From Piscinibacter sp. HJYY11 (GTDB lineage Bacteria > Pseudomonadota > Gammaproteobacteria > Burkholderiales > Burkholderiaceae_C): a stretch of DNA of 64,000 nucleotides. Of the stretch, positions 1 through 64,000 are shown in pieces (the first letter of the stretch is position 1; each line of letters begins with the position of its first letter). The position numbers were made by a program, and so were the translations under genes. Below the pieces are notes generated by a model, which was not told the origin of the DNA, did no database searches, and worked only from the letters and a program-made list of their open reading frames with translations. Location of the stretch: contig NZ_JAERQZ010000001.1 of assembly GCF_016735515.1 (NCBI RefSeq), positions 4,997,407 to 5,061,406 of the forward strand. The letters are read 5' to 3'.

Positions 1-899
1 GGCAAGCCGAGCAGCGCTTCGGCCTGCGCCTTGCGCTCGGCGTCGACCTGCGAGCCGCCGATGTAGGCAAAGCGCAGCCGGTTCGGCCGCAGGCTGCGGC
101 CGCTCTGCAGCGACCATTCGTGCAGCCGCGCATACATCGCCGGCACGCCCTGGAAGACCGTGATGCCATCGTCGGCGATCGCCTGCGCCAGGCGTTCGGC
201 GCTGAAGCGCGTGACGAGCTGCAGCGTCGCGCCTGCGCCGAGGCCGCACAGCAGCGCCGACACGAGGCCGAAGGAATGCGACAGGGGCAACACGTGGAAG
301 ATCAGGTCATCCTCGCGCAGCACCTGCTGCTGCTGCGAGGCCCGCGTGACGAAGCCGAGGTTGGCGTGCGTCAGCATCACGCCTTTGGGCATGCCGGTGC
401 TGCCGCTGGTGTAGAGCATCAGCGCGACATCGGCGTCGGCCTCGGGGCCGGTGCCGGCGCCCTCGAATGTGGCGAGCCGCAGCTCGCCCAGGCCCTCCAG
501 CCCGCCAAGGGCCGCCGCACGCGCGCCCGCCCGCTTCGCATGCGCCGCCGCGTCGGGCGAGGCGCCGGCGGCATAGGCGGCGATGCGCGGCCCGCAGTGG
601 CCGAAGATCGCGTCGATCTCGCCCGGCGCCATGCGCGCATTCAGGGGCACGGCCCAGGCACCGAGGCGGATCGCCGCCAGCAGCAGCACGACGATCTCGG
701 CGCTGTTCTCGCCGACCAGCGCGACACGTTCGCCGGGCGCGACGCCGACTGCCTGCAGCGCCTGCGCGGCTGCATCGATGCGTTGCGCGAGCTCCGCGTA
801 AGAGATGGCCGTGCCGCCGTCGAGCACGAGCGCGGGCTTCGTGCCGACGCGCACGGCGGCCTGGTCGACGACGCGGTCGATGCGCTCTGTCGGGTGCAC
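1..899 (-). CDS. Acyl-CoA synthetase (AMP-binding), C-terminus cut by window edge
   Basis: Adenylate-forming enzyme that would activate a carboxylic acid to its CoA thioester. The frame is open from a GTG at 899 (an in-frame GTG at 905 is an alternative) to base 1, giving about 300 residues, so roughly the last 200 of a typical 500-residue enzyme lie outside. The ATP/AMP P-loop YTSGSTGMPKG is at about residues 161-171, followed by HVLPLSHSFG, typical of medium- and long-chain acyl-CoA synthetases. It starts at the stop of the SDR gene upstream and is probably the last visible gene of a leftward operon with that SDR and the Bug protein. Substrate cannot be read from the sequence. Confidence 0.9.
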   Translation of the reverse strand, partial: MHPTERIDRVVDQAAVRVGTKPALVLDGGTAISYAELAQRIDAAAQALQAVGVAPGERVALVGENSAEIVVLLLAAIRLGAWAVPLNARMAPGEIDAIFGHCGPRIAAYAAGASPDAAAHAKRAGARAAALGGLEGLGELRLATFEGAGTGPEADADVALMLYTSGSTGMPKGVMLTHANLGFVTRASQQQQVLREDDLIFHVLPLSHSFGLVSALLCGLGAGATLQLVTRFSAERLAQAIADDGITVFQGVPAMYARLHEWSLQSGRSLRPNRLRFAYIGGSQVDAERKAQAEALLGL

Positions 900-901
900 G
901 C

Positions 902-1783
902 TCACTCGCCTTCGCTCCGCACGGCCTTGTCGCGCCCGTCCTGGCGGCGGATAGCCTCGCGCATCTCGCGCCACGCCGCGTCGTCCAGCCCGGCCAGCTC
1001 GGTGAACGAGGCGCCGTTCTGGCGGTGCCCCGCGCCGTCGATCGCGATCGTCTCGCCGGTCAGCCACTCGACGCCGTCGGCCATCAGGAACACCGCCAGG
1101 TTCTGCAACTCGCTCATGCGGCCCACGCGGTTCATCGGGTTCTTCACGCTGGTGTCGGTCCACGCGGCCTTCGGGCTCAGGCGCGCGTTCGCGCCCTCGG
1201 TCGGGAAGATGCCGGGTGCGATCGCGTTCAGGCGGATGCCGTAGCGGCCCCATTCGATCGCGAGCGACTTGGTCATCACGTCGACGCCAGCCTTGCTCAT
1301 CGCCGAGGGCACGACAAAGGGCGCGCCGGTGCGCACCCAGGTCACGACGATCGAGATCACCGAGCCCTTGTGCCCGTCGGCGATCCAGCGCCGCCCCACG
1401 TGGTGCGTGACGTAGTAGGTGCCGTGCAGCACGATGCCGGCCACGGCGTCGAAGCCGCGCGGCGAGACGTCCTGCGTGCGGCTGACGAAATTGCCGGCGG
1501 CGTTGTTGACCAGCCCGTCGAGCGGGCCGCCCTCGTCCCAGATGCGCTGCACCATCGCGTCGACGTCGTCGGCGTCGCGGATGTCCAGGGCGTGGGTCGA
1601 CACCGTCGTGCCGTGGCGTTCGCGCAGCGCCGCGGCGGCGGCGTCGAGCACCGGCTTGCGGCGTCCGCACAGCACGAGCTCGGCGCCGAGCTCGGCGTAA
1701 CGCGTGGCGATTTCCAGGCCCAGCCCCGAGCCGCCGCCCGTGACGAGGATGCGCTTGCCTTGCAGGAGTGCGGGTTGGAACAA
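902..1783 (-). CDS. SDR oxidoreductase, 2,4-dienoyl-CoA reductase-like
   Basis: NAD(P)-dependent short-chain dehydrogenase/reductase, 293 residues. The Rossmann motif TGGGSGLG is at about residues 15-22 and NNAAG near residue 92. The usual catalytic YxxxK is replaced by SAMSK near residue 162: Lys is kept and Tyr is absent. The 2,4-dienoyl-CoA reductase branch of the SDR family shows this substitution, and the C-terminal region fits that group. Lying between an acyl-CoA synthetase gene and a Bug binding-protein gene, it probably reduces an unsaturated acyl-CoA in beta-oxidation. The exact substrate is inferred, not seen. Confidence 0.85.
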   Translation of the reverse strand: MFQPALLQGKRILVTGGGSGLGLEIATRYAELGAELVLCGRRKPVLDAAAAALRERHGTTVSTHALDIRDADDVDAMVQRIWDEGGPLDGLVNNAAGNFVSRTQDVSPRGFDAVAGIVLHGTYYVTHHVGRRWIADGHKGSVISIVVTWVRTGAPFVVPSAMSKAGVDVMTKSLAIEWGRYGIRLNAIAPGIFPTEGANARLSPKAAWTDTSVKNPMNRVGRMSELQNLAVFLMADGVEWLTGETIAIDGAGHRQNGASFTELAGLDDAAWREMREAIRRQDGRDKAVRSEGE

Positions 1784-1820
1784 GGCGGGTCCTTTCGTGG
1801 TGATGCGGTGGTGACGCGGG

Positions 1821-2801
1821 TCAGTCGAGCGTGATCTTCTTGGCCTTGATCAGCGGCGTCCACTTGGCGATGTCCTTCGTGATCAGGGCCGAGAAATCGG
1901 CCGGCTTCAAGGGTTCGGGGATGATCAGGCCGAGCGCCTCGAAGGTCTCGCGGAAGGCCTTGTCGCGCGTGGCCGATGCGATCGCGGCATTCAGGCGGGT
2001 GATCGCTTCGGGAGGCGTGCCCTTGGGCACCAGGATGCCGAACCAGGTGCTGACGTCGAAGCCCGCCACGCCCGACTCGGCCACCGTCGGCACATCGGGA
2101 AACACCGGCAGGCGTTCGCGGCTGGTCACCGCGAGCGCGACGAGCTTGCCGCCCTTGACGAGCGGCATCGAGCTCGCGACCGAGTCGATGAAGATCTGCG
2201 TCTCGCCGCCCAGCAGCCCGGTGAGGGCCGGGGCGCTGCCCTTGTAGGGGATGTGCGTCATCTCGGTGCCGGTCTCGGACTGCAGCAGCTCGCCAGCCAG
2301 GTGCAGCGAGCTGCCGATGCCGGTCGACGCGTAGTTCACGCGGCCCGGCTGGGCCTTCGCTTTCGCGATGACGTCGCGCAGCGTTCGCAGCTCGCCGTTC
2401 GGCTGGGCGACGACGATCAGCGGCGTGATGGCCACGCGCGCCACCGGCACGAGCTGCGTGGGGTCGTAGGCCAGCTTGGTTTGCAGCAAGGGGTTCAGCA
2501 CCACGGTCGCGGCGGTCGCGAGCAGCAGCGTGTGGCCGTCGGCCGGCGAACTGATCAGCGCCTGGGCGCCCAGGCCGGTGTTCGCGCCGGGCTTGTTCTC
2601 GACCACGACGGTCTGCCCCAGCTCCTTGCGAAGGTGCTCGGCCAGCGCCCGGCCCAGCACGTCGGTGCTGCCGCCCGGGGTGTAGGGCACGATCAGCTTC
2701 AGCGGCCGCTCCGGGTAGGCCGCTGCGGCACCGATCGGTACGACGGCAACTCCCACCGCGAAGGTCGCGGCCAGAACGCGATGCAACAGTCGATCCAACA
2801 T
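1821..2801 (-). CDS. Bug-family (TctC-like) periplasmic substrate-binding protein
   Basis: Extracytoplasmic solute receptor of the tripartite tricarboxylate family, 326 residues, the usual length. An N-terminal signal peptide ends in AAA near residue 28. Mature motifs typical of Bug proteins follow: YPERPLKLIVPYTPGGSTDV near the start, VVENKPGAN, YASTGIGSSLHLAGELL, and VPTVAESGVAGFDVSTWFG. No membrane TctA/TctB genes are adjacent, which is common for the many orphan Bug proteins of Burkholderiales. It likely binds the carboxylate catabolised by the neighbouring genes. It is the first gene of the leftward unit and diverges from the SDR gene at 2938. Confidence 0.93.
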   Translation of the reverse strand: MLDRLLHRVLAATFAVGVAVVPIGAAAAYPERPLKLIVPYTPGGSTDVLGRALAEHLRKELGQTVVVENKPGANTGLGAQALISSPADGHTLLLATAATVVLNPLLQTKLAYDPTQLVPVARVAITPLIVVAQPNGELRTLRDVIAKAKAQPGRVNYASTGIGSSLHLAGELLQSETGTEMTHIPYKGSAPALTGLLGGETQIFIDSVASSMPLVKGGKLVALAVTSRERLPVFPDVPTVAESGVAGFDVSTWFGILVPKGTPPEAITRLNAAIASATRDKAFRETFEALGLIIPEPLKPADFSALITKDIAKWTPLIKAKKITLD

Positions 2802-2906
2802 GGCCTGTCTCCTTGATCTTGACGGTGATTAGTTTTGATTGGGTGGAGAGGTCGGCGATAGATGGGACAAACACCTAGATGCCATGTCGGCCCATTTCCG
2901 ACTAAG

Positions 2907-2925
2907 ATCTGATCACCGATTAGAT
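2907..2925. promoter_or_regulatory. Palindromic operator candidate in divergent promoter
   Basis: ATCTGATC-acc-GATTAGAT is an imperfect inverted repeat (one mismatch in 8-bp arms). It lies in the 136-bp region between the divergent Bug and SDR genes, 12 bp before the ATG at 2938. Its size and place fit a TetR-family operator, and a TetR gene is at 6291-6914. The link to that regulator is inference. Confidence 0.5.
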
Positions 2926-2937
2926 AAGGGCGCGTTG

Positions 2938-3849
2938 ATGGGCATCGTGGAAAACAAGGTCGTCGTCGTCACCGGCGCTGGCGGCGGCATCGGCCGCGAC
3001 ATGGCGTTGGCGCTGGCGCGCGAGGGCGCGAAGGTGGTGGTCAACGACGTCGGCACCTCGACCGCCGGCGAGGGGCAGGACGCCGGTCCGGCCGAGCGGG
3101 TGGTGGCCGAGATCCGCTCTGCCGGCGGCGCAGCCGCGGCGAGCACCGACAGCGTGGCCGAACCTGCGAGCGCCGCGCGCATCGCGCAGTGCGCGCTCGA
3201 CCACTTCGGCCGCATCGACGGCGTGGTCAACAACGCCGGCATCCTGCGCGACCGCATGTTCCACCGCATGTCGCCCGAGGAGTGGGACGCGGTGCTGCAG
3301 GTGCACCTGTACGGCAGCTTCCACGTCAGCCGCGCCGCCGTCACGCACTTCAAGGAGCAGCAGGGCGGCGCCTTCGTTCACATGACCTCGACCTCGGGGA
3401 TCATCGGCAACGTCGGCCAGGCGAACTACAACGCGGCGAAGATGGGCATCGTGGCGCTGTCGAAGAGCATCGCGCTGGACCTGCAGAAGTTCGGCGTGCG
3501 CTCCAACTGCATCGCGCCCTTCGCGTGGAGCCGAATGACGAGTTCCATCCCGACCGACACCCCCGAGCAGGCGGCGCGCGTCGAGCGCTTCAAGCAGATG
3601 ACGCCCGACAAGATCGCGCCGCTCGCGGTGGCGCTGCTGGGCGACGCGGCGAAGGAGGTCAACGGCCAGGTCTTCGTCGTGCGCAACAACGAGGTCACGC
3701 TGATGAGCCAGCCACGTCCGCTGCGCTCGGTGCACCGCGGCGAAGGCTGGACGGCGCAGTCGCTGCTCGCGCACGGGTTGCCGGCGCTGCAGGCCAGCTT
3801 TGTGCCGCTGGACCGCTCGGCCGACGTGTTTTCGTGGGATCCCATCTGA
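2938..3849 (+). CDS. SDR-family 3-hydroxyacyl-CoA dehydrogenase (MFE-2-like)
   Basis: Short-chain dehydrogenase resembling the (3R)-hydroxyacyl-CoA dehydrogenase module of multifunctional enzyme type 2; 303 residues. TGAGGGIG is at residues 12-19, NNAG at 98-101 and the catalytic pair Y164-NAA-K168 is intact. The extended form with EGQDAGPAERVVAEI after strand 2 is typical of this group. The ATG at 2938 is chosen over an in-frame ATG at 2839 because it gives the normal SDR start just before the Rossmann fold. The stop codon overlaps the thiolase start (TGATG), so the two are translationally coupled. Confidence 0.9.
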   Translation: MGIVENKVVVVTGAGGGIGRDMALALAREGAKVVVNDVGTSTAGEGQDAGPAERVVAEIRSAGGAAAASTDSVAEPASAARIAQCALDHFGRIDGVVNNAGILRDRMFHRMSPEEWDAVLQVHLYGSFHVSRAAVTHFKEQQGGAFVHMTSTSGIIGNVGQANYNAAKMGIVALSKSIALDLQKFGVRSNCIAPFAWSRMTSSIPTDTPEQAARVERFKQMTPDKIAPLAVALLGDAAKEVNGQVFVVRNNEVTLMSQPRPLRSVHRGEGWTAQSLLAHGLPALQASFVPLDRSADVFSWDPI

Positions 3850-5054
3850 TGCGCCGCGCCGCCATCGTCCAGCCGCTGCGCACGCCGATCGGTGCCTTCG
3901 GCGGTGCGTTGCAGGACGTGCCGGTGGAGGAACTCGGCGCGACCGTCGTGCGCGCAATCCTTCAGCGCACCGGCCTCGACCCGGCGCGCATCGACGATGT
4001 CGTCTTCGCGCAGAGCTACATGAACGGCGAGACGCCGTGCACCGGCCGCTGGGTCGCGTTGCAGGCCGGGTTGCCGGTCGAGGTGAGCGGCATGCAGCTC
4101 GACCGGCGCTGCGGCGGTGGGCTGCAGGCGATCGCGACCGCTGCGATGATGGTGCAGACCGGTGCCGCCGACGTCGTGCTCGCGGGTGGCGTGGAAAGCA
4201 TGAGCCGCGTGGAGCACTACACCACCGACATGCGCCGTGGCCGCCGCGCCGGATCGGTGACGCTGCACGACCGGCTCGACCGCGGCCGCGAGCGCTCGCA
4301 GCCCGAGGCGCGTTTCGGCCGCGTCAGCGGAATGATCGAGACGGCCGAGAACCTCGCGCGCGACTTCGGCATCACGCGCGACGCCGCCGACCGCTACGCG
4401 CTGCGCAGCCAGCAACGCGCCGCCGCGGCCTGGGAAGCCGGCCGCTTCGACGACGAGGTGGTGCCGGTCGCGGTGCCGCAGCGCCAGGGCGAGCCGATCA
4501 GCGTCGCGCGCGATGAGGGGCTGCGGCCCACGACGACGCTGCAGACGCTGGCCGCCTTGAAGCCGGTCATGAAGGAAGGCACCGTCACCGCCGGCAACGC
4601 CTGCCAGCAGAACGACGCGGCCGCCGCTTGCCTGGTCGTTGCCGAGGACCGGCTTGCGTCGCTGCGGCTGGAGCCGATGGCCTGGTTCGTCGGCTGGGCC
4701 GCCGCAGGCTGCGAGCCGTCGCGCATGGGCATCGGCCCGGTACCCGCGGTGCACAAGGTGCTGGCGCGCACCGGCCTCACCTTCAACGCGATGGACTTGG
4801 TGGAGATCAACGAGGCCTTCGCCTGCCAGGTGCTGGCCTGCCTGAACGGCCTCGGGACCTCGCTCGATGCGCTCGACGACCGGCTCAACGTCAACGGCTC
4901 GGGCATCTCGCTCGGCCACCCGGTCGGCGCGACCGGCGCACGCATCATGACGACGCTGCTGCACGAGCTGCGGCGGCGCGGCGCGCGCTATGGGCTCGAG
5001 ACCATGTGCATCGGCGGCGGCCAGGGCATCGCCGCGGTGTTCGAAGCCGCATGA
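3849..5054 (+). CDS. Acetyl-CoA C-acyltransferase (thiolase)
   Basis: Thiolase, 401 residues, cleaving a 3-ketoacyl-CoA with CoA in the last step of beta-oxidation. The nucleophilic Cys is C88 in DRRCGGGLQ. The downstream motifs are also present: NEAFA (about residue 320), GHPVGATGAR with the catalytic His, and the second Cys in METMCIGGGQG near the C-terminus. It overlaps both neighbours (TGATG upstream, ATGA downstream), so SDR, thiolase and CoA transferase form one operon. Confidence 0.95.
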   Translation: MRRAAIVQPLRTPIGAFGGALQDVPVEELGATVVRAILQRTGLDPARIDDVVFAQSYMNGETPCTGRWVALQAGLPVEVSGMQLDRRCGGGLQAIATAAMMVQTGAADVVLAGGVESMSRVEHYTTDMRRGRRAGSVTLHDRLDRGRERSQPEARFGRVSGMIETAENLARDFGITRDAADRYALRSQQRAAAAWEAGRFDDEVVPVAVPQRQGEPISVARDEGLRPTTTLQTLAALKPVMKEGTVTAGNACQQNDAAAACLVVAEDRLASLRLEPMAWFVGWAAAGCEPSRMGIGPVPAVHKVLARTGLTFNAMDLVEINEAFACQVLACLNGLGTSLDALDDRLNVNGSGISLGHPVGATGARIMTTLLHELRRRGARYGLETMCIGGGQGIAAVFEAA

Positions 5055-6307
5055 GTTATCAGCTTCTGCGCGGCCTGCGCGTCGTCGAGAGCTCGGCCTT
5101 CGTCGCCGCACCGCTGGCCGGTCTGACGCTGGCGCAGCATGGCGCCGACGTGATCCGCGTCGACATGATCGGTGGCGGCATCGACTACGGCCGGCTGCCG
5201 CGCGTGCCGGGCACGGGGCGCAGCCTCTACTGGACGGGGCTCAACAAGGGCAAGCGTTCGATCGCCGTCGACCTGAAACACCCCGAAGGGCGCGAGCTGG
5301 TGCAGGCGCTGGCCACCGCGCCGGATGCGCCGGGCACCACCGGCGGCGTGCTGCTCACCAACATCGGCACGCCGTGGCTGGCGCACGAGGCGCTGGCGGC
5401 GCGCCGCGCCGACGTCATCAGCTGCACGATCCAGGGCCACGCCGACGGCGGGACCGCGGTCGACTACACGGTGCAATGCGCCACCGGCTACCCCGCGCTC
5501 ACCGGCCCCGGTTCTGCGGCACAGCCGGTGAACCAGGTGCTGCCGGCCTGGGACATCGCCTGCGCCTACCACGCCGCGTTCAGCATCATGGCGGCGCTCG
5601 ACCGCCGCCGCAGCAGCGGCGCGGGTGCCGAGCTGAAGCTCGCGCTGTCGGACCTGGCGTACGCGATGCTCTCGCACCTGGGCGTGCTCGCCGAAGCCGA
5701 GCTGCTGCAGCAGGACCGCGCGGCGCTCGGCAACCACGTCTACGGTGCCTTCGGCCGCGACTTTGCTACCGCGGACGGCCGGCGCGTGATGGTCGTCGGC
5801 ATCTCGGCCGGTCAATGGCGTTCGCTCGTCGCGGCTTGCGACGCGGCCGAGGCGATCGCGCGGCTGGAAGCGCGCACCGGGCTCGACCTCACCGACGAGG
5901 CACAGCGCTTCGAGGCGCGTGAGGCGATTGCGGCGCTGCTGGAGCCCTGGTTCGCCGAGCGGCCCTACGCGGAGGTCGCGCGCGTGCTCGATGCCCACCG
6001 TGTCTGCTGGGGCACCTACCGCACGCCGCGCGAGGCGCTCGCCGACGATCCGCGCTGCGGCATCGCCAACCCGCTGTTCGAGCGCATCAGCACCCTCGGG
6101 GTCGGCGAGCATCTCGCCGCCGGCGCGGCACTGCGGGTGACGGCCGAAGCGCGCGAGCCGATCCGACCTGCGCCGCTGCTCGGCGCCGACACCGATGCCG
6201 TCCTGCACGAGGTGCTGGGCTTGCCCGCCGGCGCGATCGGCCGTCTGCACGACACCGGCATCGTCGCCGGCCCCGAACATGATCCGACTTTCAAGCCCCG
6301 CCGCTGA
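5051..6307 (+). CDS. CaiB/BaiF (class III) CoA-transferase
   Basis: Family III CoA transferase, 418 residues, moving CoA between carboxylic acids. The N-terminus has the family pattern RGLRVVESSAFVAAPLAG, and D168 in PAWDIACAYHA lies where the family keeps its catalytic Asp. It follows the thiolase with an ATGA overlap. Its last 17 bases overlap the 3' end of the convergent TetR gene. It probably activates or recycles the acid degraded by this island; the donor and acceptor are unknown. Confidence 0.93.
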   Translation: MSYQLLRGLRVVESSAFVAAPLAGLTLAQHGADVIRVDMIGGGIDYGRLPRVPGTGRSLYWTGLNKGKRSIAVDLKHPEGRELVQALATAPDAPGTTGGVLLTNIGTPWLAHEALAARRADVISCTIQGHADGGTAVDYTVQCATGYPALTGPGSAAQPVNQVLPAWDIACAYHAAFSIMAALDRRRSSGAGAELKLALSDLAYAMLSHLGVLAEAELLQQDRAALGNHVYGAFGRDFATADGRRVMVVGISAGQWRSLVAACDAAEAIARLEARTGLDLTDEAQRFEAREAIAALLEPWFAERPYAEVARVLDAHRVCWGTYRTPREALADDPRCGIANPLFERISTLGVGEHLAAGAALRVTAEAREPIRPAPLLGADTDAVLHEVLGLPAGAIGRLHDTGIVAGPEHDPTFKPRR

Positions 6308-6914
6308 TGCCGCGGATGAAGGTCTCGAAGGTGCGCTGCGAGAAGCCCATCGGGTCCTTGCGCAGCACGTAGCGCGGCGTGTTCTGCGGATTCGTCAGCA
6401 CGGTCGCCACGCCCTGGCACACGGTCCAGAGGCCCAGCGTCGCATCGCGGCCGCCTTCGGCGGAGCCCCCGTGCGCGACCAGGTAGTCGCCGACCGCCGC
6501 CTCGAGCAGGCTGTACGAGCGCGTCGCCGCATCGTTGAGCTCGGGGTAGAGCGTCTTGTCGGGGATCTCGGGCCCGTGCATCAGGTGGTACAGCGCCGGG
6601 TGCGCGAGCGCGAACTCGACGTAGGCCATCAGCACCGTCAGCAGCCGCTCGGCCGGGTCGCGCTTGTCCTTCAGCGCCGCGGTGCGGTGGTCGAACAGCA
6701 TGCGAAAGCCCTGCGCTGCGATGGCCGCGAGCAGCGCCGCCTTGGACTCGAAATGGTGGAGCGGCGCGGTCTGCGTCACGCCCAGACGTCGTGCCACCTC
6801 GCGCATCGACAGCGCCGCGGGGCCTTCGGCTTCGAGGATCGCAAGGCCCACGCTCACCAGTTCCTCGCGCAGGTTGCCGTGGTGGTACGAGTTCTTCTTC
6901 GGCTTCGGGGTCAC
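6291..6914 (-). CDS. TetR-family transcriptional regulator
   Basis: 207-residue repressor-type regulator. The N-terminal helix-turn-helix (about residues 15-60) starts with YHHGNLREEL, a motif of the TetR subfamily with a WHG-type C-terminal domain, and includes LSMREVARRLGVTQTAPLHHF. The ligand domain begins with FRMLFDHRTAAL and should sense an acyl-CoA or related effector. It is convergent with the CoA-transferase gene and divergent from the acyl-CoA dehydrogenase gene, so it probably controls this catabolic island, possibly through the palindrome at 2907-2925 (inference). Confidence 0.93.
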   Translation of the reverse strand: MTPKPKKNSYHHGNLREELVSVGLAILEAEGPAALSMREVARRLGVTQTAPLHHFESKAALLAAIAAQGFRMLFDHRTAALKDKRDPAERLLTVLMAYVEFALAHPALYHLMHGPEIPDKTLYPELNDAATRSYSLLEAAVGDYLVAHGGSAEGGRDATLGLWTVCQGVATVLTNPQNTPRYVLRKDPMGFSQRTFETFIRGISGGA

Positions 6915-6985
6915 CGGCCGATGTTAGCCGCCGCCGCATTCACTGCACGCCCCAGGTCCACCTCCGCCCTGCCAACATCCCGTCC

Positions 6986-8143
6986 ATGAAAACCGATCAC
7001 ACCCATGCCGACATCCGCGACGCCGTGCGCGCACTGTGCCAGCAGTTCCCCGACGAATACCACCGCCAGGTCGATGCCGAGCGGGCCTACCCCGCCGCCT
7101 TCGTCGACGCGCTCACCAAGGCCGGCTGGCTCGCCGCGCTGATCCCCCAGGAGTACGGCGGCTCGGGGCTCGGGCTGGCCGAAGCCTCGGTGATCATGGA
7201 AGAGATCAACCGCAGCGGCGGCAACGCCGGCGCCTGCCACGGCCAGATGTACAACATGGGCACGCTGCTGCGCCATGGTTCGGCCGAGCAGAAGCGGCGC
7301 TGGCTGCCGAAGATCGCCAGCGGCGAGCTGCGCCTTCAGTCGATGGGCGTCACCGAGCCGAGCACCGGCACCGACACGACCAAGATCAAGACCACCGCCG
7401 TCCGGCGCGGCGACCGTTACGTCGTCAACGGCCAGAAGGTCTGGATCTCGCGCGTGCGCCATTCGGACCTGATGATCCTGCTCGCGCGCACCACGCCGCT
7501 GGCGGAGGTGGCGAAGAAGTCGGAAGGGCTGTCGATCTTCCTCGTCGACCTGCACGAGGCGGTCGGCAAGGGGCTCACCGTGCAGCCGATCCCGAACATG
7601 GTCAACCACGAGACCAACGAGCTGTTCTTCGAGAACCTCGAGATCCCGGCCGAGAACCTGATCGGCACCGAGGGCCAGGGCTTCAAGTACATCCTCGACG
7701 GCCTGAATGCGGAGCGAACGCTGATCGCCGCCGAATGCATCGGCGACGGCCGCTGGTTCATCGAGCGTGTCAGCGCCTACGTGAAGGACCGCGTGGTCTT
7801 CGGCCGCCCGATTGGCCAGAACCAGGGCGTCCAGTTCCCGATCGCCGAGGCCCACATCGAGATCGAAGCCGCCGACCTGATGCGCTGGAAGGCGTGTGCC
7901 CTGTTCGATGCGCACCATCCCTGCGGGGCCGAGGCCAACATGGCCAAGTACCTCGCGGCCAAGGCGAGCTGGGAGGCCGCCAACGCCGCGATCCAGTTCC
8001 ACGGCGGCTTCGGCTTCGCCTGCGAATACGACGTCGAACGCAAGTTCCGCGAGACGCGGCTCTACCAGGTGGCCCCGATCTCGACCAACCTGATCCTCGC
8101 CTACGTGGCCGAGCACGTGCTCGGGCTGCCGCGGTCGTTCTGA
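6986..8143 (+). CDS. Acyl-CoA dehydrogenase
   Basis: FAD-dependent acyl-CoA dehydrogenase, 385 residues. It shows the N-terminal helical domain with IPQEYGGSGLG, the middle beta domain with VTEPSTGTD and VNGQKVWIS, and the C-terminal helical bundle with AERTLIAAECIG, RVVFGRPIGQNQG and IQFHGGFGF. The ATG at 6986 gives the usual family length; a longer in-frame extension to 6791 overlaps the TetR gene and lacks homology. It diverges from the TetR gene and is followed 12 bp later by a CitE-like gene. Confidence 0.95.
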   Translation: MKTDHTHADIRDAVRALCQQFPDEYHRQVDAERAYPAAFVDALTKAGWLAALIPQEYGGSGLGLAEASVIMEEINRSGGNAGACHGQMYNMGTLLRHGSAEQKRRWLPKIASGELRLQSMGVTEPSTGTDTTKIKTTAVRRGDRYVVNGQKVWISRVRHSDLMILLARTTPLAEVAKKSEGLSIFLVDLHEAVGKGLTVQPIPNMVNHETNELFFENLEIPAENLIGTEGQGFKYILDGLNAERTLIAAECIGDGRWFIERVSAYVKDRVVFGRPIGQNQGVQFPIAEAHIEIEAADLMRWKACALFDAHHPCGAEANMAKYLAAKASWEAANAAIQFHGGFGFACEYDVERKFRETRLYQVAPISTNLILAYVAEHVLGLPRSF

Positions 8144-8155
8144 GGCACGTTCACC

Positions 8156-8947
8156 ATGAAGCTGCCACGCACGCTGCTGTTCGTTCCGGCCGACCGGCCC
8201 GAGCGCCTGCCGAAGGCGCTGGCGGCGGGTGCGGTGCAGGTGATCGTCGACCTCGAGGATGCCGTCGCACCGCACCGCAAGCGCGAAGCGCGCGACGCCC
8301 TCGCCGCCGCGCTGGACGCGGCCTGCGCGCCCGTCGCGGTGCGCATCAACGGCGCCGACAGCCCCGAGTTCGCCGACGACCTGGCGCTGTGCCGGCACCC
8401 TGGCGTGGTCGCCGTCGTCGTGCCCAAGGCAGAAGACCCGGCACTGCTTGCGCAGGTGGCCGCGGCCGCGCCGCAGGCCATGCTGCTGCCGCTCATCGAG
8501 ACGGCCCGCGGCATCGCCAGCACCGACGCGCTCGCGGGCGCGCCGCGCGTTCAGCGCCTGGTGTTCGGCAGCATCGACCTGCAGCTGGACCTGGGGCTGG
8601 GCGGCGGTGACGAGGAACTGCTCGTCTTCCGCATGCGGCTCGTGCTCGTGTCTCGCCTGGCCGGCCTCGCGGCGCCCGTCGACGGCGTGACAACCACGCT
8701 CGACGACGTCGAGACGCTGCGTGAGGACGCATTGCGTGCACGCCGCCTCGGCTTCGGCGCCAAGCTGTGCATCCACCCCCGGCAGGTGCCCGTGGTCGAG
8801 GCGGCGTTCACGCCCTCGGCCGAAGAGCGCGCCTGGGCGCAGCGGGTCCTGGCGGCGGCCGAGGCTGCGCAGGGCGCGGCCGTCGCCGTCGACGGCCGCA
8901 TGGTCGACCGCCCCGTGATCGCACGCGCGCGGGCGCTGCTGGCCTGA
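8156..8947 (+). CDS. HpcH/HpaI aldolase/CitE-like lyase
   Basis: Small (263 residues) CitE-type TIM-barrel lyase of the malyl/citramalyl-CoA lyase and CitE-like group. Recognisable parts are LLFVPADRPERLPKAL at the start, VDLEDAV with the metal-binding acid, VPKAEDP, PLIETARGI, FGSIDLQLDLG and AKLCIHPRQV. The last motif aligns with family members that bind acyl-CoA. It is probably co-transcribed with the acyl-CoA dehydrogenase and would cleave or make a C-C bond in an acyl-CoA intermediate. Confidence 0.9.
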   Translation: MKLPRTLLFVPADRPERLPKALAAGAVQVIVDLEDAVAPHRKREARDALAAALDAACAPVAVRINGADSPEFADDLALCRHPGVVAVVVPKAEDPALLAQVAAAAPQAMLLPLIETARGIASTDALAGAPRVQRLVFGSIDLQLDLGLGGGDEELLVFRMRLVLVSRLAGLAAPVDGVTTTLDDVETLREDALRARRLGFGAKLCIHPRQVPVVEAAFTPSAEERAWAQRVLAAAEAAQGAAVAVDGRMVDRPVIARARALLA

Positions 8948-8963
8948 ACGGTCATTGAGACCG

Positions 8964-9743
8964 TCACCGTGAGCCGCGCTCCTGCCGGGCAGAGGTCAGG
9001 AGCGCATCCAGGGCTTCCTCGCTCAGCCCCTTCAAGGCCGCGAAGTTCGCCTTCGACAGCGGGCTCTGTTCGAAGCTGCGAAGCAGCAGGGCGCGTTCGC
9101 GGCGAGCCAAGGCCTCCGGATCCTGCTCGGGCGTGAGCGGCGGTGTCGGCGGCTTTGCGGACTCTGGCGAACGGACGCGTTTCAACTCGGGCCGCGGCTT
9201 CTGCGGGCGCCGCGGCGCACCAGGGCCAGTGTCGCCGCGGCGGCCCGGGTCTTGTCGTGCGTCATGGCGGGGCGGTCGCGCGGCCCGCGCCGCCTCGCGC
9301 TCAGCACGCTTCTTTGCTTCAACGATGGCACGGCGCCGCTCGAGTTCCACACGTGCAGCATCGCGGTGCTCGGCGGCGATTTCGCCGGCCGGCTGACCGT
9401 CGAGGTCGATGCGTGTCGCGCCCTCGGCCACGAGCGCCCGCAGGTAGGCGGTCGCCGTGGTGTGGCGCTGCAAGAAGACGGAGAGGGACTTCTTGGTGAA
9501 GACTCCTGGCGCGCGCTGATGGATGTCGGCCTGGATGCGAAGCTTGATCGGCTTGACCACGCCTGCACCGAACAGCGCCGGGAAGTGATTGGCCAGCAGG
9601 CGCGCGGTCTCGGCCACGCTGGGTTCGGGCCGCGGCGCGGCAGCCGCCACTGGGCCTGCTGGCGGGGCCTCGGTCGGCGCACCCAGCGTCGCGTTGGGCG
9701 TGGGGTCCGGAGCGGTCTCGGAAATCTCAGGGATGTCAGGCAT
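8964..9743 (-). CDS. ProQ/FinO-domain RNA-binding protein
   Basis: 259-residue protein with a ProQ/FinO RNA-chaperone core at about residues 40-140. Core motifs are LLANHFPALFG, KPIKLRIQADI, FLQRHTTATAYLRAL and RIDLDG. It is flanked by a Pro/Ala-rich N-terminus and a long basic, low-complexity linker rich in Arg, Lys and Pro, then a short helical tail. The start MPDIPEI at 9743 is preferred to an upstream in-frame ATG at 9851 because the extra 36 residues are Arg-rich and run towards the tRNA terminator. Expected role: small-RNA/mRNA binding in the cytoplasm. Confidence 0.88.
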   Translation of the reverse strand: MPDIPEISETAPDPTPNATLGAPTEAPPAGPVAAAAPRPEPSVAETARLLANHFPALFGAGVVKPIKLRIQADIHQRAPGVFTKKSLSVFLQRHTTATAYLRALVAEGATRIDLDGQPAGEIAAEHRDAARVELERRRAIVEAKKRAEREAARAARPPRHDARQDPGRRGDTGPGAPRRPQKPRPELKRVRSPESAKPPTPPLTPEQDPEALARRERALLLRSFEQSPLSKANFAALKGLSEEALDALLTSARQERGSR

Positions 9744-9852
9744 CGGAACGAGGCAGGTCAGTCGACGAGCCCTTGTAGTGGGACGCGTATTTTCGGCCCA
9801 TGACGCCCGATCCCTGGGTCGGGCCACTTCGATGCGTCGACTCGCGGGCAAA

Positions 9853-9879
9853 GAAAAAGGCCCTGATTCACAGGGCCTT
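9853..9879 (-). terminator. Rho-independent terminator after tRNA-Ala
   Basis: On the minus strand AAGGCCCTG and its complement form a 9-bp stem with a 5-nt loop, followed by TTTTTCTTT. It lies 11 bp after the 3' end of the tRNA. Confidence 0.85.
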
Positions 9880-9889
9880 GGGTGTTTGG

Positions 9890-9965
<76 letters not shown>

Positions 9966-10071
9966 ACAAACGAGCCGGAGTCTATCAAAAGAGACGGTGG
10001 GGCGGACACGGCTTGGTATTGGGGGCGGAAGGGGTTAGAAAGGCGCTCCACGTTCATTGCTGACGCCTTCC

Positions 10072-10959
10072 ATGACCCACTTCGACCCCGGCTGGCTCGA
10101 TGTTCAATACAACAACCGCGCGCGCGTGCCCGGGCATGCGCAGATCTTCGAGCGCTGGCGCGTGGCCTCGGCCCGGGTGCGCGAAGGCATGACCTGCGTG
10201 GCCGACGTGCCCTACGGCACCGGCGCCGACGAGACGCTCGACATCTTCCCCGCCGCCGAGCCGCGCTCGCCGGTGTTTGTCTTCATCCACGGTGGCTGGT
10301 GGCGCAGCCTCGACAAGGCCGACCATTCCTTCCTCGCGGCCAGCCTGGTGAGCGCGGGCGCGATGGTGGTGATGCCCAACTACTCGCTGTGCCCGGGCAG
10401 CGACGACGCGCCGGTCGGCATCGACACGATCGCGCTGCAGATGACGAAGGCGCTGGCCTGGGTGTACCGCAACGCCGCGCTGTACGGCGGCAGCCCGGGC
10501 CGCATCGTCGTCTCGGGCCACTCGGCGGGCGCGCACCTCGCCGCGATGATGCTGTGCTGCGAATGGCCCGAGGTCGACAAACGCCTGCCGATCCAGATGG
10601 TGCGCGACGCGCTTGGCCTTTCGGGTGTCTACGACCTCAAGCCCATCCAGCAGACACCTTTCCTGAAGGAGGACCTGCGCCTCACGCCCGAAGCGGTCGA
10701 CAGGCTCAGCCCGGCGCGCTTCCGTGCCCCGCGCGAGGCGCGCTTCTATGCCGCGGTGGGCGCCGACGAGAGCGAGGAGTTCCTGCGCCAGAGCCAGCTG
10801 CTCCAGCTGGCCTGGGGCAAGACGGCCGTGCCGCGCAACGAGGCCGTGCCGGGTGCGAACCACTTCACCGTGCTGCACGACCTGGCCGACCCTGACGGGG
10901 TGTCGCATCGCCTGGCGCTCGATTTGATGGGCCTGCCCCGCGTTAACCCTGAAAAATAG
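10072..10959 (+). CDS. Alpha/beta hydrolase, arylformamidase-like
   Basis: 295-residue alpha/beta hydrolase. The oxyanion motif HGGWW is preceded by VFVFI, and the nucleophile elbow GHSAGAHLA is followed by MMLCCEWPE. The acid and His regions near the C-terminus include VPGANHFTV. HGGWWRSLDKADHSFLA and the overall order resemble kynurenine formamidase (arylformamidase). No kynureninase or tryptophan dioxygenase gene is adjacent, so the pathway link is uncertain. The ATG at 10072 is preferred to a TTG at 10057. Confidence 0.85.
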   Translation: MTHFDPGWLDVQYNNRARVPGHAQIFERWRVASARVREGMTCVADVPYGTGADETLDIFPAAEPRSPVFVFIHGGWWRSLDKADHSFLAASLVSAGAMVVMPNYSLCPGSDDAPVGIDTIALQMTKALAWVYRNAALYGGSPGRIVVSGHSAGAHLAAMMLCCEWPEVDKRLPIQMVRDALGLSGVYDLKPIQQTPFLKEDLRLTPEAVDRLSPARFRAPREARFYAAVGADESEEFLRQSQLLQLAWGKTAVPRNEAVPGANHFTVLHDLADPDGVSHRLALDLMGLPRVNPEK

Positions 10960-11076
10960 GGCGCTGCTATCGCCCCGAATTGAATCTTTGTATTGGCCGC
11001 TGAAAACTCGCTGCGGTACGGTTGCCGGCGTTGGTGCCGTCATGCCAACTGTTCACCATTCACTAGGAGAGCAACG

Positions 11077-11499
11077 ATGGCCAGCTTGAAAGGATCCAAG
11101 ACCGAGCAGCACCTGAAAGACGCCTTCGCGGGCGAATCGCAGGCCAACCGCCGATACCTGTATTTCGCGAACAAGGCCGACATCGAAGGCCAGAACGACG
11201 TGGCAGCGCTGTTCCGCTCCACCGCCGAGGGCGAGACCGGCCATGCGCATGGCCACCTGGAGTTCCTGGAAGCCGTGGGTGACCCGGCCACCGGGCTGCC
11301 CATCGGCTCCAGCCGCAACAACCTCAAGGCCGCCGTGGCCGGCGAGACGCACGAGTACACCGACATGTACCCAGGCATGGCCAAGACGGCGCGCGACGAA
11401 GGCTTCGACGAGATCGCCGATTGGTTCGAGACGCTGGCAAAAGCCGAGCGCTCGCATGCCAACCGCTACCAGAAGGCACTGGACGCGCTGGTCGACTGA
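11077..11499 (+). CDS. Rubrerythrin-family diiron protein without rubredoxin domain
   Basis: 140-residue four-helix-bundle diiron protein. Ligand motifs are [40 protein letters not shown] and [10 protein letters not shown], giving the paired ExxH pattern. The C-terminal CxxC rubredoxin domain of classical rubrerythrin is absent. AGGAGA about 6 bp before the ATG is a good ribosome site. It heads a conserved set with the HdrD-like and DUF3501 genes and probably reduces peroxide, with electrons from the downstream Fe-S protein (inference from co-occurrence). Confidence 0.93.
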
Positions 11500-11524
11500 C
11501 CTCCGCGCCCGAGAGACAGCCGTA

Positions 11525-11555
11525 CCGGCCCCGCTTGCGGGGCCGGCTTGTTCTT
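11525..11555 (+). terminator. Terminator-like hairpin between rubrerythrin and Fe-S protein genes
   Basis: CCGGCCCCG-CTTG-CGGGGCCGG is a perfect 9-bp GC stem followed by CTTGTTCTT. It may partly uncouple the abundant rubrerythrin transcript from the downstream genes. Confidence 0.65.
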
Positions 11556-11585
11556 GCAGGAGAAAAGCACAAGACAGGAGCGCGC

Positions 11586-12935
11586 ATGACCACGCGAGAA
11601 GGCAACCTCGAGGCACCCACTCGCCATCCGATCGACTGGAAGAATCCTGACTTCTATGACGAAGAGAAGTGCGTCCACGAGATGGAGCGCATCTTCGACA
11701 TCTGCCATGGCTGCCGCCGCTGCGTGAGCCTGTGCCAGAGCTTCCCGACACTCTTCGACCTGGTCGACGAGAGCAGCACGCAAGAGGTCGACGGCGTCGC
11801 CAAGGCCGACTACTGGAAGGTGGTCGACCAGTGCTACCTGTGCGACCTCTGCTACATGACCAAGTGCCCCTACGTGCCGCCGCACCCGTGGCAGCTCGAC
11901 TTCCCGCACACCATGCTGCGGGCCAAGGCCATCAAGTTCAAGAAGGGCGAAGTCAAGGCCGGCGAGAGGCTGCTTGCCTCGACCGACGTGCACGGCCAGT
12001 TCGCCGGCATCCCGATCGTCGTGCAGGTCGCGAATGCGCTCAACAAGACCAAGCCGATGCGCAAGGTGCTCGACAAGACGCTCGGCGTGCACCCCGAGGC
12101 CTGGCTGCCCGACCTCGCCAGCAGCCGCTTCCGCTGGAGCGCGAAGAAGAAGGGCGATGCGAAAGACGTGAAGAACGGCGAGCGCACGCCCGGCAAGGTG
12201 GCGATCTACGCCACCTGCTACGTCAACTACAACGAGCCCGGCATCGGGCACGACCTGGTGAAGCTCCTGGAGCACAACGAGATCCCCTACGAGATCGTGA
12301 GCAAGGAGTCGTGTTGCGGCATGCCCAAGCTGGAGCTGGGCGACCTGGATGAAGTGGCGAAGCACAAGGAGGCCAACATCCCGGTGCTCGCGCGCTATGC
12401 GAAGGAGGGCTACGCCATCCTGTCGGCCATCCCGAGCTGCACGCTGATGTACAAGCAGGAGCTGCCGCTGATGTTCCCGGGCGACGCCGACGTGGCCGCG
12501 GTGCAGGAGGCGGTGTACGACCCCTTCGAGTACTTCATGGCGCGCCACAAGGACGGCTTGCTGAAGACCGACTTCAAGCAGCCGCTCGGCAAGGTCAGCT
12601 ACCACATCCCCTGCCATGGCCGCGTGCAGAAGATCGGCCGCAAGACCGAGGAGATGTTCAAGCTGATCGGCGCCGCCGTCACGGTGCAGCTCAACACGGT
12701 GGAGCGCTGCTCCGGCCACGCCGGCACCTATGGCGTGAAGACGCCCACCCACCCGGTCGCCATGAAGATCGGCAAGCCCGTCTTCAAGAGCATGGCGAAC
12801 GGCGAGCCCGACTACATCAGCTCCGACTGCCAGCTGGCCGGCCACCACATCGCGCAGGGCATGCAGCAGCAGGGGTCGCCCGAGGCGAAGCTCGCGCACC
12901 CGTTGAGCCTGGTGCGCATCGCCTATGGCCTCTGA
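11586..12935 (+). CDS. HdrD/GlpC-like (Fe-S) oxidoreductase
   Basis: 449-residue cytoplasmic iron-sulfur protein. Two [4Fe-4S] cluster motifs lie near residues 39-55 (DICHGCRRCVSLCQSFP) and 82-100 (CYLCDLCYMTKCPYVPP). The C-terminal half carries cysteine-rich CCG-type regions: SKESCCGMP, CHGRVQK and VERCSGHAGTYG. The architecture is that of heterodisulfide-reductase subunit D and GlpC relatives. Its fixed place between a rubrerythrin gene and a DUF3501 gene suggests it passes electrons to rubrerythrin in oxidative-stress defence. That role is inferred from gene context. Confidence 0.9.
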   Translation: MTTREGNLEAPTRHPIDWKNPDFYDEEKCVHEMERIFDICHGCRRCVSLCQSFPTLFDLVDESSTQEVDGVAKADYWKVVDQCYLCDLCYMTKCPYVPPHPWQLDFPHTMLRAKAIKFKKGEVKAGERLLASTDVHGQFAGIPIVVQVANALNKTKPMRKVLDKTLGVHPEAWLPDLASSRFRWSAKKKGDAKDVKNGERTPGKVAIYATCYVNYNEPGIGHDLVKLLEHNEIPYEIVSKESCCGMPKLELGDLDEVAKHKEANIPVLARYAKEGYAILSAIPSCTLMYKQELPLMFPGDADVAAVQEAVYDPFEYFMARHKDGLLKTDFKQPLGKVSYHIPCHGRVQKIGRKTEEMFKLIGAAVTVQLNTVERCSGHAGTYGVKTPTHPVAMKIGKPVFKSMANGEPDYISSDCQLAGHHIAQGMQQQGSPEAKLAHPLSLVRIAYGL

Positions 12936-13026
12936 AATCGAAGCGCCGGCCGAGCGCCGGGCTGCTCCCAAGCCGGCCGGCATCCTCTCGGGGGAGCGGC
13001 CGATGTACTCATCGGACGAGAGGTAA
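12925..13026 (+). CDS. Micro-ORF/intergenic repeat, copy A (33 aa)
   Basis: The ATG at 12925 overlaps the end of the Fe-S gene by 11 bp and the TAA at 13024-13026 stops 2 bp before the DUF3501 ATG. The peptide contains AERRAAPKPA, then SGERPMY and SDE. A second copy with the same core (AERRAAPKPA, SGDRPAY, TDE) is at 45615-45707, also wedged between two same-strand genes. DNA identity over the 75-bp core is about 87%, but only one codon difference is clearly synonymous. This may therefore be a small DNA or RNA repeat that happens to be open rather than a selected peptide. Confidence 0.45.
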   Translation: MASEIEAPAERRAAPKPAGILSGERPMYSSDER

Positions 13027-13028
13027 AC

Positions 13029-13607
13029 ATGACCATCACCCGAGACAGCCTGCTCACGCTCGAGGCCTACGCCAAGATCCGCAAGTCGAGCGCGCCGGAG
13101 ATCATTGCCCACCGCAAGCGCCGCACGGTGCGCCTGGGCGAGCACATCTCGCTGCAGTTCGAAGACGAGACGACCATCCGCCGGCAGATCCAGGAGATGC
13201 TGCACATCGAGAAGATCTTCATGGAAGAGGGCATCCAGGGCGAGATCGAGGCCTACCTGCCGCTGGTGCCCGACGGCAGCAACTGGAAGGCGACGATGCT
13301 GATCGAGTACCCCGACGTGCACGAGCGCAAGCGAGAGCTCGCCCGCCTGATCGGCGTGGAAGACCGCATGTTCGTCGAGGTCGAGGGCCATGCCCGCATC
13401 TATGCCATCGCCGACGAAGACCTCGACCGCGAGAACGAGGAGAAGACCTCGGCCGTGCACTTCGTGCGCTTCGAGTTCCCTTCTGCCGCGAAAGAGGCCG
13501 TGCGGGCCGGCGCACAGGTCAAGCTGGGCTGCGACCACACCCACTACCCCGCCCACGTGCAGATCGTCCCCGAGACGCTCGCCAGCTTGGCCGGCGACCT
13601 GCGCTGA
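13029..13607 (+). CDS. DUF3501 family protein
   Basis: 192-residue protein of the DUF3501 family, found in many genomes next to rubrerythrin and an HdrD-like Fe-S protein, as here. Visible blocks are ITRDSLLTLEAYAKIRKSSA at the start, HRKRRTVRLGEHISLQFED, EEGIQGEIEAYLPLVPDGSN and KLGCDHTHYPAHV near the end. No signal peptide, membrane segment or known catalytic motif is seen. The His/Cys-containing C-terminal GCDHTHY could bind metal. Function unknown; context suggests peroxide or redox stress. Confidence 0.88.
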   Translation: MTITRDSLLTLEAYAKIRKSSAPEIIAHRKRRTVRLGEHISLQFEDETTIRRQIQEMLHIEKIFMEEGIQGEIEAYLPLVPDGSNWKATMLIEYPDVHERKRELARLIGVEDRMFVEVEGHARIYAIADEDLDRENEEKTSAVHFVRFEFPSAAKEAVRAGAQVKLGCDHTHYPAHVQIVPETLASLAGDLR

Positions 13608-13686
13608 GCCACGGGCAGCGTCGACCCGCCTGACAGGGCTGACGGCACAGCCCTGCGTCCCGAACAGACATTTCCTACAGCCTGCA

Positions 13687-13720
13687 ACGGCCCGGGCCGA
13701 TGTTGCCCGGGCCGTGGTGT
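13687..13720 (+). terminator. Terminator hairpin after DUF3501
   Basis: ACGGCCCGGGC and its complement form an 11-bp stem with a 7-nt loop, followed by GGTGTTTCT. It probably closes the rubrerythrin operon. Confidence 0.65.
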
Positions 13721-13810
13721 TTCTAGAGTTGCGGTCAAGGCATTCACTGAAGCAGTGAGGGACCGTCCCCACCGGTGTCTGGCCTCGCGATGAACGAGAA
13801 AGGAAGTTTC

Positions 13811-14251
13811 ATGAACGCACTCAAGACCACCACCACCGTCGCCGCCCTGGCCGCCGCCTTCGCGCTGGCCGCCTGCGACCGCAACAGCGACGAGCGCACC
13901 GCCGGCGAGCGCCTCGACGGCGCCGTGGCCAGCGCCGAGCAGCGCGCCGATGAAGCCAGGTCCGATGTCCGCCGTGAGTCGGCCGAAGCCCGCAGCGACA
14001 TCAACACCGCCGCCAACCAGGCTGGCGACAAGATGAAGGACGCTGCCATCACCACCAAGGTCAACGCCGAACTGGCCCGTGACAACGATCTGAGCGCGCT
14101 CAAGATCAATGTCGACACCAACGAAGGCCGCGTGGTGCTGCGCGGTACGGCGCCGAACGCCGACGCCCGTGACCGCGCCACGACCATCGCCCAGCGTGTG
14201 GACGGCGTGCTCGCGGTCGACAACCAGCTCACCGTCGGCACCCAGGGCTGA
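13811..14251 (+). CDS. BON-domain lipoprotein
   Basis: 146-residue lipoprotein: signal peptide with lipobox LAAC at about residues 18-21. Next come an Ala/Glu/Arg-rich helical stretch (residues 30-75) likely to form a coiled coil, and one BON domain (about residues 75-146, ITTKVNAELARDNDL to VDNQLTVG). BON proteins such as OsmY bind membranes or envelope ligands in stress. The ATG at 13811 is taken because the lipoprotein signal begins there. It has its own terminator at 14292. Confidence 0.88.
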   Translation: MNALKTTTTVAALAAAFALAACDRNSDERTAGERLDGAVASAEQRADEARSDVRRESAEARSDINTAANQAGDKMKDAAITTKVNAELARDNDLSALKINVDTNEGRVVLRGTAPNADARDRATTIAQRVDGVLAVDNQLTVGTQG

Positions 14252-14291
14252 CGCCCCGGCCGACCGAGGGGCGCTGAGCGCCTGAGCTTCG

Positions 14292-14325
14292 CAGCCGCCG
14301 TCTCTTCGGGACGGCGGCTGTTTCA
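14292..14325 (+). terminator. Terminator after BON lipoprotein gene
   Basis: CAGCCGCCGTC and its complement form an 11-bp stem with loop TCTTCGG, followed by TTTCATTT. Confidence 0.8.
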
Positions 14326-14401
14326 TTTGGGAACGCATTGAGGCAGGGGCAGGCACGCCGTTCGCCAACAAGGCCCATCACCCCTCACGCGAGACCACCC
14401 C

Positions 14402-14839
14402 ATGCAACGCGAATTCGACTTCATCGGCCCGCAGGACGTGCTCTACATCGAGGACCACCCGACCAACGTGCACCTGATGCAGGCCCTGTTCAAGCGCCGC
14501 CCGCAGCTCAAGCTGGTGGTGGCAGGCGACGGCCAGCAGGCGCGGCGCATCGCTCGCAGCCTGCGCCCCGGCCTGTTGCTGGTGGACCTGCGCCTGCCCG
14601 ATTGCCATGGCGCCGAGCTGCTCGAGGAGCTGCGCCAGTACGAGGGCTATGCCCACCTGCCGGCGGTGGCCGTGACCGCGGAGCCGGGCGACCACCTCGA
14701 GGGCACCAGCTTCTGCGAGGTGTGGCCCAAGCCGCTGGACCTGGCCTACGTGCTCGACCGGCTCGACCGGTTTGCGGCGATGGGGCCGCTGTTCACGCAC
14801 CCAGAGCGCCAGCAGGCCGCGGCGCTCCACCCTGAATGA
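14402..14839 (+). CDS. Stand-alone response-regulator receiver protein
   Basis: 145-residue single REC domain. The acidic pair is in VLYIEDHP, the phospho-acceptor Asp in LLLVDLRLPD, the Thr of beta-4 in VAVTAEPGD, and the conserved Lys in WPKPLD. No DNA-binding or enzymatic output domain follows, so it would act through protein contacts, as CheY-like or hybrid-kinase partners do. No kinase gene is adjacent. It lies just upstream of a short proline-rich gene and of the exopolysaccharide locus; a role in controlling that locus is possible but unproven. Confidence 0.9.
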   Translation: MQREFDFIGPQDVLYIEDHPTNVHLMQALFKRRPQLKLVVAGDGQQARRIARSLRPGLLLVDLRLPDCHGAELLEELRQYEGYAHLPAVAVTAEPGDHLEGTSFCEVWPKPLDLAYVLDRLDRFAAMGPLFTHPERQQAAALHPE

Positions 14840-14848
14840 GGAGACCGC

Positions 14849-15013
14849 ATGAATCTGCAAGACCAGTCGATCCGCGCCGGCGGGGCCAACCTGCCCCAGC
14901 CCGTGCCCTTCGTGCCCACGCAGCCGCTGCCGCCATCGCGGCCCATGCCCGAGCTGCCGGCACCCGAGATCGTCGAGCCACCACTGCCGGGGCACTTTCC
15001 TTTCCTCGGCTGA
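14849..15013 (+). CDS. Small proline-rich protein (54 aa)
   Basis: Short ORF starting with ATG at 14849, 9 bp after the receiver gene, with GAGGAG about 8 bp upstream. It begins MNLQDQSIRAGG and is then very Pro-rich (PQPVPFVPTQPLPPS and EPPLPGHFPFLG). No signal peptide or membrane segment is seen. Tight spacing and the ribosome site support translation; function is unknown. Confidence 0.5.
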   Translation: MNLQDQSIRAGGANLPQPVPFVPTQPLPPSRPMPELPAPEIVEPPLPGHFPFLG

Positions 15014-15144
15014 ACGACCTCCCTGTGGGTTGTGCGCTGCAACTCTTACGGGTAAGCCCGAAAGCGCTCGGCATTTTTGGGCAAGCGGCGTGCCTGCGCG
15101 CGCCGGTGTTCACCCGAATGCCGCGTGTTTTGCAAAAACGGGCG

Positions 15145-15159
15145 TGGCACCGCGTTTGC
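15145..15159 (+). promoter_or_regulatory. Sigma-54 promoter of the eps operon
   Basis: TGGCAC-CGCGT-TTGC matches the RpoN -24/-12 consensus exactly, with the required GG-N10-GC spacing. The predicted transcript start is about 12 bp on, some 25 bp before the epsD start. Two further sites of the same type precede 31760 and 34670. Confidence 0.8.
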
Positions 15160-15196
15160 CCAAGGGTCGCATCGACCAACAAAAGAGGGTGCCGGT

Positions 15197-16159
15197 TTGG
15201 GAATCACGTGGAGTCATCGACGATCTGCCTGCAGTGTGCTGATCGCCGCAGCAGCCTTGGCTGGTTGCGGCGCGAGGTCGTCGTCTGACACCGGCACGCA
15301 GATCGCGGCCCGGGTGAACCGCGAAGAGATCTCGGTCCACCAGGTCAACTACTTCCTGCGCCGCCAGGGCGCCACCACGCCCGAGCAGGCCGAAGCCGCG
15401 GGCCGCCAGACGCTCGAAGCCCTGGTCGACCAGGAGCTGGCCGTGCAAGCGGCGCTCGAACAGAAACTCGACCGCGACCCCGTCGTCATGCAGTCGCTCG
15501 AGGCCGCGCGGCGCGAACTCCTCGCGCGCGCCTATGCCGAGCGCCTGGCGCAGGGCGTGCCGGCGCCCACGCCGCAGGAGGTGCGGCAGTACTTCGACAG
15601 CAAGCCCGCGCTTTTCGCGCGGCGCCGCCTCTACACGCTCGTCGACACCGCCATCGACGCCACGCCCGAGGAGCAGAAGGCCATCGCCGCGCAGCTGCCC
15701 ACCACGCGCGGCACGTCCGACATCGCGCTCGTGCTGCGCCAGTCGGGCCTGCGCTATGGCTCGCGGCGCACGTCCATGGGTGCCGAAGCGCTGCCGCTGC
15801 ACGTGGTCGACAAGATGGCCACGCTCAACGAAGGCCAGTCGCTGCTGGTCGGCGGCCCGCGCGATGCGCACATCTTCACCGTGATCGAAGCGCGGCCCGC
15901 CCCGCTGAACCTGGAAGAAGCGCGCGGCGCGATCGAGAACTTCCTCATCGCCGAGCGCCGCCGCACCGCGCTCGAGCAGCAGATCAAGGCGCTGCGCAGC
16001 GATGCCCGCATCGAGTACCACGGCCGCTTCGCCCAGCAGGTGCCCGCCGAGGCCAAGCCGCTCGGCGCTGCGGCGTCCGGCGCCGAACCCGCCAACCCCA
16101 CCGTCGCGCTCGAAGACCCGGCGCGCAACCTGTCCAAAACCTCCTACCCCAACAAGTGA
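15197..16159 (+). CDS. epsD: EpsD-family peptidyl-prolyl isomerase lipoprotein
   Basis: First gene of the rightward exopolysaccharide operon, 320 residues. A TTG at 15197 is chosen as start: AGAGGG lies 8 bp upstream and a lipoprotein signal follows immediately, ending in lipobox LAGC at about residues 21-24. No ATG gives this signal. The body resembles SurA/PpiC-type periplasmic parvulins of the EpsD group (VNREEISVHQVNYFLRRQ, EALVDQELAVQAAL, PTPQEVRQYFDSKPALFARR). It probably helps fold export proteins in the periplasm. A sigma-54 promoter lies just upstream. Confidence 0.85.
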   Translation: MGITWSHRRSACSVLIAAAALAGCGARSSSDTGTQIAARVNREEISVHQVNYFLRRQGATTPEQAEAAGRQTLEALVDQELAVQAALEQKLDRDPVVMQSLEAARRELLARAYAERLAQGVPAPTPQEVRQYFDSKPALFARRRLYTLVDTAIDATPEEQKAIAAQLPTTRGTSDIALVLRQSGLRYGSRRTSMGAEALPLHVVDKMATLNEGQSLLVGGPRDAHIFTVIEARPAPLNLEEARGAIENFLIAERRRTALEQQIKALRSDARIEYHGRFAQQVPAEAKPLGAAASGAEPANPTVALEDPARNLSKTSYPNK

Positions 16160-16172
16160 AGGCCAGACCACT

Positions 16173-17075
16173 ATGCCAGCCGATCTTGCTTCCCCGCGCT
16201 TCCTGTTGACCTTGTGCGTGCCGCTCGTGCTCGCGGCGTGTGCCAACACGCCCATGCCCGCAGCGCCCACGGCCTCCGTGGCACAGGCCCCGGTGGCCAC
16301 GCCGCCGCCCGAGCCCGCCCAGCGCGCGCCCGAAGGGCCCGACCGCAGCCGCGACTACGTCATCGGCGCCGGCGACGTGCTGCGCATCAGCGTCTATCAG
16401 AGCCCCGACCTTTCGCTCGAGGCGCGTGTGAATGAAAGCGGCGTGATCTCGTACCCGTTGCTCGGGCAGGTGACGGTGGCCGGCCGCTCGGTGGGGCAGG
16501 TCGAAGCGGCCATTGCCGACGGCCTCAAGAAAGGCAACTTCATCCGCCAGCCGCAGGTGTCGGTGCTCGTGTCGCAGGTGCGCGGCAACCAGGCCTCGGT
16601 GCTGGGCATGGCCGGGCGCCCGGGCCGCTACCCGATCGAGGTGAAGGGCATGCGCCTGTCGGAGCTGCTCGCGCTTGCGGGCGGGGTGGCGGCCGGTGGC
16701 AGCGAGATCGTCACGCTGAGCGGCATCCGCGAGGGCAAGCCCTTCCGCCAGAAGGTCGACGTGTCGCAGCTCTTCGGCGGCAACGCCCAGGCTGAAGACC
16801 CGATCGTGCTCAATGGCGACACGCTCTACGTCGACAAGGCGCCCACCGTCTACATCTACGGCGAAGTGCAGCGCCCGGGCCCGATCGTGCTGACGCAGGA
16901 CATGACCCTGATGCAGGCGCTGGCGAGCGGCGGCGGCCTCACCCAGCGCGGCACGCAGCGTGGCATGAAGATCCACCGCCGCAACGGCGCCGGCAAGGTC
17001 GAGGTGGTGGAGCCCGCCATGAACGACGTGCTGAAGCCCGGCGACGTGATCTACGTGCGCGAGAGCCTGTTCTGA
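16173..17075 (+). CDS. epsE: Polysaccharide export lipoprotein (Wza/EpsE-like)
   Basis: 300-residue outer-membrane polysaccharide export protein. Lipobox LAAC is at about residues 18-21. The poly_export domain starts at YVIGAGDVLRISVYQSPDLS (about residues 62-81) and SLBB-type repeats follow, the second around YIYGEVQRPGPIVL. The C-terminus LKPGDVIYVRESLF is typical of this family. It is expected to form the exit pore with the Wzz-like partner encoded 10 bp downstream. Confidence 0.93.
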   Translation: MPADLASPRFLLTLCVPLVLAACANTPMPAAPTASVAQAPVATPPPEPAQRAPEGPDRSRDYVIGAGDVLRISVYQSPDLSLEARVNESGVISYPLLGQVTVAGRSVGQVEAAIADGLKKGNFIRQPQVSVLVSQVRGNQASVLGMAGRPGRYPIEVKGMRLSELLALAGGVAAGGSEIVTLSGIREGKPFRQKVDVSQLFGGNAQAEDPIVLNGDTLYVDKAPTVYIYGEVQRPGPIVLTQDMTLMQALASGGGLTQRGTQRGMKIHRRNGAGKVEVVEPAMNDVLKPGDVIYVRESLF

Positions 17076-17085
17076 GGAGGCGCGC

Positions 17086-18540
17086 ATGAATTTCACCCAA
17101 TTCCTGGCGATCCTTCGCGCGCGGTGGATGACCGCGGTGGCCGTCTTCCTCGCGGTGGTCGCCGCGGTGGTGGGCGGGAGCATGCTGCTGCCGCCCAAGT
17201 ACAAGGCCACCGCCGCCGTGCTGGTGGACATGCGCTCCAACGACCCGATCGCGGGGCAGGTGTCGGCCAACGGCCTGCCCATGAGCTACATCTCCACGCA
17301 GGCCGACATCATCATGAGCCCGCGTGTCGCCCAGCGCGTGGTGCGCGAGCTCAAGCTCAGCGAAAGCCCGCAGCTGCGCCAGCAGTGGATGGACGCGACC
17401 GATGGCAGCGGCAGCTTCGAGGTGTGGCTGGCCGAGGCGCTGCAGACCGAGCTCGACGTCAAGCCCTCGCGCGAGAGCAGCGTCATCAATGTGAGCTTCA
17501 CCTCGCCCGACCCGAAGTTCAGCGCGGCGCTCGCCAACGCCTTCGTGCAGTCGTACCTCGACACCACGCTCGACCTGCGCGTGGACCCGGCCAAGCAGTA
17601 CAGCAGCTTCTTCGACAGCCGCCAGAAGGAGCTGCGCGAGGCGCTGGAGAAGGCGCAGGCCAAGCTCTCGAAGTACCAGCAGCAGCACGGGATCATCGCC
17701 ACCGACGAGCGCTACGACGTCGAGACCGCGCGGCTGAACGAGCTGTCGTCGCAGCTCGTCGCGGTGCAGGCGATCACGGCCGAATCGTCGAGCCGTGCCG
17801 CGCAGGCGAAGAACTCCGCCACCCTCGGTGACGTGATCAACAACCCGGTGGTGCAGGGCCTGCGCTCCGACCTGAGCCGCGCCGAAGCGAAGTTCAAGGA
17901 AATGAGCGTGCGCATGGGCGACGCGCACCCCGCGGTGGTCGAAGCCAAGGCCAACATCTCCGAGCTGCGCGCGCGCATCGCCGAAGAAAGCCGGCGCGTG
18001 ACGGGCAGTGTCTCCACCGACAACACCATCCACCAGTCGCGCGAAGGCCAGCTGCGCAGCGAGCTCGCCGCGCAGCGTGCTCGCGTGCAGCAGATGAAGG
18101 CGCAGCGCGACGAGGCGATGGTGCTGCAGCGCGACGTGGAAAGCGCCCAGCGCGCCTACGACGCGGTGGCCGCGCGCCTCACGCAGAGCAGCCTGGAGAG
18201 CCAGACCAAGCTGACCAACACCGCGCTGCTCGCCGCCGCCTCGCCGCCCACGCGGCCGAGCTCGCCCAACCTCGCGTTGAACTCGCTGCTGGGGGTCTTC
18301 GTCGGCCTGATGTTCGCCGTGGCCTTTGCGCTGCTGCGCGAGCTGCGCGACCGCCGCCTGCGCAGCGTGCACGACGCGGTGCAGGTGCTGGGCCTGCCGG
18401 TGCTGGGCCACCTGCCCGGCCCGCTGAAGAAACCGCTGCTGGGCCGCCAGCGCCTGGTGTTGCCCCAACAGGTGATGGCGCGGCTGCCACGCGCCCGCCA
18501 GGCCGCGGTGGCCAACACCGGTGGAGGAGCCCAGTCATGA
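17086..18540 (+). CDS. epsF: Chain-length determinant protein (Wzz/EpsF-like)
   Basis: 484-residue polysaccharide co-polymerase. An N-terminal membrane segment is at about residues 17-37 and a second near 400-420 (SLLGVFVGLMFAVAFALL). A long periplasmic coiled-coil region lies between (DSRQKELREALEKAQAKLS and onward). The cytoplasmic tail carries no kinase domain; that activity is encoded separately by the next gene, as in the methanolan-type eps loci. The stop overlaps the kinase-like gene's ATG. Confidence 0.93.
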   Translation: MNFTQFLAILRARWMTAVAVFLAVVAAVVGGSMLLPPKYKATAAVLVDMRSNDPIAGQVSANGLPMSYISTQADIIMSPRVAQRVVRELKLSESPQLRQQWMDATDGSGSFEVWLAEALQTELDVKPSRESSVINVSFTSPDPKFSAALANAFVQSYLDTTLDLRVDPAKQYSSFFDSRQKELREALEKAQAKLSKYQQQHGIIATDERYDVETARLNELSSQLVAVQAITAESSSRAAQAKNSATLGDVINNPVVQGLRSDLSRAEAKFKEMSVRMGDAHPAVVEAKANISELRARIAEESRRVTGSVSTDNTIHQSREGQLRSELAAQRARVQQMKAQRDEAMVLQRDVESAQRAYDAVAARLTQSSLESQTKLTNTALLAAASPPTRPSSPNLALNSLLGVFVGLMFAVAFALLRELRDRRLRSVHDAVQVLGLPVLGHLPGPLKKPLLGRQRLVLPQQVMARLPRARQAAVANTGGGAQS

Positions 18541-19451
18541 GAATCGAAGCACGTACCGAAGAGCCGCGTTTCGACGCGTCGGAGTCGATCTGGGGTGCCG
18601 ATGCCGAGGTGGTGGTCACCGACCGCCCCATCGGCAGCATCCTCACCGAGACCAAGCGTTTGCCGGCCGGGCAGGTCGACAAGGTGCTCGACTACCAGCG
18701 CCGCAAGGGCCTGCGCTTCGGCGAGGCCGCGGTGGCGCTCAAGCTCATCACCGAAGACGACGTGCTGTATGCGCTGTCGCAGCAGTTCCACTACCCGTAT
18801 GCGCCGCACACCCGGCGCGACCTGAGCGGCGAGCTGGTCGCGGCCATGCAGCCCTTCAGCGACCAGGCCGAGGCCTTCCGGGCGCTGCGCAGCCAGCTGA
18901 TGATGCGCATGTTCATGCCCGGCGCGGCGCCGCGTGCGCTGGCGGTGGTGAGCCCCGAGAAGGGCGACGGCAAGACCTTCTTCGCCGCCAACCTGGCCAT
19001 CGCGATGGCGCAGCTCGGCGGCCGCACGCTGCTGATCGACGCCAACCTGCGCGGCCCGCGCATCCACCAGCTCTTCTCCATCGACGAGAAGGCGGGCCTG
19101 TCGGGCGTGCTGAGCGGTCGGGTGCAGTCCAACGTGATCCACCAGATCGCCGACCTCAACACGCTCTTCGTGCTGCCGGTGGGCGTGGCACCGCCCAACC
19201 CGCTCGAGCTGGTGGAGCGGCCGGCGTTCAGCCGCCTGCTGTCGGAGCTGCTCGGCAAGTTCGACCACGTGATCGTCGACACCCCGGCGGCGCAGCGCGG
19301 GTCGGATGCGGGCGTGATCGCCGCGCGTTGTGGTGCCGCGCTCGTCGTGGCACGACGGCACCAGAGCCGTCTCGGTGCCCTGCATCAACTGGTCAGCCGC
19401 CTCAAGGACAGCCCCGCGCAACTGGCCGGCATGGTCATCAACGAGTACTGA
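18537..19451 (+). CDS. epsG: EpsG-like BY-kinase-type ATPase with MshEN-like N-terminus
   Basis: 304-residue cytoplasmic partner of EpsF. The C-terminal P-loop domain has Walker A SPEKGDGKT (about residues 140-148), Walker A' TLLIDANLRGP and Walker B VIVDTPAA. Residues 24-85 (RPIGSILTETKRLPAGQVDK to YALSQQFHYPYA) resemble the MshEN/type II secretion E N-terminal fold, a c-di-GMP-binding module in some proteins. The C-terminus ends at MVINEY without the multi-tyrosine cluster of classical BY kinases. It would control polymer length with EpsF. Confidence 0.88.
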   Translation: MRIEARTEEPRFDASESIWGADAEVVVTDRPIGSILTETKRLPAGQVDKVLDYQRRKGLRFGEAAVALKLITEDDVLYALSQQFHYPYAPHTRRDLSGELVAAMQPFSDQAEAFRALRSQLMMRMFMPGAAPRALAVVSPEKGDGKTFFAANLAIAMAQLGGRTLLIDANLRGPRIHQLFSIDEKAGLSGVLSGRVQSNVIHQIADLNTLFVLPVGVAPPNPLELVERPAFSRLLSELLGKFDHVIVDTPAAQRGSDAGVIAARCGAALVVARRHQSRLGALHQLVSRLKDSPAQLAGMVINEY

Positions 19452-19461
19452 GCACACCGCC

Positions 19462-20382
19462 ATGCCATCGATGGGCCATACCCACCACCACGCCGGGGCG
19501 CTGACGCCGACCTGGGACGAGCCGCCGGAGCTGTCGGACCGCACGGCAGGCCGCGTGATCGTGGTGCTGCTCCTCGTCGGCGTGGTGACGCTCTACCTGC
19601 CCACGGTGATGCGGCTCGTCGACCAGGTGTGGTCGACCGCCGAGCAGGGCCATGGCCCGTTGATCCTCGCGCTGTGTGCGTGGATGGCCTGGCAGCGCCG
19701 CGCCCAGCTCGCCGCGCTGCCCGACCTGCCCAATCGCTGGCTCGGCGGCTGCCTGCTGGCGGTGTCGCTCGCGGCCTACGTGCTCGGCCATTCGCAAGGG
19801 GTGCTGGGGCTGGAGGCGGCGTCGCTGATCGGCGTGCTGGCGGCGCTGCTGCTGTGCTTCAAGGGCCTGGCGGGCGTGCGGGTGATGGCGCTGCCGCTGA
19901 CCTTCATGCTCTTCACCGTGCCGCTGCCCGGCATCCTCGTGCAGACGCTCACCATGCCGCTCAAGGTGGCGGTGTCGGCCTGTGCCGAGTGGCTGCTGCA
20001 CGCGGTGGGCTACCCCGTCGGGCGCACGGGCGTGGTACTGATGATCGGCCAATACCAGCTGCTGGTGGCCGATGCCTGTGCCGGCCTCAACTCGATGTTC
20101 ACGCTCGAGGCGCTCGGCTTCCTGTGGATGAGCCTGCGCCCGCGCAGCACGCCGGCGCGCGATGCGCTGCTCGCGCTCGTCATCCTGCCGATCTCGTTCG
20201 TGGCCAACGTGGTGCGTGTCATGGTGCTGGTGCTCGTGACCTACCACCTGGGCGATGCAGCGGGGCAGGGCTTCGCGCACGACTTCTCCGGCATCGTGCT
20301 CTTCGTGGCGGCGGTGTTGATGATGGTGGCGGCCGAGGCGGTGATCCGCCGGCCGCAGGCCGTGCAGGGGCGTGCGGCATGA
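19462..20382 (+). CDS. xrtB: Exosortase B (XrtB/EpsH)
   Basis: Integral membrane cysteine transpeptidase-like enzyme, 306 residues with about eight membrane segments. The active-site motifs of exosortases are present: Cys in VADACAGLNS (about residue 212), Arg in FVANVVRVM, and His in FAHDFSGIVL. It should process proteins with a C-terminal PEP-CTERM signal; one is encoded at 31266-31760. The EpsI gene follows with overlapping stop and start codons. The B-type call rests on the eps gene order and EpsI partner. Confidence 0.92.
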   Translation: MPSMGHTHHHAGALTPTWDEPPELSDRTAGRVIVVLLLVGVVTLYLPTVMRLVDQVWSTAEQGHGPLILALCAWMAWQRRAQLAALPDLPNRWLGGCLLAVSLAAYVLGHSQGVLGLEAASLIGVLAALLLCFKGLAGVRVMALPLTFMLFTVPLPGILVQTLTMPLKVAVSACAEWLLHAVGYPVGRTGVVLMIGQYQLLVADACAGLNSMFTLEALGFLWMSLRPRSTPARDALLALVILPISFVANVVRVMVLVLVTYHLGDAAGQGFAHDFSGIVLFVAAVLMMVAAEAVIRRPQAVQGRAA

Positions 20383-21080
20383 AGGCGCCACGACGCCGGC
20401 TCACGCCGCTGCTGCGGGCCATGGGGCTGCTGGCCGCGATGTTCGTCGCGGCCGGCTTCGCGCAGGTGCTCAAGCCCACCAACCAGCTGGCCGACCGGCT
20501 GCCGCCGATCGACCTGTCGGCGCAGGTGCCCGATGCGTTCGCCGGCTGGCGCCTCGATCCGCACACCGCGCCCGTGCTGCCCGATCCCACGCTGCAGCGC
20601 CGCCTCGACAGCCTCTACACGCAGACGCTTGCCCGCACCTATGTGAACGACCGCGGCCAGCGCGTGATGCTCACCATCGCCTACGGTCGTGACCAGAGCT
20701 CGGAGGCGACGGCGGTGCACCGCCCCGAGTTCTGCTACGGCGCGCAGGGCTTCGAGGTGCGTGGCGCGGGCGTCGACCAGATCGCCCTGCCGACCGGGCA
20801 GGTCACGGTGCAGCGCCTCGTGGGCAAGCTCGGGCCGCGCGTGGAGCCCATCAGCTACTGGGTGACGCTGGCCGACCAGGCCACGCTGCCGGGCCTGGGC
20901 CGCAAGCTCGCGCAGATGCAGCACGGCCTGGCGGGTGACGTGGCCGACGGGATGCTGGTGCGCGTGTCCACGCTCACCACACCGGGCGGCAGCACCTCCT
21001 ACGAGACGCAGGACCGCTTCCTCCAGGACCTCGCGGGCGCCTTGCCGCAGGCGGTGCGTCCTCGCTATTTCGGCGCCTGA
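20379..21080 (+). CDS. epsI: EpsI family exosortase-associated protein
   Basis: 233-residue protein with an N-terminal membrane anchor (about residues 10-30) and a periplasmic domain. It has the EpsI features FAGWRLDP, YVNDRGQRVMLTIAYGRDQ and VHRPEFCYGAQGFEV, including the conserved HRPE.C. In other exosortase systems this domain is fused to or encoded next to the exosortase. It overlaps xrtB by 4 bp. Molecular role is not established; it presumably assists exosortase or polymer export. Confidence 0.9.
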   Translation: MKAPRRRLTPLLRAMGLLAAMFVAAGFAQVLKPTNQLADRLPPIDLSAQVPDAFAGWRLDPHTAPVLPDPTLQRRLDSLYTQTLARTYVNDRGQRVMLTIAYGRDQSSEATAVHRPEFCYGAQGFEVRGAGVDQIALPTGQVTVQRLVGKLGPRVEPISYWVTLADQATLPGLGRKLAQMQHGLAGDVADGMLVRVSTLTTPGGSTSYETQDRFLQDLAGALPQAVRPRYFGA

Positions 21081-21088
21081 AGGAGCGG

Positions 21089-22402
21089 ATGCACATGGCC
21101 GCCACCTGGACCCACGACACCCCCTTCGCCGGCGCCTGGGGCGACCGGGCCGAGCAGCGCCCGGTGAGCCTGCTGCCCGGCGCGGGCGTGAGCGACTCCA
21201 CGGTGTATGCGGTCTTCCTGCTGCTCGCGGTGGTGATGCACCACTGGCTGCTGTGCCTGCTGCACAACAAGGGCATCAGCGTCTCGGTCGCGCGGGTCGC
21301 GATGGTCGAGATGGTGATCTACATCGCCTGCGTGCCGCTGCTGCTGGCGCGCCTGTCGCTGCGCTCGCTGATCACCGTCTTCGTCGTGCTCGGCGCGTGC
21401 GGCGTCTTCGCGCTGCTGCGCGGTGGCTACTTCGACGCCAAGGCGGCACGCGACCTGATGATCCCGATGGTCTTCTTCTGGGCCGGGCGCAGCTTCGGCC
21501 AGAACGGCCGCTCGCTCGACCGCCCGCTGCTCACGATCGCCGCCGTGGTGGTGGTGATCGGGCTGGTGCAGGCCATCGTCCCGAACCTCTTCAACAGCCT
21601 CTTCAACACCTTCAACTACTACGTGAGCCTGGGCGGCATCAACGCAGCCTCGGCGCAGGTGAGTGGCCAGGCCGTCACGTTGAACGGCATGCGGCCCGAA
21701 GGCATCGGCCGCACGCTGCTGCCGCAGGTGCTGGGTGCGCAGCGGGTGTCGTCGGTGTTCCTCGAGCCGGTGTCGCTCGGCAACTTCGCGGTCATCCTGC
21801 TCGGCTGGGGCCTGGCCAAGCCGTGGTCGCAGTGGCGCACCTCGGCCTGGTTCATCGCCGCGGCGCTGGTGTGCGTGGTGCTCGCCGATTCGCGCTTCGG
21901 CTTCTACATGACGGGCCTGCTGGTGCTGCTGCGCCTGACGCTGCACGGCAGCGGCCACCTGCTGGGCATCGTGTTCCCGGCGATCGGCGCGATCAGCCTG
22001 CTGCTGCTGGCGAGCTTCATGCCCAGCGTGGGCGACAACCTGCTCGGCCGCATGACGGTCAGCGGCCAGTTCCTGCTCGGCTTCGACCAGCTGAGCCTGC
22101 TCGGCCTGCGCGACTTCGCCACCAACTTCGGCGACATGGGCTACGCCTACGTCTTCAGCCGCTTCAGCCTGCTGGGCGCGGCGCTCATGTGGCTCTGCTT
22201 CTACGCGATGCCGCTGCACGACGAGACCGCGCGGCGCTTTCGCACCTTCATGTCGGCCTACATGACCTTGATCCTGTGCGTGAGCGGCACCTCGCTCTTC
22301 GCCCTCAAGACGGCCGGCGTGATGTGGTTTGCGCTGGGGGCGCTGTCGATGCGCAAGCCCGAGAGCGAACAGGAGACCGAAATTGACATTCGCATTCCTT
22401 AG
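21089..22402 (+). CDS. Polytopic membrane protein, probable polysaccharide polymerase (Wzy-like)
   Basis: 437-residue protein with about ten predicted membrane segments between residues 40 and 420 and a larger loop around residues 180-220 (NYYVSLGGINAASAQVSG). Sequence identity to a named family cannot be claimed. Topology, size and place between epsI and glycosyltransferases fit the O-antigen ligase/polymerase role that the operon otherwise lacks. The start at 21089 follows GGAGCGG 6-12 bp upstream. Confidence 0.7.
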   Translation: MHMAATWTHDTPFAGAWGDRAEQRPVSLLPGAGVSDSTVYAVFLLLAVVMHHWLLCLLHNKGISVSVARVAMVEMVIYIACVPLLLARLSLRSLITVFVVLGACGVFALLRGGYFDAKAARDLMIPMVFFWAGRSFGQNGRSLDRPLLTIAAVVVVIGLVQAIVPNLFNSLFNTFNYYVSLGGINAASAQVSGQAVTLNGMRPEGIGRTLLPQVLGAQRVSSVFLEPVSLGNFAVILLGWGLAKPWSQWRTSAWFIAAALVCVVLADSRFGFYMTGLLVLLRLTLHGSGHLLGIVFPAIGAISLLLLASFMPSVGDNLLGRMTVSGQFLLGFDQLSLLGLRDFATNFGDMGYAYVFSRFSLLGAALMWLCFYAMPLHDETARRFRTFMSAYMTLILCVSGTSLFALKTAGVMWFALGALSMRKPESEQETEIDIRIP

Positions 22403-22414
22403 CGGAGAACGGAC

Positions 22415-23551
22415 ATGGCGCTGAAAGTGGTGCACGTGGTGCGGCAATACCTGCCGTCGCGTGGTGGCATGGAAGACGTGGTCTTCAACATCGCACGCAC
22501 GCAGCGTGAACTGCACGGCCAGGCGCCGCGCGTGATCACGCTCGACCGCGTGTTCCGCCAGCCCGAGGTGCTGCCCACCGACGAGGTGATCGAAGGCATC
22601 CCGGTGCACCGCATGTCGTACAGCGGCTCGGAGCGCTATCCCTTCTTCCCGAAGGTGCTGAACCAGGTGGGCGATGCCGACGTGGTGCACGTGCACGGCA
22701 TCGACTTCGCGTTTGACTACCTCTCGCTCACCCGCTTCCTGCACCGCAAGCCGCTGGTCGCCTGCACGCACGGCGGCTTCTTCCACACGAGCTTCGCGCA
22801 GCGGGCGAAGAAGCTCTTCTTCCACAGCGTGACGCGCTGCACCGCACGCGGCTACCACCGCATCCTGGCCAGCAGCGCCAACGATGGGGCGATGTTCCGC
22901 CAGGTGGTGCCCGAGGAGCGCATCCGCGTGATCGAGAACGGCGTCGACATCGACAAGTTTGCCGACGCCTCCTCGCGCACGCTCACGCAGACCCTGATCT
23001 ACGTGGGCCGCTGGACGGCGCACAAGGGCCTGGACCGCACGCTCGCCCTGCTGGCCGCGCTGCGCGCCACCGACCCGGGCTGGCGGCTGATCATCGCCGG
23101 CCGCGAGTACGACGACATCAACCGCCACACGCTCGCGCAGATGACCGAGGCCGCCGGCGTCACCGACGCGGTGGTGCTGCTGCCCAACCCCGACAACGAG
23201 ACGCTGCGCGCCGCGATCGGGCAGGCGAGCTACGGCGTGTGCCTGTCGAGCCACGAAGGCTTCGGCCTCGCGGCGATCGAGGCGATGAGCGCGGGGCTCG
23301 TGCCCATCCTGAGCGCCATCCCGCCCTTCGAGCGGCTGGCCGGCGAGACGCTGGTGCCGCTGATCGTGCCCGACGACACCGCCGAGGCCGCGCAGGCCGT
23401 GCAGGCCCTGCATCACCGCGTGGCCGCGAGCCACGGCGCGCTGCGGGCCCAGGCCCAGAAGGCCGTGCAGCGCTACAGCTGGCGCAACGTGGTCGGCGCC
23501 TACGTCGAGGAATACGAGCGCGCCGTGCAGGAAGCGAGGATGGCCGCATGA
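22415..23551 (+). CDS. Glycosyltransferase family 4
   Basis: 378-residue GT-B retaining glycosyltransferase. The acceptor-domain start VRQYLPSRGGMEDVVFN is typical of GT4. The donor domain has VIENGVDIDKFAD, YVGRWTAHKGLDRTL and the E-x7-E motif in EGFGLAAIEAMSAG. It adds a sugar to the lipid-linked repeat unit on the cytoplasmic face. ATGA overlap with the GH5 gene downstream. Confidence 0.93.
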   Translation: MALKVVHVVRQYLPSRGGMEDVVFNIARTQRELHGQAPRVITLDRVFRQPEVLPTDEVIEGIPVHRMSYSGSERYPFFPKVLNQVGDADVVHVHGIDFAFDYLSLTRFLHRKPLVACTHGGFFHTSFAQRAKKLFFHSVTRCTARGYHRILASSANDGAMFRQVVPEERIRVIENGVDIDKFADASSRTLTQTLIYVGRWTAHKGLDRTLALLAALRATDPGWRLIIAGREYDDINRHTLAQMTEAAGVTDAVVLLPNPDNETLRAAIGQASYGVCLSSHEGFGLAAIEAMSAGLVPILSAIPPFERLAGETLVPLIVPDDTAEAAQAVQALHHRVAASHGALRAQAQKAVQRYSWRNVVGAYVEEYERAVQEARMAA

Positions 23552-24576
23552 AGGCGCTGCTCGCGGCCGTGGCCCTGGCGCTCTTCGCCAGTGGCGCTGC
23601 CGCCCACGCCGGCAAGGGAGGCACCTGCCTCTCGGGCAAGCCCCTGCGCGGCGTGAACATGGCCGGTGCCGAGTTCAACACCTCCAAGATGCCCGGCCAG
23701 GTGTTCAAGGACTACACCTACCCGACCGACAAGGACCTCAAGTACTTCGCCGAGCAGGGGGCCAACGTGATCCGCCTGCCGTTCCGCTGGGAGCGGGTGC
23801 AGCGCACGCTCGGTGGCCCGCTCGACGAGCTGGAAGTGAAGGTGATCCGCAAGGTGGTCGAGATGGCGAGCGCGCTCGACCTCTGCGTGATCCTCGACCT
23901 GCACAACTTCGGCCAGTACGCCAAGCAGAAGCTCGGCTCGCCCGAGGTGCCGATCGAGCAGTTCACCGATGTCTGGCTGCGCCTGCGCGAAGCCTTTCCC
24001 GAGCCCGGCTTCGTGGCCTTCGGCCTGATGAACGAGCCTGCGCATGCGAGCGCGCGCGGTGGCTGGGCGCGCGCTGCGCAGGAGACCGTCACGGCGCTGC
24101 GTGATGCGGGTTCCAAGCACCTGATCCTCGTCTCGGGTGCCGGCTGGAGCGGCGCGCACGACTGGGCGGTGAAGTGGCAGGGCCTCTCCAACGCCGATGC
24201 CTTCGCCGGCCTCAAGGACCCGCTCAAGCGGAGCGTGCTCGAAGTGCACCAGTACGCCGACAAGGACCACTCCGGCATGAAGGGCGACTGCATGGCGCCC
24301 GAGCGCATGAAGAAGCTGATGGACCGCGTGACCGACTGGGCGCGCAGCAACGGCCACCGCATGTTCCTCGGCGAATTCGGCGTGGCCCCCACGCCCGAGT
24401 GCCTGGAGACGCTCAAGGCGCTCCTCGAATCGATGCGCGACCCCGCGTGGGCCGGCTGGGCCTACTGGGCCGCCGGCGGCTGGTGGGGCCCGAAGTATCC
24501 CTTTGGCATTCACCCGATCCCCGGGCAGCCCGAGCGGCCCCAGCTCGCGCTGCTGCGGGAGGAATGGAAACCATGA
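23548..24576 (+). CDS. Secreted glycoside hydrolase family 5 (cellulase-like)
   Basis: 342-residue secreted hydrolase. The signal peptide ends AAAHA near residue 20. GH5 catalytic residues are visible: acid/base Glu in FGLMNEPAH (about residue 167) and nucleophile Glu in MFLGEFG (about 276). VIRLPFRWERVQ and VILDLHNFGQY belong to the same barrel. Inside an export operon such an enzyme usually trims or edits the polymer in the periplasm. It suggests beta-1,4-linked glucose or mannose in the product, which is inference. Confidence 0.92.
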   Translation: MKALLAAVALALFASGAAAHAGKGGTCLSGKPLRGVNMAGAEFNTSKMPGQVFKDYTYPTDKDLKYFAEQGANVIRLPFRWERVQRTLGGPLDELEVKVIRKVVEMASALDLCVILDLHNFGQYAKQKLGSPEVPIEQFTDVWLRLREAFPEPGFVAFGLMNEPAHASARGGWARAAQETVTALRDAGSKHLILVSGAGWSGAHDWAVKWQGLSNADAFAGLKDPLKRSVLEVHQYADKDHSGMKGDCMAPERMKKLMDRVTDWARSNGHRMFLGEFGVAPTPECLETLKALLESMRDPAWAGWAYWAAGGWWGPKYPFGIHPIPGQPERPQLALLREEWKP

Positions 24577-25661
24577 CGACCCCCAACAACACCCATCCCC
24601 CTTCGCAGCAGATCCTCTCGCTCAACGCGATTCGCGGCCTGGCGGCCTTGCTCGTCGTCGTGTCGCACCTGCCTGAACAGGCCGGGCTGCACTTCGGCCC
24701 CATCCACGAGGGCTCGCTCGGCGTGATGGTGTTCTTCACGCTCAGCGGCTTCCTGATGGGCTACCTCTACCTCGGCAAGCCGGCCGACTGGCACGAGGTG
24801 TCGCGCTACGCGATCGCACGTTTCTCGCGCATCGCGCCGCCCTACCTGATGGTGGTGCTGGCGTCGTTCTTCATCTACACGCTCATCGACCCGAAGTTCC
24901 CGTATGCGATCGGCACGCACAACTTCCTGCGCCACCTGCTGTTCTCGGGCAACGTGAGCGTGTTCTGGAGCATCCCGCCCGAGGTGCAGTTCTATGCGCT
25001 CTTCATCGGCTTCTGGTGGGCGCTCAAGCGCGCGCAGTCGGGCCGCACGCTCGCGCTCGTGGTGGTGATGGTGCTGGCGGTGGCCGCCATCTGCGTGCGC
25101 GACAAGGTGCCCGGCACCTTCGCGATCTCGAAGCTGCACTACTTCCTGCTCGGCTCGATGATGGGCGGGCTGCACCCGTGGGTGCGCACGCTGCCCATCA
25201 GTACGCGCGCGCTCACCGTGCTGCAGGTGCTGCTGCTGGGGGCGCTGGGCCTCTTCATGCTGGAAATCATCCACCTGCCCGAGAAGTACTGGCACGACCT
25301 CGCGCCGGCGCTGATCGCGGGCCTGGTGGTGTTCGCCTTCTCGCACGACCGCACGCCCATCGACATGGCCTTCATGGCCAAGCCCTTCCAGTGGTTCGGC
25401 GACTGGAGCTTCTCCATCTACCTGATCCACGTGCCGCTCATCTACCTGTTCGTGAAGGCCGGGTGGATGAAGGAGGCCGGGCCGCTCGCCGTGCTGTGCG
25501 TGGTGGCGGCGGTCGCCGGCTGTGCGCTCTTCAGCATCTTCATCGAGCGCCCGTCCTGTGCCGCCACCAAGCGCGGCCTCACCGCCTGGCTCAAGCGCAT
25601 CGAGGCGTCTGCCAAGCCGCGCCTCGTTCCCCACATCACCCCTGATCGGACCCGCCCATGA
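24573..25661 (+). CDS. Acyltransferase family 3 membrane protein
   Basis: 362-residue integral membrane acyltransferase, O-antigen acetylase type. The N-terminal motif SLNAIRGLAALLVVVSHL (about residues 16-33) carries the R and H typical of the family. FFTLSGFLMGYL and RFSRIAPPYL follow, then about ten membrane segments. It probably adds acetyl or another acyl group to the repeat unit. It starts inside the end of the GH5 gene and overlaps the next gene, so translation is coupled. Confidence 0.9.
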   Translation: MTTPNNTHPPSQQILSLNAIRGLAALLVVVSHLPEQAGLHFGPIHEGSLGVMVFFTLSGFLMGYLYLGKPADWHEVSRYAIARFSRIAPPYLMVVLASFFIYTLIDPKFPYAIGTHNFLRHLLFSGNVSVFWSIPPEVQFYALFIGFWWALKRAQSGRTLALVVVMVLAVAAICVRDKVPGTFAISKLHYFLLGSMMGGLHPWVRTLPISTRALTVLQVLLLGALGLFMLEIIHLPEKYWHDLAPALIAGLVVFAFSHDRTPIDMAFMAKPFQWFGDWSFSIYLIHVPLIYLFVKAGWMKEAGPLAVLCVVAAVAGCALFSIFIERPSCAATKRGLTAWLKRIEASAKPRLVPHITPDRTRP

Positions 25662-26659
25662 CATCGCTGGACGCAATGCCGTACGAGAAGACCGTGCTCG
25701 TGAACGACCCTCACGCCTGGGACGGCGTGCGCCAGGCCCTGCAATCGATGCAGGCGCGGCAGCCCGAGCGCTTGCTCTACGTGCCCAACGAAGGCAACGC
25801 GGGCGATGCGCTCATCGCCGCCGGCACCTGGCAGTTCTTCGACGACCTGGGCCTCAAGCCGCGATACGCGCGGGTGCGCGAGATCCGCCGCGGCGATGCG
25901 CTCGTCTATGCCGGGGGCGGCAACCTGGTGCCCGAGTACGAAAGCGCCTCGCGCTTCCTCGAGCGCTGCCTGGAGGTCGGCGTCAGCTCGGTGATCGTGC
26001 TGCCGCACACGATCCGCGGCCACGAGGCGCTGCTGAAGAGGCTGGACGAGCGCTTCACGCTGGTGTGCCGCGACCAGGCCTCGATCGCCCGCGTGCAGGC
26101 CACCGGCACCGGCGCGCAGGTGCTGTATGCGCCCGACATGGCGCTCTACATCGACGTGCCGCGCCTCTTCGAGCGCTGCGCGTCGTACCGCGGCCCGGCG
26201 CTCTGGGCCCGCATGGCCCACCACGACCGGCTGGTGCCCTACCTGCGCTGGCGCCTCGCGCTGGCGCTGCGCCAGCCGCCCGAGCACCTGCACCTGGACG
26301 TGATCCGCGTCGACGCGGAAGCGATCGCCGCGCTGCCGGGCGACAAGCGCTGGGACATGTCCAACCTCTACGGCTCCAAGTTCAGGCTGCGCGAGGAATC
26401 GGACCTGGTGTCGCGTGACTTCCTGCGCTTCTTCGGCCAGCTCGTCGCGGTGCGCACCAACCGCCTGCATGCGGGCGTGGCCGCCGCGCTGATGGGCTGC
26501 GAGGTCACCTACCTCGACAACTCGTACGGGAAGATCGGCGCCGTCTACGACGCCTGGATGAGCCACCTGCCGCAGGTGAATTTCCTGCACACGCCGCCGC
26601 CCGCGGGGCTCGGCCCGGCAGGCGTCGAGCGCCCGCTGGCGCAGGGGGCGACTGCATGA
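25658..26659 (+). CDS. Polysaccharide pyruvyl transferase family protein
   Basis: 333-residue protein of the pyruvyltransferase family (PF04230 type). Fold motifs are YVPNEGNAGDALIAAGTWQF at about residues 40-60, GDALVYAGGGNLVPEYE and VAVRTNRLHAGVAAALMGC. The NEGNAGDALI start and RLHAGVAA end are family hallmarks. It would add a pyruvate ketal to a sugar of the exopolysaccharide, giving negative charge. ATGA overlaps join it to both neighbours. Confidence 0.88.
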   Translation: MTSLDAMPYEKTVLVNDPHAWDGVRQALQSMQARQPERLLYVPNEGNAGDALIAAGTWQFFDDLGLKPRYARVREIRRGDALVYAGGGNLVPEYESASRFLERCLEVGVSSVIVLPHTIRGHEALLKRLDERFTLVCRDQASIARVQATGTGAQVLYAPDMALYIDVPRLFERCASYRGPALWARMAHHDRLVPYLRWRLALALRQPPEHLHLDVIRVDAEAIAALPGDKRWDMSNLYGSKFRLREESDLVSRDFLRFFGQLVAVRTNRLHAGVAAALMGCEVTYLDNSYGKIGAVYDAWMSHLPQVNFLHTPPPAGLGPAGVERPLAQGATA

Positions 26660-27534
26660 AGTTTTCGCTCATCATGGGCACGCTCGGGCGGCGCGATGAG
26701 GTGGGGCACTTCCTCGCCTCGCTGCAGCGGCAGGACCACCGCGACTTCGAGCTGCTCATCGTCGACCAGAACCCCGACGAGCGCCTGGCACCGCTGATCG
26801 AGCAATACCGCCGGCACTTCCGCATCATGCGTTACCGCAGTGCGCCCGGCCTTTCGCGCGCACGCAACGTCGGCCTGCGCTATGCCACCGGCGAGGTGAT
26901 CGCCTTTCCCGATGACGACTGCTGGTACCCCGACGGCCTGCTGTCGTACGTGGCGCGCCGCCTGGAAGCCGAGCCTCGGCTCGACGGCGTGACCGGCCGA
27001 TTCGTCGACGACGCGGGCCGCGAGGAGGGCCGCTGGCTGACGCACAGCCAGGTGCTCAACCGCTTCTCGGTGTGGCGCGGCGCCATCTCGTTCAGCATCT
27101 TCCTGCGCCGCCGCCTGGTCGAGCGCATCGGCGGCTTCGACGAAGACCTCGGCGTGGGCGCCGGCACGCCCTGGGGCGCGGGCGAGGAGACCGAGTTCCT
27201 GCTGCGTGGCCTCAAGGTCGGCGGCCGCGTCGAGTTCGACCGCGACCTGGTGCTCGGCCACCCGGTGAAGACCATCGAGTACGGCGATGCGGCCATCGAG
27301 CGCCAGCGCCGTTACGAAGCCGGCTTCGGCCGCGTGATCCGCCGCGGCGGCTTTCCGGGCTGGTACTTCCCGTGGGTGTGCGGCCGCACGCTCGGCGGCT
27401 CGCTGCTCGCGCTTGCGAGCGGCCAGCACGCGCGCGCCCGCTTCAAGTGGCACAGCCTGCTCGCCCGAATGCAGGGCTGGCGCAGCGGCCGGCAACCCGC
27501 GCCGCACCCGCAACCATCGTCCACCAATGCATGA
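26656..27534 (+). CDS. Glycosyltransferase family 2
   Basis: 292-residue GT-A glycosyltransferase. The N-terminal strand FSLIMGTLGR is followed by LLIVDQNPDERLAPL, the nucleotide-binding region with PGLSRARNVGLRYATGE, and the metal motif FPDDDCWYP (about residue 85). RIGGFDEDLGVGAGTPWGAG is a typical acceptor region. It adds another sugar to the repeat unit in the cytoplasm. Confidence 0.92.
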   Translation: MKFSLIMGTLGRRDEVGHFLASLQRQDHRDFELLIVDQNPDERLAPLIEQYRRHFRIMRYRSAPGLSRARNVGLRYATGEVIAFPDDDCWYPDGLLSYVARRLEAEPRLDGVTGRFVDDAGREEGRWLTHSQVLNRFSVWRGAISFSIFLRRRLVERIGGFDEDLGVGAGTPWGAGEETEFLLRGLKVGGRVEFDRDLVLGHPVKTIEYGDAAIERQRRYEAGFGRVIRRGGFPGWYFPWVCGRTLGGSLLALASGQHARARFKWHSLLARMQGWRSGRQPAPHPQPSSTNA

Positions 27535-27544
27535 GGACCGACCG

Positions 27545-28297
27545 ATGACCCCCTCGACCGTCTCCAGCCCCAAGCTCCCGCAGACGCTGCGCATCGGGCC
27601 GTTTCGCGTGAAGTCGTTCGGTGCGCAGGCGCTGGCCGGCCAGCTCTACCGGCAGCTGGCCCTCGGCCGCCGCACCGAGCTCTTCTTCGCCAACACCAAC
27701 TTCGTCGTCACCTGCAAGGACTTCGCGGCCCGCTTCGACGACCCGGCCATCACCGTCGTCAACGACGGCATCGGCATGGACCTTGCAGCCAAGTTGATGC
27801 ATGGCACGCGTTTTCAGGAGAACCTGAACGGCACCGATTTCATCCCCCGCCTGCTCGGCGGCAGCCCGCTGCCGCTGCGTGTCTTCCTCTTCGGGGCGCG
27901 GCCCGAGGTGGTGGGCGAGGCCTCGCGCACGGTGGAGCGCCGCTTCGGCCACGAGGTGGTGGGGGCGCTGTCGGGGTATGGCGTCGACGATGCCGAGGTC
28001 TGCAGGCGCATCCGCGATGCCGAGCCCGACGTGGTGCTGGTCGCCCTGGGCAACCCCTTGCAGGAGCGCTGGATCCTCGACCACGCGAAAGCCTTGCCGC
28101 CCGCGCTCTACGTCGGCGTGGGCGCCCTGTTCGACTTCCTTGCCGAGCGTGCGGTGCGCGCACCGGTGTGGGTGCGCAAGCTGCGGCTGGAGTGGCTCTT
28201 CCGCCTGCTGCAGGAGCCCAAGCGCCTCTGGAAGCGCTACACGGTCGATGCGGTGCGCTTCTTCCGGATCTGCCGCGCGGCACGCGCCGAGGCCTGA
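27545..28297 (+). CDS. WecG/TagA/CpsF family glycosyltransferase (GT26)
   Basis: 250-residue GT26 enzyme. Family motifs present are FFANTNFVVTCKDF (the N in the active-site loop), VVNDGIGMDLAAKLMHG, GTDFIPRLL, VALGNPLQERWILDH and VGVGALFDFLAERAVRAPVWVRKLRLEWLFRLLQEP (described only by its ends here: VGVGALFDF and EWLFRLLQEP). Members transfer ManNAc-type or glucose-type residues to lipid-linked acceptors. An in-frame ATG at 27527 overlapping the previous gene is an alternative start. Confidence 0.92.
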   Translation: MTPSTVSSPKLPQTLRIGPFRVKSFGAQALAGQLYRQLALGRRTELFFANTNFVVTCKDFAARFDDPAITVVNDGIGMDLAAKLMHGTRFQENLNGTDFIPRLLGGSPLPLRVFLFGARPEVVGEASRTVERRFGHEVVGALSGYGVDDAEVCRRIRDAEPDVVLVALGNPLQERWILDHAKALPPALYVGVGALFDFLAERAVRAPVWVRKLRLEWLFRLLQEPKRLWKRYTVDAVRFFRICRAARAEA

Positions 28298-28309
28298 ACC
28301 CGAGGCCCG

Positions 28310-29692
28310 ATGAAAGTCGCATCGCGATCCTTCTGGTCGATCCTGGACAACCTCGTCCAGCAGGTGCTGTCGTTCGCGATCTTCCTGATCCTTGCGCGCT
28401 GGCTCACGCCGCACGAGTTCGGCCTGCTGGCGATCGCGCACCTGATGGTGCAGTTCCACCGCATGTCGCTGCTCGACGCGCTGGCGATGCCGGTGGTGCG
28501 GGCGCCGCAGGCCGACGATCGCCTGTTCGACTGGCTGTTCACCATCTGCACCGTGGTGTCGCTCCTCGTCGCGGCGGTGATGGTGCTGCTGGCCTGGCCG
28601 ATGGCGCGCTTCTTCGATGCGCCCGACCTCATCTGGGTGCTGATGGGCATGAGCCTGTCGGTCGTGCTCTTCGGCCTGGGCCGCGCGCATGACGGCCGGC
28701 TGCTGCGCGAAGGCAACTTCAAGGTGATGGCGATCCGCTCGCTGTGCTCGGTGACGGCCGGCGGCGCGGTGGCGCTCTGGCTCGCCACGCGCGGGGCGGG
28801 GGCGATGGCGCTGGTGGCGCAGCAGGTGGTGATGGGCGTGGTGGCGCTGGTCGTGGCCGTCGCCGCGGAATGGCGGCACTGGCGGCCGCGCTGGAACTGG
28901 TCGCGCGAGCTCCTGCGCGAGCACCGCGGCGAGACGCGCCGCATCGGCCTCAACGCCTGCGTCAACTACGCCAACAGCAACGGCGACGCCGCCCTGGTGA
29001 GCGTGCTGCTGGGCCCGCATGCGACCGGCCTCTACAACCTGGCCAAGCGCGTGCTGTCGGCGGCCTATCTCGTGATCGCCTCGTCGCTCAGCCGCGTGGG
29101 CGTGAGCCTCTTCGTGCAGCGCCAGGGCGACCCCGTGGCCCTCGCCCAGGCCTACCGCCGCATGCTGGGCTGGACGCTGCTGCTGCTCGCGCCGATGTAC
29201 GCACTGGTGTCGCTGGCCGCCGAGCCGCTGGTGGTGATCGCCTTCGGCGAGCGCTGGCGCGAGAGCGCGTCGCTCTTCGGCTGGCTGTCGGTGGCCTACG
29301 TGGCGCAGGCGGCCTTCTGGCTCGGGCAGAACCTGTCGTTCGCCACCCGGCAGAGCGCACGCGTGCTCAAGCTCTCGACCGTGCAGCTCGCCGTCACGGC
29401 CGGGCTCGCCGCGGCGCTCTCGCCCTGGGGCATGCAGGGCATCGCTGCCGGCGTGGCGCTTGGCAGCGTGGCGGGCTGCGTGCTGATGCAGCTGGCGGTG
29501 CACCGGCAACTCTCGATTTCCAGCCTCTCGTTCGTGCGCTCCACCTTGCCGGCCACGCTCGGCACGGCCAGCGTGGCCGCACTCCTCTGGAGCCTGCCGC
29601 ATGCGGGTATCGACCCGCAGCGCATGCAGAACCTCCTGACCTCACCCATCACCCACTCGAAGGACCTTCTCTCCACATGGCAAAAGCAATGA
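28310..29692 (+). CDS. Lipopolysaccharide/oligosaccharide flippase (Wzx/MOP-like)
   Basis: 460-residue polytopic membrane protein with about twelve segments. The N-terminus SRSFWSILDNLVQQVLSFAI and FLILARWLTPHEFGLLAIAH match the polysaccharide transporter (Wzx, MviN/MOP) family. NYANSNGDAALVSVLLGPHA, with the turn into YNLAKRVLSA, is also typical. It should flip the lipid-linked repeat to the periplasm for polymerisation. Its 3' end overlaps the nucleotidyltransferase gene by 16 bp. Confidence 0.9.
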   Translation: MKVASRSFWSILDNLVQQVLSFAIFLILARWLTPHEFGLLAIAHLMVQFHRMSLLDALAMPVVRAPQADDRLFDWLFTICTVVSLLVAAVMVLLAWPMARFFDAPDLIWVLMGMSLSVVLFGLGRAHDGRLLREGNFKVMAIRSLCSVTAGGAVALWLATRGAGAMALVAQQVVMGVVALVVAVAAEWRHWRPRWNWSRELLREHRGETRRIGLNACVNYANSNGDAALVSVLLGPHATGLYNLAKRVLSAAYLVIASSLSRVGVSLFVQRQGDPVALAQAYRRMLGWTLLLLAPMYALVSLAAEPLVVIAFGERWRESASLFGWLSVAYVAQAAFWLGQNLSFATRQSARVLKLSTVQLAVTAGLAAALSPWGMQGIAAGVALGSVAGCVLMQLAVHRQLSISSLSFVRSTLPATLGTASVAALLWSLPHAGIDPQRMQNLLTSPITHSKDLLSTWQKQ

Positions 29693-30795
29693 TCCTCGCC
29701 GCGGGCCAGGGAACCCGCGTGCGCCCCCTCACCAAGAACATGCCCAAGCCGATGGTGCCCATCCTCGGCAAGCCGGTGCTCGAGTATCTGATCGAGCACC
29801 TGGCGCGCTACGGCATCAAGGAAATCATGATCAACGTGGCCTTCAACCACTGGAAGATCGAGAACCACTTCGGTGACGGCAGCCGCTGGGGCGTGCAGAT
29901 CGGCTACTCGTACGAAGGCGTGCGCGAGCATGGCGAGGTGGTGCCCAAGCCCATGGGCTCGGCCGGCGGGATGAAGAAGATCCAGGACTTCTCGGGCTTC
30001 TTCGACGAGACCACGCTCGTGCTCTGCGGCGATGCGCTGGTCGACCTGGACATCAACGCCGCGCTTTTCGAGCACAAGCAGAAGGGGGCGCTGGCGAGCG
30101 TGGTGGGCCTGGAGGTCAAGCGCGAGGAGGTGCAGAACTACGGCATCGTGAGCGCCGACCCGACGGGGCGCGTGATCGAGTTCCAGGAGAAGCCCACACC
30201 CGAGGCCGCGAAGAGCACGCTCGCCTCGACCGGCATCTACATCTTCGAGCCGGCGGTGCTCGAGCTCGTGCCCAGCGGCAAGAGCTTCGACATCGGCAGC
30301 GACCTCTTCCCGCTGATGGCGAAGCAGGGCAAGCCCTTCTACGTGCAGAACCGCTTCTTCAACTGGATCGACATCGGCCGCGTGAGCGACTACTGGAGCG
30401 TGCTGCAGCGCGTGCTGATGGGCGAGGTTGCCGAGATGGAGATGCCCGGCAAGGAGGTGCGCCCTGGCGTGTGGGTCGGCCTCAACACGCGCATCCCCTG
30501 GGACAGGGTGCAGATCACCGGGCCGGTGTACATCGGCTCCAGCGTGTGCGTGGAGCCTGGCGTGAAGATCGAAGGCCCCACCTGGATCGGCACCGGCAGC
30601 CACCTCAAGCGCGGCTGCGAGGTGAAGCGCAGCGTGCTCTTCGAGTACACGCGCATCTCTTCGGAGCAGGTGTTCGAAGAGATGATCGTCTCGCCGCAGT
30701 ATTGCGTGGACCGTCGCGGCACCACGAACTACATCAGCGATGACGAGACACACCGCCGCTGGGGCGATGCCCGCGGCGATGGTTGTGCTGGATGA
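29677..30795 (+). CDS. Sugar-1-phosphate nucleotidyltransferase
   Basis: 372-residue NDP-sugar synthase. The N-terminal signature MILAAGQGTRVRPLTKNMPK is followed by KPMVPILGKPVLEYLIEHL, LVLCGDALVDLD (metal) and EFQEKPTPEA. From about residue 255 there is a left-handed beta-helix-like tail with hexapeptide-type repeats (VYIGSSVCVEPG, GPTWIGTGSHLKRG). This resembles mannose-1-phosphate guanylyltransferase or glucose-1-phosphate nucleotidyltransferase homologs; the base and sugar cannot be decided from sequence. It is the last gene of the rightward operon. Confidence 0.9.
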   Translation: MAKAMILAAGQGTRVRPLTKNMPKPMVPILGKPVLEYLIEHLARYGIKEIMINVAFNHWKIENHFGDGSRWGVQIGYSYEGVREHGEVVPKPMGSAGGMKKIQDFSGFFDETTLVLCGDALVDLDINAALFEHKQKGALASVVGLEVKREEVQNYGIVSADPTGRVIEFQEKPTPEAAKSTLASTGIYIFEPAVLELVPSGKSFDIGSDLFPLMAKQGKPFYVQNRFFNWIDIGRVSDYWSVLQRVLMGEVAEMEMPGKEVRPGVWVGLNTRIPWDRVQITGPVYIGSSVCVEPGVKIEGPTWIGTGSHLKRGCEVKRSVLFEYTRISSEQVFEEMIVSPQYCVDRRGTTNYISDDETHRRWGDARGDGCAG

Positions 30796-30828
30796 CGGCC
30801 CCTGGGCCGGCTTGAGGCGGCCCGCCGC

Positions 30829-31143
30829 TCAGGCGGTGATCTTCAGGCCGACGATCCCCGCGACGATGAGCGCCACGCAGCCCAGGCGGGCTGCGGTCGC
30901 GGGCTCCTGAAACAGCACGATGCCGAGCGCCACCGTGCCCACCGCACCGATGCCCGTCCACACCGCATAGGCGGTGCCGACGGGCAGCGTGCGCATGGCC
31001 CAGCCGAGCAGCACGACGCTCGCGACCATCGCGCCGACCGTTCCCACGCTGGGCCACAACCTGCTGAAGCCTTCGGTGTACTTGAGCCCGATGGCCCATG
31101 CCACTTCGAACAGGCCGGCGATGAAAAGAATGACCCAGGCCAC
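30829..31143 (-). CDS. gdx: SMR-family guanidinium exporter (Gdx/SugE-like)
   Basis: 104-residue, four-segment small multidrug resistance protein beginning at a GTG (31143). The essential Glu is in [15 protein letters not shown] (about residue 13), and [14 protein letters not shown] is typical of the SugE/Gdx branch rather than EmrE. The leader at 31147-31218 looks like a guanidine-II riboswitch, which supports guanidinium export. It is convergent with the eps operon and sits between its two arms, apparently unrelated to polysaccharide. Confidence 0.9.
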
Positions 31144-31146
31144 GAT

Positions 31147-31218
31147 GACGACCCTTTCCTTGCGAGATGGGGTCGTCCCCCGGCATGAAAAACGCCGGCA
31201 AGGTCGTCCTGGCCGGCG
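31147..31218 (-). promoter_or_regulatory. Guanidine-II (mini-ykkC) riboswitch candidate
   Basis: On the minus strand two hairpins with ACGA tetraloops lie before gdx. P1 (31218-31193) closes AGG-ACGA-CCT with extra outer pairs CGCCGG/CCGGCG, and P2 (31180-31169) is GGGG-ACGA-CCCC. Twin ACGR-loop hairpins define mini-ykkC RNAs. The 3' part of P2, GACGACCC, is complementary over 8 nt to GGGTCGTC at 31154-31147, next to the AAGGAAAGGG ribosome site. This would allow a switch between P2 and an RBS-blocking pair. Confidence 0.8.
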
Positions 31219-31265
31219 CGCCGGAGTTTAGGCCGCCGCGTGTGCGGCCGCGTCCTGTGGGGGAT

Positions 31266-31760
31266 TCAGAGCTTGCGGCGGCGGCCCACGAAGGCGAGGG
31301 CGCCCAGGCCGGCGAGCAGCATCGCGTAGACGCCGGGCTCGGGCACGGGGGTCACCTGCACGTTCTGCAGCTGCAGGCCGAAGTTGGGGCCGGGCACGCC
31401 GCGCAGGGCGAAGACCAGGCCGCCGTCACCGCCGGCGGTGGTGGTGAAGGAGTAGCTGTTCCACCCGGAGGAGGACGTCACGTCGCTCAGCAGGCCGCGG
31501 GTGGACGGGCCGTCCAGGGTGTCGAACAAGAAGCCGAAGCTGAGCGTCTTGTCGGATGTACCGGCAAACTTTTCCGCTTGATATTCGAAGCTCACGTTGT
31601 AGAGGCCAGAAGACAGGTCCTCGAATTTCTCGAAGCAGAAGCGCTGGCCCAGGCCGCTTTTCAGCGGGTCGTCGCAGCTGTTGAGCGCCGCCTGTGCAGT
31701 GGAGACGGCGCCGAAGGAAAGGACGGTGGTGGCAAGGCAGGCAATCAGTTTGTTCTTCAT
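31266..31760 (-). CDS. PEP-CTERM sorting-domain protein
   Basis: 164-residue secreted protein. The N-terminal signal peptide ends in STAQA (about residue 23). The C-terminal sorting signal is complete: VPEPGVYAMLLAGLGALAFV followed by GRRRKL, that is PEP motif, hydrophobic segment and basic tail. The middle (SCDDPLK, LYNVSFEYQ, SGWNSYSFTTT) looks like a small beta-sandwich. It is the visible substrate for the exosortase encoded at 19462. A sigma-54-like site lies 53-67 bp upstream of the ATG. Confidence 0.93.
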   Translation of the reverse strand: MKNKLIACLATTVLSFGAVSTAQAALNSCDDPLKSGLGQRFCFEKFEDLSSGLYNVSFEYQAEKFAGTSDKTLSFGFLFDTLDGPSTRGLLSDVTSSSGWNSYSFTTTAGGDGGLVFALRGVPGPNFGLQLQNVQVTPVPEPGVYAMLLAGLGALAFVGRRRKL

Positions 31761-31812
31761 GTGTACTCCAGTGGTGCAGAAAAAGCTCTCGGGAAAGGCC
31801 TGCTGCACGAAG

Positions 31813-31827
31813 GCAATCGGCGTTCCG
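31813..31827 (-). promoter_or_regulatory. Sigma-54-like promoter of the PEP-CTERM gene
   Basis: Minus-strand CGGAAC-GCCGA-TTGC keeps the invariant GG-N10-GC of RpoN promoters, with a deviation at TGGCAC (C to A and first T to C). The predicted start is about 40 bp before the ATG at 31760. Confidence 0.55.
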
Positions 31828-31858
31828 TTGTCGCTGCGCTGTCCCCCTGCCGCGGCGC

Positions 31859-33154
31859 TCAGCGGATGGCGAATTCGGCCGTGCAGCCCCCCACCGTGGC
31901 GGTGTAGGGCGAGCTCAGCCCGGGTGCGCCGCTGACGCGACGCTTTTCGTGGGACACCTGGCAGCCGAGCGTGAGGGCGCTGATGGGGATGTAGGTGAAC
32001 CCGATGCCGCCGATGGTGGTGGCGTCGGTCCCAGTCGCGGTGGTGACGCCGCCGTTGGGGATGCTGTTGTCAAGCTTGCGCCGTGCGTAGCTCACCCGCG
32101 GCACGATGGAGATCTTGGCCGTGGCCGCCCATGTGATGGCAAGCGTGGCGGCGTCGACGGAGCGGCTGTCGCTGCTGTCGCCGGCCACGAGGGTGGAGTC
32201 GAAATCGGTGCGGCCGACGCTGCGATCGTGCGAGAGGTCGAGGTCGGTCGTCAGCTTGCCGGTCGGTCGCCAGAGCCAGCCGACGGCGCCCGTCCACCCG
32301 CGGTTGTCGCGCTGGGTCTGCGTGGTGTGGCGCTCGCGCGTGGCGCTGATGCGGGTGTTGAGAGAACTCGCGCCGCTGGCAGTGAAGTTGGTGATGAGGT
32401 CGATGTCGTCGCGGGTGAACTCGTCGGGCTCGGCGGCGGCGATGTTGGGGTAGCGGCCTTCGCTGCGGCGCACGCCCAGGCGCGTGGAGAGGCTGCTGCT
32501 GGGCCGATAGCGCACGCCGCCGTTGATGGAGGTCTGGCGCATGTCGCGATCGTCGACGTCTTCGCCGATGTAGTTGTCGTCGCTGGCGGTGGCCCCCGCT
32601 TCGAACGACCACAACCCGACAGTCCCCACGCGCGCCTGGACGCCGAGCGCGGTGCTGCGCACCTGGTTGCGCGCCAGCGAGATGGTGCCGTTGACGGTGT
32701 CGCGGTAGAGCCGCTGGCGCTGCTGCGCGCTCAGCGCGCCGGAGAGGCTCCCGGCCGTTTCCCAGTCCCAGCGCGCATCGGCGCTGTAGTCGGTGTGGTT
32801 GAGCTGCTCGTTGTTGCGGTAGCGGTTGGCATTGGCCTGCACGTCGACGAAGAAGTGCTGGCGTCCGATCGACTTGTCGATCCCCAGGTGAACGCCGCTG
32901 CTCCAGATGCGATCTCGTTCGACCTGCCCGCTGCCTTCGGGTGCGCGGAAGAGGTTGCTCTCGCCGACCAGGCCCTGGCGGATGCCGAAGACGAAGGGAG
33001 AGCGCTCTTCAGTGCGCGGGCTGGCGGAGGCCGGCGCCGGTGCGGGTGCTGCCCCGGTGGGGGGCGTCGACGGTGCAGGGGCGCCCGCTTCCTGTGCGTG
33101 AGCGAGCGTGGCGCTGATCAGGCCCATCAGCAAGGGCAGGGTGGTGGTTCTCAT
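31859..33154 (-). CDS. epsL: EpsL-like outer-membrane beta-barrel protein
   Basis: 431-residue protein. A signal peptide ending AHA (about residue 19) is followed by a Pro/Ala-rich linker (residues 25-48) and a long region of alternating strands (VFGIRQGLVGESNLFRAPEG, HFFVDVQANANRYRNNEQL and onward). It ends in an aromatic/hydrophobic C-terminal strand, AEFAIR. This resembles the EpsL-type putative porin that accompanies exosortase-linked polysaccharide loci. It probably forms an outer-membrane channel or anchor for the polymer. Confidence 0.8.
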   Translation of the reverse strand: MRTTTLPLLMGLISATLAHAQEAGAPAPSTPPTGAAPAPAPASASPRTEERSPFVFGIRQGLVGESNLFRAPEGSGQVERDRIWSSGVHLGIDKSIGRQHFFVDVQANANRYRNNEQLNHTDYSADARWDWETAGSLSGALSAQQRQRLYRDTVNGTISLARNQVRSTALGVQARVGTVGLWSFEAGATASDDNYIGEDVDDRDMRQTSINGGVRYRPSSSLSTRLGVRRSEGRYPNIAAAEPDEFTRDDIDLITNFTASGASSLNTRISATRERHTTQTQRDNRGWTGAVGWLWRPTGKLTTDLDLSHDRSVGRTDFDSTLVAGDSSDSRSVDAATLAITWAATAKISIVPRVSYARRKLDNSIPNGGVTTATGTDATTIGGIGFTYIPISALTLGCQVSHEKRRVSGAPGLSSPYTATVGGCTAEFAIR

Positions 33155-33209
33155 CTTTGGTGGCAGCAGCAGTGGTGGGTGAAGGGATCGATCGGGTGTT
33201 GAGGGGTCC

Positions 33210-34670
33210 TCAATAGGCGTTGCGATCGAAGAACAGCACGCGCACCGTGCGCGCGATGATCTTGAGGTCGAGGGCGAGCGACCAGTTGCGCAGGTACTCG
33301 AGGTCGTAGCGCACGCGCGCGGCCATCTTGTCGACGGTGTCGGTCTCGCCGCGGAAGCCGTTGACCTGGGCCCAGCCGGTGATGCCGGGGCGCACCTTGT
33401 GGCGCAGCATGTAGGCCTGCACGATCTTTCGGTATTCCTCGTTGTGGGCCACGGCGTGCGGGCGCGGGCCCACGAGGCTCATGGTGCCGAGCAGCACGTT
33501 GAAGAGCTGCGGCAGCTCGTCGAGCGAGGTCTTGCGGATGAAGGCGCCGAAGGGCGTGATGCGCGGGTCGTTGCGCGTGGCCTGCTGCACCACCGGGCCG
33601 TTGTCCTGGGTGCGCATCGAGCGGAACTTGAAGACCAGGATCTCCTTGCCGTCGAGGCCGGTGCGGCGCTGCTTGAAGATGATCGGCCCGGGCGAACTCA
33701 TCTTCACGCCGATGGCCACCGCCAGCAGCACCGGCGAGATCAGCACGAGGATGATGGACGACAGCACGATGTCGGTCGCGCGCTTCACGAGGTGGTTGGT
33801 GCCGGTGATGGGCGACTCCAGCAGGCTCACCACGGGGATGCCTTCCAGGTCCTGGAGCTGGCCCTGGATGAGGTCGACGCCGGCGAAGTCGGGCACGTAG
33901 TGCACCGAGGTGGTGGTGTCCTGCAGGCGGCTGATGAGCTCCCTCACGCGCGGCTGCGCCACCAGCGGCAGCGTGATGTAGACGTTGTGGATGTCGTTTT
34001 GCTTCACGTGCTCGACCACGTCTTCCACGCGCCCGAGCACCCTGCCCGAGGCGCCGTCGTGCACGCGGTCGGCCCGGTCCTCGAAGTAGCCCACCAGCTC
34101 GTGCACGCAGCCCGAGTAGGCGGTGAGCGCGTGGGCCACGCGCACGCCGTTCTCGCCCGCGCCGACCACCACCGCGCGGCGGCGGTACTCGGGCCGCTCG
34201 CTCAGGCGGCGCAGCCAGCGGCAGCTCGTGGTGACCATGAGCCACTGCATCGCCGGGGTGACGATGGCCCAGCTCAGCAGCACTTCGCGCGAGAAGAAAT
34301 GGAAGCTGTCGGTCGCGTAGCCGAAGAGCATCAGGATGAAGAGCACCGCGACCCAGTGGCTCACGATGTTGATGCCCGCTCGGAATGGGTCTTGTTTGCA
34401 ACGGTCCACCCCGGGGAAGGTGAGGACCAGCACCAGCATCCCGAGGATCAGCTCCGGGCGGTCGATCGGTTCGTCGAACCAGATCGCGGCGAGCGCGAGC
34501 GTGAGCAGCGTGGCGAGCGGCTCGGCCACGGCGGCGACGAAGGTGTGGATGGAGGGCGGTGCCACCGGGAACACCCGTTCGGGCCTGGTGGCGGTGGCGT
34601 CGTGCGGGCCGATGTGCGCGCCCGCGACCGGGCGTTGAACAGCACTGTCCAGGATCGGCAGGTCTGACAT
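33210..34670 (-). CDS. Undecaprenyl-phosphate sugar phosphotransferase (WcaJ-like)
   Basis: 486-residue polyprenyl-phosphate sugar-1-phosphate transferase that starts the repeat unit. It has four to five N-terminal membrane segments (residues 30-130), a central CoA-binding-like domain (RRAVVVGAGENGVRVAHAL), and another membrane segment near 290. The C-terminal catalytic domain has SSPGPIIFKQRRTGLDGKEI, FRSMRT, IRKTSLDELPQLFNVL and MSLVGPRP. It heads the leftward eps arm, behind a sigma-54-type promoter at 34775-34789. Confidence 0.94.
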   Translation of the reverse strand: MSDLPILDSAVQRPVAGAHIGPHDATATRPERVFPVAPPSIHTFVAAVAEPLATLLTLALAAIWFDEPIDRPELILGMLVLVLTFPGVDRCKQDPFRAGINIVSHWVAVLFILMLFGYATDSFHFFSREVLLSWAIVTPAMQWLMVTTSCRWLRRLSERPEYRRRAVVVGAGENGVRVAHALTAYSGCVHELVGYFEDRADRVHDGASGRVLGRVEDVVEHVKQNDIHNVYITLPLVAQPRVRELISRLQDTTTSVHYVPDFAGVDLIQGQLQDLEGIPVVSLLESPITGTNHLVKRATDIVLSSIILVLISPVLLAVAIGVKMSSPGPIIFKQRRTGLDGKEILVFKFRSMRTQDNGPVVQQATRNDPRITPFGAFIRKTSLDELPQLFNVLLGTMSLVGPRPHAVAHNEEYRKIVQAYMLRHKVRPGITGWAQVNGFRGETDTVDKMAARVRYDLEYLRNWSLALDLKIIARTVRVLFFDRNAY

Positions 34671-34774
34671 GAAAACTTCCCCTTTGACCGGTTAATCGTT
34701 CCGGTCTCGAGCCGCTGCGCGTGGTGGGCGTTGACGCTTCTGGCGCAAAGGGCTCGGACCCTGCGCGGCTTTCG

Positions 34775-34789
34775 GCAACCTGCGTGCCG
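34775..34789 (-). promoter_or_regulatory. Sigma-54 promoter of the leftward eps arm
   Basis: Minus-strand CGGCAC-GCAGG-TTGC matches the RpoN consensus at all but the first base and keeps GG-N10-GC. It lies about 105 bp before the ATG of the sugar phosphotransferase gene. Confidence 0.7.
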
Positions 34790-34821
34790 CGCCGGGGAGC
34801 GCGGCGGTTTTCAGCGAAGGA

Positions 34822-35292
34822 TCAGCGGTGGGTGTATCGCCACCACTCGGTGCGGCGGTCTTCTTCCACGGTGCCGACCAGGAGGCCGGCGGGGCCGCAT
34901 TCGAGCTGCGCGAGCTGCAGCGTGGCCGGGGTGTTGCGGCTCAGCACGTAGCGTGCATCGCCCTGCCAGCCGAGGTGCTGGCCCAGCGCCGCCAGGGTCT
35001 GGCTGGGCTGGCTTTGCATGAAGGTGAAGGGAAGCGGCAAGCCTTGCCGGGCCTGCTCGGCGACGACGCGTGTCGCGCCCATCGGGCCGTGCACGCCCAC
35101 CACGCGCAGCAGGGCGCCGGGGGGCAGCGCTTCTTCTTGTGACGCATCGAGGCACAGGCGGGCGCCGTGCAAGGCGAGCTCGGCCCAGGTGCCGATGCGG
35201 CGCGGGCGCGTGCCGAGGCGGCGCGCAAGTTGATCGCGCCAGTCGGCGGGCAGCGGGTCGAGCACGACGTGCGATCTGAGGATCCAGCTCAT
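34822..35292 (-). CDS. Beta-ketoacyl synthase N-terminal-like protein (PF13723 type)
   Basis: 156-residue protein resembling the short ketosynthase-like proteins (Ketoacyl-synt_2) found next to ketosynthases in aryl-polyene and related fatty-acid-like clusters. Blocks visible are TWAELALHGARLCLDASQEE, LPPGALLRVVGVHGPMGATR and FTFMQSQPSQTLAALGQHLG. There is no catalytic Cys-His-His set, so it is likely a chain-length-factor-like or partner subunit. It is the last gene of the leftward cluster and its start overlaps the end of the ketosynthase gene. Confidence 0.75.
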   Translation of the reverse strand: MSWILRSHVVLDPLPADWRDQLARRLGTRPRRIGTWAELALHGARLCLDASQEEALPPGALLRVVGVHGPMGATRVVAEQARQGLPLPFTFMQSQPSQTLAALGQHLGWQGDARYVLSRNTPATLQLAQLECGPAGLLVGTVEEDRRTEWWRYTHR

Positions 35293-36344
35293 GCTTGCGT
35301 GTCCTCCAGCACCACGGCCGTGTGGCCGCCGCCGAAACCGAGGATGCACGCCAGCACGTGACGTGCGTGTGACGGTGGCACCTTGGCGAGCGGGGCTTGC
35401 AGCGCGGGGTCTTGCGCATGATCGGCCCGCGGCCAGGCGCCGGATTCGAGGCAGGCGGTGAGCAGCGCGATCTCGGCGACGCCCGAGGCGCCGAGCGTGT
35501 GGCCGATTGCTGCCTTGAACGAGACCAGCGGCGGCAGCGGGTCGAACACCTGCCGCAACGCGCGCGCCTCGGTGGCATCGCTCGCGGCACCACCGGCGGC
35601 TTGCGGCTTGACGAGGCCGATGTCGTGCGCGGTAAGCGCGCTGTCGGCCAGGGCTTGATGGCACATGTCGATCACGGCGCTCTCGATGGAGCCGGCCGGG
35701 TCGCGGCCGTCGACGACGTTGGCGCCACCGGCCAGGCGCCAGCGCGAAGGCTGCGCCGAGAGCTGCAGGGCGGCGACGGCTTCGCCCAGCACGAGGCCGT
35801 TGCGCCCCAGGCCGTAAGGCAGCGCAGCGCTGTGGCTCAGGAGCTGCATGCCGGCGAAGCCGCCGAGGGTGAGGGTGTTGCGCAGCTCCAGGCCGAGCAC
35901 CAGCGCCTGCGGCACGACGCCGTGGCGGACCAGGGTGCGGGCGCTCAACAGCGCGTTCAGGCCCGAGGTGCAGGCGGTCGAGACGGTGTAGACCGGGCCT
36001 TGCCAGCCGAGCCAGCCGGCCACCGAGTCGGCGAAGGCCTGGTGGTCGCGGTCGAAATCATGGGTGGCTTCCAGCAGGCCGATGTCGAGCGAGGACGATG
36101 CGATGAAGAGCGCCCCGGTGCGATCGGTGGCGCCTGCCTCGGCGGCGGCGCGCTCGACGAGCCGCCGGCTGCGCGACGTCCAGTCGGTGTCGTCGTCGTC
36201 GATCGCGTAGCAGGGCCACGACGAGCCATCGGCGAGCGTGACCGGCACCGGTGCCGCGCCGGCCGGCAGGGCCGCCATCGCGCTGCCGAGGTCGGGCCCC
36301 AGCGCCGACGCGAGCGCACGGCCGGCAATGAAGACCTCGTTCAT
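35289..36344 (-). CDS. Beta-ketoacyl-ACP synthase (FabF-like) with altered active site
   Basis: 351-residue ketosynthase. The nucleophilic Cys is in VSTACTSGLNALLSA (about residue 124), and the second His with its Gly-rich loop is in KAAIGHTLGASG. The region where FabF enzymes carry the first His (usually EAHGTGT) reads VKPQAAGGAASDATEA, so this His appears replaced by Gln. It may elongate poorly, act as a decarboxylase or acyltransferase, or work with the small KS-like partner. Start ATG at 36344 follows the ACP gene by 10 bp. Confidence 0.85.
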   Translation of the reverse strand: MNEVFIAGRALASALGPDLGSAMAALPAGAAPVPVTLADGSSWPCYAIDDDDTDWTSRSRRLVERAAAEAGATDRTGALFIASSSLDIGLLEATHDFDRDHQAFADSVAGWLGWQGPVYTVSTACTSGLNALLSARTLVRHGVVPQALVLGLELRNTLTLGGFAGMQLLSHSAALPYGLGRNGLVLGEAVAALQLSAQPSRWRLAGGANVVDGRDPAGSIESAVIDMCHQALADSALTAHDIGLVKPQAAGGAASDATEARALRQVFDPLPPLVSFKAAIGHTLGASGVAEIALLTACLESGAWPRADHAQDPALQAPLAKVPPSHARHVLACILGFGGGHTAVVLEDTQA

Positions 36345-36354
36345 TCCCGAGGTG

Positions 36355-36621
36355 TCACTTGAGCGAGGGGGCATGCAGCTTCAGGTGCTCGGCCAAGTGC
36401 GCGATGGAGGTCAGCGCGCGGCGCGTGTCCTTGCTGTCGGGCATGCGCACGCCGTAGCGCTGCTGGATGGCCATCGAGATCTGCAGCGCGTCGAGCGAGT
36501 CGAGCGCGAGGCGCGCATCGGGGCCGAAGAGCACCTCGTCGTCGCGGAGGCCACCCTCGGGCTCAGACTTCTCGGCGGCTTCGAGGATCAATGTCTTGAG
36601 GTCGGCGATCAGGTCTGGCAT
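36355..36621 (-). CDS. Acyl carrier protein
   Basis: 88-residue four-helix carrier protein. The phosphopantetheine Ser is in ARLALDSLDALQISMAI (about residue 43). Helices are predicted before and after, with a somewhat basic C-terminus (DTRRALTSIAHLAEHLKLH). It is dedicated to this cluster, placed between the ABC permease gene and the ketosynthase gene, and would carry the growing or transferred acyl chain. Confidence 0.9.
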   Translation of the reverse strand: MPDLIADLKTLILEAAEKSEPEGGLRDDEVLFGPDARLALDSLDALQISMAIQQRYGVRMPDSKDTRRALTSIAHLAEHLKLHAPSLK

Positions 36622-36623
36622 GG

Positions 36624-37793
36624 CTAGCGGGAAGAGCGTTGGAACGAGCGTTGAAAGAGTGCGAGCGCGATGCCGAACATCAGCGCGGCAAACAGCGAGA
36701 GACGTGCGAGCTGCGGCGCGGTGCTGGCGACGTCGCCGCCGCGCAGCACGACATTGAGCAAGGCTTCGAGCCCCCAGTTCATCGGCGACCACTCGGCCAG
36801 GCGCTGCATCGAGGCCGGCATCACGAACTTGGGCACCATGATGCCGCCGATGGCGGCCATCAGCACGTTGATGATCGGGCCGACCGCCGCGGCCTGCGCG
36901 TGCGTGCGCACCGCGCAGGCGATGGCGATCGCCATGCTGACCGCCGCCAGGCTGATGGCGACGAGTGCGAGCAGCAGCGCCGGCCAGTTCACGTGCGTGA
37001 GCGAGAGGGCGTCGCCGCCGATCGCGGGCATCAGCCACACGCCGACGGCCAGCATCAGTCCGGCCTGCACCGCGTTCACCCCGAGGTAGGGCAGGCCCTT
37101 GGAGGCGAGCAGCGTGCTGCGCGAGACGCCGAGGCTGCGCAAGCGGGCGAGCGTGCCGCTCGTGCGCTCCTCGACCACCAGGCCGGCCAGCGAGGCGACG
37201 ACGAAGAACATGCCGAAGACGAGCCACGCCGGCACGTTCTGCTGCACGGCGCTCGGGCGTGGGCCCGTGTTGCCGGCGCGCTCGGGCTGCACGATGTTGA
37301 TCATCGAGGCGTCGGCGGCGGGCTTGGGCGCGTTGTTCTGCGCGAGCGCGGCGCGGGCCTTCAGTTCGCCGGCGGTGCCGGCGAGTTCGGCGCGCAGGGT
37401 GTTGAGCAGGTTGCCGTCAAGACCCGGCTCGGCGACGAGGCGGATGTGCGCTTGCGTGGGCAGCGACGGCTCTTCCAGTTCTTGCGAGAGACCGGGCTGC
37501 AGCACCAGCACGTACTTGAGTCGGCCTTCGCGCAGTTGCTGCTGCCAGTCGGGGGACAGCGGCTGTGCGGGGCCGTGGCCGCGCTCCCAGTTCTTGACCA
37601 GCGCGCGCGCGAGCGGGCCGGTGTCTTCTGCCTGCACCGCATAGGCCAGGCTCTTCTGTGGCGGGCTGTAGTAGTCCTTCAGCGCCAGCGACATGATCAC
37701 GATGAAGAGCACCGGCAGCAGGAAGAGCGCGGCCAGGCTGTGCGGGTCGCGGATGAGCGCGAGCAGTTCCTTCTTGATGAGGGCGGGCAGCAT
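36624..37793 (-). CDS. ABC-2 type transporter permease
   Basis: 389-residue ABC-2 permease: first membrane segment near residues 20-40 (LAALFLLPVLFIVIMSLAL), then a large extracytoplasmic domain (about residues 45-185). Five segments follow, from WLVFGMFFVVASLAGLVVEE, with the cytoplasmic loop RTSGTLARLRSLGVSRSTLL typical of the family. One base overlaps with the ATPase gene. It probably exports the lipid made by this cluster or moves it to the periplasm. Confidence 0.9.
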   Translation of the reverse strand: MLPALIKKELLALIRDPHSLAALFLLPVLFIVIMSLALKDYYSPPQKSLAYAVQAEDTGPLARALVKNWERGHGPAQPLSPDWQQQLREGRLKYVLVLQPGLSQELEEPSLPTQAHIRLVAEPGLDGNLLNTLRAELAGTAGELKARAALAQNNAPKPAADASMINIVQPERAGNTGPRPSAVQQNVPAWLVFGMFFVVASLAGLVVEERTSGTLARLRSLGVSRSTLLASKGLPYLGVNAVQAGLMLAVGVWLMPAIGGDALSLTHVNWPALLLALVAISLAAVSMAIAIACAVRTHAQAAAVGPIINVLMAAIGGIMVPKFVMPASMQRLAEWSPMNWGLEALLNVVLRGGDVASTAPQLARLSLFAALMFGIALALFQRSFQRSSR

Positions 37794-38710
37794 CAGTCTC
37801 TCAATGACCGTTGGGTGAGCGACATGAAGAGCTGCTCCAGGTTGCCGCGGCCGAACTGGGCGTTGTGCACCTTGGCGCCGGCGGCGTCGAGTGCCGAGAG
37901 AACTTCCGCGGGCCGGCTCGAGAGGCGCAGGCTGATCTGCGGCGAGCCGGCATCGACGACGGTGCCGTGCTGCGCGAGCAGGCCGAGCAAGGCCTCGCGC
38001 TCGATGCCGTCGGCGGCCAGCACCATCACCAGCTCGTGTTGCGCGAGCAGCTCGTCGAGCGAACCGGCGCGCAGCACCTTGCCATGGTCGAGGATCACCA
38101 CGCGGTCGGCGATGGCCTCGATCTCGTCCATGTAGTGAGAGGTGTAGATCACCGCGGCACCGTTGCGTGCCAGCGTCTTGATGGCCTCGAGGATGAAGGC
38201 GCGCGATTGCGGGTCGACACCGACGGTCGGCTCGTCGAAGAGCACCAGCTCGGGCTCGGGCAGCAGCGCGATGGCGAAGTTGAGCCGGCGCTTGAGCCCA
38301 CCGGAGAGCTTCTCGGCGCGCGTGCCCTGGTAGCGCTCGAGTTGCGCGAAGGCCAGGCAGGCGGCGATGCGTTCGTCGCGCCTTGCGCCGCCCAGACGGC
38401 CGGCAGCGGCGAAGCAGGCCAGGTTCTCGGCCACCGTCAGCATCGGGTAGAAGGCGTATTCCTGGGGCGCGACGGCAATGCGCGTCGGTCCGGCGGCACG
38501 TACGGCGTCGAGGGGCTGTCCATCGATGAGGATCTGCCCCTGCTGCACCGGCAGGAGACCTGCGAGGTGCGAGATCAGCGTCGTCTTGCCGGCGCCGTTG
38601 GGCCCGAGCAGGCCCAGCACGCTGCCACGCTGGGCGGTGAGCGACACGCCATCCAGTGCGGCCGTGTCAGCGCGGGGGTAGCGGTAGCCGAGGTGCTCGA
38701 TCGACAGCAT
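37793..38710 (-). CDS. ABC transporter ATP-binding protein
   Basis: 305-residue ABC ATPase. Walker A GPNGAGKTT (about residues 37-45), Q-loop PQEYAFYPMLT, signature KLSGGLKRRLNFAIALL, Walker B LVLFDEPTVGVD and H-loop VIYTSHYMDE are all intact. An approximately 80-residue C-terminal extension follows, as in DrrA/CcmA-type exporters. It pairs with the adjacent ABC-2 permease. Confidence 0.95.
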   Translation of the reverse strand: MLSIEHLGYRYPRADTAALDGVSLTAQRGSVLGLLGPNGAGKTTLISHLAGLLPVQQGQILIDGQPLDAVRAAGPTRIAVAPQEYAFYPMLTVAENLACFAAAGRLGGARRDERIAACLAFAQLERYQGTRAEKLSGGLKRRLNFAIALLPEPELVLFDEPTVGVDPQSRAFILEAIKTLARNGAAVIYTSHYMDEIEAIADRVVILDHGKVLRAGSLDELLAQHELVMVLAADGIEREALLGLLAQHGTVVDAGSPQISLRLSSRPAEVLSALDAAGAKVHNAQFGRGNLEQLFMSLTQRSLRD

Positions 38711-38737
38711 GGGGCGGCATTGTCACCGCCGCGGGCG

Positions 38738-39733
38738 TCACTTCACCGCGGCCTGCAGGTCTTTGAAGAACGCTTCTTCCTGGTCGGCCTGCTGGCGCAG
38801 CAATGCCGCGATGGCCGACGGGTTCACCGGCTCGCGGCCCTTGATCATGCGGGCGGCCTTGAGTGCCATCGCGCGCCAGCCGTCGCCGATCGTGGTGAGC
38901 CGCTCGGAGAACTGCGTGAGCACCGGCAGCTGCGCGAGCTGCGCCGCTTCCTGCAGGAAGGCGGCGTAGATGAAACGGAAGCCGGCGCCGCCGGTGCCGA
39001 TCTCTTCCTGCATGCGCACGATCTGGCCGATGAAGTCGGCGCTGTGCTTCTCGCCCGCGGGCAGTTTCTCGACGTGCTTGGCGAGCCAGCGCATGCCGCG
39101 CACGCCGGCGATGGGCACGGGCGGCAGCATGGCGCGGCAGTTCTTGCGGATCGCGGCGCGCACGGCCTCGGGGGTGATCTGCTTCTGCGGGATGGCCTTC
39201 GGGTAGTACAGCAGGCCCTTGGGCGCGAGTGCGCCCTTGGCGAAACGCGCGCGCAGCAGGTCCGCACTCGCGCAGCGCTGCGGGTGCTCGAACACCGGGT
39301 CGCTGATCAGGTACTCATCGCCTTCCTTGCCGTAGACCAGGAGGTTGTGCGCATTGAAGTGGAAGCGCATGTCGGGCGGGAAGTACGGCAGCCAGTAGAC
39401 CGAAGTCTGCAGGCCGACGATCTGGCCGCTGGCGAGAAGGTCGTCGAGGCGCTTCGCGCCGGCCTGCGGCGAGCGGAAGGTCTCGAAGCGGAAGCGCGTG
39501 GCCAGCGGGGCCAGCAGGCCCTTGATGATGGCGCGCGGCAGCGAGCGGTAGGCGATCAGCGGCAGGCCGTTGATCTTGATGAACGGGAGGTAGGCAAAGG
39601 CGAGGCCGCCCGAGAGGCCGAAGGCCAGGCTCTCCGTGACCGGCACGCCGTGGTGGCGCAGCAGGTTGGAGATGACGCCGCTCTCGCAGTGCGCCGAGTG
39701 GTGATGTTGAAACGTCGCGGCGTGTGAGTTCAT
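38738..39733 (-). CDS. BtrH N-terminal-domain protein (acyltransferase-like)
   Basis: 331-residue protein with a BtrH-type papain-like fold. A Cys motif is at AHCESGVISNLLRHHG (about residue 16), and a His/Asp region (FHFNAHNLLVYGKEGDEYLI then SDP) lies near residues 125-150, the order seen in C39-like and BtrH enzymes. BtrH moves an ACP-bound acyl group onto an amine in butirosin synthesis. With an ACP and ketosynthases next to it, a similar acyl transfer is plausible here; the acceptor is unknown. Its start overlaps the preceding gene. Confidence 0.75.
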   Translation of the reverse strand: MNSHAATFQHHHSAHCESGVISNLLRHHGVPVTESLAFGLSGGLAFAYLPFIKINGLPLIAYRSLPRAIIKGLLAPLATRFRFETFRSPQAGAKRLDDLLASGQIVGLQTSVYWLPYFPPDMRFHFNAHNLLVYGKEGDEYLISDPVFEHPQRCASADLLRARFAKGALAPKGLLYYPKAIPQKQITPEAVRAAIRKNCRAMLPPVPIAGVRGMRWLAKHVEKLPAGEKHSADFIGQIVRMQEEIGTGGAGFRFIYAAFLQEAAQLAQLPVLTQFSERLTTIGDGWRAMALKAARMIKGREPVNPSAIAALLRQQADQEEAFFKDLQAAVK

Positions 39734-40125
39734 GGCAACTTGCGGATCTCGGTGACCGTGAGGCCCAGCGCATCGGCATAGCGCTGCAGGTGCTTGTCGG
39801 TCAGCGTGGCGAAGATGTCGGGGCGCAGGTGGCGCTTCACGCGCCATTGCCAGTAGCCGCTGGTCTGCGACAGCAGCGGCACGTCCATGCGGCGGGCGCA
39901 CATCCAGTATTCGAGCGGCGAGGCGGCGCCGGCCTGCACACGCTGGCGCGCCGCTTCGGCGAGCGCCTGCAGCGTGTCGACCGCGTTGCTGGTGACGATC
40001 TCTTCGGCTTCCCAGCCCTTGCTGGGGGCGATCACGATGCGGCCGCTGGCGTCGCGCGCATAGACGGCCTTGCGGTGGCCGCCCAGCGTGGCGTTGCCTT
40101 CCTGCGGGACGTTGTCCAGATCCAT
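39730..40125 (-). CDS. Conserved hypothetical protein of the resorcinol-type cluster
   Basis: 131 residues, no recognised family. A central helical part (EEIVTSNAVDTLQALAEAAR) precedes ASPLEYWMCARRMDVPLLSQ. The C-terminal block SGYWQWRVKRHLRPDIFATL is followed by LQRYADALGLTVTEIRKLP, basic and helical. It starts directly after the TAG of the DarB-like gene and ends with an ATGA overlap into the BtrH-like gene, so it belongs to the same polycistronic unit. No signal peptide or membrane segment. Confidence 0.7.
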   Translation of the reverse strand: MDLDNVPQEGNATLGGHRKAVYARDASGRIVIAPSKGWEAEEIVTSNAVDTLQALAEAARQRVQAGAASPLEYWMCARRMDVPLLSQTSGYWQWRVKRHLRPDIFATLTDKHLQRYADALGLTVTEIRKLP

Positions 40126-41259
40126 CTAGACAGCGGTGAGATGAATGAAGCCGGTCGAGAAGCGACCACTTTCCGGGATGTACATCAGGAGCTTCTGCCC
40201 CTTCTGGATGCGGCCCGAACGGAACAGCTCGTCGAGCATGATGTACGGCGAGGCCGAGCCGGTGTTGCCCTTGGTCACGAGGTTGCTGAACCAGCGCTCG
40301 CGCGGGATGGGCAGCCCGGCTTCGCCGATCGCCTGCTCCACCGGGCCGGCGAAGAAGGACGAGGAGATGTGCGGCAGGAACCAGTCGATCTCGCTTGCGA
40401 CCAGGCGGCGCCTGTCGACGATCTCGGCCAGCGGGTCGCGCACGGTGGCGCGGATGACGTGTTCGTTGAGCAGGCGCACGTCCTGCTTCACCGCGAAGAT
40501 CGACTTGGCCTGCCACTCGTCGGTGCCGAAGCGCAGCCAACCGCGCAGCGAGCCGTCTTCGTTCTTGTCGCCGCCGGCGTACATGCACACGGGCAGTTCG
40601 TTCGCGGCCGACGAGAGGTCGATCCAGTCGACGCGCAGCGAGAGCGGGCCGCTCGGAGCTGCTTCGAGCAGCACGGCGCCGGCGCCGTCGGACAGCATCC
40701 AGCGCAGGAAGTCCTTCTCGAATGCGATCTCGGGGCGCTCTTCGAGCTGCTGCAGCTTGTGCTCGACCTCGGGGTCGAAGTTGCGCGCCAGCATGATGGG
40801 CGAGGCGAGTTCTGAGCCGGTGGCCACCGCGCGCTTGGATTCACCGGACTTGATCGACAGCCACGCGTGCTTGAACGCTGCCGCGCCCGACAGGCAGATG
40901 CCGGCGCACGACACGGCTTCGAGGCGCGGCCAGCCGAGCTCGCCGTGCACCATCACCGCATGGTTGGGCATGAGCTGGTCGGGCAGCGAGGTGCCGGTGG
41001 CCAGCGTGTCGACGCGGCCGATGTCGCCCATCGCGCGGATCGCGTTGGCCGTCATCTGGGCGTTGGTCATCGCCGGTTCGCCGGTGGCGCGGTCGATGGC
41101 GTAGTGGCGCGACTGGATGCCGTTGCTGCGCAGCACCAGCCGGCGTGCCCGCGAGGGCTTGCCGCCGACCATGCCGAGCACGGATTCGATCTCGTCGTTG
41201 GAAACGGGCGCGAAGGGCAGGAACGCACCGGTGCGCGTCAGAAAGACATCAATCCCCAT
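40126..41259 (-). CDS. KAS III-like ketosynthase (DarB-like)
   Basis: 377-residue beta-ketoacyl synthase III-type enzyme. Catalytic Cys lies in EAVSCAGICLSGAAAFKHA (about residue 107), His in IDWFLPHISSSFF and Asn in LVTKGNTGSASP, a complete C-H-N triad. Beside a DarA-like gene, the best model is the DarB/StlD type that condenses two acyl thioesters into a dialkyl-cyclohexanedione. The start MGIDVFLTRTG at 41259 is preferred to an in-frame ATG at 41301, which lies within the upstream gene. Overlap with that gene is 11 bp. Confidence 0.85.
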   Translation of the reverse strand: MGIDVFLTRTGAFLPFAPVSNDEIESVLGMVGGKPSRARRLVLRSNGIQSRHYAIDRATGEPAMTNAQMTANAIRAMGDIGRVDTLATGTSLPDQLMPNHAVMVHGELGWPRLEAVSCAGICLSGAAAFKHAWLSIKSGESKRAVATGSELASPIMLARNFDPEVEHKLQQLEERPEIAFEKDFLRWMLSDGAGAVLLEAAPSGPLSLRVDWIDLSSAANELPVCMYAGGDKNEDGSLRGWLRFGTDEWQAKSIFAVKQDVRLLNEHVIRATVRDPLAEIVDRRRLVASEIDWFLPHISSSFFAGPVEQAIGEAGLPIPRERWFSNLVTKGNTGSASPYIMLDELFRSGRIQKGQKLLMYIPESGRFSTGFIHLTAV

Positions 41260-42211
41260 ACAAGTGGCTGCGTTCCGTGGATGAGCCAGAGGGCTCTTCA
41301 AACTGGGTCTTGATTTTAGAGAGCCACCCTCCCATGAAGGGCCGCAGAAGCGTCTGCAGGAGGATGCTGGTGGGCACTACCGTGATGATCATCACGATCA
41401 GGAAGGTGACGTAGATCGCGAGCAGCGGCACGCGCTGCGGTGCCCCGGGCTTGCCGGCGGCCATCAGCAGTTTTCCCCAGACGTGGAAGCTGCGCGAGGC
41501 GGCTTTTTCGCTGAAATAGAGACGCGGGTCGACGGTCGCCGCGCCCAGCCCGGTGAGCAGCGGCTGCGTGCTTTTTTCACGATCGGCATGCAGCGAATCG
41601 ACCAGTGCCTTGCCGAAGCGGCCGGCGCTCTGGATCTGCGCATCGTTCAGGCCCGCATCGGGCATGCCCCAGAAGCCCTTGCGGCTGCCGGACAGCACCC
41701 ACTTGGGCGTGGTGAAGAAGGTGGCGAGGGTGGGGCCCGGGTCGACGTAGACGACGTTGTCGACCAGGCGCGCACCGGCGGCCGCGAGCAGGCCCTTGAG
41801 CTTCTCGTGCGCCATCAGCCACATGTTGCGGCAGGCGATCAGCGTGACGACGGGCTTGCCGGCCAGGAGCTTCTTCGCCACCGGGTGCTGCAGGAAGGCG
41901 GTGACGGGCTGCGAGGGGGCCAAGAACCACACCTGGTAGGGCAGCACGATGAGGTCGAAGTCTTCGTCGCCGGTCAGCGACAGCGGCTTCAGCTCGGGGC
42001 CCTTGAGGTGGTACGACTCGGGGAAGGCGTCGAGGAAGGGGAAGAAGCCCCAGGGGAAGGGAAAGGGCTTGCGCGTCTCGATCGTCTCGATGTGCAGCGA
42101 AACCTTGGGGTCCTCGCGCAGGGGCTTGAGGAAGCTGTCGGTCAGGGTGTTGAGTTGTCCGCTCTGCGAATAGCGCAGCACCAGGACCTTCTTGACGGTG
42201 TTGTTCACCAC
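41249..42211 (-). CDS. DarA-like (dialkylresorcinol biosynthesis) flavodoxin-fold protein
   Basis: 320-residue protein of the family annotated as dialkylresorcinol condensing enzyme DarA. The N-terminus KVLVLRYSQSGQLNTLTDSF has the phosphate-binding pattern of flavodoxin-like proteins, followed by DFDLIVLPYQVWFLAPSQP and GKPVVTLIACRNMW. A membrane segment lies near residues 258-285 (PLLAIYVTFLIVMIITVVP), so it is likely anchored to the inner membrane. In dar pathways DarA acts with the ketosynthase DarB to give an aromatic resorcinol. It starts at GTG and is the first gene of the leftward cluster. Confidence 0.8.
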   Translation of the reverse strand: MVNNTVKKVLVLRYSQSGQLNTLTDSFLKPLREDPKVSLHIETIETRKPFPFPWGFFPFLDAFPESYHLKGPELKPLSLTGDEDFDLIVLPYQVWFLAPSQPVTAFLQHPVAKKLLAGKPVVTLIACRNMWLMAHEKLKGLLAAAGARLVDNVVYVDPGPTLATFFTTPKWVLSGSRKGFWGMPDAGLNDAQIQSAGRFGKALVDSLHADREKSTQPLLTGLGAATVDPRLYFSEKAASRSFHVWGKLLMAAGKPGAPQRVPLLAIYVTFLIVMIITVVPTSILLQTLLRPFMGGWLSKIKTQFEEPSGSSTERSHLYGD

Positions 42212-42287
42212 AAAGCCATGAGAAGAAAACGGGATTGCCTATGGTAGGCGAGCGCACGCCAACCAGTGGTCCTGAAAAGAAGGGAAA

Positions 42288-43175
42288 TCAGGCAGTTTGT
42301 GGTGCGGTACCGGCGCGGCTGCGCCACCAACCCTCGGCGCTGTAGAGCGCGAGAGCGGACCAGATCAGCACAAACCCCATCAGCCGTTCGGCCGAGAAGG
42401 GCTCGTGGAAGAGCCACACGCCGAGCGCGAGCTGGATGGTCGGGCCGATGTACTGCAGCAGGCCAAGGGTGGTGAGCGAGATTCGCCGGGCGCCGGCCGC
42501 GAAGAGCAGCAGCGGGATGGCGGTGATCGGGCCGGCGGCGATGAGCCAGAGGTTGGTCGACGCGTCGGGCGCCGGGAAGACGCTGGTGCCCTGGCTGATC
42601 CAGAAGCCGAGCACGGCCATGGCGATGGGCGCGAGGATCAGCGTTTCGAGCGTCAGCCCTTCCAGCGCGCCGAGCGTTGCCACTTTTCGCAGCAGCCCAT
42701 AGAGGCCGAAGCTGCCGGCGAGCGCCAGCGCGATCCAGGGTGGCCGGCCGGCCAGCACGGTGAGCCACAGCACGCCGGCCGCGGCGATGCCGAGGGCCAC
42801 CCACTGCATGCGGCGCAGCCGCTCGTGCAGCACGGTGTAGCCCAGGAGCACGTTGACCAGCGGGTTGATGAAGTAGCCGAGGCTCGCCTCGATCACGTGG
42901 CCGTTGTTGACGGCCCAGATGTAGGTCAGCCAGTTGGCCGACAGCAGCACGGCGCTTGCGGCAAACGCCAGCAGCACCTTGGGTTGCGTCAGCACCGGAC
43001 GGACCCACGCCCATTGCCGCCGCAGCGTGAGCACCACCAGCACGAAGACCAGCGACCACACGATGCGGTGGACGAGGATTTCACCGGAGGGGACGCTCGC
43101 GATCTGGCGGAAGTAGAGCGGGAAGATGCCCCACAGCGCAAAGGCGAGGGCGGCGTACAGGGCTCCGATGGGCAT
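42288..43175 (-). CDS. rarD: RarD/EamA-family transporter
   Basis: 295-residue membrane protein with ten predicted segments in two EamA halves. The RarD signature is clear: GALYAALAFALWGIFPLYFR at the start, EILVHRIVWSLVF, NWLTYIWAVNNGHVIEASLG, GYFINPLVNVLLGYTVLHER and LGLLQYIGPTIQLALGV. Substrate is not known. The ATG at 43175 starts the conserved region. Its 3' end lies 76 bp downstream (leftward) of the dar-type cluster promoter region. Confidence 0.92.
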   Translation of the reverse strand: MPIGALYAALAFALWGIFPLYFRQIASVPSGEILVHRIVWSLVFVLVVLTLRRQWAWVRPVLTQPKVLLAFAASAVLLSANWLTYIWAVNNGHVIEASLGYFINPLVNVLLGYTVLHERLRRMQWVALGIAAAGVLWLTVLAGRPPWIALALAGSFGLYGLLRKVATLGALEGLTLETLILAPIAMAVLGFWISQGTSVFPAPDASTNLWLIAAGPITAIPLLLFAAGARRISLTTLGLLQYIGPTIQLALGVWLFHEPFSAERLMGFVLIWSALALYSAEGWWRSRAGTAPQTA

Positions 43176-43239
43176 CGAGCGATTCTCACCGCCCTGCTCG
43201 CGGGTTGCTCGCAGGTGGTCATTCGGCGGGCGGCGCGGC

Positions 43240-43521
43240 ATGATCCGCCGCGTGGCCCATGTCGTCTTCACCCAGCAGCTCAAGCGCTTCACCGAGGTGC
43301 CCGAGGTGGACACGCCCGCGGCCACGCTGCGCGAGGCGCTGCAGGCGGCGTTCGACCGCAACCCCCGGCTGCGCGGCTACGTGCTCGACGACCAGGGTCA
43401 CCTCCGGCCCAACGTCGTGGTGTTCATCGACGGCCGGCGCAGCCGCGAGCGTGTGCTTCTCAACGATGCATTGACGCTCGACAGCCAGGTGCACGTGCTG
43501 CAGGCGCTCTCAGGAGGATGA
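43240..43521 (+). CDS. MoaD/ThiS-family ubiquitin-like protein
   Basis: 93-residue beta-grasp protein ending in the Gly-Gly tail SGG that MoaD/ThiS proteins use for thiocarboxylation or conjugation. Visible fold elements are FTQQLKRFTEVPEVDTPAAT, RNPRLRGYVLDDQGHLRPNV and VVVFIDGRRSRERVLLNDAL. It ends 4 bp before the BNR-repeat gene, a pairing seen in many proteobacteria. No E1-like ThiF/MoeB gene is adjacent. Confidence 0.87.
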   Translation: MIRRVAHVVFTQQLKRFTEVPEVDTPAATLREALQAAFDRNPRLRGYVLDDQGHLRPNVVVFIDGRRSRERVLLNDALTLDSQVHVLQALSGG

Positions 43522-43525
43522 CGAG

Positions 43526-44602
43526 ATGACGGCAACGCGAGCGTGGGCGGCCACGCGCAAGGGCTTGTTCGAGCTGCAGCGCTCGTCGAGAAGCTGGGAC
43601 GTGGCGAGGGTGAGCTTCCTGGCCGAGCCGGTGTCGATGGTGCTTCCGCCGATCGGTGGCAGCGGCCGCATGCTGGCTGCGCTCAACCTCGGCCACTTCG
43701 GCGTGAAGGTGCATGCGAGCGACGACGCCGGCGTGACCTGGCGCGAAGTCGACACGCCCACTTATCCGCCGCAGCCCGAGGGCGCCGAAGGGCCAGCGTG
43801 GAAGCTGGTGCAGATCTGGTCGATGGAGGCGATCCACGGCGCCATCTGGGCCGGCACGCTGCCAGGCGGCCTCTTCAAGAGCAGCGATGGCGGCGAGCAC
43901 TGGCAACTGGTCGACTCGCTCTGGTCGCGCCCCGAGCGGCTGGGCTGGTTCGGCGGGGGCTACGACGTGCCGGGCATCCACTCCATCCTCCCGCACCCGA
44001 CGCGACCGGGCGAGCTGCTGCTCGGCATCAGCTGCGGCGGCGTGTGGGGCAGCCGCGAAGGCGGCATGCAATGGGAGCTGCAGGCCAAGGGCATGCGCGC
44101 CGACTTCATGCCGCCCGACCAGGCCGGCGACGAGAACACGCAGGACCCGCACCTCATCGCCTCGTGCGCCGCGGTGCCCACGGCCGTCTGGTGCCAGCAC
44201 CACAACGGCATCTTCCGCTCGACCGACGGCTCGCAGCGCTGGCAGGAACTCAAGCCGCCCATCACCGGCTTCGGCTTCGCGGTGGCCGCGCATCCGCGCG
44301 AGCCCGGCACCGCCTGGTTCGCGCCCGCCGTCAAGGACGAGAAGCGCGTGCCTGTCGACGGCGCGCTCTTCGTGCACCGCACACGCGACGGTGGCCAGAC
44401 CTTCGAAGCGCTGCGCACCGGCCTGCCGCAGAAGGACTGTTACGACCTCGTCTACCGCCACGGCCTCGTCGTCGACGACACCGGCCGTTCGCTCTTGATG
44501 GGCAGCACCACCGGCAACCTGTGGGCGAGCGACGACGCGGGCGAGAGCTGGGTCGAAGTCTCGGGCCACCTGCCGCCGATCCACGCGGTGCGTTTCGGCT
44601 GA
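43526..44602 (+). CDS. BNR/YVTN beta-propeller (sialidase-like) protein
   Basis: 358-residue cytoplasmic beta-propeller-type protein with several Asp-box/BNR-like repeats. They include VHASDDAGVTWREVDTPTYP, LFKSSDGGEHWQLVDSLWSR, IFRSTDGSQRWQEL, VHRTRDGGQTFEALRTGLPQ and LWASDDAGESWVEVSG. No signal peptide is seen, and the catalytic Arg triad and Glu/Tyr of true sialidases are not apparent. Fixed pairing with the MoaD/ThiS-like gene suggests the two proteins work together; the role is unknown. Confidence 0.85.
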   Translation: MTATRAWAATRKGLFELQRSSRSWDVARVSFLAEPVSMVLPPIGGSGRMLAALNLGHFGVKVHASDDAGVTWREVDTPTYPPQPEGAEGPAWKLVQIWSMEAIHGAIWAGTLPGGLFKSSDGGEHWQLVDSLWSRPERLGWFGGGYDVPGIHSILPHPTRPGELLLGISCGGVWGSREGGMQWELQAKGMRADFMPPDQAGDENTQDPHLIASCAAVPTAVWCQHHNGIFRSTDGSQRWQELKPPITGFGFAVAAHPREPGTAWFAPAVKDEKRVPVDGALFVHRTRDGGQTFEALRTGLPQKDCYDLVYRHGLVVDDTGRSLLMGSTTGNLWASDDAGESWVEVSGHLPPIHAVRFG

Positions 44603-44717
44603 AGGCGTCGTTGGGGTAGGTCCTCCCCCTCCATCGTGGGGCGACACCCTGTGCGCGGGAATGACAACCTGCGCGCGAGATGACGAAATGGCACCCATCG
44701 TGCGCCGGAGTTCAGCC

Positions 44718-45239
44718 ATGCCCATCACCATCGCCGTTGGAGCCCGTTCCCTCTTCGTCACCTCGATCGCGTGGCTGTTCATCCTGCTCGGGGTGGTGGC
44801 CAGCGTCTCGGCGCTGCTGCAGAACGCGATGATCGCGTCGCTGCTGCCCTTGCCGGCGCAGGCGGGCCTGACGGGGCTGCTGGTCGCGAAGCTGCCGTGG
44901 GTCACCGGCGCCTGCCTCGTGCTGTCGGTCGCGATGCTCGCTTCGGCCGTCGGCCTGCTGCTGCGGCTCGACTGGGCGCGGCGCACCTTCATCGGCCTGC
45001 TCGTCGTGGCCATCGTCGCCAACCTGCTGGGCCTGTGGCTGCAGCAGGAGCTGATGCAGGCAATCGTCGACCACGCGCTCAGCAGCGCCGCGCTGCCGCC
45101 CAAGGCAGCGGGGGTGTTCGGCGGCTTCGTGACCGCGGCGCGGGTGATGGCGGTGGTGGTGACGCTTGGGGCTTGCGGGCTCTTGGCGTGGATCATCCGC
45201 CGCTTGATGTCTGCGGCCGTGCGGCAAGAGTTCGCCTGA
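44718..45239 (+). CDS. Small four-segment membrane protein, unknown function
   Basis: 173 residues with four predicted membrane segments: SLFVTSIAWLFILLGVVASV (about 10-29), AGLTGLLVAKL to SVAMLASAVGLLL (about 60-85), FIGLLVVAIVANLLGLWL (about 94-111), and VMAVVVTLGACGLLAWIIRR (about 144-163). The short basic tail follows. An in-frame ATG at 44688 is an alternative start. No recognised family. It converges with ychJ. Confidence 0.75.
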   Translation: MPITIAVGARSLFVTSIAWLFILLGVVASVSALLQNAMIASLLPLPAQAGLTGLLVAKLPWVTGACLVLSVAMLASAVGLLLRLDWARRTFIGLLVVAIVANLLGLWLQQELMQAIVDHALSSAALPPKAAGVFGGFVTAARVMAVVVTLGACGLLAWIIRRLMSAAVRQEFA

Positions 45240-45240
45240 T

Positions 45241-45618
45241 CTAGCTGAGATCCCCGTCCACGTAGAACCAGCGGCCGTCTTCGCGCACGAAGCGGCTCTT
45301 CTCCTGCAAGCGGTGGGCGCGCCCGCCGAGCTTGCTGCGGGCGACGAACTCGACCGTCGCATGGTCGGCGTCCTGCAGCTGGTGTTTCTTCACGTCCAGG
45401 CCCAGCCAGCGCAGGCCGGGCGGGTTGGGCTCGATCGACGCCGGCCGTGTGCGCGGGTGCCAGGTGGCGAGCAGGTAGTCGATGAGGTCGCGCACGTAGG
45501 CGCTGTAGCGCGAGCGCATGAGCGCTTCGGCATCGGGTGCCTGCAGATGCATGGGCCCCGAGTGGAAACGGCCGCAGCAGTCGGCATACGCGCGCGCCGC
45601 ACCGCAATCGCAGGTCAT
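45241..45618 (-). CDS. ychJ: YchJ family protein (UPF0225)
   Basis: 125-residue YchJ-like protein. The N-terminal SEC-C-like Cys cluster is MTCDCGAARAYADCCGRFH. The NTF2-like body has APDAEALMRSRYSAYVRDLI, DYLLATWHPRTRP, GLRWLGLDV and VEFVARSKLGGRAHRLQEKS, ending RFVREDGRWFYVDGDL. Function unknown; metal binding by the Cys cluster is likely. Its ATG overlaps the TGA of the preceding 30-codon ORF. Confidence 0.92.
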   Translation of the reverse strand: MTCDCGAARAYADCCGRFHSGPMHLQAPDAEALMRSRYSAYVRDLIDYLLATWHPRTRPASIEPNPPGLRWLGLDVKKHQLQDADHATVEFVARSKLGGRAHRLQEKSRFVREDGRWFYVDGDLS

Positions 45619-45707
45619 GTTGACCCCTCGTCCGTCGGGTACGCCGGCCGATCCCCCGAGGGGATGCGGGCCGGCTTGGGAGCGGCCCGGCGCTCGGCCC
45701 GCTTCAT
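45615..45707 (-). CDS. Micro-ORF/intergenic repeat, copy B (30 aa)
   Basis: A 30-codon ORF joined by ATGA overlaps to both neighbours: its ATG (45707) overlaps the stop of the MarR-GNAT gene and its TGA overlaps the ychJ start. The peptide has AERRAAPKPARIPSGDRP then AYPTDEG. It is the sister of the element at 12925-13026, in the same relation to its flanking genes. The DNA match (about 87% over 75 bp) is stronger than expected for chance, yet most codon differences change the amino acid, so a DNA or RNA role is as likely as a peptide. Confidence 0.45.
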   Translation of the reverse strand: MKRAERRAAPKPARIPSGDRPAYPTDEGST

Positions 45708-46657
45708 GTCAGCTCCTTCTGCCAGGTCTCGCCCACCAGATCGTGGCCGAAGCTGTGGTGCGGCTCGCTCGCGACGAGCTGGTAGCCCGCCTTCTGGTAG
45801 ATGCCGCGTGCGGCGGTCAAGAGGCTGTTGGTCCACAGCGTGATGCGCCGGTAGCCCGCCATGCGCGCGAAGCGCTCGCATTCGTGCACCAGCCGCTGGC
45901 CGAGGCCGAGGCCGCGGGCGGTGTGCTCGACCAGCAGCATGCGCAGCTGTGCCACGCCGGGCAGCGGGTCGTGGGTGGCGTCGTCGCGCGCCTGCACGAG
46001 GAAGACGCAGCCGATGTTCTGGCCGTCGCGCTCGGCGATCCAGCCGGTCTCGCGGGCCGGGTCGAAGTGCTCGATGAAATCGGCCGCGACGCGGGCGACC
46101 AGCGCCTCGAAGCGCATGTCCCAGCGGTACTCCTGTGCGTAGAGCGCGCCGTGGCGCGAGACCACCCAGCCCATGTCGCCCGCACGGTGCGGCCTCAGGA
46201 TGTACGGGGCAGTCCCGTGGCGAGGCGCGTCGTCGCCCAGCAGCTGCTGCAGCGTGCCCATCGCCTGCAGCACCTGCTGGCGGTGCGCTTCGGGCAGCGG
46301 GGCGATGAGCGCGGCGGCCTGCTCGCGCGAGCGCTGGTCGAACGGGGCGAAGGCGGTGCGGCCGGCGGGGGTGAGGCTCAGCCGGGTCTGGCGGGCGTCG
46401 GTGGGGGAGCGGGTGCTGTCGACCAGGCCCTGCTCCTTCAGCCGGCGCAGCAGGCGGCTCAGGTAGCCGGCGTCGAGGTCGAGGGTGCGCGCGAGTTCGG
46501 TGGCGGTGGTGTGCTCGCAATGCGCCAGCTCCCAGAGGAGGCGCATTTCCGCGAGCGAGTAGGGCGAGCCCAGCAGGCCTTCGTTCAGCACGCCGATGCG
46601 GCGGGTGTAGAAGCGGTTGAAGGCGCGGATGGATTCCAGCGGGTCGGCGGCAGGCAT
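45704..46657 (-). CDS. MarR-type regulator fused to GNAT acetyltransferase
   Basis: 317-residue two-domain protein. Residues 1-145 are a MarR winged helix (IRAFNRFYTRRIGVL, SLAEMRLLWELAH, TATELARTLDLDAGYLSRLL and VDSTRSPTDARQTRLSLT). Residues 150-317 are a GNAT N-acetyltransferase with the CoA-binding loop region ARGLGLGQRLVHECERFAR and QKAGYQLVA. The fusion is known in proteobacteria. The start MPAADPL lies just inside the palindrome at 46673-46697, which suggests autoregulation. Substrate of the acetyltransferase is unknown. Confidence 0.93.
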   Translation of the reverse strand: MPAADPLESIRAFNRFYTRRIGVLNEGLLGSPYSLAEMRLLWELAHCEHTTATELARTLDLDAGYLSRLLRRLKEQGLVDSTRSPTDARQTRLSLTPAGRTAFAPFDQRSREQAAALIAPLPEAHRQQVLQAMGTLQQLLGDDAPRHGTAPYILRPHRAGDMGWVVSRHGALYAQEYRWDMRFEALVARVAADFIEHFDPARETGWIAERDGQNIGCVFLVQARDDATHDPLPGVAQLRMLLVEHTARGLGLGQRLVHECERFARMAGYRRITLWTNSLLTAARGIYQKAGYQLVASEPHHSFGHDLVGETWQKELT

Positions 46658-46672
46658 GGCGGGATTGTGCCC

Positions 46673-46697
46673 AATTGATTGCCAAAGGCAATCAATT
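46673..46697. promoter_or_regulatory. Perfect palindromic operator upstream of MarR-GNAT gene
   Basis: AATTGATTGCC-aaa-GGCAATCAATT is a perfect inverted repeat with 11-bp arms and a 3-bp spacer, 16 bp before the MarR-GNAT ATG. The size and dyad fit a MarR dimer site. Confidence 0.75.
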
Positions 46698-46741
46698 CGA
46701 TGCCTTTGACAACTCACCAATGCCCGAGGATTTGCGAAAAG

Positions 46742-46761
46742 TACTGTACGTAAATACAGTA
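46742..46761 (+). promoter_or_regulatory. LexA (SOS) box upstream of imuA
   Basis: TACTGT-ACGTAAAT-ACAGTA contains the CTGT-N8-ACAG LexA consensus with perfect 6-bp arms, ending 6 bp before the imuA ATG. Confidence 0.88.
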
Positions 46762-46767
46762 TCTCCC

Positions 46768-47559
46768 ATGGCCACCGCCCAGCTTTTCGCCCCAAACGCC
46801 CCGCTGACCCCCGTGCCGCGGGCCCAGGCGCGGCCGGCCCTGGCGCCCGAAGACCTGCACCCCCAGCTGTGGCGTGCCCACCAGCTCGGGCGCAGCGCCG
46901 AGCGGCCCATCCCCAGCGGCTTCGAGCCGCTCGATGCCGAGCTGCCCGGCGGTGGCTGGCCCTGCCGGGCGCTGACCGAACTGCTGCTGCCGCAGGCCGG
47001 CATCGGCGAGATCCGCCTGCTGGCCGCCTGCCTTGCCCGCGTGCAGCAGGCCGGGCGGCTGGTGATGATGTTCGACCCGCCGGCGGCGGTGTCGGCCCCG
47101 GGCTTGAGCGAGATGGGGCTCGACGTGGCCCAGCTGCTCGTGATCCAGACCCACTTGCAGGTGCATGCCGGGGCCGACCGCCTGTGGGCCCTGGAGCAGG
47201 CGCTGAAGAGCGGCCACGTGGGAGCGGTCGTGGCGTGGATGCCGCCGCGCCTGCGCGCCGAGCGTGTGCGCCGCCTGCAGCTGGCGGCCCATGTGCACGA
47301 CGGGCCGGCCTTCATCTTCCGCGAGCCGGCGGTGCAGGGGCAGGCGAGTGCGGCGCCGCTGCGGCTGGCGCTGCACCCGGCCGGCCCCGACCAGCTGGCG
47401 CTGCGGGTGCTCAAGCGGCGCGGGCCGCCCTTGCTGGCGCCCCTGCACCTGGCCTTGCCGCCGGTGCTGACCGCGGCCGCGGCACGCCGCGCGGAGCTCG
47501 GGCAGGACGAGGGCGCGCTCGCCGGGTTGAGCGCGGCCACCTTCATCAACCTCGTTTGA
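46768..47559 (+). CDS. imuA: Translesion synthesis-associated protein ImuA
   Basis: 263-residue RecA/SulA-like protein. Segments typical of ImuA are PSGFEPLDAELPGGGWPCRA (about residues 51-70), LTELLLPQAGIGEIRLLAAC, RLVMMFDPPAAVSAPGLSEM and LKSGHVGAVVAWMPPRLRAE. It works with ImuB and DnaE2 in damage-induced mutagenesis. The LexA box directly upstream supports SOS control. The ATG at 46768 is used because the LexA box overlaps longer frames. Confidence 0.93.
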   Translation: MATAQLFAPNAPLTPVPRAQARPALAPEDLHPQLWRAHQLGRSAERPIPSGFEPLDAELPGGGWPCRALTELLLPQAGIGEIRLLAACLARVQQAGRLVMMFDPPAAVSAPGLSEMGLDVAQLLVIQTHLQVHAGADRLWALEQALKSGHVGAVVAWMPPRLRAERVRRLQLAAHVHDGPAFIFREPAVQGQASAAPLRLALHPAGPDQLALRVLKRRGPPLLAPLHLALPPVLTAAAARRAELGQDEGALAGLSAATFINLV

Positions 47560-47577
47560 GCTTCATGGAGGCTCGCG

Positions 47578-49071
47578 ATGTTGTGGGTTGGCGTGCACCT
47601 GCCCTTGCTGTCGCTGGAGTCCTTCTCGGCCGGCCTGACGCAGCCCACCCAGCAGCCGATCGTGCTGGTCGACGCACACCACATCGTCAGCGCCGACGCA
47701 GCCTCGCAGGCGCTCGGGGTGAGCGTGGGCATGAAGCGCGCCACCGCGCTGGCGCTCGCGCCGCACCTGCTGCTGGGCCAGGCCGACGCATGGCGTGATG
47801 CGCAGGCCCTGCAGGCCGTGGCCCATGCGGCCCTGGCCTTCACGCCGATGGTGTGCCTGGCCGAGCCCGATGGGGTGCTGCTGGAGGTGCAGGCCAGCCT
47901 GCGCTACTTTGGTGGCCTGGCGGCCCTGGTCCGCAAACTGAGAGACACCCTCGCCCCGTTCGGCCACCGCCTGCAGATCGTGAGCGCCCCCACGGTGCAG
48001 GGCGCGGCCTTGCTGGCCCGTCTGCACGACGGCCTGCATTGCGCCGACCGGCCGGCGCTGCAGCGCGCCCTGGAAGACGCGCCGCTCGAGGTGCTGGCCA
48101 CGGCTGCGCCGCAGGCCGATGTCATGCTCGGCATGGGCCTGCGCCGAGTGGGCGACCTGCGCCAGTTGCCGCGGCCGGGCCTGGCGCGCCGCTTCGGGCA
48201 GGCACTGCTCGACGAGATGGACCGCGCCTTCGGCGACCGGCCCGACCCGCGCGAGCCCATCGTGCTGCCGCCCACGTTTCGCAGCGGGCTCGAGCTCTTT
48301 GCCCGGGCCGACACCACCGAGCAGCTGCTGCACGGTGCGCAGATGCTGCTGCTGCGGCTGGTGGCGTGGCTGTCGGCGCAGCACGCGTTCGTCACGCGCT
48401 TTCGGCTGCTGATGAAACACGAGGCGCGCTGGCGCGACGGCAACACCGCGCCCACCACCCCGCTCGACGTGGCCCTGGCCGAGCCCTCGCGCGACGTGGC
48501 GCACATGCTCGTGCTGCTGCGCGAGCGCCTGGCCCATGTGCAGATGGCGGCGCCCACGCTCGAGCTCGCCATCGAGTCCGACGACATCGTGCGGCGGCCG
48601 CCACCGAATGCCGAGCTCTTCCCCACGCCGCAGAGCGAGCGCGCCGGCATCGCGCGCCTGATCGAGCGCCTGCAGGCGCGGCTGGGCCGCGAGCAGGTGC
48701 AGCGCCTGCAGCCGGTGGCCGACCATCGGCCGGAGCGGGCCACCCAGGTGATGCCTGCCGACCCCTTGATGAAAGGCACGTCCGCCGGTGGCCCGCCGCC
48801 GGGACCGATCACACGGCCTCTGTGGCTGCTGCCCGAGCCGATGGCGCTGCAGCAGCGACACGACCATCCCTTCCTGAACGGCCGGGCCGTGCAGTTGCTG
48901 GCCGGCCCCGAGCGCATCGAGGCCGGCTGGTGGGACGGCGATCTCGTCGAGCGCGACTACTTCATCGGCCAGACGGCCGATGGCGTGCTGGTGTGGGTGT
49001 TCCTCAACCACCCCCAGCATCTGCCTTCAAGCCCCACGCAAGGCTGGTTTCTTCACGGCCGTTTTGCCTGA
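47578..49071 (+). CDS. imuB: ImuB, Y-family polymerase-like protein
   Basis: 497-residue Y-family homolog in the imuA-imuB SOS operon. N-terminal palm/fingers-like region: LWVGVHLPLLSLESFSA, QPIVLVDAHHIVSADAASQA, GVSVGMKRATALALAP and LEVQASLRYFGG. The catalytic DxD/SxDE acids of active Y polymerases are not visible, as expected for ImuB, which acts as an adaptor. The gene that would encode DnaE2 is not downstream here; a chemoreceptor gene follows instead. Confidence 0.93.
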   Translation: MLWVGVHLPLLSLESFSAGLTQPTQQPIVLVDAHHIVSADAASQALGVSVGMKRATALALAPHLLLGQADAWRDAQALQAVAHAALAFTPMVCLAEPDGVLLEVQASLRYFGGLAALVRKLRDTLAPFGHRLQIVSAPTVQGAALLARLHDGLHCADRPALQRALEDAPLEVLATAAPQADVMLGMGLRRVGDLRQLPRPGLARRFGQALLDEMDRAFGDRPDPREPIVLPPTFRSGLELFARADTTEQLLHGAQMLLLRLVAWLSAQHAFVTRFRLLMKHEARWRDGNTAPTTPLDVALAEPSRDVAHMLVLLRERLAHVQMAAPTLELAIESDDIVRRPPPNAELFPTPQSERAGIARLIERLQARLGREQVQRLQPVADHRPERATQVMPADPLMKGTSAGGPPPGPITRPLWLLPEPMALQQRHDHPFLNGRAVQLLAGPERIEAGWWDGDLVERDYFIGQTADGVLVWVFLNHPQHLPSSPTQGWFLHGRFA

Positions 49072-49167
49072 ATTTCAGGGGAAACGTTTCCTCAAGTCCG
49101 CCCACCGACCGCCGATAGATTCCTGACGATGCGCCTCGCATCGCTTTGCATTCGTTCAGGACTCGAT

Positions 49168-50658
49168 ATGAAGATCGACAACTTGGCACTGCGCTCTCGC
49201 CTCGTCATCGGCTTTGTGCCGCTGCTGCTCATCGTGGTGGTCAACACCGTCTGGGCCGCCTCCGTCGCCCAGGGCAGCGCCCGCTACTGGATTGCCGCGC
49301 TCGGCGCGGCTGCCATCGCCCTCGGCCTCGCGCTCGCCTGGTGGATCGTGCGCAGCGTGGTCGCGCCGGTGCGAGAAGCCCTCGACGCTGCGCGCCAGAT
49401 CATGGCGGGCGACCTCACGCTCGAATGCACCACCACGCGCCGCGACGAGTTCGGCCAGCTGATGCTCGTGCTGGGCGGCCTGAAGGACTGTCTCTTCAAG
49501 GTGGTGAGCGACGTGCGCACCGGCACCACCACGGTCGCCAGCACCTCCTCGCAGATCAACCGCGACAACACCTCGCTGTCGGAGCGCACCACCACGCAGA
49601 CCGACTCGCTGCAGCAGACGGCCGCGTCGATGGAGCAGATCACCATCACCGTCCGCCAGAACGCCGACAACGCCGAGCAGGCCAACAAGCTCGTGCTCGC
49701 AGCCTCGGGCCATGCGGCCAAGGGCGGCGAGGTGGTGAGCCAGGTCGTGAGCACCATGGGCTCCATCAAGGAGAGCTCGCGCCGCATCGCCGACATCATC
49801 GGCGTGATCGACGGCATCGCCTTCCAGACCAATATCCTCGCGCTCAATGCCGCGGTGGAAGCGGCCCGTGCCGGCGAGCAGGGCCGTGGCTTCGCCGTCG
49901 TCGCCGCCGAAGTGCGCACGCTGGCGCAGCGCTCGGCCACGGCCGCGAAGGAAATCAAGTCGCTGATCGGCGACTCGGTCGACAAGGTCGAGACCGGCAG
50001 CCGCCTCGTCGACGACGCGGGCCGTGCGATGACCGAGATCGTGTCGTCGGTGAAGCACGTGGCCGGCATCATGAAAGAGATGGCCGGTGCCAGCCACGAG
50101 CAGAGCCAGGGCATCCAGTCGGTCAACCAGGCCATCACCGAGATCGACGGCATGGTCCAGCAGAACGCCAAGCTGGTGAAGGACGCGACGCAGACCGCCG
50201 CCACGCTCAACGAGCAGGCGGTCGGCCTCCTGAAATCAGTGGCGGGCTACAACCTCGGCACGCGCGAGCACGGCAGCGCCGAAGAAGCCGAGGCCATGGT
50301 CAAGGCCGGCATCGCCTTCTTCCAGGCGCACGGCAAGCAGGCGCTCATCGACGAGATCAACAAGCTCGGCAAGGGCCAGTTCATCGACCGCGACCTGTAC
50401 CTGATGGCCATCACCATCGACGACTACAAGTTCTGCGCCCACGGCAACAACCCGCGAACGCTCGGCGCGGGCCCGGTCAGCAAGGACGTGGACGGCAAGT
50501 TCTTCGTGAAGGAGATGGCCGAGCTCGCGCGCCGTGGCGGCCAGGACTGGGTGGACTACAAGTGGGCCCACCCGGTGACCAACGAGATCCGGCTCAAGAC
50601 CTCGTACGTGGAGCGCGCAGGCGATCTGGCGGTGGCCTGCGGCATCTACAAGAGCTGA
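49168..50658 (+). CDS. Methyl-accepting chemotaxis protein with C-terminal Cache-like domain
   Basis: 496-residue chemoreceptor. Two membrane segments lie close together (about residues 13-35 and 40-60), leaving almost no periplasmic domain. A HAMP-like linker follows (VVAPVREALDAARQIMAGDL), then the signalling hairpin with tip IDGIAFQTNILALNAAVEAA and RGFAVVAAEVRTLAQRSATA. After about residue 375 a soluble domain (KAGIAFFQAHGKQALIDEIN to DYKFCAHGNNPRTLG and VDYKWAHPVTNEI) resembles Cache_2. Placing the sensor after the signalling domain means it would sense inside the cell. Start MKIDNLAL at 49168. Confidence 0.93.
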   Translation: MKIDNLALRSRLVIGFVPLLLIVVVNTVWAASVAQGSARYWIAALGAAAIALGLALAWWIVRSVVAPVREALDAARQIMAGDLTLECTTTRRDEFGQLMLVLGGLKDCLFKVVSDVRTGTTTVASTSSQINRDNTSLSERTTTQTDSLQQTAASMEQITITVRQNADNAEQANKLVLAASGHAAKGGEVVSQVVSTMGSIKESSRRIADIIGVIDGIAFQTNILALNAAVEAARAGEQGRGFAVVAAEVRTLAQRSATAAKEIKSLIGDSVDKVETGSRLVDDAGRAMTEIVSSVKHVAGIMKEMAGASHEQSQGIQSVNQAITEIDGMVQQNAKLVKDATQTAATLNEQAVGLLKSVAGYNLGTREHGSAEEAEAMVKAGIAFFQAHGKQALIDEINKLGKGQFIDRDLYLMAITIDDYKFCAHGNNPRTLGAGPVSKDVDGKFFVKEMAELARRGGQDWVDYKWAHPVTNEIRLKTSYVERAGDLAVACGIYKS

Positions 50659-50677
50659 ATCGGAAAGAGCGGGGCGT

Positions 50678-50902
50678 TCAGCCCTTGCGCCCGCCGCCGA
50701 AGAGCAGCAGCGCCGCGCCGCCCGCGATGGCGGCGACACCGGCCCACACCGGCACGTTGACCGATTCCTTCTCCTTCACCGAGAACTCGATGGGGCCGAG
50801 CTTCACGTCGTGCGTGTTCTTGGTGTAGCTGAAGCCGCCGTAGACGAGGGCGAGCACGCCGGCCACGATCAGCGCAGCGCCCAGCAGTTTGAGTGGGGTC
50901 AT
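50678..50902 (-). CDS. DUF3185-like small membrane protein
   Basis: 74-residue protein with two membrane segments (LLGAALIVAGVLALVYGGFS, and VWAGVAAIAGGAALLLFGGG) flanking a short polar stretch (SYTKNTHDVKLGPIEFSVKE). The pattern fits the DUF3185 family. GGAGA lies before the ATG at 50902. Function unknown; it converges with the chemoreceptor gene. Confidence 0.8.
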   Translation of the reverse strand: MTPLKLLGAALIVAGVLALVYGGFSYTKNTHDVKLGPIEFSVKEKESVNVPVWAGVAAIAGGAALLLFGGGRKG

Positions 50903-51047
50903 GGGAGGTCTCCTGTGCTCATTGGATGGGACGGATTCTGCCTGCGGGCGTAGGACGCGACTGACCGGCCGATTCCGCGTTGTCTGGTGCACAGGCTGTG
51001 TGCCGCGGCGCATATTGGGTTTTCCGGCAGTTCTGAAGGAGACCCAC

Positions 51048-51446
51048 ATGCAAGCTCGAAACACAAGTGATCTGATCGAACTCGAAAACAGGTTCTGGCA
51101 GTCGATGGTGGATGAAGACACCGACACGGCCTTGTCGATGCTGGACGAACCTGCGCTCATGGTGAGCGAGTACGGCGCCATGCAGTTCGACCACAGCCAG
51201 TACCGCAAGATGGCCGAGCAGGGAAAGATGGTCATCAAGTCGTTCGAGCTGAGCGACATGAACGTCGTGTTCCCGACCGACGAGACGGCGGTGCTGACCT
51301 ATCGCGTGAAGCAGGCCATGGCGCCACGCGGCCAGGACGAGCTCATCCGCCAGGAGATGGCCGATTCATCGGTGTGGACGCGCAAGGGCGGCCAGTGGCG
51401 CTGCGTGATGCACACCGAGACCCCGGTGTCGAGCCAGCAGCATTGA
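51048..51446 (+). CDS. NTF2-like (DUF4440/SnoaL type) protein
   Basis: 132-residue cytoplasmic alpha+beta protein with the NTF2-like order: helix LIELENRFWQSMVDEDTDTA, then strands ALMVSEYGAMQFDHSQYRKM, ELSDMNVVFPTDETAVLTYR and SSVWTRKGGQWRCVMHTETP. No catalytic residues are certain. AAGGAG lies 8 bp before the ATG. Stand-alone gene; function not known. Confidence 0.8.
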   Translation: MQARNTSDLIELENRFWQSMVDEDTDTALSMLDEPALMVSEYGAMQFDHSQYRKMAEQGKMVIKSFELSDMNVVFPTDETAVLTYRVKQAMAPRGQDELIRQEMADSSVWTRKGGQWRCVMHTETPVSSQQH

Positions 51447-51475
51447 CCTGCTGCTGACGCACCCTCCGTCGTCCG

Positions 51476-51763
51476 TCAGGCCAGTGCCGTGCGGATGATG
51501 GTGACGGCGATCGCCGCGCCGAGCCAGGTGCCCACGCGCTTGAGCAGCGCCATGTCGACCGTGCCGGGCGCCGCCGTGGCGCTGCGCCCGAAACCCACCA
51601 CGAACGCATGCGCCGGCAAGGCGATCAGGAGCAGGGTGGCCACCACCAGCTCGACGCTGCCGGCACTGCCAGCACCCCCGTAGCGCGACCACAGAAAAGG
51701 CCACGCGAGTGCCGCGACGGCACCGGCGGCAGCGGCTGTCCAGAGGGTGGGGGTGATCTTCAC
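51476..51763 (-). CDS. Small membrane protein, unknown function
   Basis: 95 residues with three predicted membrane segments: LWTAAAAGAVAALAWPFLWS, SVELVVATLLLIALPAHAFV and VGTWLGAAIAVTIIRTALA. The polar loop GRSATAAPGTVDMALLKR lies between the last two. No recognised family and no operon partner. Confidence 0.65.
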   Translation of the reverse strand: MKITPTLWTAAAAGAVAALAWPFLWSRYGGAGSAGSVELVVATLLLIALPAHAFVVGFGRSATAAPGTVDMALLKRVGTWLGAAIAVTIIRTALA

Positions 51764-51869
51764 GGAAGTGTGCGGAGGATGCGTGGGCTCGCAGCGTAAT
51801 CGACAGCGCGAAATGCCGACATGGGGTGCCCCCTACAATCGCGCGCCTTGTGATGGACATGACCGCACC

Positions 51870-52055
51870 TTGAAGACCACCTCGAAGACCCCGCGTTCCA
51901 GCAAAACCCCTCTGCTCGCCACCACGCAGAAGGAGGTCGTGACCCCGGCCGTCCCCCAGCCCGAGAATGCTCGGATCAAGACGGTGCTCGTGGCCTCGTA
52001 CGGCTGGCCGACGGCCGACATGCAGCCCTCGAGACGACAGCAAGCGCGGCGCTGA
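51870..52055 (+). CDS. Possible small ORF, unknown
   Basis: A 61-codon frame that would begin at a TTG (51870). It contains TSKTPRSSKTPLLATTQKEV and PQPENARIKTVLVASYGWPT. There is no clear ribosome site and no ATG close by, so translation is doubtful. If it is not a gene, the 315 bp between 51764 and 52078 hold nothing else recognisable. Confidence 0.25.
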   Translation: MKTTSKTPRSSKTPLLATTQKEVVTPAVPQPENARIKTVLVASYGWPTADMQPSRRQQARR

Positions 52056-52078
52056 AGTCCTCGCGCGCGGGTGCAGCC

Positions 52079-52855
52079 TCAGACGTGCTGGCGCAGGTGG
52101 ACGCGTGAGGCACCCTGCACCAGCAATGCGACCCCCAGCGCGGCCAGGAAGGCGCCCGCGATGCCCAGGTGCGCGAGCGACACCGCGAGCACCAGGCAGA
52201 AGCAGGCGAAGGCGTAGTACCCGAGCACCATGCTGCGCAGTTGCCGAATGGCGAAGGCCGTGCCCGTGTGAATGTGCGAGAACACGGTGAGCACCGAAGC
52301 GACCACCGGAAACATGGCAAGGAGGCCGCTCAGGCGCGGCCCGAGCTCAGACGCAAAGTGCGTCACGAGAACCACCAGCAGCGCGCCTGCCAGCATGCGC
52401 CACCAGATCTCGTAGCGTGAGCGAGGCGCCTCAACCGGCTCGTCATGCGGCGGGTGCGCATACAGCCGCGGCGCGACGAGCAGCGCCAGCAGCACGCAGA
52501 TGCCTGACACCGGCAGCGACGGCGCCCACGCATTCAGCCCCAGCACGGCGACGAAGTAGCAGGCAAACGAGAACAGCGTGCTGCCGAGCCACGAGTAGCG
52601 GCGCGCGGCCCATCCATAGCTCGCCCCGAAGACCAGCGTGGCGATGACGGCCGACAAGGTCGCCGCCGACGCCTGGGCCGCGAAGCCCGGGCCTTGCTCC
52701 AGCGCGAGAAAGAGAAGAATCGGCGCGGCGACGACGGGAAACGCCGACAGCCACCCGGCGACACCCGGCCCCCATCGTCTGCCCGCCAATGTGACGCCGC
52801 CGATCAGCGACGGCACCAGCGCGATCTTCAGCGCAAAGACCAGGCTCGTCGTCAT
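52079..52855 (-). CDS. Polytopic membrane protein, unknown function
   Basis: 258 residues with seven to eight predicted membrane segments, for example ALVPSLIGGVTLAGRR, LSAFPVVAAPILLFLALEQG, LGSTLFSFACYFVAVLGL, MLAGALLVVLVTHFASELG and LLAMFPVVASVLTVFSH. The repeated FPVVA motif (near residues 39 and 184) suggests an internal duplication of two four-segment halves. Transport of some kind is possible; no family is claimed. Confidence 0.75.
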   Translation of the reverse strand: MTTSLVFALKIALVPSLIGGVTLAGRRWGPGVAGWLSAFPVVAAPILLFLALEQGPGFAAQASAATLSAVIATLVFGASYGWAARRYSWLGSTLFSFACYFVAVLGLNAWAPSLPVSGICVLLALLVAPRLYAHPPHDEPVEAPRSRYEIWWRMLAGALLVVLVTHFASELGPRLSGLLAMFPVVASVLTVFSHIHTGTAFAIRQLRSMVLGYYAFACFCLVLAVSLAHLGIAGAFLAALGVALLVQGASRVHLRQHV

Positions 52856-52979
52856 GGGCTGATGGCTTCACCCGAGGACCTGGCTCCCACGAGCGGGCTC
52901 ACTGCATAGCCCTTGTACTTGAGCTCTTCCCCTGGTGAGTGCATGGCGACAAGTGTAGCCAGCCTCCTCGTGCAGATGG

Positions 52980-53471
52980 CTAGCTCGGCATGTAGACCCG
53001 CGCCACCACGAAGTCATGTGGCGTGACGAGGTCGAACTGCGGCACACCGCTTCGAACTCCAGGCGCAAGGGCCTCGGCGTCGGGATAGAGCATCCCCTTT
53101 TCATGCTTGACGAACGGCAGCACCTTGGCCGCGGCTCGCTGCCCGCCTGCATTCAGGAAGGTGCACACCTTCGTCTTGAGCAACTCGGTGTCTTGGCCGC
53201 GCTCTTCCAGGATGTGACCCATGTCGCGCCCTTCTTGGGAGTCGGTCTTCCCGATGCGACCCCCGGACCAACGGGTAGACCCGAGAAGCCTGATGTCGCT
53301 TGCACAGAGTCTGATTCCTGGGGCCAGCACGGCAATAGAAAACCCGGAGGCCAGGCGGCCGGCATGAAAGCCGATGGTTCGTTCGAGGTCTGCGGCTCCG
53401 AGCGTTTCGATGTAACGAAGGATCGTGAAGTTTCCAAGGACGCCTGGGACACGGTCACCGATCTTGTGCAT
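52980..53471 (-). CDS. Hypothetical protein next to integron array
   Basis: 163 residues from MHKIGDRVPG at 53471; an upstream in-frame ATG (53525) runs into the transposase remnant region. It contains FTILRYIETLGAADLERTIG, GFSIAVLAPGIRLCASDIRL, LLKTKVCTFLNAGGQRAAAK and PQFDLVTPHDFVVARVYMPS. No signal peptide, membrane segment or known motif. It lies just outside the array and may be the first chromosomal gene beyond it or cargo whose attC has been lost. Confidence 0.55.
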   Translation of the reverse strand: MHKIGDRVPGVLGNFTILRYIETLGAADLERTIGFHAGRLASGFSIAVLAPGIRLCASDIRLLGSTRWSGGRIGKTDSQEGRDMGHILEERGQDTELLKTKVCTFLNAGGQRAAAKVLPFVKHEKGMLYPDAEALAPGVRSGVPQFDLVTPHDFVVARVYMPS

Positions 53472-53639
53472 GTTGCTTCTCGCTTCGCCTGGGTGGAGCG
53501 CCGACTCGAGGTCCGAGTGTCGCAAGTGCGGGCCGTGCCAGCATCATCTTTTCGAACGACCGCGGGAGGCCGCGGCGAGTCCCGTGGGCAGTCAGTCGGA
53601 AAGCCGCCACACGAGGGATTCCGTTGGCAAGCGTCACAG

Positions 53640-53843
53640 CGGCGAGCGACCTGCCGAAGTGGACCTGCGCGAAGAAGTTGGCCCCCCTAGAGGGACACCG
53701 TGATGGGCCGAGACGGACGCCACTGCATCTTGACGCTGGTGGAGCGGGTGACCGGCTACGTGCTGATCAAGAAGCTCAGCGCGAGGGCCAATGAACTCAA
53801 CAACTGGCCGCGTGAGCGACTGGGATTTGGAACGCCGGTGTTA
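53640..53843 (+). pseudogene. IS30-family transposase remnant, internally deleted
   Basis: Fragments of an IS30-type transposase in order: ERPAEV (around 53647), then after a frame change GDTVMGRDGRHCILTLVERV with the first DDE Asp (53694 on), YVLIKKLSAR, and directly ELNNWPRERLGFGTPVL, which is the C-terminal block. About 100-150 residues between the two blocks, including the second Asp and the Glu, are missing, and the N-terminus is absent. It cannot be active. It runs opposite to the cassette genes and abuts the last cassette. Confidence 0.65.
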
Positions 53844-53929
53844 AGAAATATCAGAGAACCAGCCACTCCCAAGGCAATGCTTGGTGCACCACAAACTACT
53901 GCCTCGATTCCGAGGTGACGTGGCTTCAT
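53756..53929 (-). pseudogene. Distal cassette gene truncated at the IS30 remnant
   Basis: ATG at 53929 follows attC1 by 3 bp. About 29 codons (MKPRHLGIEAVVCGAPSIAL, then GVAGSLIFL) look like the start of a small membrane protein. From about 53843 the frame reads through the antisense of the transposase remnant, so the original 3' part and the cassette's own attC are gone. Confidence 0.55.
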
Positions 53930-53932
53930 GCC

Positions 53933-54001
53933 GTCCAACGTTTGACATGAGAGGCATGACCCGGCTTGCCGGGGCATGTCCTCTCGATGGAAGGGTTAGG
54001 C
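53933..54001 (-). repeat. attC site 1
   Basis: 69-bp imperfect palindrome. Minus-strand R'' GCCTAAC and R' GTTGGAC flank arms containing CCTCTC/GAGAGG and an inner stem CCGGCTTGCCGGG-type loop. Distal-most intact site. Confidence 0.9.
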
Positions 54002-54030
54002 GTCATTTTGCTTGCGCACAAGAGAAGTAC

Positions 54031-54270
54031 TCAGTTTGCTGGTACCGAGCGTTGTTCTTCCCCGCAATCACAGCGGCTGTGATGCGGGTTGGAATGGAAC
54101 TTCACCGTGACTGAACAGCTGACCTGATAGCGAGCCTTTCCCACAGAGGACGGGCCACAAAACAACTCGCAATCGCGGTCTTTCATGCGGACAAAGGCTA
54201 GGCAGCCAAGAAAGACGACTGAGATCAAGGCGAGTACCGCCCAGGCTGCCTTCGATCGAATCAGTTTCAT
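54031..54270 (-). CDS. Cassette gene: anchored/secreted small Cys-rich protein
   Basis: 79 residues. An N-terminal hydrophobic segment (AWAVLALISVVFLGCLAFV, about residues 9-27) may be an anchor or a lipoprotein-like signal. The Cys-containing outer part follows (DRDCELFCGPSSVGKARYQV, CSVTVKF, HHSRCDCGEEQ). It shares a cassette with the ORF at 54321, since no attC lies between them. No family recognised. Confidence 0.55.
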   Translation of the reverse strand: MKLIRSKAAWAVLALISVVFLGCLAFVRMKDRDCELFCGPSSVGKARYQVSCSVTVKFHSNPHHSRCDCGEEQRSVPAN

Positions 54271-54320
54271 AACCAGTCTGACTTGGGACTCGCAACTGTA
54301 GTGACGCGTTCAAGAACGCA

Positions 54321-54479
54321 CTACTCATCTGGCCTGTTCTCTCCGTCGAAGTACATAGATGCGCACATCATGAGCTCCACCAGGAGGCCAAGAGCTCCTA
54401 TGCCAACGGCAGCGCCAGTCCAGGCCATGAGGTAACACGCGCCAGCAATTGCGAACAGGATCCAGGTGGCCTTACTCAT
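54321..54479 (-). CDS. Cassette gene: small membrane protein (52 aa)
   Basis: First ORF after the attC2 core, starting ATG at 54479. Two hydrophobic stretches (WILFAIAGACYLMAWTGAAV and IGALGLLVELMMCASM) and an acidic tail FDGENRPDE. Unknown function; probably co-transcribed with 54031-54270. Confidence 0.5.
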   Translation of the reverse strand: MSKATWILFAIAGACYLMAWTGAAVGIGALGLLVELMMCASMYFDGENRPDE

Positions 54480-54494
54480 GGCGGAGTTGATGAC

Positions 54495-54563
54495 GCCTAA
54501 CGTTTGGCATGAGAGGAGTGACCCGGCTTGCCGGGGCACGTCCTCTCGTTGGAGGGGTTAGGG
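54495..54563 (-). repeat. attC site 2
   Basis: 69 bp. R'' CCCTAAC, R' GTTAGGC on the minus strand; TTTGGCATGAGAGG and CCTCTCGTTGG differ slightly from the other sites. Confidence 0.9.
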
Positions 54564-54914
54564 CTCATGTTTTGGCCGCCCGCGCCCCGTGACTTCCTCG
54601 ATTACCGCAACGGAGCCGGGTTGCAGGAATAGGCTGACCAGAGCAGTAACTGCCACCAACAACCAAAGCAGCGACAGCAGTGGAACGGAAGTCAGAAAGC
54701 CCGCTACCAACAAAACGACGGAGGCCACGAGGCAACACCTCAATAGGCGAGCACCCAAGATGGCCCTGGGCAAGAACTGCGCTGACAAGGTCAGTGTTGC
54801 GTGACAGCGCTCGCATGGCGAGATCCTTGGGTCTCCCCAAAACGGAAAGATTGTGCGAAATGTCTTGCGAGAAACCGGCGTTCCACAGGCTGGGCATGTT
54901 GGATTGGAGTGCAT
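54558..54914 (-). CDS. Cassette gene: zinc-ribbon membrane protein
   Basis: 118 residues. An N-terminal zinc-ribbon-like set, CPACG (about residue 6) and CERCH (about 35), precedes two membrane segments (LRCCLVASVVLLVAGFLTSV and LLSLLWLLVAVTALVSLFL). The TAA stop lies in the attC2 R'' box, as usual for cassette genes. The ATG at 54914 is the first that begins the conserved-looking part; it is 72 bp from attC3. Confidence 0.65.
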   Translation of the reverse strand: MHSNPTCPACGTPVSRKTFRTIFPFWGDPRISPCERCHATLTLSAQFLPRAILGARLLRCCLVASVVLLVAGFLTSVPLLSLLWLLVAVTALVSLFLQPGSVAVIEEVTGRGRPKHEP

Positions 54915-54985
54915 GGTCTCGGACTTGGTCCTAGTTGCCAAAGTTGCGCCGTTCAGAGCGACCCTAGGCGAATGGTGTTCATGAG

Positions 54986-55057
54986 CCCTAACGTTTGACA
55001 TGAGAGGCGGCGCAAGGGCGTAGCCCTTGTGACGTCCTCTCGATGGAAGGGTTAGGC
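54986..55057 (-). repeat. attC site 3
   Basis: 72 bp with the longer loop variant GCAAGGGCGTAGCCCTTGTG. R'' GCCTAAC, R' GTTAGGG on the minus strand. Confidence 0.9.
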
Positions 55058-55076
55058 ATCGCGCGGTGGAGCAGGC

Positions 55077-55319
55077 TCATCGCAAAGCGAAGTAGCCTGC
55101 GATGAGAAGAGCCGAATAGGCAACAACGGCTAGGCGTTTCACCTTGAATAGCCGATTGATCTCCCCGTCTGTGAATACAAAGGAGCGCACGAAGGGGGAA
55201 ACGATAGAAAGTGCCCCCATGGACCCCAGCAGCAAGGTCATAAGCAAGACGTATGCAGTTGTCCCAGCCTGCTTGGAGGGCGCTGTGTACGCGCATGTCG
55301 AGCCTAGGAGCCAAGCCAT
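55077..55319 (-). CDS. Cassette gene: small membrane protein fused to decayed attC
   Basis: 80 residues with two to three hydrophobic segments (TTAYVLLMTLLLGSMGALSI, LAVVAYSALLIAGYFALR). The ATG at 55319 touches attC4, which has lost its R' end. As a result the frame is also open upstream through the attC, and a hybrid protein starting in the attC is possible. No family recognised. Confidence 0.6.
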   Translation of the reverse strand: MAWLLGSTCAYTAPSKQAGTTAYVLLMTLLLGSMGALSIVSPFVRSFVFTDGEINRLFKVKRLAVVAYSALLIAGYFALR

Positions 55320-55377
55320 GTGAGAGGCGGCCGACGGGCGCAGCCCGTTGGACGTCCTCTCGATGGAAGGGTTAGGC
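55317..55377 (-). repeat. attC site 4, decayed (R' end missing)
   Basis: R'' GCCTAAC, CCTTCCATCGAGAGGA and a loop GACGGGCGCAGCCCGTT are present. The other end stops after GCCTCTCACATG: the TCAAAC-GTTAGGC part that holds the recombination point is absent. Confidence 0.8.
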
Positions 55378-55403
55378 ATCGCGTGCTTCGCATCGGCGGT
55401 GGT

Positions 55404-56468
55404 TCAGTGGAACTGAAAGGCGCCAATATCGAAAGGGGTGCTTCGAGGGGTGCCATCGAAGTCGTCAGCCGGCGCGTGCAATTCAGCACCAACGCCTATG
55501 GCCGGAGAGCCCGAGGCTAGGCGGAGATTGTTTGGCGAGGCAACGAACAGTGGATCTGCACGGAGATTGCCAGACTGACCTGTGAGGTCTGCTGTTCCGA
55601 GATAGTCCGTGGCGTTACCGAAGACTATGTTGGCCCGGAAGACGGAAGCAAGGTTGTCCGATCGCGGTGAGAACTCGAATGGGACTTCGACGCCGCGTTC
55701 ATTCCCTGCGATCAGATTGTTGGAGTACCAGTGGGACGCGGTGCTAACGCGTCGGTCGATGTAGATTCCAGCGCGGTTTCCGACCATCGTGTTGTTGGCA
55801 ACAATAGGCGTCACGCCTTCTGGAATGGTCATGTTTACTGCACGGCACCTATTTCCCACAAAGACGTTGTTGGCGATGTAAGGCGAGGAACCATTCACAA
55901 ACGCCAAGACTCCCGACAGATGCTGATCGTCACACTGCGTGTTATGAAAGAGGTTCTTCTGAACGTTCGGTGAGCCATTGAAGCCGAAGAGCTGAGCCCC
56001 ACTCACGGCAATGGTGCTGTCGAAGACATTACCCGAAATCGTCGGCGCCGCGCCAAGTATGTAGAGCGCACCTTGGTAGTCGACGCCGCAATTCCGAACC
56101 GTGAGGCCTGACACGCCAGAGCTGCTGTCCTCCGCGTGATCAAACGTGATAAGCCGCGCCAGGCCTTCGCAGTCGATGACAACACCCGATGGATTGCCTG
56201 TTCCGCGTAGATTTAGCCGCTTTCCCCCGAAGTTCAAGTCACGATTGCCCGCACCGGAATAGAGACCAGGCGCAACCAGTACTGTGTACCCATCCGAAGC
56301 CGATGCGATGGCTGCCGCGATTGTCGGCTGATCAGCCGGAACGCGAACTGTCATGGGAGGAGGAGTAGCCTGTTGTGGCTGGTCGTCCGAGGAGTTCCCG
56401 CCACATCCTGTGAGAGCGAAAAGCAGTGCAAGGGCGATGACGGCTTGGGAATTTCGAGTCACTAGCAT
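55404..56468 (-). CDS. Cassette gene: right-handed beta-helix lipoprotein
   Basis: 354-residue lipoprotein: lipobox LTGC at about residues 19-22. After a Pro-rich spacer comes a parallel beta-helix region of pectate-lyase-like/DUF1565 type: VPADQPTIAAAIASASDGYT, LVAPGLYSGAGNRDLNFGGK, GVSGLTVRNCGVDYQGALYI and NNVFVGNRCRAVNMTIPEGV. Repeated N-x-F/I-x-x-N coils follow. It ends PFDIGAFQFH, a motif of choice-of-anchor/beta-helix proteins. This is one of the largest genes in the array and likely surface-exposed. Confidence 0.8.
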   Translation of the reverse strand: MLVTRNSQAVIALALLFALTGCGGNSSDDQPQQATPPPMTVRVPADQPTIAAAIASASDGYTVLVAPGLYSGAGNRDLNFGGKRLNLRGTGNPSGVVIDCEGLARLITFDHAEDSSSGVSGLTVRNCGVDYQGALYILGAAPTISGNVFDSTIAVSGAQLFGFNGSPNVQKNLFHNTQCDDQHLSGVLAFVNGSSPYIANNVFVGNRCRAVNMTIPEGVTPIVANNTMVGNRAGIYIDRRVSTASHWYSNNLIAGNERGVEVPFEFSPRSDNLASVFRANIVFGNATDYLGTADLTGQSGNLRADPLFVASPNNLRLASGSPAIGVGAELHAPADDFDGTPRSTPFDIGAFQFH

Positions 56469-56499
56469 CTCCGAGATTGTTGAGGAGCCTACTCGCGAG

Positions 56500-56568
56500 G
56501 CCTAACGTTTGACATGAGAGGCTCGACCCGGCTTGCCGGGGCGAGTCCTCTCGATGGAAGGGTTAGGC
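56500..56568 (-). repeat. attC site 5
   Basis: 69 bp; R'' GCCTAAC and R' GTTAGGC, short-loop variant. Confidence 0.92.
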
Positions 56569-56850
56569 TGCATTCTTGCTCACCCAGAGAGCTAGCAGCG
56601 TGATGCCGAGAGCTGCCTGAACCCACAGGGCCACTCGCGTGACCGTGAGAAGCCTCCTGCCTAGCGATGAGCGCGACCGCAGCGTAGCCCCAATGCCCAG
56701 GATGGGGAAAAAAGCCACAACCCAGGCGAACCAGGCAACACCAACCCCCATGCAACCGAAGCTTTCGCACCGCAGACGCCATATGAGAACGGCGGTGAAG
56801 GCTAGCGCCAGTACTGCGACGGCGTAGACGCCTGCAAGGACCTTACTCAC
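56563..56850 (-). CDS. Cassette gene: three-segment membrane protein
   Basis: 95 residues with three membrane segments: LAGVYAVAVLALAFTAVLIW, GVAWFAWVVAFFPILGIG and VALWVQAALGITLLALWV. CESFGCMG lies between the first two. TAA is supplied by attC5. The 116 bp between its ATG and attC6 contain no other ORF of note. Confidence 0.65.
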   Translation of the reverse strand: MSKVLAGVYAVAVLALAFTAVLIWRLRCESFGCMGVGVAWFAWVVAFFPILGIGATLRSRSSLGRRLLTVTRVALWVQAALGITLLALWVSKNAA

Positions 56851-56966
56851 TGAGTTGGAGCCTTCATGTGATGCGCTTGCCGAAGCCGAAGCAGTCTCTT
56901 CGTCGCGTTGAGGCGCCCAAGCCGGTCTCTAAGAAGGCCCCCTCTTCTTGCATTACGCTCTATGCA

Positions 56967-57038
56967 GCCTAGCGTTTGACATGAGAGGCGGCGCAAGGGC
57001 GTAGCCCTTGTGACGTCCTCTCGATGGAAAGGTTGGGT
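56967..57038 (-). repeat. attC site 6 (altered core)
   Basis: 72-bp long-loop variant. Minus-strand R' is GCTAGGC instead of GTTAGGC, a change in the conserved GTT where IntI cuts, so this site may be poorly active. R'' is ACCCAAC. Confidence 0.85.
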
Positions 57039-57056
57039 GTCATCGCATGCACTCCT

Positions 57057-57609
57057 CTACGAACTTCTGCATATGAGTTCATGTTGTATAAGTTCAGATA
57101 GGTCGTCGGTTACGAAGCCGTGGAATCCTTCATGGGTGGAACTGAGAGCCGAGGTGACTAAATCTCTGCATGTCAGCACCCATGGGTTGTTGCCGATGGT
57201 GGCGGAATAGTTGATAGGCACATCGCTGCGCTCAAGCGCAGATGGGAAGAACGTTTCGTAGGCATCGAGCGAATAGCGGATGAAAACGGAGAACTGACTT
57301 AGCCGTTCTTCAATCTTGAGGTAGGTGCTCCTGTCTTGGAGGTACGTTGCGGATTGAGCGAGAGCTTGAATGTCGTGCTAATAGGAACGGATCTGCTTGT
57401 AGACAGCTTTCGGCTCCTTGTCGACTTGTTGCAGGACGATGTGGCACTTGAGCACGCATTCGCAAGCGAGGAGCAGATCGACGAATGACTTAATTCTTCC
57501 GGTCTTGTGACGCTGGGCTTCCCAAAGAAGATCAAATCTCTCCAGGAAATCATGAGCGTCGCGAGTGGCTTGCGACCGTATGCAGAACGCTGAGCGGTGC
57601 GGTTTCCAT
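57057..57609 (-). pseudogene. Cassette gene broken by a frameshift and an amber codon
   Basis: GGGAGG precedes ATG at 57609 (METAPLSVLHT...), but that frame stops after 19 codons. The neighbouring frame (ATRDAHDFLERFDLLWEAQR, HKTGRIKSFVDLLLACE) runs on to a TAG at 57378-57380. It continues in the same frame for 106 more codons (HDIQALAQSATYLQDRSTYL, ERLSQFSVFIRYSLDAYETF, NYSATIGNNPWVLTCRDLVT) to TAG at 57057. Both parts look like one protein of about 180 residues. The HDIQAL region is reminiscent of HEPN proteins, a weak hint. Confidence 0.6.
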
Positions 57610-57625
57610 GGTTCCTCCCTATGAC

Positions 57626-57694
57626 GCCCAACGTTTGACATGAGAGGCGTGACCCGGCTTGCCGGGGCACGTCCTCCCGATGCAAGGGTTGGGC
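57626..57694 (-). repeat. attC site 7
   Basis: 69 bp; R'' GCCCAAC, R' GTTGGGC; the arm carries CGGGAGGAC in place of CGAGAGGAC. Confidence 0.9.
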
Positions 57695-57695
57695 G

Positions 57696-58451
57696 TCATG
57701 CGCCGCGCCTCATGAGCTTTTGCATATGGCTTTGCGGATCGGACAGGAACTTACGCGTTACCTTGAAATGCTCAGTGTCCTCGTACGCAACCTTTGAAAC
57801 GCCGTTCTTGTCGCATTGATAGATGCACGCATCCGGGTACGCCATGAGGATTGGCGAGTGCGTAGCGATGATGAACTGGGAGTTGTCCAGAATCAGGTCG
57901 TGAATGCGAGACAAGACTGCAATCTGTCTCTGCGGAGACAGGGCAGCCTCAGGCTCGTCAAGGATGTAAAGGCCTTGCCCACCAAACCGCCTCGTCATGA
58001 GGGCAAGGAATGACTCACCGTGCGACTGCTCATGTAGCGAACGTCCACCATAAGAATTGATGACGGGGGGACCACCTGCTGGCTCTTCATCAAGCCGCTC
58101 GATTTCTGTCGCAACGTTGAAGAAGCTCTCTGCTCGCAGGAAGAAGCCATCTCGCGGCGACCGAAAGCCTTTGGCAATGCGGAGATATTCATGCAGTTCC
58201 GAATGCGAGCGTCGTGTACCGAAGCTGAAGTTCTTTGTTCCACCTTCAGCGTTGAAGCCAAGCGAAACTGCGATCGCTTCGAGGAGAGTCGACTTTCCGG
58301 AGCCGTTCTCACCAATGAAGTACGTCATTCGCGGGTGCATCTCGATTTGCTCAAGCGATCGAACCGCTGGCAAGGAGAAGGGATAGCGGTCGAATGATTC
58401 GACCTTCTCTCGCCTGAGTGTTACTCGACCGACGTATTGGGATGAAATCAT
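57696..58451 (-). CDS. Cassette gene: ABC-type AAA family ATPase
   Basis: 251-residue complete ABC/SMC-like ATPase of the AAA (PF13304-like) group. Walker A GENGSGKST (about residues 46-54), a signature-like LHEQSHGESFLALMTRR, Walker B GLYILDEPEAALSP, and H-loop FIIATHSPILMAYPDA. The start MISSQYVGR at 58451 lies 4 bp after attC8. Such stand-alone ATPases often form part of defence or stress systems with a partner nuclease; no partner is in this cassette. TGA stop lies 2 bp before attC7. Confidence 0.85.
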   Translation of the reverse strand: MISSQYVGRVTLRREKVESFDRYPFSLPAVRSLEQIEMHPRMTYFIGENGSGKSTLLEAIAVSLGFNAEGGTKNFSFGTRRSHSELHEYLRIAKGFRSPRDGFFLRAESFFNVATEIERLDEEPAGGPPVINSYGGRSLHEQSHGESFLALMTRRFGGQGLYILDEPEAALSPQRQIAVLSRIHDLILDNSQFIIATHSPILMAYPDACIYQCDKNGVSKVAYEDTEHFKVTRKFLSDPQSHMQKLMRRGA

Positions 58452-58454
58452 GAC

Positions 58455-58526
58455 GCCCAACGTTTGACATGAGAGGCGGCGCAAGGGCGTAGCCCTTGTG
58501 ACGTCCTCTCAATGGAAGGGTTAGGC
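58455..58526 (-). repeat. attC site 8
   Basis: 72-bp long-loop variant; R'' GCCTAAC, R' GTTGGGC. The arm reads CCATTGAGAGG. Confidence 0.9.
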
Positions 58527-58572
58527 GGCGCTTTATGCATGGCACCACCAAACGAAGCGAAAGTCGAGTTTT

Positions 58573-58896
58573 CTAGCTGCGACCGCTGCTAGAGGTGTGC
58601 TTTGCATCAACTATTTCCTTCCACTCTAGGAGCAACTTGGCCACCTCTCTTGCCTGCTGGGGATTGGCATTGAAGCCCATTCGCTCGGTTGCGATTGATT
58701 CCAAGTAGGTCGCAATTTCTTCGGCTGATGCCTCTTCTTTAAGAAGGCGAAAGACTTGCGGAAGATAGCCGTGATATTCGTCCCTGGCCATCGGCGCATT
58801 GGCAACTCCGATTGGGTCCCATACGGAGTGCAAGACTTCATCCGTTCTTTGGTACAGCTCCAAGTCGGCTGGACTCAGCTTCTCGCCCATCGACAT
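58573..58896 (-). CDS. Cassette gene: hypothetical acidic protein
   Basis: 107 residues, soluble and mainly helical, beginning MSMGEKLSPADLELYQRTDE with VLHSVWDPIGVANAP and DEYHGYLPQVFRLLKEEASA, then EEIATYLESIATERMGFNAN. This pattern of a helical protein with a WDPIG motif recalls small conserved cassette or immunity-like proteins, but no family is asserted. ATG 20 bp from attC9. Confidence 0.65.
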   Translation of the reverse strand: MSMGEKLSPADLELYQRTDEVLHSVWDPIGVANAPMARDEYHGYLPQVFRLLKEEASAEEIATYLESIATERMGFNANPQQAREVAKLLLEWKEIVDAKHTSSSGRS

Positions 58897-58916
58897 CTCC
58901 GCGAAGTGACTGCGAC

Positions 58917-58985
58917 GCCTAACGTTTGAGATGAGAGGCGGCGCCCGGCTTGCCGGGTGACGTCCTCTCGATGGAAGGGTTAGGC
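58917..58985 (-). repeat. attC site 9
   Basis: 69 bp; R'' GCCTAAC, R' GTTAGGC; inner stem CCCGGCAAGCCGGG. Confidence 0.92.
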
Positions 58986-58998
58986 GGCTCGTGATACT

Positions 58999-59481
58999 TC
59001 ATGCTCTTGCCTCTAGAACCGCCTCAAGCAGCTCGAACTGCCTCTGGAACTCCGGGGCACATAGGGAATCTACTTTGCGCACTTGATCGACGAGCCCAGC
59101 AGTCTCCTTCGCCTGAGAGAGAAAAGAACGGTTGCGGATCTTGAAATCAATGAACGGCCCCTGCGCCGAGGCATTGACGCCGCAATAGAACGAGATGCTG
59201 CGTGCGGCAAGAAATGCAACTTCGGCGTCTTGATCTGACGCCGAGTCGAGCAACAGGCGCTGCGCCACTCGGCCGTGACTAGGCTGGAGAACGGAGACGA
59301 GGCATGCCCGCCAACTTGCATTGCGTTTTGCGCGAATGGTCACCAGCTCCGTCCATTGCTGATTCGAAAGTGATTGCAGCAGTGCTGATGCGTCCTCGGC
59401 ATCACCGCCATCTGCCCAGGCCAGTGAGTCGCAGTCAGACCGCCTTAGGAGAACATCAAGGACTTCAACTTCAGATTGCAT
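58999..59481 (-). CDS. Cassette gene: hypothetical helical protein
   Basis: 160 residues, soluble, predicted mostly helical: MQSEVEVLDVLLRRSDCDSL, LLQSLSNQQWTELVTIRAKR, VAQRLLLDSASDQDAEVAFL. The repeated helical pairs suggest a HEAT-like or immunity-type fold; this is inference. No known family. Confidence 0.6.
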   Translation of the reverse strand: MQSEVEVLDVLLRRSDCDSLAWADGGDAEDASALLQSLSNQQWTELVTIRAKRNASWRACLVSVLQPSHGRVAQRLLLDSASDQDAEVAFLAARSISFYCGVNASAQGPFIDFKIRNRSFLSQAKETAGLVDQVRKVDSLCAPEFQRQFELLEAVLEARA

Positions 59482-59503
59482 GGTCCGTGGGTCGCTTCAG
59501 GCC

Positions 59504-59572
59504 GCCTAACGTTTGACATGAGAGGCGTCACCCGGCTTGCCGGGTGACGTCCTCTCGATGGAAGGGTTAGGC
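59504..59572 (-). repeat. attC site 10
   Basis: 69 bp; R'' GCCTAAC, R' GTTAGGC; inner stem CCCGGCAAGCCGGG. Confidence 0.92.
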
Positions 59573-59597
59573 CTCGGCGCGAGTTGCACCTTTCGAC

Positions 59598-60233
59598 CTA
59601 AGTGATCCATGAAGACACCAAAATCAATGAACCGCGCTTGCAGGATGGGCACGAATTCTTTGGTTCGACTTCGACGGTGAGGCTTCCTGCACGTCCGCAA
59701 AGGGCGCAGCTCAATACTTCGCCTTCTTGGGAGATGTTCTGCCCGGTTTGCCATGGCTGGCGAGTTTCCCCAAATTGGCGTTCAGTAGTGAAGAGCAACC
59801 GATCAGACTGAGGTGGTCCGCAGTTTGCATTTGGCACTTCGCCTACAGTTTCGACAGTCAGTTGAACACCTAGCGGCTCTAGCTCTTTGCGTATTGCTTC
59901 AACTGTATGCGGGCCAGTTCTCTCACAAAGAACGATTGGAAGGGATCTGACTGCCTCCAGTGCTTCGTTGTAGCTGACATTTCGTTCCTTTCTGAGCCAT
60001 CTTCTAGCGATGACACTTCTTGCGTCAGAGGGCGCCGACTCAACGGATACCTTTAGGAGCGGGTAGGTCTTTGGACCTCGGTCACGCATTGCATGCTCAA
60101 TTGCGTGCTGCTCACCGCAAGCTCGGCAAGCTAGAAGCGTACGACCGGTGTACCCATCGTGTATGCCGTGATAGTGATACCACCCGACTGAAAGTCGAAG
60201 GTCACAGTCGTTGCACTTCAGGTCAGTCGGCAT
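59598..60233 (-). CDS. Cassette gene: double zinc-ribbon protein with L7/L12-like middle
   Basis: 211 residues. Two CxxC pairs at the N-terminus (CNDC about residue 7, CRAC about 37) and two at the C-terminus (CALC, CPSC) suggest two zinc ribbons. The middle segment VSYNEALEAVRSLPIVLCER, then VEAIRKELEPLGVQLTVETV, resembles the ribosomal bL12 C-terminal/ClpS-like fold. Such domains occur in small cassette and phage-associated proteins. Start MPTDLKCND at 60233, 7 bp from attC11. Confidence 0.65.
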   Translation of the reverse strand: MPTDLKCNDCDLRLSVGWYHYHGIHDGYTGRTLLACRACGEQHAIEHAMRDRGPKTYPLLKVSVESAPSDARSVIARRWLRKERNVSYNEALEAVRSLPIVLCERTGPHTVEAIRKELEPLGVQLTVETVGEVPNANCGPPQSDRLLFTTERQFGETRQPWQTGQNISQEGEVLSCALCGRAGSLTVEVEPKNSCPSCKRGSLILVSSWIT

Positions 60234-60239
60234 GCTGAG

Positions 60240-60308
60240 GCCTAACGTTTGACATGAGAGGCATGACCCGGCTTGCCGGGGCATGTTCTCTCGATGGAAG
60301 GGTTAGGC
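60240..60308 (-). repeat. attC site 11
   Basis: 69 bp; R'' GCCTAAC, R' GTTAGGC; short-loop variant. Confidence 0.92.
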
Positions 60309-61454
60309 GTCACGAGCGCGACCATCTGCTGGCTTGGACTCTTCAAGCAGTAAGGGCGCATCCTGATCAATCTGAAGCGATGTTTCAGATGCCGACATTG
60401 CTGCACTACGAAGCTTTCTTAGTTCCTCTATTCGTGCGCGGAGCTTTGTGTTTGCTTCCAGCAGCGCCTCATCTTGAGGCTCCCCTTCTTTTTCTTCAGG
60501 ATCTTCGGGTTCGTCCGGAACACCGACGTTGATCTCGACTTGCGCCCCTTGGTTTAGTCGGCGAGCAAGATAGTGCAGGCCTTGTCTGAACTGAGTTTCG
60601 ACTTCGTTTCTTCTGCCTTTGTCTTCTACGCGACTGAACTTCTCGGTGAGATCGGATGCGATTTTCTTGAGTTCTGCGGTGACCTTCTTCTCGACCTCAT
60701 CTGAGATGAGCTTGAGAATCTTTTCGGGCACTTCCTTCTCGCCAAGCTGCTTCTGAAGGTTCTTGATTTCTAGGTTGCTCTTGAAAAGCGTGACGATCCT
60801 CTCTATAGCGACCGTCCACAAAACTACCTGCTCGACTGGGATCTCAAGGAAAACTTGCCACCAGCTAGAAGAGATAGTGGAAATCTTGGGGTCATAGCTG
60901 TTCTCGCCAGTGAGTTCGTTTATGGCTCTTGCCAGATTGGAGATCTTGTCGAACTCCTTGGTTAACTCCGGCAGGGTCTCTCCAACGACTTCACGTGGTA
61001 GCAGTAGCCCGACTTCAGCCCGTTCATCTTCAACAGACGTGTACTCCGCTGAAAGTCCGCGGAGGGACGAGTCCAGTTGTTTGACTAGAGTGATCTTCGA
61101 TAGATAAGTCTTAGAGAGCTTCCTAAGCGCGCTGGAGAGGGCGGCGCTATCGAACCCGTTTGACGCCACAATGTGCTCGACTTCTTTTCTCAGTTCAGGT
61201 GGAAACAGAGAGCGAAGAGAAAGGTCGTCGATTACCTGTTGGGCATATGGCTGATGAAGCTCCGCTGGAACAGCTTCTATGCTGTCTAGGGCGGCTGCGA
61301 GCTTGGTTCGAAACTCAGTGATGTGAGATTCAGTTCTTGTTTGTGTGTACTGATCCAAGGCAGATGCTGCCGCGTCAAGTTGATCAGTTAGCTTTGCTTC
61401 CCGAAAGTGGGTTTCGATGTGATCAACAACTGCATGAAATCGCCCAAGGTGCAT
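60303..61454 (-). CDS. Cassette gene: coiled-coil protein
   Basis: 383 residues, the longest cassette protein. Helical throughout with heptad-rich stretches (KNLQKQLGEKEVPEKILKLI, EALLEANTKLRARIEELRKL) and an acidic linker (EPEDPEEKEGEPQDE). One hydrophobic patch, WWQVFLEIPVEQVVLWTVAI (about residues 210-230), may be a membrane-associated helix. The ATG at 61454 lies 42 bp from attC12; stop TAA is in attC11. GC content is clearly lower than in the chromosomal genes. No family recognised. Confidence 0.7.
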   Translation of the reverse strand: MHLGRFHAVVDHIETHFREAKLTDQLDAAASALDQYTQTRTESHITEFRTKLAAALDSIEAVPAELHQPYAQQVIDDLSLRSLFPPELRKEVEHIVASNGFDSAALSSALRKLSKTYLSKITLVKQLDSSLRGLSAEYTSVEDERAEVGLLLPREVVGETLPELTKEFDKISNLARAINELTGENSYDPKISTISSSWWQVFLEIPVEQVVLWTVAIERIVTLFKSNLEIKNLQKQLGEKEVPEKILKLISDEVEKKVTAELKKIASDLTEKFSRVEDKGRRNEVETQFRQGLHYLARRLNQGAQVEINVGVPDEPEDPEEKEGEPQDEALLEANTKLRARIEELRKLRSAAMSASETSLQIDQDAPLLLEESKPADGRARDA

Positions 61455-61495
61455 TTGGTCTCCTCCATATGTTCTAGCCCCAGAACTATTGTGAC

Positions 61496-61564
61496 GCCTA
61501 ACGTTTGACATGAGAGGCCCGACCCGGCTTGCCGGGGCGGGTCCTCTCGATGGAAGGGTTAGGC
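61496..61564 (-). repeat. attC site 12
   Basis: 69 bp; R'' GCCTAAC, R' GTTAGGC; short-loop variant. Confidence 0.92.
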
Positions 61565-62017
61565 GGCATCTTGCAATACAGCCAATGCACGCCTCTTTAG
61601 CGCTGCACTCTGAGGGCGCCACATTTGTAGCGCTCTGATATGAAGAAGGCAGAGATCTGGTGAGACCTGGGTAAATACTTCGGCTTGGAGCCGACGAGCC
61701 AGGCGAATTATTGGATAGCGGCGCAGGATTGAGTGATACCAAAGCTCAATTTCACCGTAGCGCTGCAGATGAAAGCAATGCTGCGTGAGAAGTTCATCAA
61801 AGAGCTCCCGCTCGAACACGGAGCGCCGTAGAACTCGTATGCCCATCGCTCTTGCAGCAGGATGGCTTGATGACAACGCAATAGCCAAAAGCCGAATCTT
61901 TTGGCTGCCGTGAGCGGCTCTTACAGAAGAGGCAAGCAGATTCTCGAGCGTACTGCCTAGCGGGAACGCCTCAAGCGCTGATTCCAAGCTTTGCGCGGTG
62001 AGCTGATCGGTACTCAT
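61559..62017 (-). CDS. Cassette gene: hypothetical helical protein
   Basis: 152 residues, soluble, Leu/Arg-rich and helical: QSLESALEAFPLGSTLENLL, SQKIRLLAIALSSSHPAARA, ELFDELLTQHCFHLQRYGEI. HEAT-like helical repeats are possible. ATG at 62017 is 3 bp from attC13; the TAA stop is part of attC12. No family recognised. Confidence 0.65.
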   Translation of the reverse strand: MSTDQLTAQSLESALEAFPLGSTLENLLASSVRAAHGSQKIRLLAIALSSSHPAARAMGIRVLRRSVFERELFDELLTQHCFHLQRYGEIELWYHSILRRYPIIRLARRLQAEVFTQVSPDLCLLHIRALQMWRPQSAALKRRALAVLQDAA

Positions 62018-62020
62018 GCA

Positions 62021-62089
62021 GCCTAACGTTTGACATGAGAGGCCCGACCCGGCTTGCCGGGGCGGGTCCTCTCGATGGAAGGGTTAGAG
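62021..62089 (-). repeat. attC site 13
   Basis: 69 bp; R'' CTCTAAC, R' GTTAGGC. Confidence 0.92.
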
Positions 62090-62611
62090 GTCACCGCGTG
62101 CTACGTGATCCGGAGGCGACAGACGACAAATGAGGCTCGCAAAGGCGCTGGACTTGAGTACCAAGAAGATTGCGAACAGGGCCTCAAAAAAGGCCACAGA
62201 GACATCGAGCTTTGCTTCTGGAGCCAAGGTAGAGAACGCGGAGCCAGCCTCAAAGAAAATGAATCCTCGAAATAGCAGCCAGACGAGGGCTGGAAGCGCC
62301 TTGGCGAGAAGCCAAAGACCTAGCAGGCCACAGCCAACGCGCGCCAGATCGTAGGCGGGGGCTCGTATGAGATTTTCGTGCGACGTCCTTGGAACCAGTT
62401 TGTGCGCGACGAACATTGGAAAGAACCAGAGAGCGACTGCTCCGAGCAAATATGCCCCGCCGAGGGCATAGGCTACCGCTGCCTTTGATCCTGTTTCTAC
62501 TGGCAAGCTTGATAGTGCCGCCGGTATGGACGTGAAGTACCCAATGCTTGTGAGCGCAAGCCAGAGTGCAAATAGCCGGAGACCTATCCCAATGATCTGC
62601 TGTGGTGTCAT
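62084..62611 (-). CDS. Cassette gene: polytopic membrane protein
   Basis: 175 residues with four membrane segments: GIGLRLFALWLALTSIGYFT, AYALGGAYLLGAVALWFF, VGCGLLGLWLLAKALPALVW and FFEALFAIFLVLKSSAFASL. ATG at 62611 lies 5 bp from attC14; stop TAA inside attC13. Unknown function. Confidence 0.68.
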   Translation of the reverse strand: MTPQQIIGIGLRLFALWLALTSIGYFTSIPAALSSLPVETGSKAAVAYALGGAYLLGAVALWFFPMFVAHKLVPRTSHENLIRAPAYDLARVGCGLLGLWLLAKALPALVWLLFRGFIFFEAGSAFSTLAPEAKLDVSVAFFEALFAIFLVLKSSAFASLICRLSPPDHVARGDL

Positions 62612-62616
62612 GTGAC

Positions 62617-62685
62617 CTCTAACGTTTGACATGAGAGGCGGCGCCCGGCTTGCCGGGCGACGTCCTCTCGATGGAAGGGTTGGGC
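62617..62685 (-). repeat. attC site 14
   Basis: 69 bp; R'' GCCCAAC, R' GTTAGAG. The CTCTAAC end matches the CTCTAAC end of attC13 on its other side, as expected for a cassette that carried its own core. Confidence 0.92.
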
Positions 62686-62686
62686 G

Positions 62687-62989
62687 TCACGCGGGGTGCG
62701 CAGAGAACCGAACGCCTAGAGCGCGAGCGACCTTGAGGATGGTGTCGAGGCGCGGCTTGGCTCCTGGAGCTAGAGCTTTGTAGAGACTCTCTCGACCAAG
62801 CCCCGCGTCCTTGGCGACCTGCGCCATGCCCTTGGCACGAGCGATATCGCTAAGCGCGAGGAGCAAAAGATCGGTGTCTTCGGTTTCTAGAACCGCCGTC
62901 ATGTACTCGGCAATAGCGTCTTCATCCGTGAGATAGCGAGCCGCATCGAACGGGAGAAGCTTTGCCTTGGCTTTGGAAGTACTCATCAT
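62687..62989 (-). CDS. higA: Cassette gene: HigA-like antitoxin
   Basis: 100-residue Xre-type helix-turn-helix antitoxin of the addiction-module antidote (HigA) group. HTH region: LSDIARAKGMAQVAKDAGLG, then RESLYKALAPGAKPRLDTIL and KVARALGVRFS. It follows the toxin gene with a 4-bp overlap and ends 2 bp before attC14. It should neutralise the toxin and repress the shared promoter. Confidence 0.92.
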   Translation of the reverse strand: MMSTSKAKAKLLPFDAARYLTDEDAIAEYMTAVLETEDTDLLLLALSDIARAKGMAQVAKDAGLGRESLYKALAPGAKPRLDTILKVARALGVRFSAHPA

Positions 62990-63285
62990 TCAAGCTCCAA
63001 TTGCTGCAAGATCTTCTGCGCTCGCTTGATATCTCTTGCCTGGGTTGATTTATCACCGCCAGCGAGCATGACGATGAGGATGTTCTGGCGCTTCGTGAAG
63101 TACAGGCGATAGCCTGGGCCAAACGCGACACGCATCTCCGATACCTCGCCTCCGACTGACTTCCAGTCGCCAAGATTTCCTGCTTCGGCTAGCCGTAGCC
63201 TGGCGACGATGCGCAACTGCGCTTTGATGTCTTTGAGGCCATCAAGCCAGTCTTGGAACTCTTGAGTCTGACGTACCGTGAACAT
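62986..63285 (-). CDS. higB: Cassette gene: HigB/RelE-family toxin
   Basis: 99-residue RelE/ParE-superfamily toxin of the phage-derived Gp49-like/HigB group. Typical segments are FTVRQTQEFQDWLDGLKDIK, ARIVARLRLAEAGNLGDW-like order (here VARLRLAEAGNLGDWKSV), SEMRVAFGPGYRLYFTKRQN and ILIVMLAGGDKSTQARDIKR. It probably cleaves ribosome-bound mRNA. Toxin-first order is normal for HigBA. The pair has its own promoter, unusual among cassettes but typical for toxin-antitoxin cassettes, and would stabilise the array. Confidence 0.92.
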   Translation of the reverse strand: MFTVRQTQEFQDWLDGLKDIKAQLRIVARLRLAEAGNLGDWKSVGGEVSEMRVAFGPGYRLYFTKRQNILIVMLAGGDKSTQARDIKRAQKILQQLELE

Positions 63286-63289
63286 GCTT

Positions 63290-63319
63290 GAACTGTATCT
63301 ATATGGATACGAATGTCAA
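63290..63319 (-). promoter_or_regulatory. higBA promoter with operator palindrome
   Basis: Minus strand: -35 TTGACA (63319-63314), 16-bp spacer, -10-like TACAGT. The spacer and -10 contain GTATC-catata-GATAC (63295-63310), a perfect 5-bp dyad suited to HigA autorepression. Confidence 0.7.
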
Positions 63320-63343
63320 GCAGAGGGTTTGCGACTTCGTGAC

Positions 63344-63412
63344 GCTCAACGTTTGACATGAGAGGCCCGACCCGGCTTGCCGGGGCGGGTCCTCTCGATG
63401 GAAGGGTTAGGC
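63344..63412 (-). repeat. attC site 15
   Basis: 69 bp; R'' GCCTAAC, R' GTTGAGC. Confidence 0.92.
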
Positions 63413-63452
63413 GTCGTATGGCACGGCGGTCTACTGAGGCTGCCGTCTCCAG

Positions 63453-63812
63453 TCATAGCGACGACAGCAAAGCTAGAGTGCCCCCCGCCACAAGCGTGAC
63501 GAGAAGTCCGGTGGTTGTGATCAGAACCTTTACCCAGGGTCGGAGGGGCGGCGCCTGAGACGTCCAAGTCACGGCGACAGCAATGAACGCGGTTAGCACC
63601 GAAGCTGATAGAGCGACCATGCCGCCAGTCGCGAACATCTCTACGTTTGCCATGCACTCCCTGCCGCAACCACTTCCCGAAACTCCGATGCCAACTAAAG
63701 CGAACCCGAGAAAGCCAACGCACAAACCGACGCTTCCGAACAGCACCGCTGCGGCTATCCAGGCTCTCCCGTCTGAAGCGATCGCCGACAGGTTTCGGGT
63801 GGCTAGATTCAT
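63453..63812 (-). CDS. Cassette gene: small membrane protein
   Basis: 119 residues with three membrane segments: AWIAAAVLFGSVGLCVGFLG, GGMVALSASVLTAFIAVAVT and VLITTTGLLVTLVAGGTLAL. GSGCGRECMA sits in the first loop. ATG at 63812 follows GGAGAAAAAA; it is 38 bp from attC16. Unknown function. Confidence 0.65.
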   Translation of the reverse strand: MNLATRNLSAIASDGRAWIAAAVLFGSVGLCVGFLGFALVGIGVSGSGCGRECMANVEMFATGGMVALSASVLTAFIAVAVTWTSQAPPLRPWVKVLITTTGLLVTLVAGGTLALLSSL

Positions 63813-63850
63813 TTTTTTCTCCACACGATACGCGTTGCGAGGAGTTCGAC

Positions 63851-63919
63851 GCCTAACGTTTGATATGAGAGGCCCGGCCCGGCTTGCCGGGGCGGGTCCT
63901 CTCGATGGAAGGGTTAGGC
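63851..63919 (-). repeat. attC site 16
   Basis: 69 bp; R'' GCCTAAC, R' GTTAGGC; nearest site to the presumed integrase end in this window. Confidence 0.92.
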
Positions 63920-64000
63920 CGCATTGGGCTTGCAAGGAACACTGAAGTCAACGTGGTAGTGCTCATCATGGCGAACCCAGGGCTTGCCCTTCATAAAGGG
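63914..64000 (-). CDS. Cassette gene, C-terminal part only; MepA-like peptidase tail possible
   Basis: The last 28 codons of a protein that continues beyond the window and ends at the TAA of attC16. The visible tail contains KGKPWVRHDEHYHVDFSVPC. The H-x-H in HYHVDFSVPC resembles the C-terminal W-x-x-H-D-x-H-x-H-V block of penicillin-insensitive murein endopeptidases (MepA, M74). That match is short, so the family is only a suggestion. Confidence 0.5.
   Translation of the reverse strand, partial: PFMKGKPWVRHDEHYHVDFSVPCKPNAA

Follow-up and report, generated by a model that had tools for sequence, protein, structure and literature searches.

The right end of the window (the whole 64-kb stretch of DNA that was analyzed) carries a series of near-identical palindromic repeats with a short gene between each two. 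This raises the question whether the repeats are the attC sites of an integron and, if so, which integrase serves them. The analysis indicates, with good probability, that they represent the distal part, with 16 attC sites, of a sedentary chromosomal integron (integron A) that has been inherited vertically in a Rhizobacter/Piscinibacter-like betaproteobacterium; the platform of this integron lies on the next contig.

For the detection of the sites, a repeat search found 12 and 4, in total 16, repeat copies in the window, and a covariance model built from 44 training sites gave 16 one-strand matches between 45.7 and 99.1 bits. The bit scores are not independent, since the model was trained on these same sites. 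At E ≤ 0.01 the model yielded 79 matches in the 224 kb searched, 16 of them in the window, where the remaining matches were opposite-strand readings of 12 of the 16 sites. An arm-pattern scan identified 15 of the 16 sites, with no match in window positions 1–53900 and none in 100 mononucleotide shuffles of positions 53901–64000. The sixteenth site (55302–55378) is 77 bp long and decayed on one side; the pattern fails on this site and on the most decayed sites at the left end of the contig, where it finds 23 of 26.

The array thus delimited (53933–63920) comprises 16 attC sites and 15 complete cassettes, all read leftwards. The first-pass annotation had described sixteen imperfect palindromes of 69–72 bp and proposed an attC covariance model as a check. 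Both searches bear out the number, and 15 of the 16 sites measure 69 or 72 bp between the box ends (the covariance model coordinates given below are one base longer). The sites end in RYYYAAC/GTTRRRY motifs, and their bottom strand can fold. The median fold probability, as defined for this analysis, was 0.84 for the bottom strand and nearly as high, 0.69, for the top strand in 18 array A sites. Scoring was confined to sites whose L boxes are intact (18 of 20, 29 of 32, 11 of 23, 238 of 255, 143 of 156 and 42 of 46 in the different sets). Dispersed REP/BIME-like repeats that merely resemble attC would share the palindromic form and the near-identical arms, but the R box ends, the single orientation, the one short gene per repeat, the link to intI and the 46–255 such sites beside intI in relatives make this reading next to negligible.

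All features of the array lie on the minus strand. At its distal end, attC 1 (53933–54002, 93.0 bits) is followed by a cassette with small family-less ORFs (54003–54494; ORFs 54031–54270 and 54321–54476) and attC 2 (54495–54564, 79.0 bits). The next gene (54558–55001) has a zinc-ribbon match under the cut-off and ends within an attC; it precedes attC 3 (54986–55058, 82.3 bits). The cassette at 55059–55301 has no family, its ORF (55077–55379) extending into attC 4, the site with the decayed arm (45.7 bits). A right-handed beta-helix/DUF1565 gene (55404–56468), attC 5 (56500–56569, 96.1 bits), a gene without family (56563–56850) and attC 6 (56967–57039, 77.5 bits) follow. The cassette at 57040–57625 has no long ORF (the longest ATG ORF has 84 residues) and is bordered by attC 7 (57626–57695, 90.0 bits). 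The AAA_15/SMC-like ATPase gene at 57696–58484, with its ORF start inside attC 8 (58455–58527, 78.6 bits), resembles defence-system ATPases; a PADLOC search with ten proteins gave ATPase-type matches for two of them and no recognisable defence system.

The cassette at 58528–58916 has a second copy at the right end of the next contig (L020:8949–9337), identical to 97.4% over all 389 bp. It is followed by attC 9 (58917–58986, 93.5 bits), a gene without family (58999–59481), attC 10 (59504–59573, 99.1 bits) and a further gene without family (59598–60284), which starts inside attC 11 (60240–60309, 94.5 bits). The cassette at 60310–61495 contains a coiled-looking ORF of 381 residues with a ParB match under the cut-off. 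Beyond attC 12 (61496–61565, 97.0 bits), attC 13 (62021–62090, 91.6 bits) and attC 14 (62617–62686, 91.7 bits) delimit two genes without family (61559–62017 and 62084–62632), both with the stop within an attC. A two-gene toxin-antitoxin cassette (62687–63285) encodes an HI1420-type antidote (62687–62989, 126 bits) and a Gp49-like protein (62986–63285, 24.0 bits). After attC 15 (63344–63413, 89.7 bits), a gene without family (63453–63815) and attC 16 (63851–63920, 93.0 bits), the window closes with the 3′ end of a cassette (63914–64000) cut by the contig end, the endopeptidase of which we take to be MepA-like. The longest ATG ORF is on the minus strand in all 15 complete cassettes, in line with the earlier reading of nearly all cassette genes as minus-strand genes. 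The six stops that it had named (54558, 56563, 60303, 61559, 62084 and 63914) are each the TAA within an R″ box.

The right end of the window is the end of its contig (C1), inside a cassette. The absence of an integrase from the window, which the first-pass annotation had stated correctly, reflects this contig end. All TIGR02249 matches on C1 are under the cut-off of 265, as would be expected of an integrase-less attC cluster (CALIN) severed from any platform. Such a cluster is nevertheless very improbable here: the 5′ part of the cassette type in which C1 ends opens the next contig (C2), which has attC, an attI candidate and intI within 6 kb.

Two intact integron integrases with 52% identity were found in the genome, one per end of C2. 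IntI-A (C2:4866–5810) matches TIGR02249 with 478 bits and IntI-B (C2:536633–537574) with 453 bits, and both adjoin an attI candidate. IntI-A could be aligned with 2A3V across the IntI-specific region, the only interruption being a gap of a single residue. All six catalytic residues are present (R135, K160, H267, R270, H293 and Y302, as counted in the alignment), so that IntI-A has both the catalytic residues and the specific region of an IntI tyrosine recombinase. IntI-B belongs to a second, inverted integron (integron B) with its own integrase and attI candidate and an attC family in common with integron A.

Platform A on C2 consists of five further attC sites, the attI-A candidate, a small conserved ORF, a LexA box, intI-A and dnaE2, which begins 57 bp beyond intI-A. 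The putative attI-A box CTAACGTGATAT is conserved at the array boundary in all five genomes compared. The LexA box CTGTATGAATATACAG lies in the intI-A promoter region, 49 bp upstream of the gene, whereas no LexA box was found within 400 bp of intI-B. A sigma-70-like promoter was not found for intI-A. One weak, terminator-like hairpin is located just 3′ of intI-A (L018:6012; 1.1 expected).

The assembly does not decide to which integrase the window array belongs, since copies of one MepA-like cassette type form all four contig ends (left and right, C1L, C1R, C2L and C2R). The 5′ ends of this type are at C2:3–203 and C2:556687–556866. C1R and C1L are 97.5% identical over 157 bp, C2L and C2R 96.9% over 260 bp. 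C1R supplies the 3′ part of the type and C2L its 5′ part, with about 0.40 kb absent between them, and the gap is crossed by no read or contig. The rRNA copy number is one, which is uninformative on read length. C2R, too, ends in this cassette type, so that a physical link of the window array to IntI-B is conceivable. The array would then be the distal part of integron B, with C1R joined to C2R, C1L to C2L and a 557-kb segment inverted. The assembly allows both joins, C2R and the window have the 389-bp cassette in common, and a decayed cassette at C1L has relatives in IntI-A arrays. The last of these occurs several times within relatives' arrays and is therefore no marker of one array; an assignment of C1L to IntI-A through the same cassette was dropped for this reason. 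In all three genus mates spanned (G001, G003 and G009), the imuAB flank adjoins the array with intI-A at the far end, followed by dnaE2, which makes ownership by integron B unlikely.

Synteny in the three relatives thus favors IntI-A over IntI-B as the owner of the window array, as far as gene order can indicate, and we infer a C1R–C2L junction. The flanks common to G001, G003 and G009 indicate vertical inheritance at a fixed locus, and different integrases were found at other places in G002, G006 and G010. The array is thereby supported as that of a sedentary chromosomal integron, with IntI-type integrases and attI candidates on C2. The earlier placement of intI and attI to the right very probably holds; the contig break and the presence of two integrases had not been foreseen, and the link to either is indirect. 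C2 as a separate replicon was rejected: self-closure of either contig would leave arrays tail to tail, or head to head without attI, the sole dnaA is on C1, and intI-A and guaA, from the two ends of C2, share one 5-Mb contig in G001 and in G003. A search for a second copy of the guaA end, as might mark the border of an island, gave no result.

On its other side, the array is flanked by genes of the SOS mutasome. A LexA-type box CTGTACGTAAATACAG (46744–46759, plus strand), the sole CTGTN8ACAG match in the window, is located 8 bp before the start codon of imuA (46768–47559, plus strand), which encodes a translesion synthesis-associated protein of 263 aa (NF033429, 195 bits with a cut-off of 150, for a query reading from 46720). 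An imuA start near 46720 was rejected in favor of the ATG at 46768, as it would place the box within the gene. The Y-family polymerase-like gene imuB (47578–49071, plus strand; PF00817, 27.6 bits, above its cut-off; no NCBIfam match) matches the homologs at the corresponding place in G001, G003 and G009 at 78–81%. A methyl-accepting chemotaxis gene (49129–50658, plus strand; NCBIfam matches all under the cut-off) is kept between imuB and the array in the same three relatives.

Integron A has imuAB on one side and dnaE2 on the other, both components of the SOS mutagenesis operon. The three genes are not contiguous at this locus, imuB being in the window and dnaE2 on C2 past the array. Of 19 genomes, 18 had an imuB match, and in none of these 18 did the flanks of the primary imuB (at most 1.5 kb) contain a DnaE2 match; imuAB was seen contiguous with dnaE2 only in a paralogous operon (C1:93773–98926 and G008). 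The array was probably inserted into an ancestral imuA-imuB-dnaE2 operon.

In 18 of 111 intI loci, which are not independent (some 50 of 80 in one search set are near-copies of one integrase), dnaE2 follows intI. For the IntI tree, the removal of duplicates, near-duplicates and sequences shorter than 300 residues left 59 of the 111 rows (71 before the 97% filter). Of the 18 linked integrases, 17 form one clade with moderate support (90/74). The label changed twice on the tree compared with a mean of 15.6 after shuffling, and none of 500 shuffles was as low. Linkage to dnaE2 does not extend to the whole genus: three (G002, G006 and G010) of the eight genomes with an intI above the cut-off carry an integrase unlinked to dnaE2.

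A purely inherited neighborhood, without functional coupling of intI and dnaE2 and with the LexA box acting on intI as it does in integrons elsewhere, is a real possibility, though less likely than not. intI is often preceded by a LexA box in loci without dnaE2, the set of near-identical integrases being one example, and such boxes have been described in V. cholerae as well as in mobile integrons (PMC3108266). On the other hand, the nearly or actually overlapping gene pair persists despite DnaE2 divergence to about 60% identity. The spacer ranges between −82 and +66 bp in 16 of the 18 loci (60 bp in G003), the exceptions being L115 (1,238 bp) and L120 (−167 bp). A LexA box was found near intI in 15 of the 18 linked loci and near dnaE2 in none, whereas one is present at the start of all five unlinked dnaE2 genes from the genus; in mononucleotide shuffles, an upstream region contained a box by chance in 0.56% of cases. 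This pattern suggests co-transcription of intI and dnaE2. If an integron integrase is indeed coupled in this way to the SOS mutagenic polymerase throughout a clade, two evolvability systems would come under one regulator. The titles and abstract openings searched, mostly outside the subscription journals, contained no report of an integron integrase tied to dnaE2 or imuB.

If integron A is active, as we infer, DNA damage would inactivate LexA, and a single transcript would yield IntI-A and the error-prone polymerase DnaE2, while a second LexA-controlled unit would supply ImuA-ImuB. IntI-A would cut out cassettes by attC × attC recombination and put them back at attI-A, beside the cassette promoter, the attC bottom strand folding for recombination on what is here the lagging-strand template.

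This orientation was found in four species (G000, G001, G003 and G009) by the position of dnaA, assuming oriC near dnaA and a terminus roughly opposite. Third-position (GC3) skew, used instead of the noisy raw GC skew and averaged over both gene strands, agrees with it on average, weakly for G003, and is itself noisy. The four species have 21, 46, 156 (G003) and 255 (G001) attC sites, those of the relatives (46, 156 and 255) being arm-pattern (regex) counts; one of the 156 sites in G003 sits on the opposite strand. PMC5371416 links the size of chromosomal integrons and their stability to a recombining attC strand on the leading-strand template; most surveyed arrays are oriented opposite to integron A, and the inverse cases described are small. 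Integron A appears not to follow this rule, being inversely oriented where it has 156 and 255 sites, and these sites are predicted to fold well. These large inverse arrays make the size rule testable on a natural exception.

A functional intI-dnaE2 module, a flipping 557-kb segment and a switch-gated tolerance of the orientation are, taken jointly, quite unlikely. The SOS response would then yield the integrase plus a polymerase that aids the resolution of single-stranded attC × attI intermediates, which needs replication, and cassette shuffling and point mutagenesis would form one switch. The two inverted arrays with a common cassette could flip the segment between them, so that the platforms swap cassette tails, and the odd orientation of very large arrays might be tolerated since recombination is gated by the switch.

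Among known systems, the Vibrio cholerae superintegron (IntIA/IntI4, VCR sites) is likewise chromosomal with many near-identical attC sites, its integrase aligns end to end with IntI-A (2A3V), and a LexA box precedes intI as at intI-A (PMC3108266). It differs in that dnaE2 follows intI here, imuAB forms the other flank and a second intact integron is present in the genome. Moreover, the attC bottom strand is always on the leading template in Vibrio, according to PMC5371416, whereas it is on the lagging template here by dnaA position and skew. The inverse chromosomal integrons of Xanthomonas share the lagging-template orientation with integron A; the published inverse-orientation integrons, those of Xanthomonas included, have at most 22 cassettes (PMC5371416), compared with the 156 and 255 sites of the large relatives. 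All three genes of the imuA-imuB-dnaE2 mutasome operon are present here with LexA boxes, but the integron separates dnaE2 from imuB, and dnaE2 is located after intI. IntI-A is about 70% identical to integrases of many proteobacteria in a sister part of the tree, a group that we take to be class 1 integrons together with related chromosomal integrons of betaproteobacteria. These differ from integron A in its long array with one attC family, the dnaE2 behind intI and the C-terminal tail of IntI-A.

The repeat search recovered 16 repeats spanning positions 53933-63920 of the window. A covariance model trained on 44 attC sites from this same genome matched all 16 on a single strand, its remaining window matches being 12 of these sites in reverse reading. 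The pattern scan for attC arms (arm pattern) gave 15 matches in the array region versus 0 in 100 shuffles, and 0 elsewhere in the window. The first-pass annotation, which had interpreted the repeats as attC sites of an integron array, was correct in kind; the six stop codons it named are indeed the TAA within the R'' box, and the cassette genes, described as lying nearly all on the minus strand, are read leftwards in all 15 complete cassettes. The mean GC content of the cassettes was 0.553, compared to 0.67 for the whole window. Most cassette genes received no family in the family search, and the identifiable ones encode a beta-helix protein, an SMC-like ATPase and a toxin-antitoxin pair. By themselves, the window repeats are an ordinary chromosomal integron array. 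Elsewhere in the window, a tRNA (9893-9965, within the stretch 9877-9965) is located at a synteny break relative to two genus mates (G003 and G009), and a Guanidine-II riboswitch was detected at 31168-31215 (33.9 bits, slightly above the gathering score of 32).

The integrase had been predicted to the right of position 64000, where the sequence stops, since the window (C1:4997407-5061406) ends with contig C1 (5,061,406 bp). Integron integrases were found on the second contig, C2 (556,868 bp), one close to either end: IntI-A (C2:4866-5810, plus strand, 478 bits) and IntI-B (C2:536633-537574, minus strand, 453 bits; TIGR02249 cut-off 265). They share 51.7% identity, align end-to-end with the Vibrio integrase 2A3V and both keep the six catalytic residues. 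In the stretches searched with the covariance model (E<=0.01), 16 attC sites were found in the window, 5 on C2 left, 32 on C2 right and 26 on C1 left, and none in C1:20001-100000 and C2:516869-536868. Both ends of C1 lie in the 3' part, and both ends of C2 in the 5' part, of one cassette type, which we take to be MepA-like; mapping onto a complete third copy (C1:15973-16671) indicates that ~0.40-0.42 kb is absent per join. Since all four contig ends lie in one cassette type, two pairings are compatible with the assembly, and in either the two integrons face one another with their integrases ~530 kb apart.

Such an array was spanned in three genus mates (G001, G003, G009). In each, its distal end adjoins the homolog of window ~47.5-51.8 kb, and its opposite end adjoins intI-A with dnaE2. 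The gene order imuB, receptor, array, small ORF, intI, dnaE2 is identical in all three; imuA is present too in G003 and G009, and the G001 stretch starts just ahead of imuB. This synteny favours IntI-A as the integrase of the window array (integron A), and the other pairing allowed by the contig ends, in which the array would be joined to the right end of C2 and IntI-B, is improbable. The integrase of a further genus member (G010) belongs to a different clade and lies in a different place. The homolog of C1:4.915-4.993 Mb (C1:4914868-4993325) lies downstream of guaA in G001 and G003; here this region is not beside guaA, and ~14 kb separate it from the conserved imuAB flank to its right, so that at least one rearrangement separates the two.

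The noteworthy part is the locus, in which intI is tied to dnaE2 with imuAB at the opposite flank. The array flank carries imuA (46768-47559), imuB (47578-49071) and a chemotaxis receptor gene, and the sole LexA-type box of the window (CTGTN8ACAG; 46744-46759) lies 8 bp ahead of imuA. The sole such box in C2:1-20000 starts 49 bp ahead of intI-A, which is followed after 57 bp by the start of dnaE2, encoding an error-prone polymerase (NF004225, 1443 bits). These genes belong to the SOS mutasome, whose canonical gene order is imuA-imuB-dnaE2. An ImuB match was obtained in 18 of 19 genomes searched; in none of them did the flanks of the primary imuB (at most 1.5 kb) contain a DnaE2 match, and the contiguous order occurred only in a paralogous set. 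From the canonical order, rather than from an outgroup, we infer that an ancestral imuA-imuB-dnaE2 operon was split. On one contig, imuB and dnaE2 are ~229 kb (G010) and ~297 kb (G005) apart. For Piscinibacter aquaticus, the distance between imuB and the intI locus (L120) would be ~1.35 Mb, provided that the contig of this locus is C1. A second, contiguous imuA-imuB-dnaE2 operon is located at C1:93773-98926 (L025 13773-18926); its DnaE2 is 54% identical, and no strict LexA box for it was found in L025.

A dnaE2 gene was found behind intI in 18 of 111 intI loci examined, comprising 6 of 31 from genome profile searches and 12 of 80 from a homolog search in which many loci are near-copies of a single integrase. 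Sixteen of the 18 have spacers between -82 and +66 bp, the exceptions being L115 (1238 bp) and L120 (-167 bp, DnaE2 matching in pieces). In the IntI tree 17 of them form one clade (support 90/74), and L115 is placed elsewhere. The two genes are linked in five of the eight genus members with intI over the cut-off (G001, G003, G007, G009 and G000, the last being the genome under study) and unlinked in the other three (G002, G006, G010). A strict box lies close to the intI start in 15 of the 18 linked loci (among the other three, upstream sequence is lacking for L106 and amounts to 82 bp for L061) and close to dnaE2 in none; where dnaE2 lies apart from intI, it has a box at its start in all five genus members. 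By eye, dnaE2-linked integrases (C2 left stretch, L018 5800-6002, and related loci) often have a C-terminal tail that is rich in proline and carries a short motif resembling PPRVxMPxAxYxV or REPxAxYxV; most integrases of the homolog search end ~15 residues past the corresponding point. Between attI-A and intI-A lies a small conserved ORF (L018 4337-4759), divergent from intI, with 36 homologs, one named DUF5710-containing and most nameless.

Also noteworthy is the second, inverted integron, which has its attC family in common with the first. An intI over the cut-off was found in 30 of 60 genomes surveyed, with two copies in two (G000, G020). IntI-B falls in a different clade from IntI-A, on a long branch (0.67), G010 and G006 not being its sisters; no LexA box was found within 400 bp upstream of its gene, and the sequence adjoining the attI R box differs from that of IntI-A. 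It neighbours guaA and a 503-residue tyrosine recombinase. The far side of C1 left carries a MobP1-like relaxase match under its cut-off and, by eye, SSB-like and ParA-like genes. This suggests that an integrating element may have brought in the second integron. On C1 left (L021 595-9795), 15 decayed attC sites form a block with intact ones on both sides; 12 arm-pattern sites there show 34 AT-to-GC versus 15 GC-to-AT changes from consensus, and the cassettes have a higher GC content (0.586), as if the block were ageing toward genome composition. On C2 right (L020), two adjacent cassettes (3161-3651 and 3725-4215) are identical across 491 bp.

The dnaA gene is located at C1:3284702 in G000, 3518136 in G001, 5557193 in G003 and 3786063 in G009, 1.5-1.8 Mb from the array along the shorter arc in all four. 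Assuming that oriC lies close to dnaA and that the terminus is on about the other side of the chromosome, the bottom strand of the attC sites would be the lagging-strand template in these genomes. Third-position GC skew (mean over both gene strands) flips sign across dnaA in G000 (+0.021/-0.035), G001 (+0.034/-0.038) and G003 (-0.026/+0.018), and is +0.049 in G009, array side only. The skew is noisy in individual stretches. The expected sign was found in 8/11 and 6/7 stretches either side of dnaA in G000, 3/5 at C1:20-320 kb and 3/7 on C2 (one further stretch there yielded no value), in 5/6 and 4/5 in G001 and in 4/5 in G009. In G003 it was found in 4/8 and 4/5, two flank stretches (L180, L181) being strongly opposite, so that the orientation there depends mainly on dnaA. 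The array of IntI-B, which comprises 32 + 26 sites under the favoured pairing, has the leading-template orientation. By our own definition, which differs from the published pfold, the median predicted folding probability of the bottom strand was 0.80-0.90 in clean arrays, the top strand being nearly equal (0.65-0.89).

According to excerpts of PMC5371416, the bottom strand lies on the leading template in 25 of 30 sedentary chromosomal integrons (SCIs), the five inverse SCIs are from Xanthomonas with at most 22 cassettes, and large SCIs reach up to 200. An excerpt of PMC11023631 describes that inverting the V. cholerae array increases excision at a fitness cost. By arm pattern, the relatives' arrays comprise 46 (G009), 156 (G003) and 255 (G001) sites, and their very large size in the disfavoured orientation is likewise noteworthy. 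Compared to the published inverse SCIs, integron A (21 sites) is within their size range, and the exception is the relatives' arrays.
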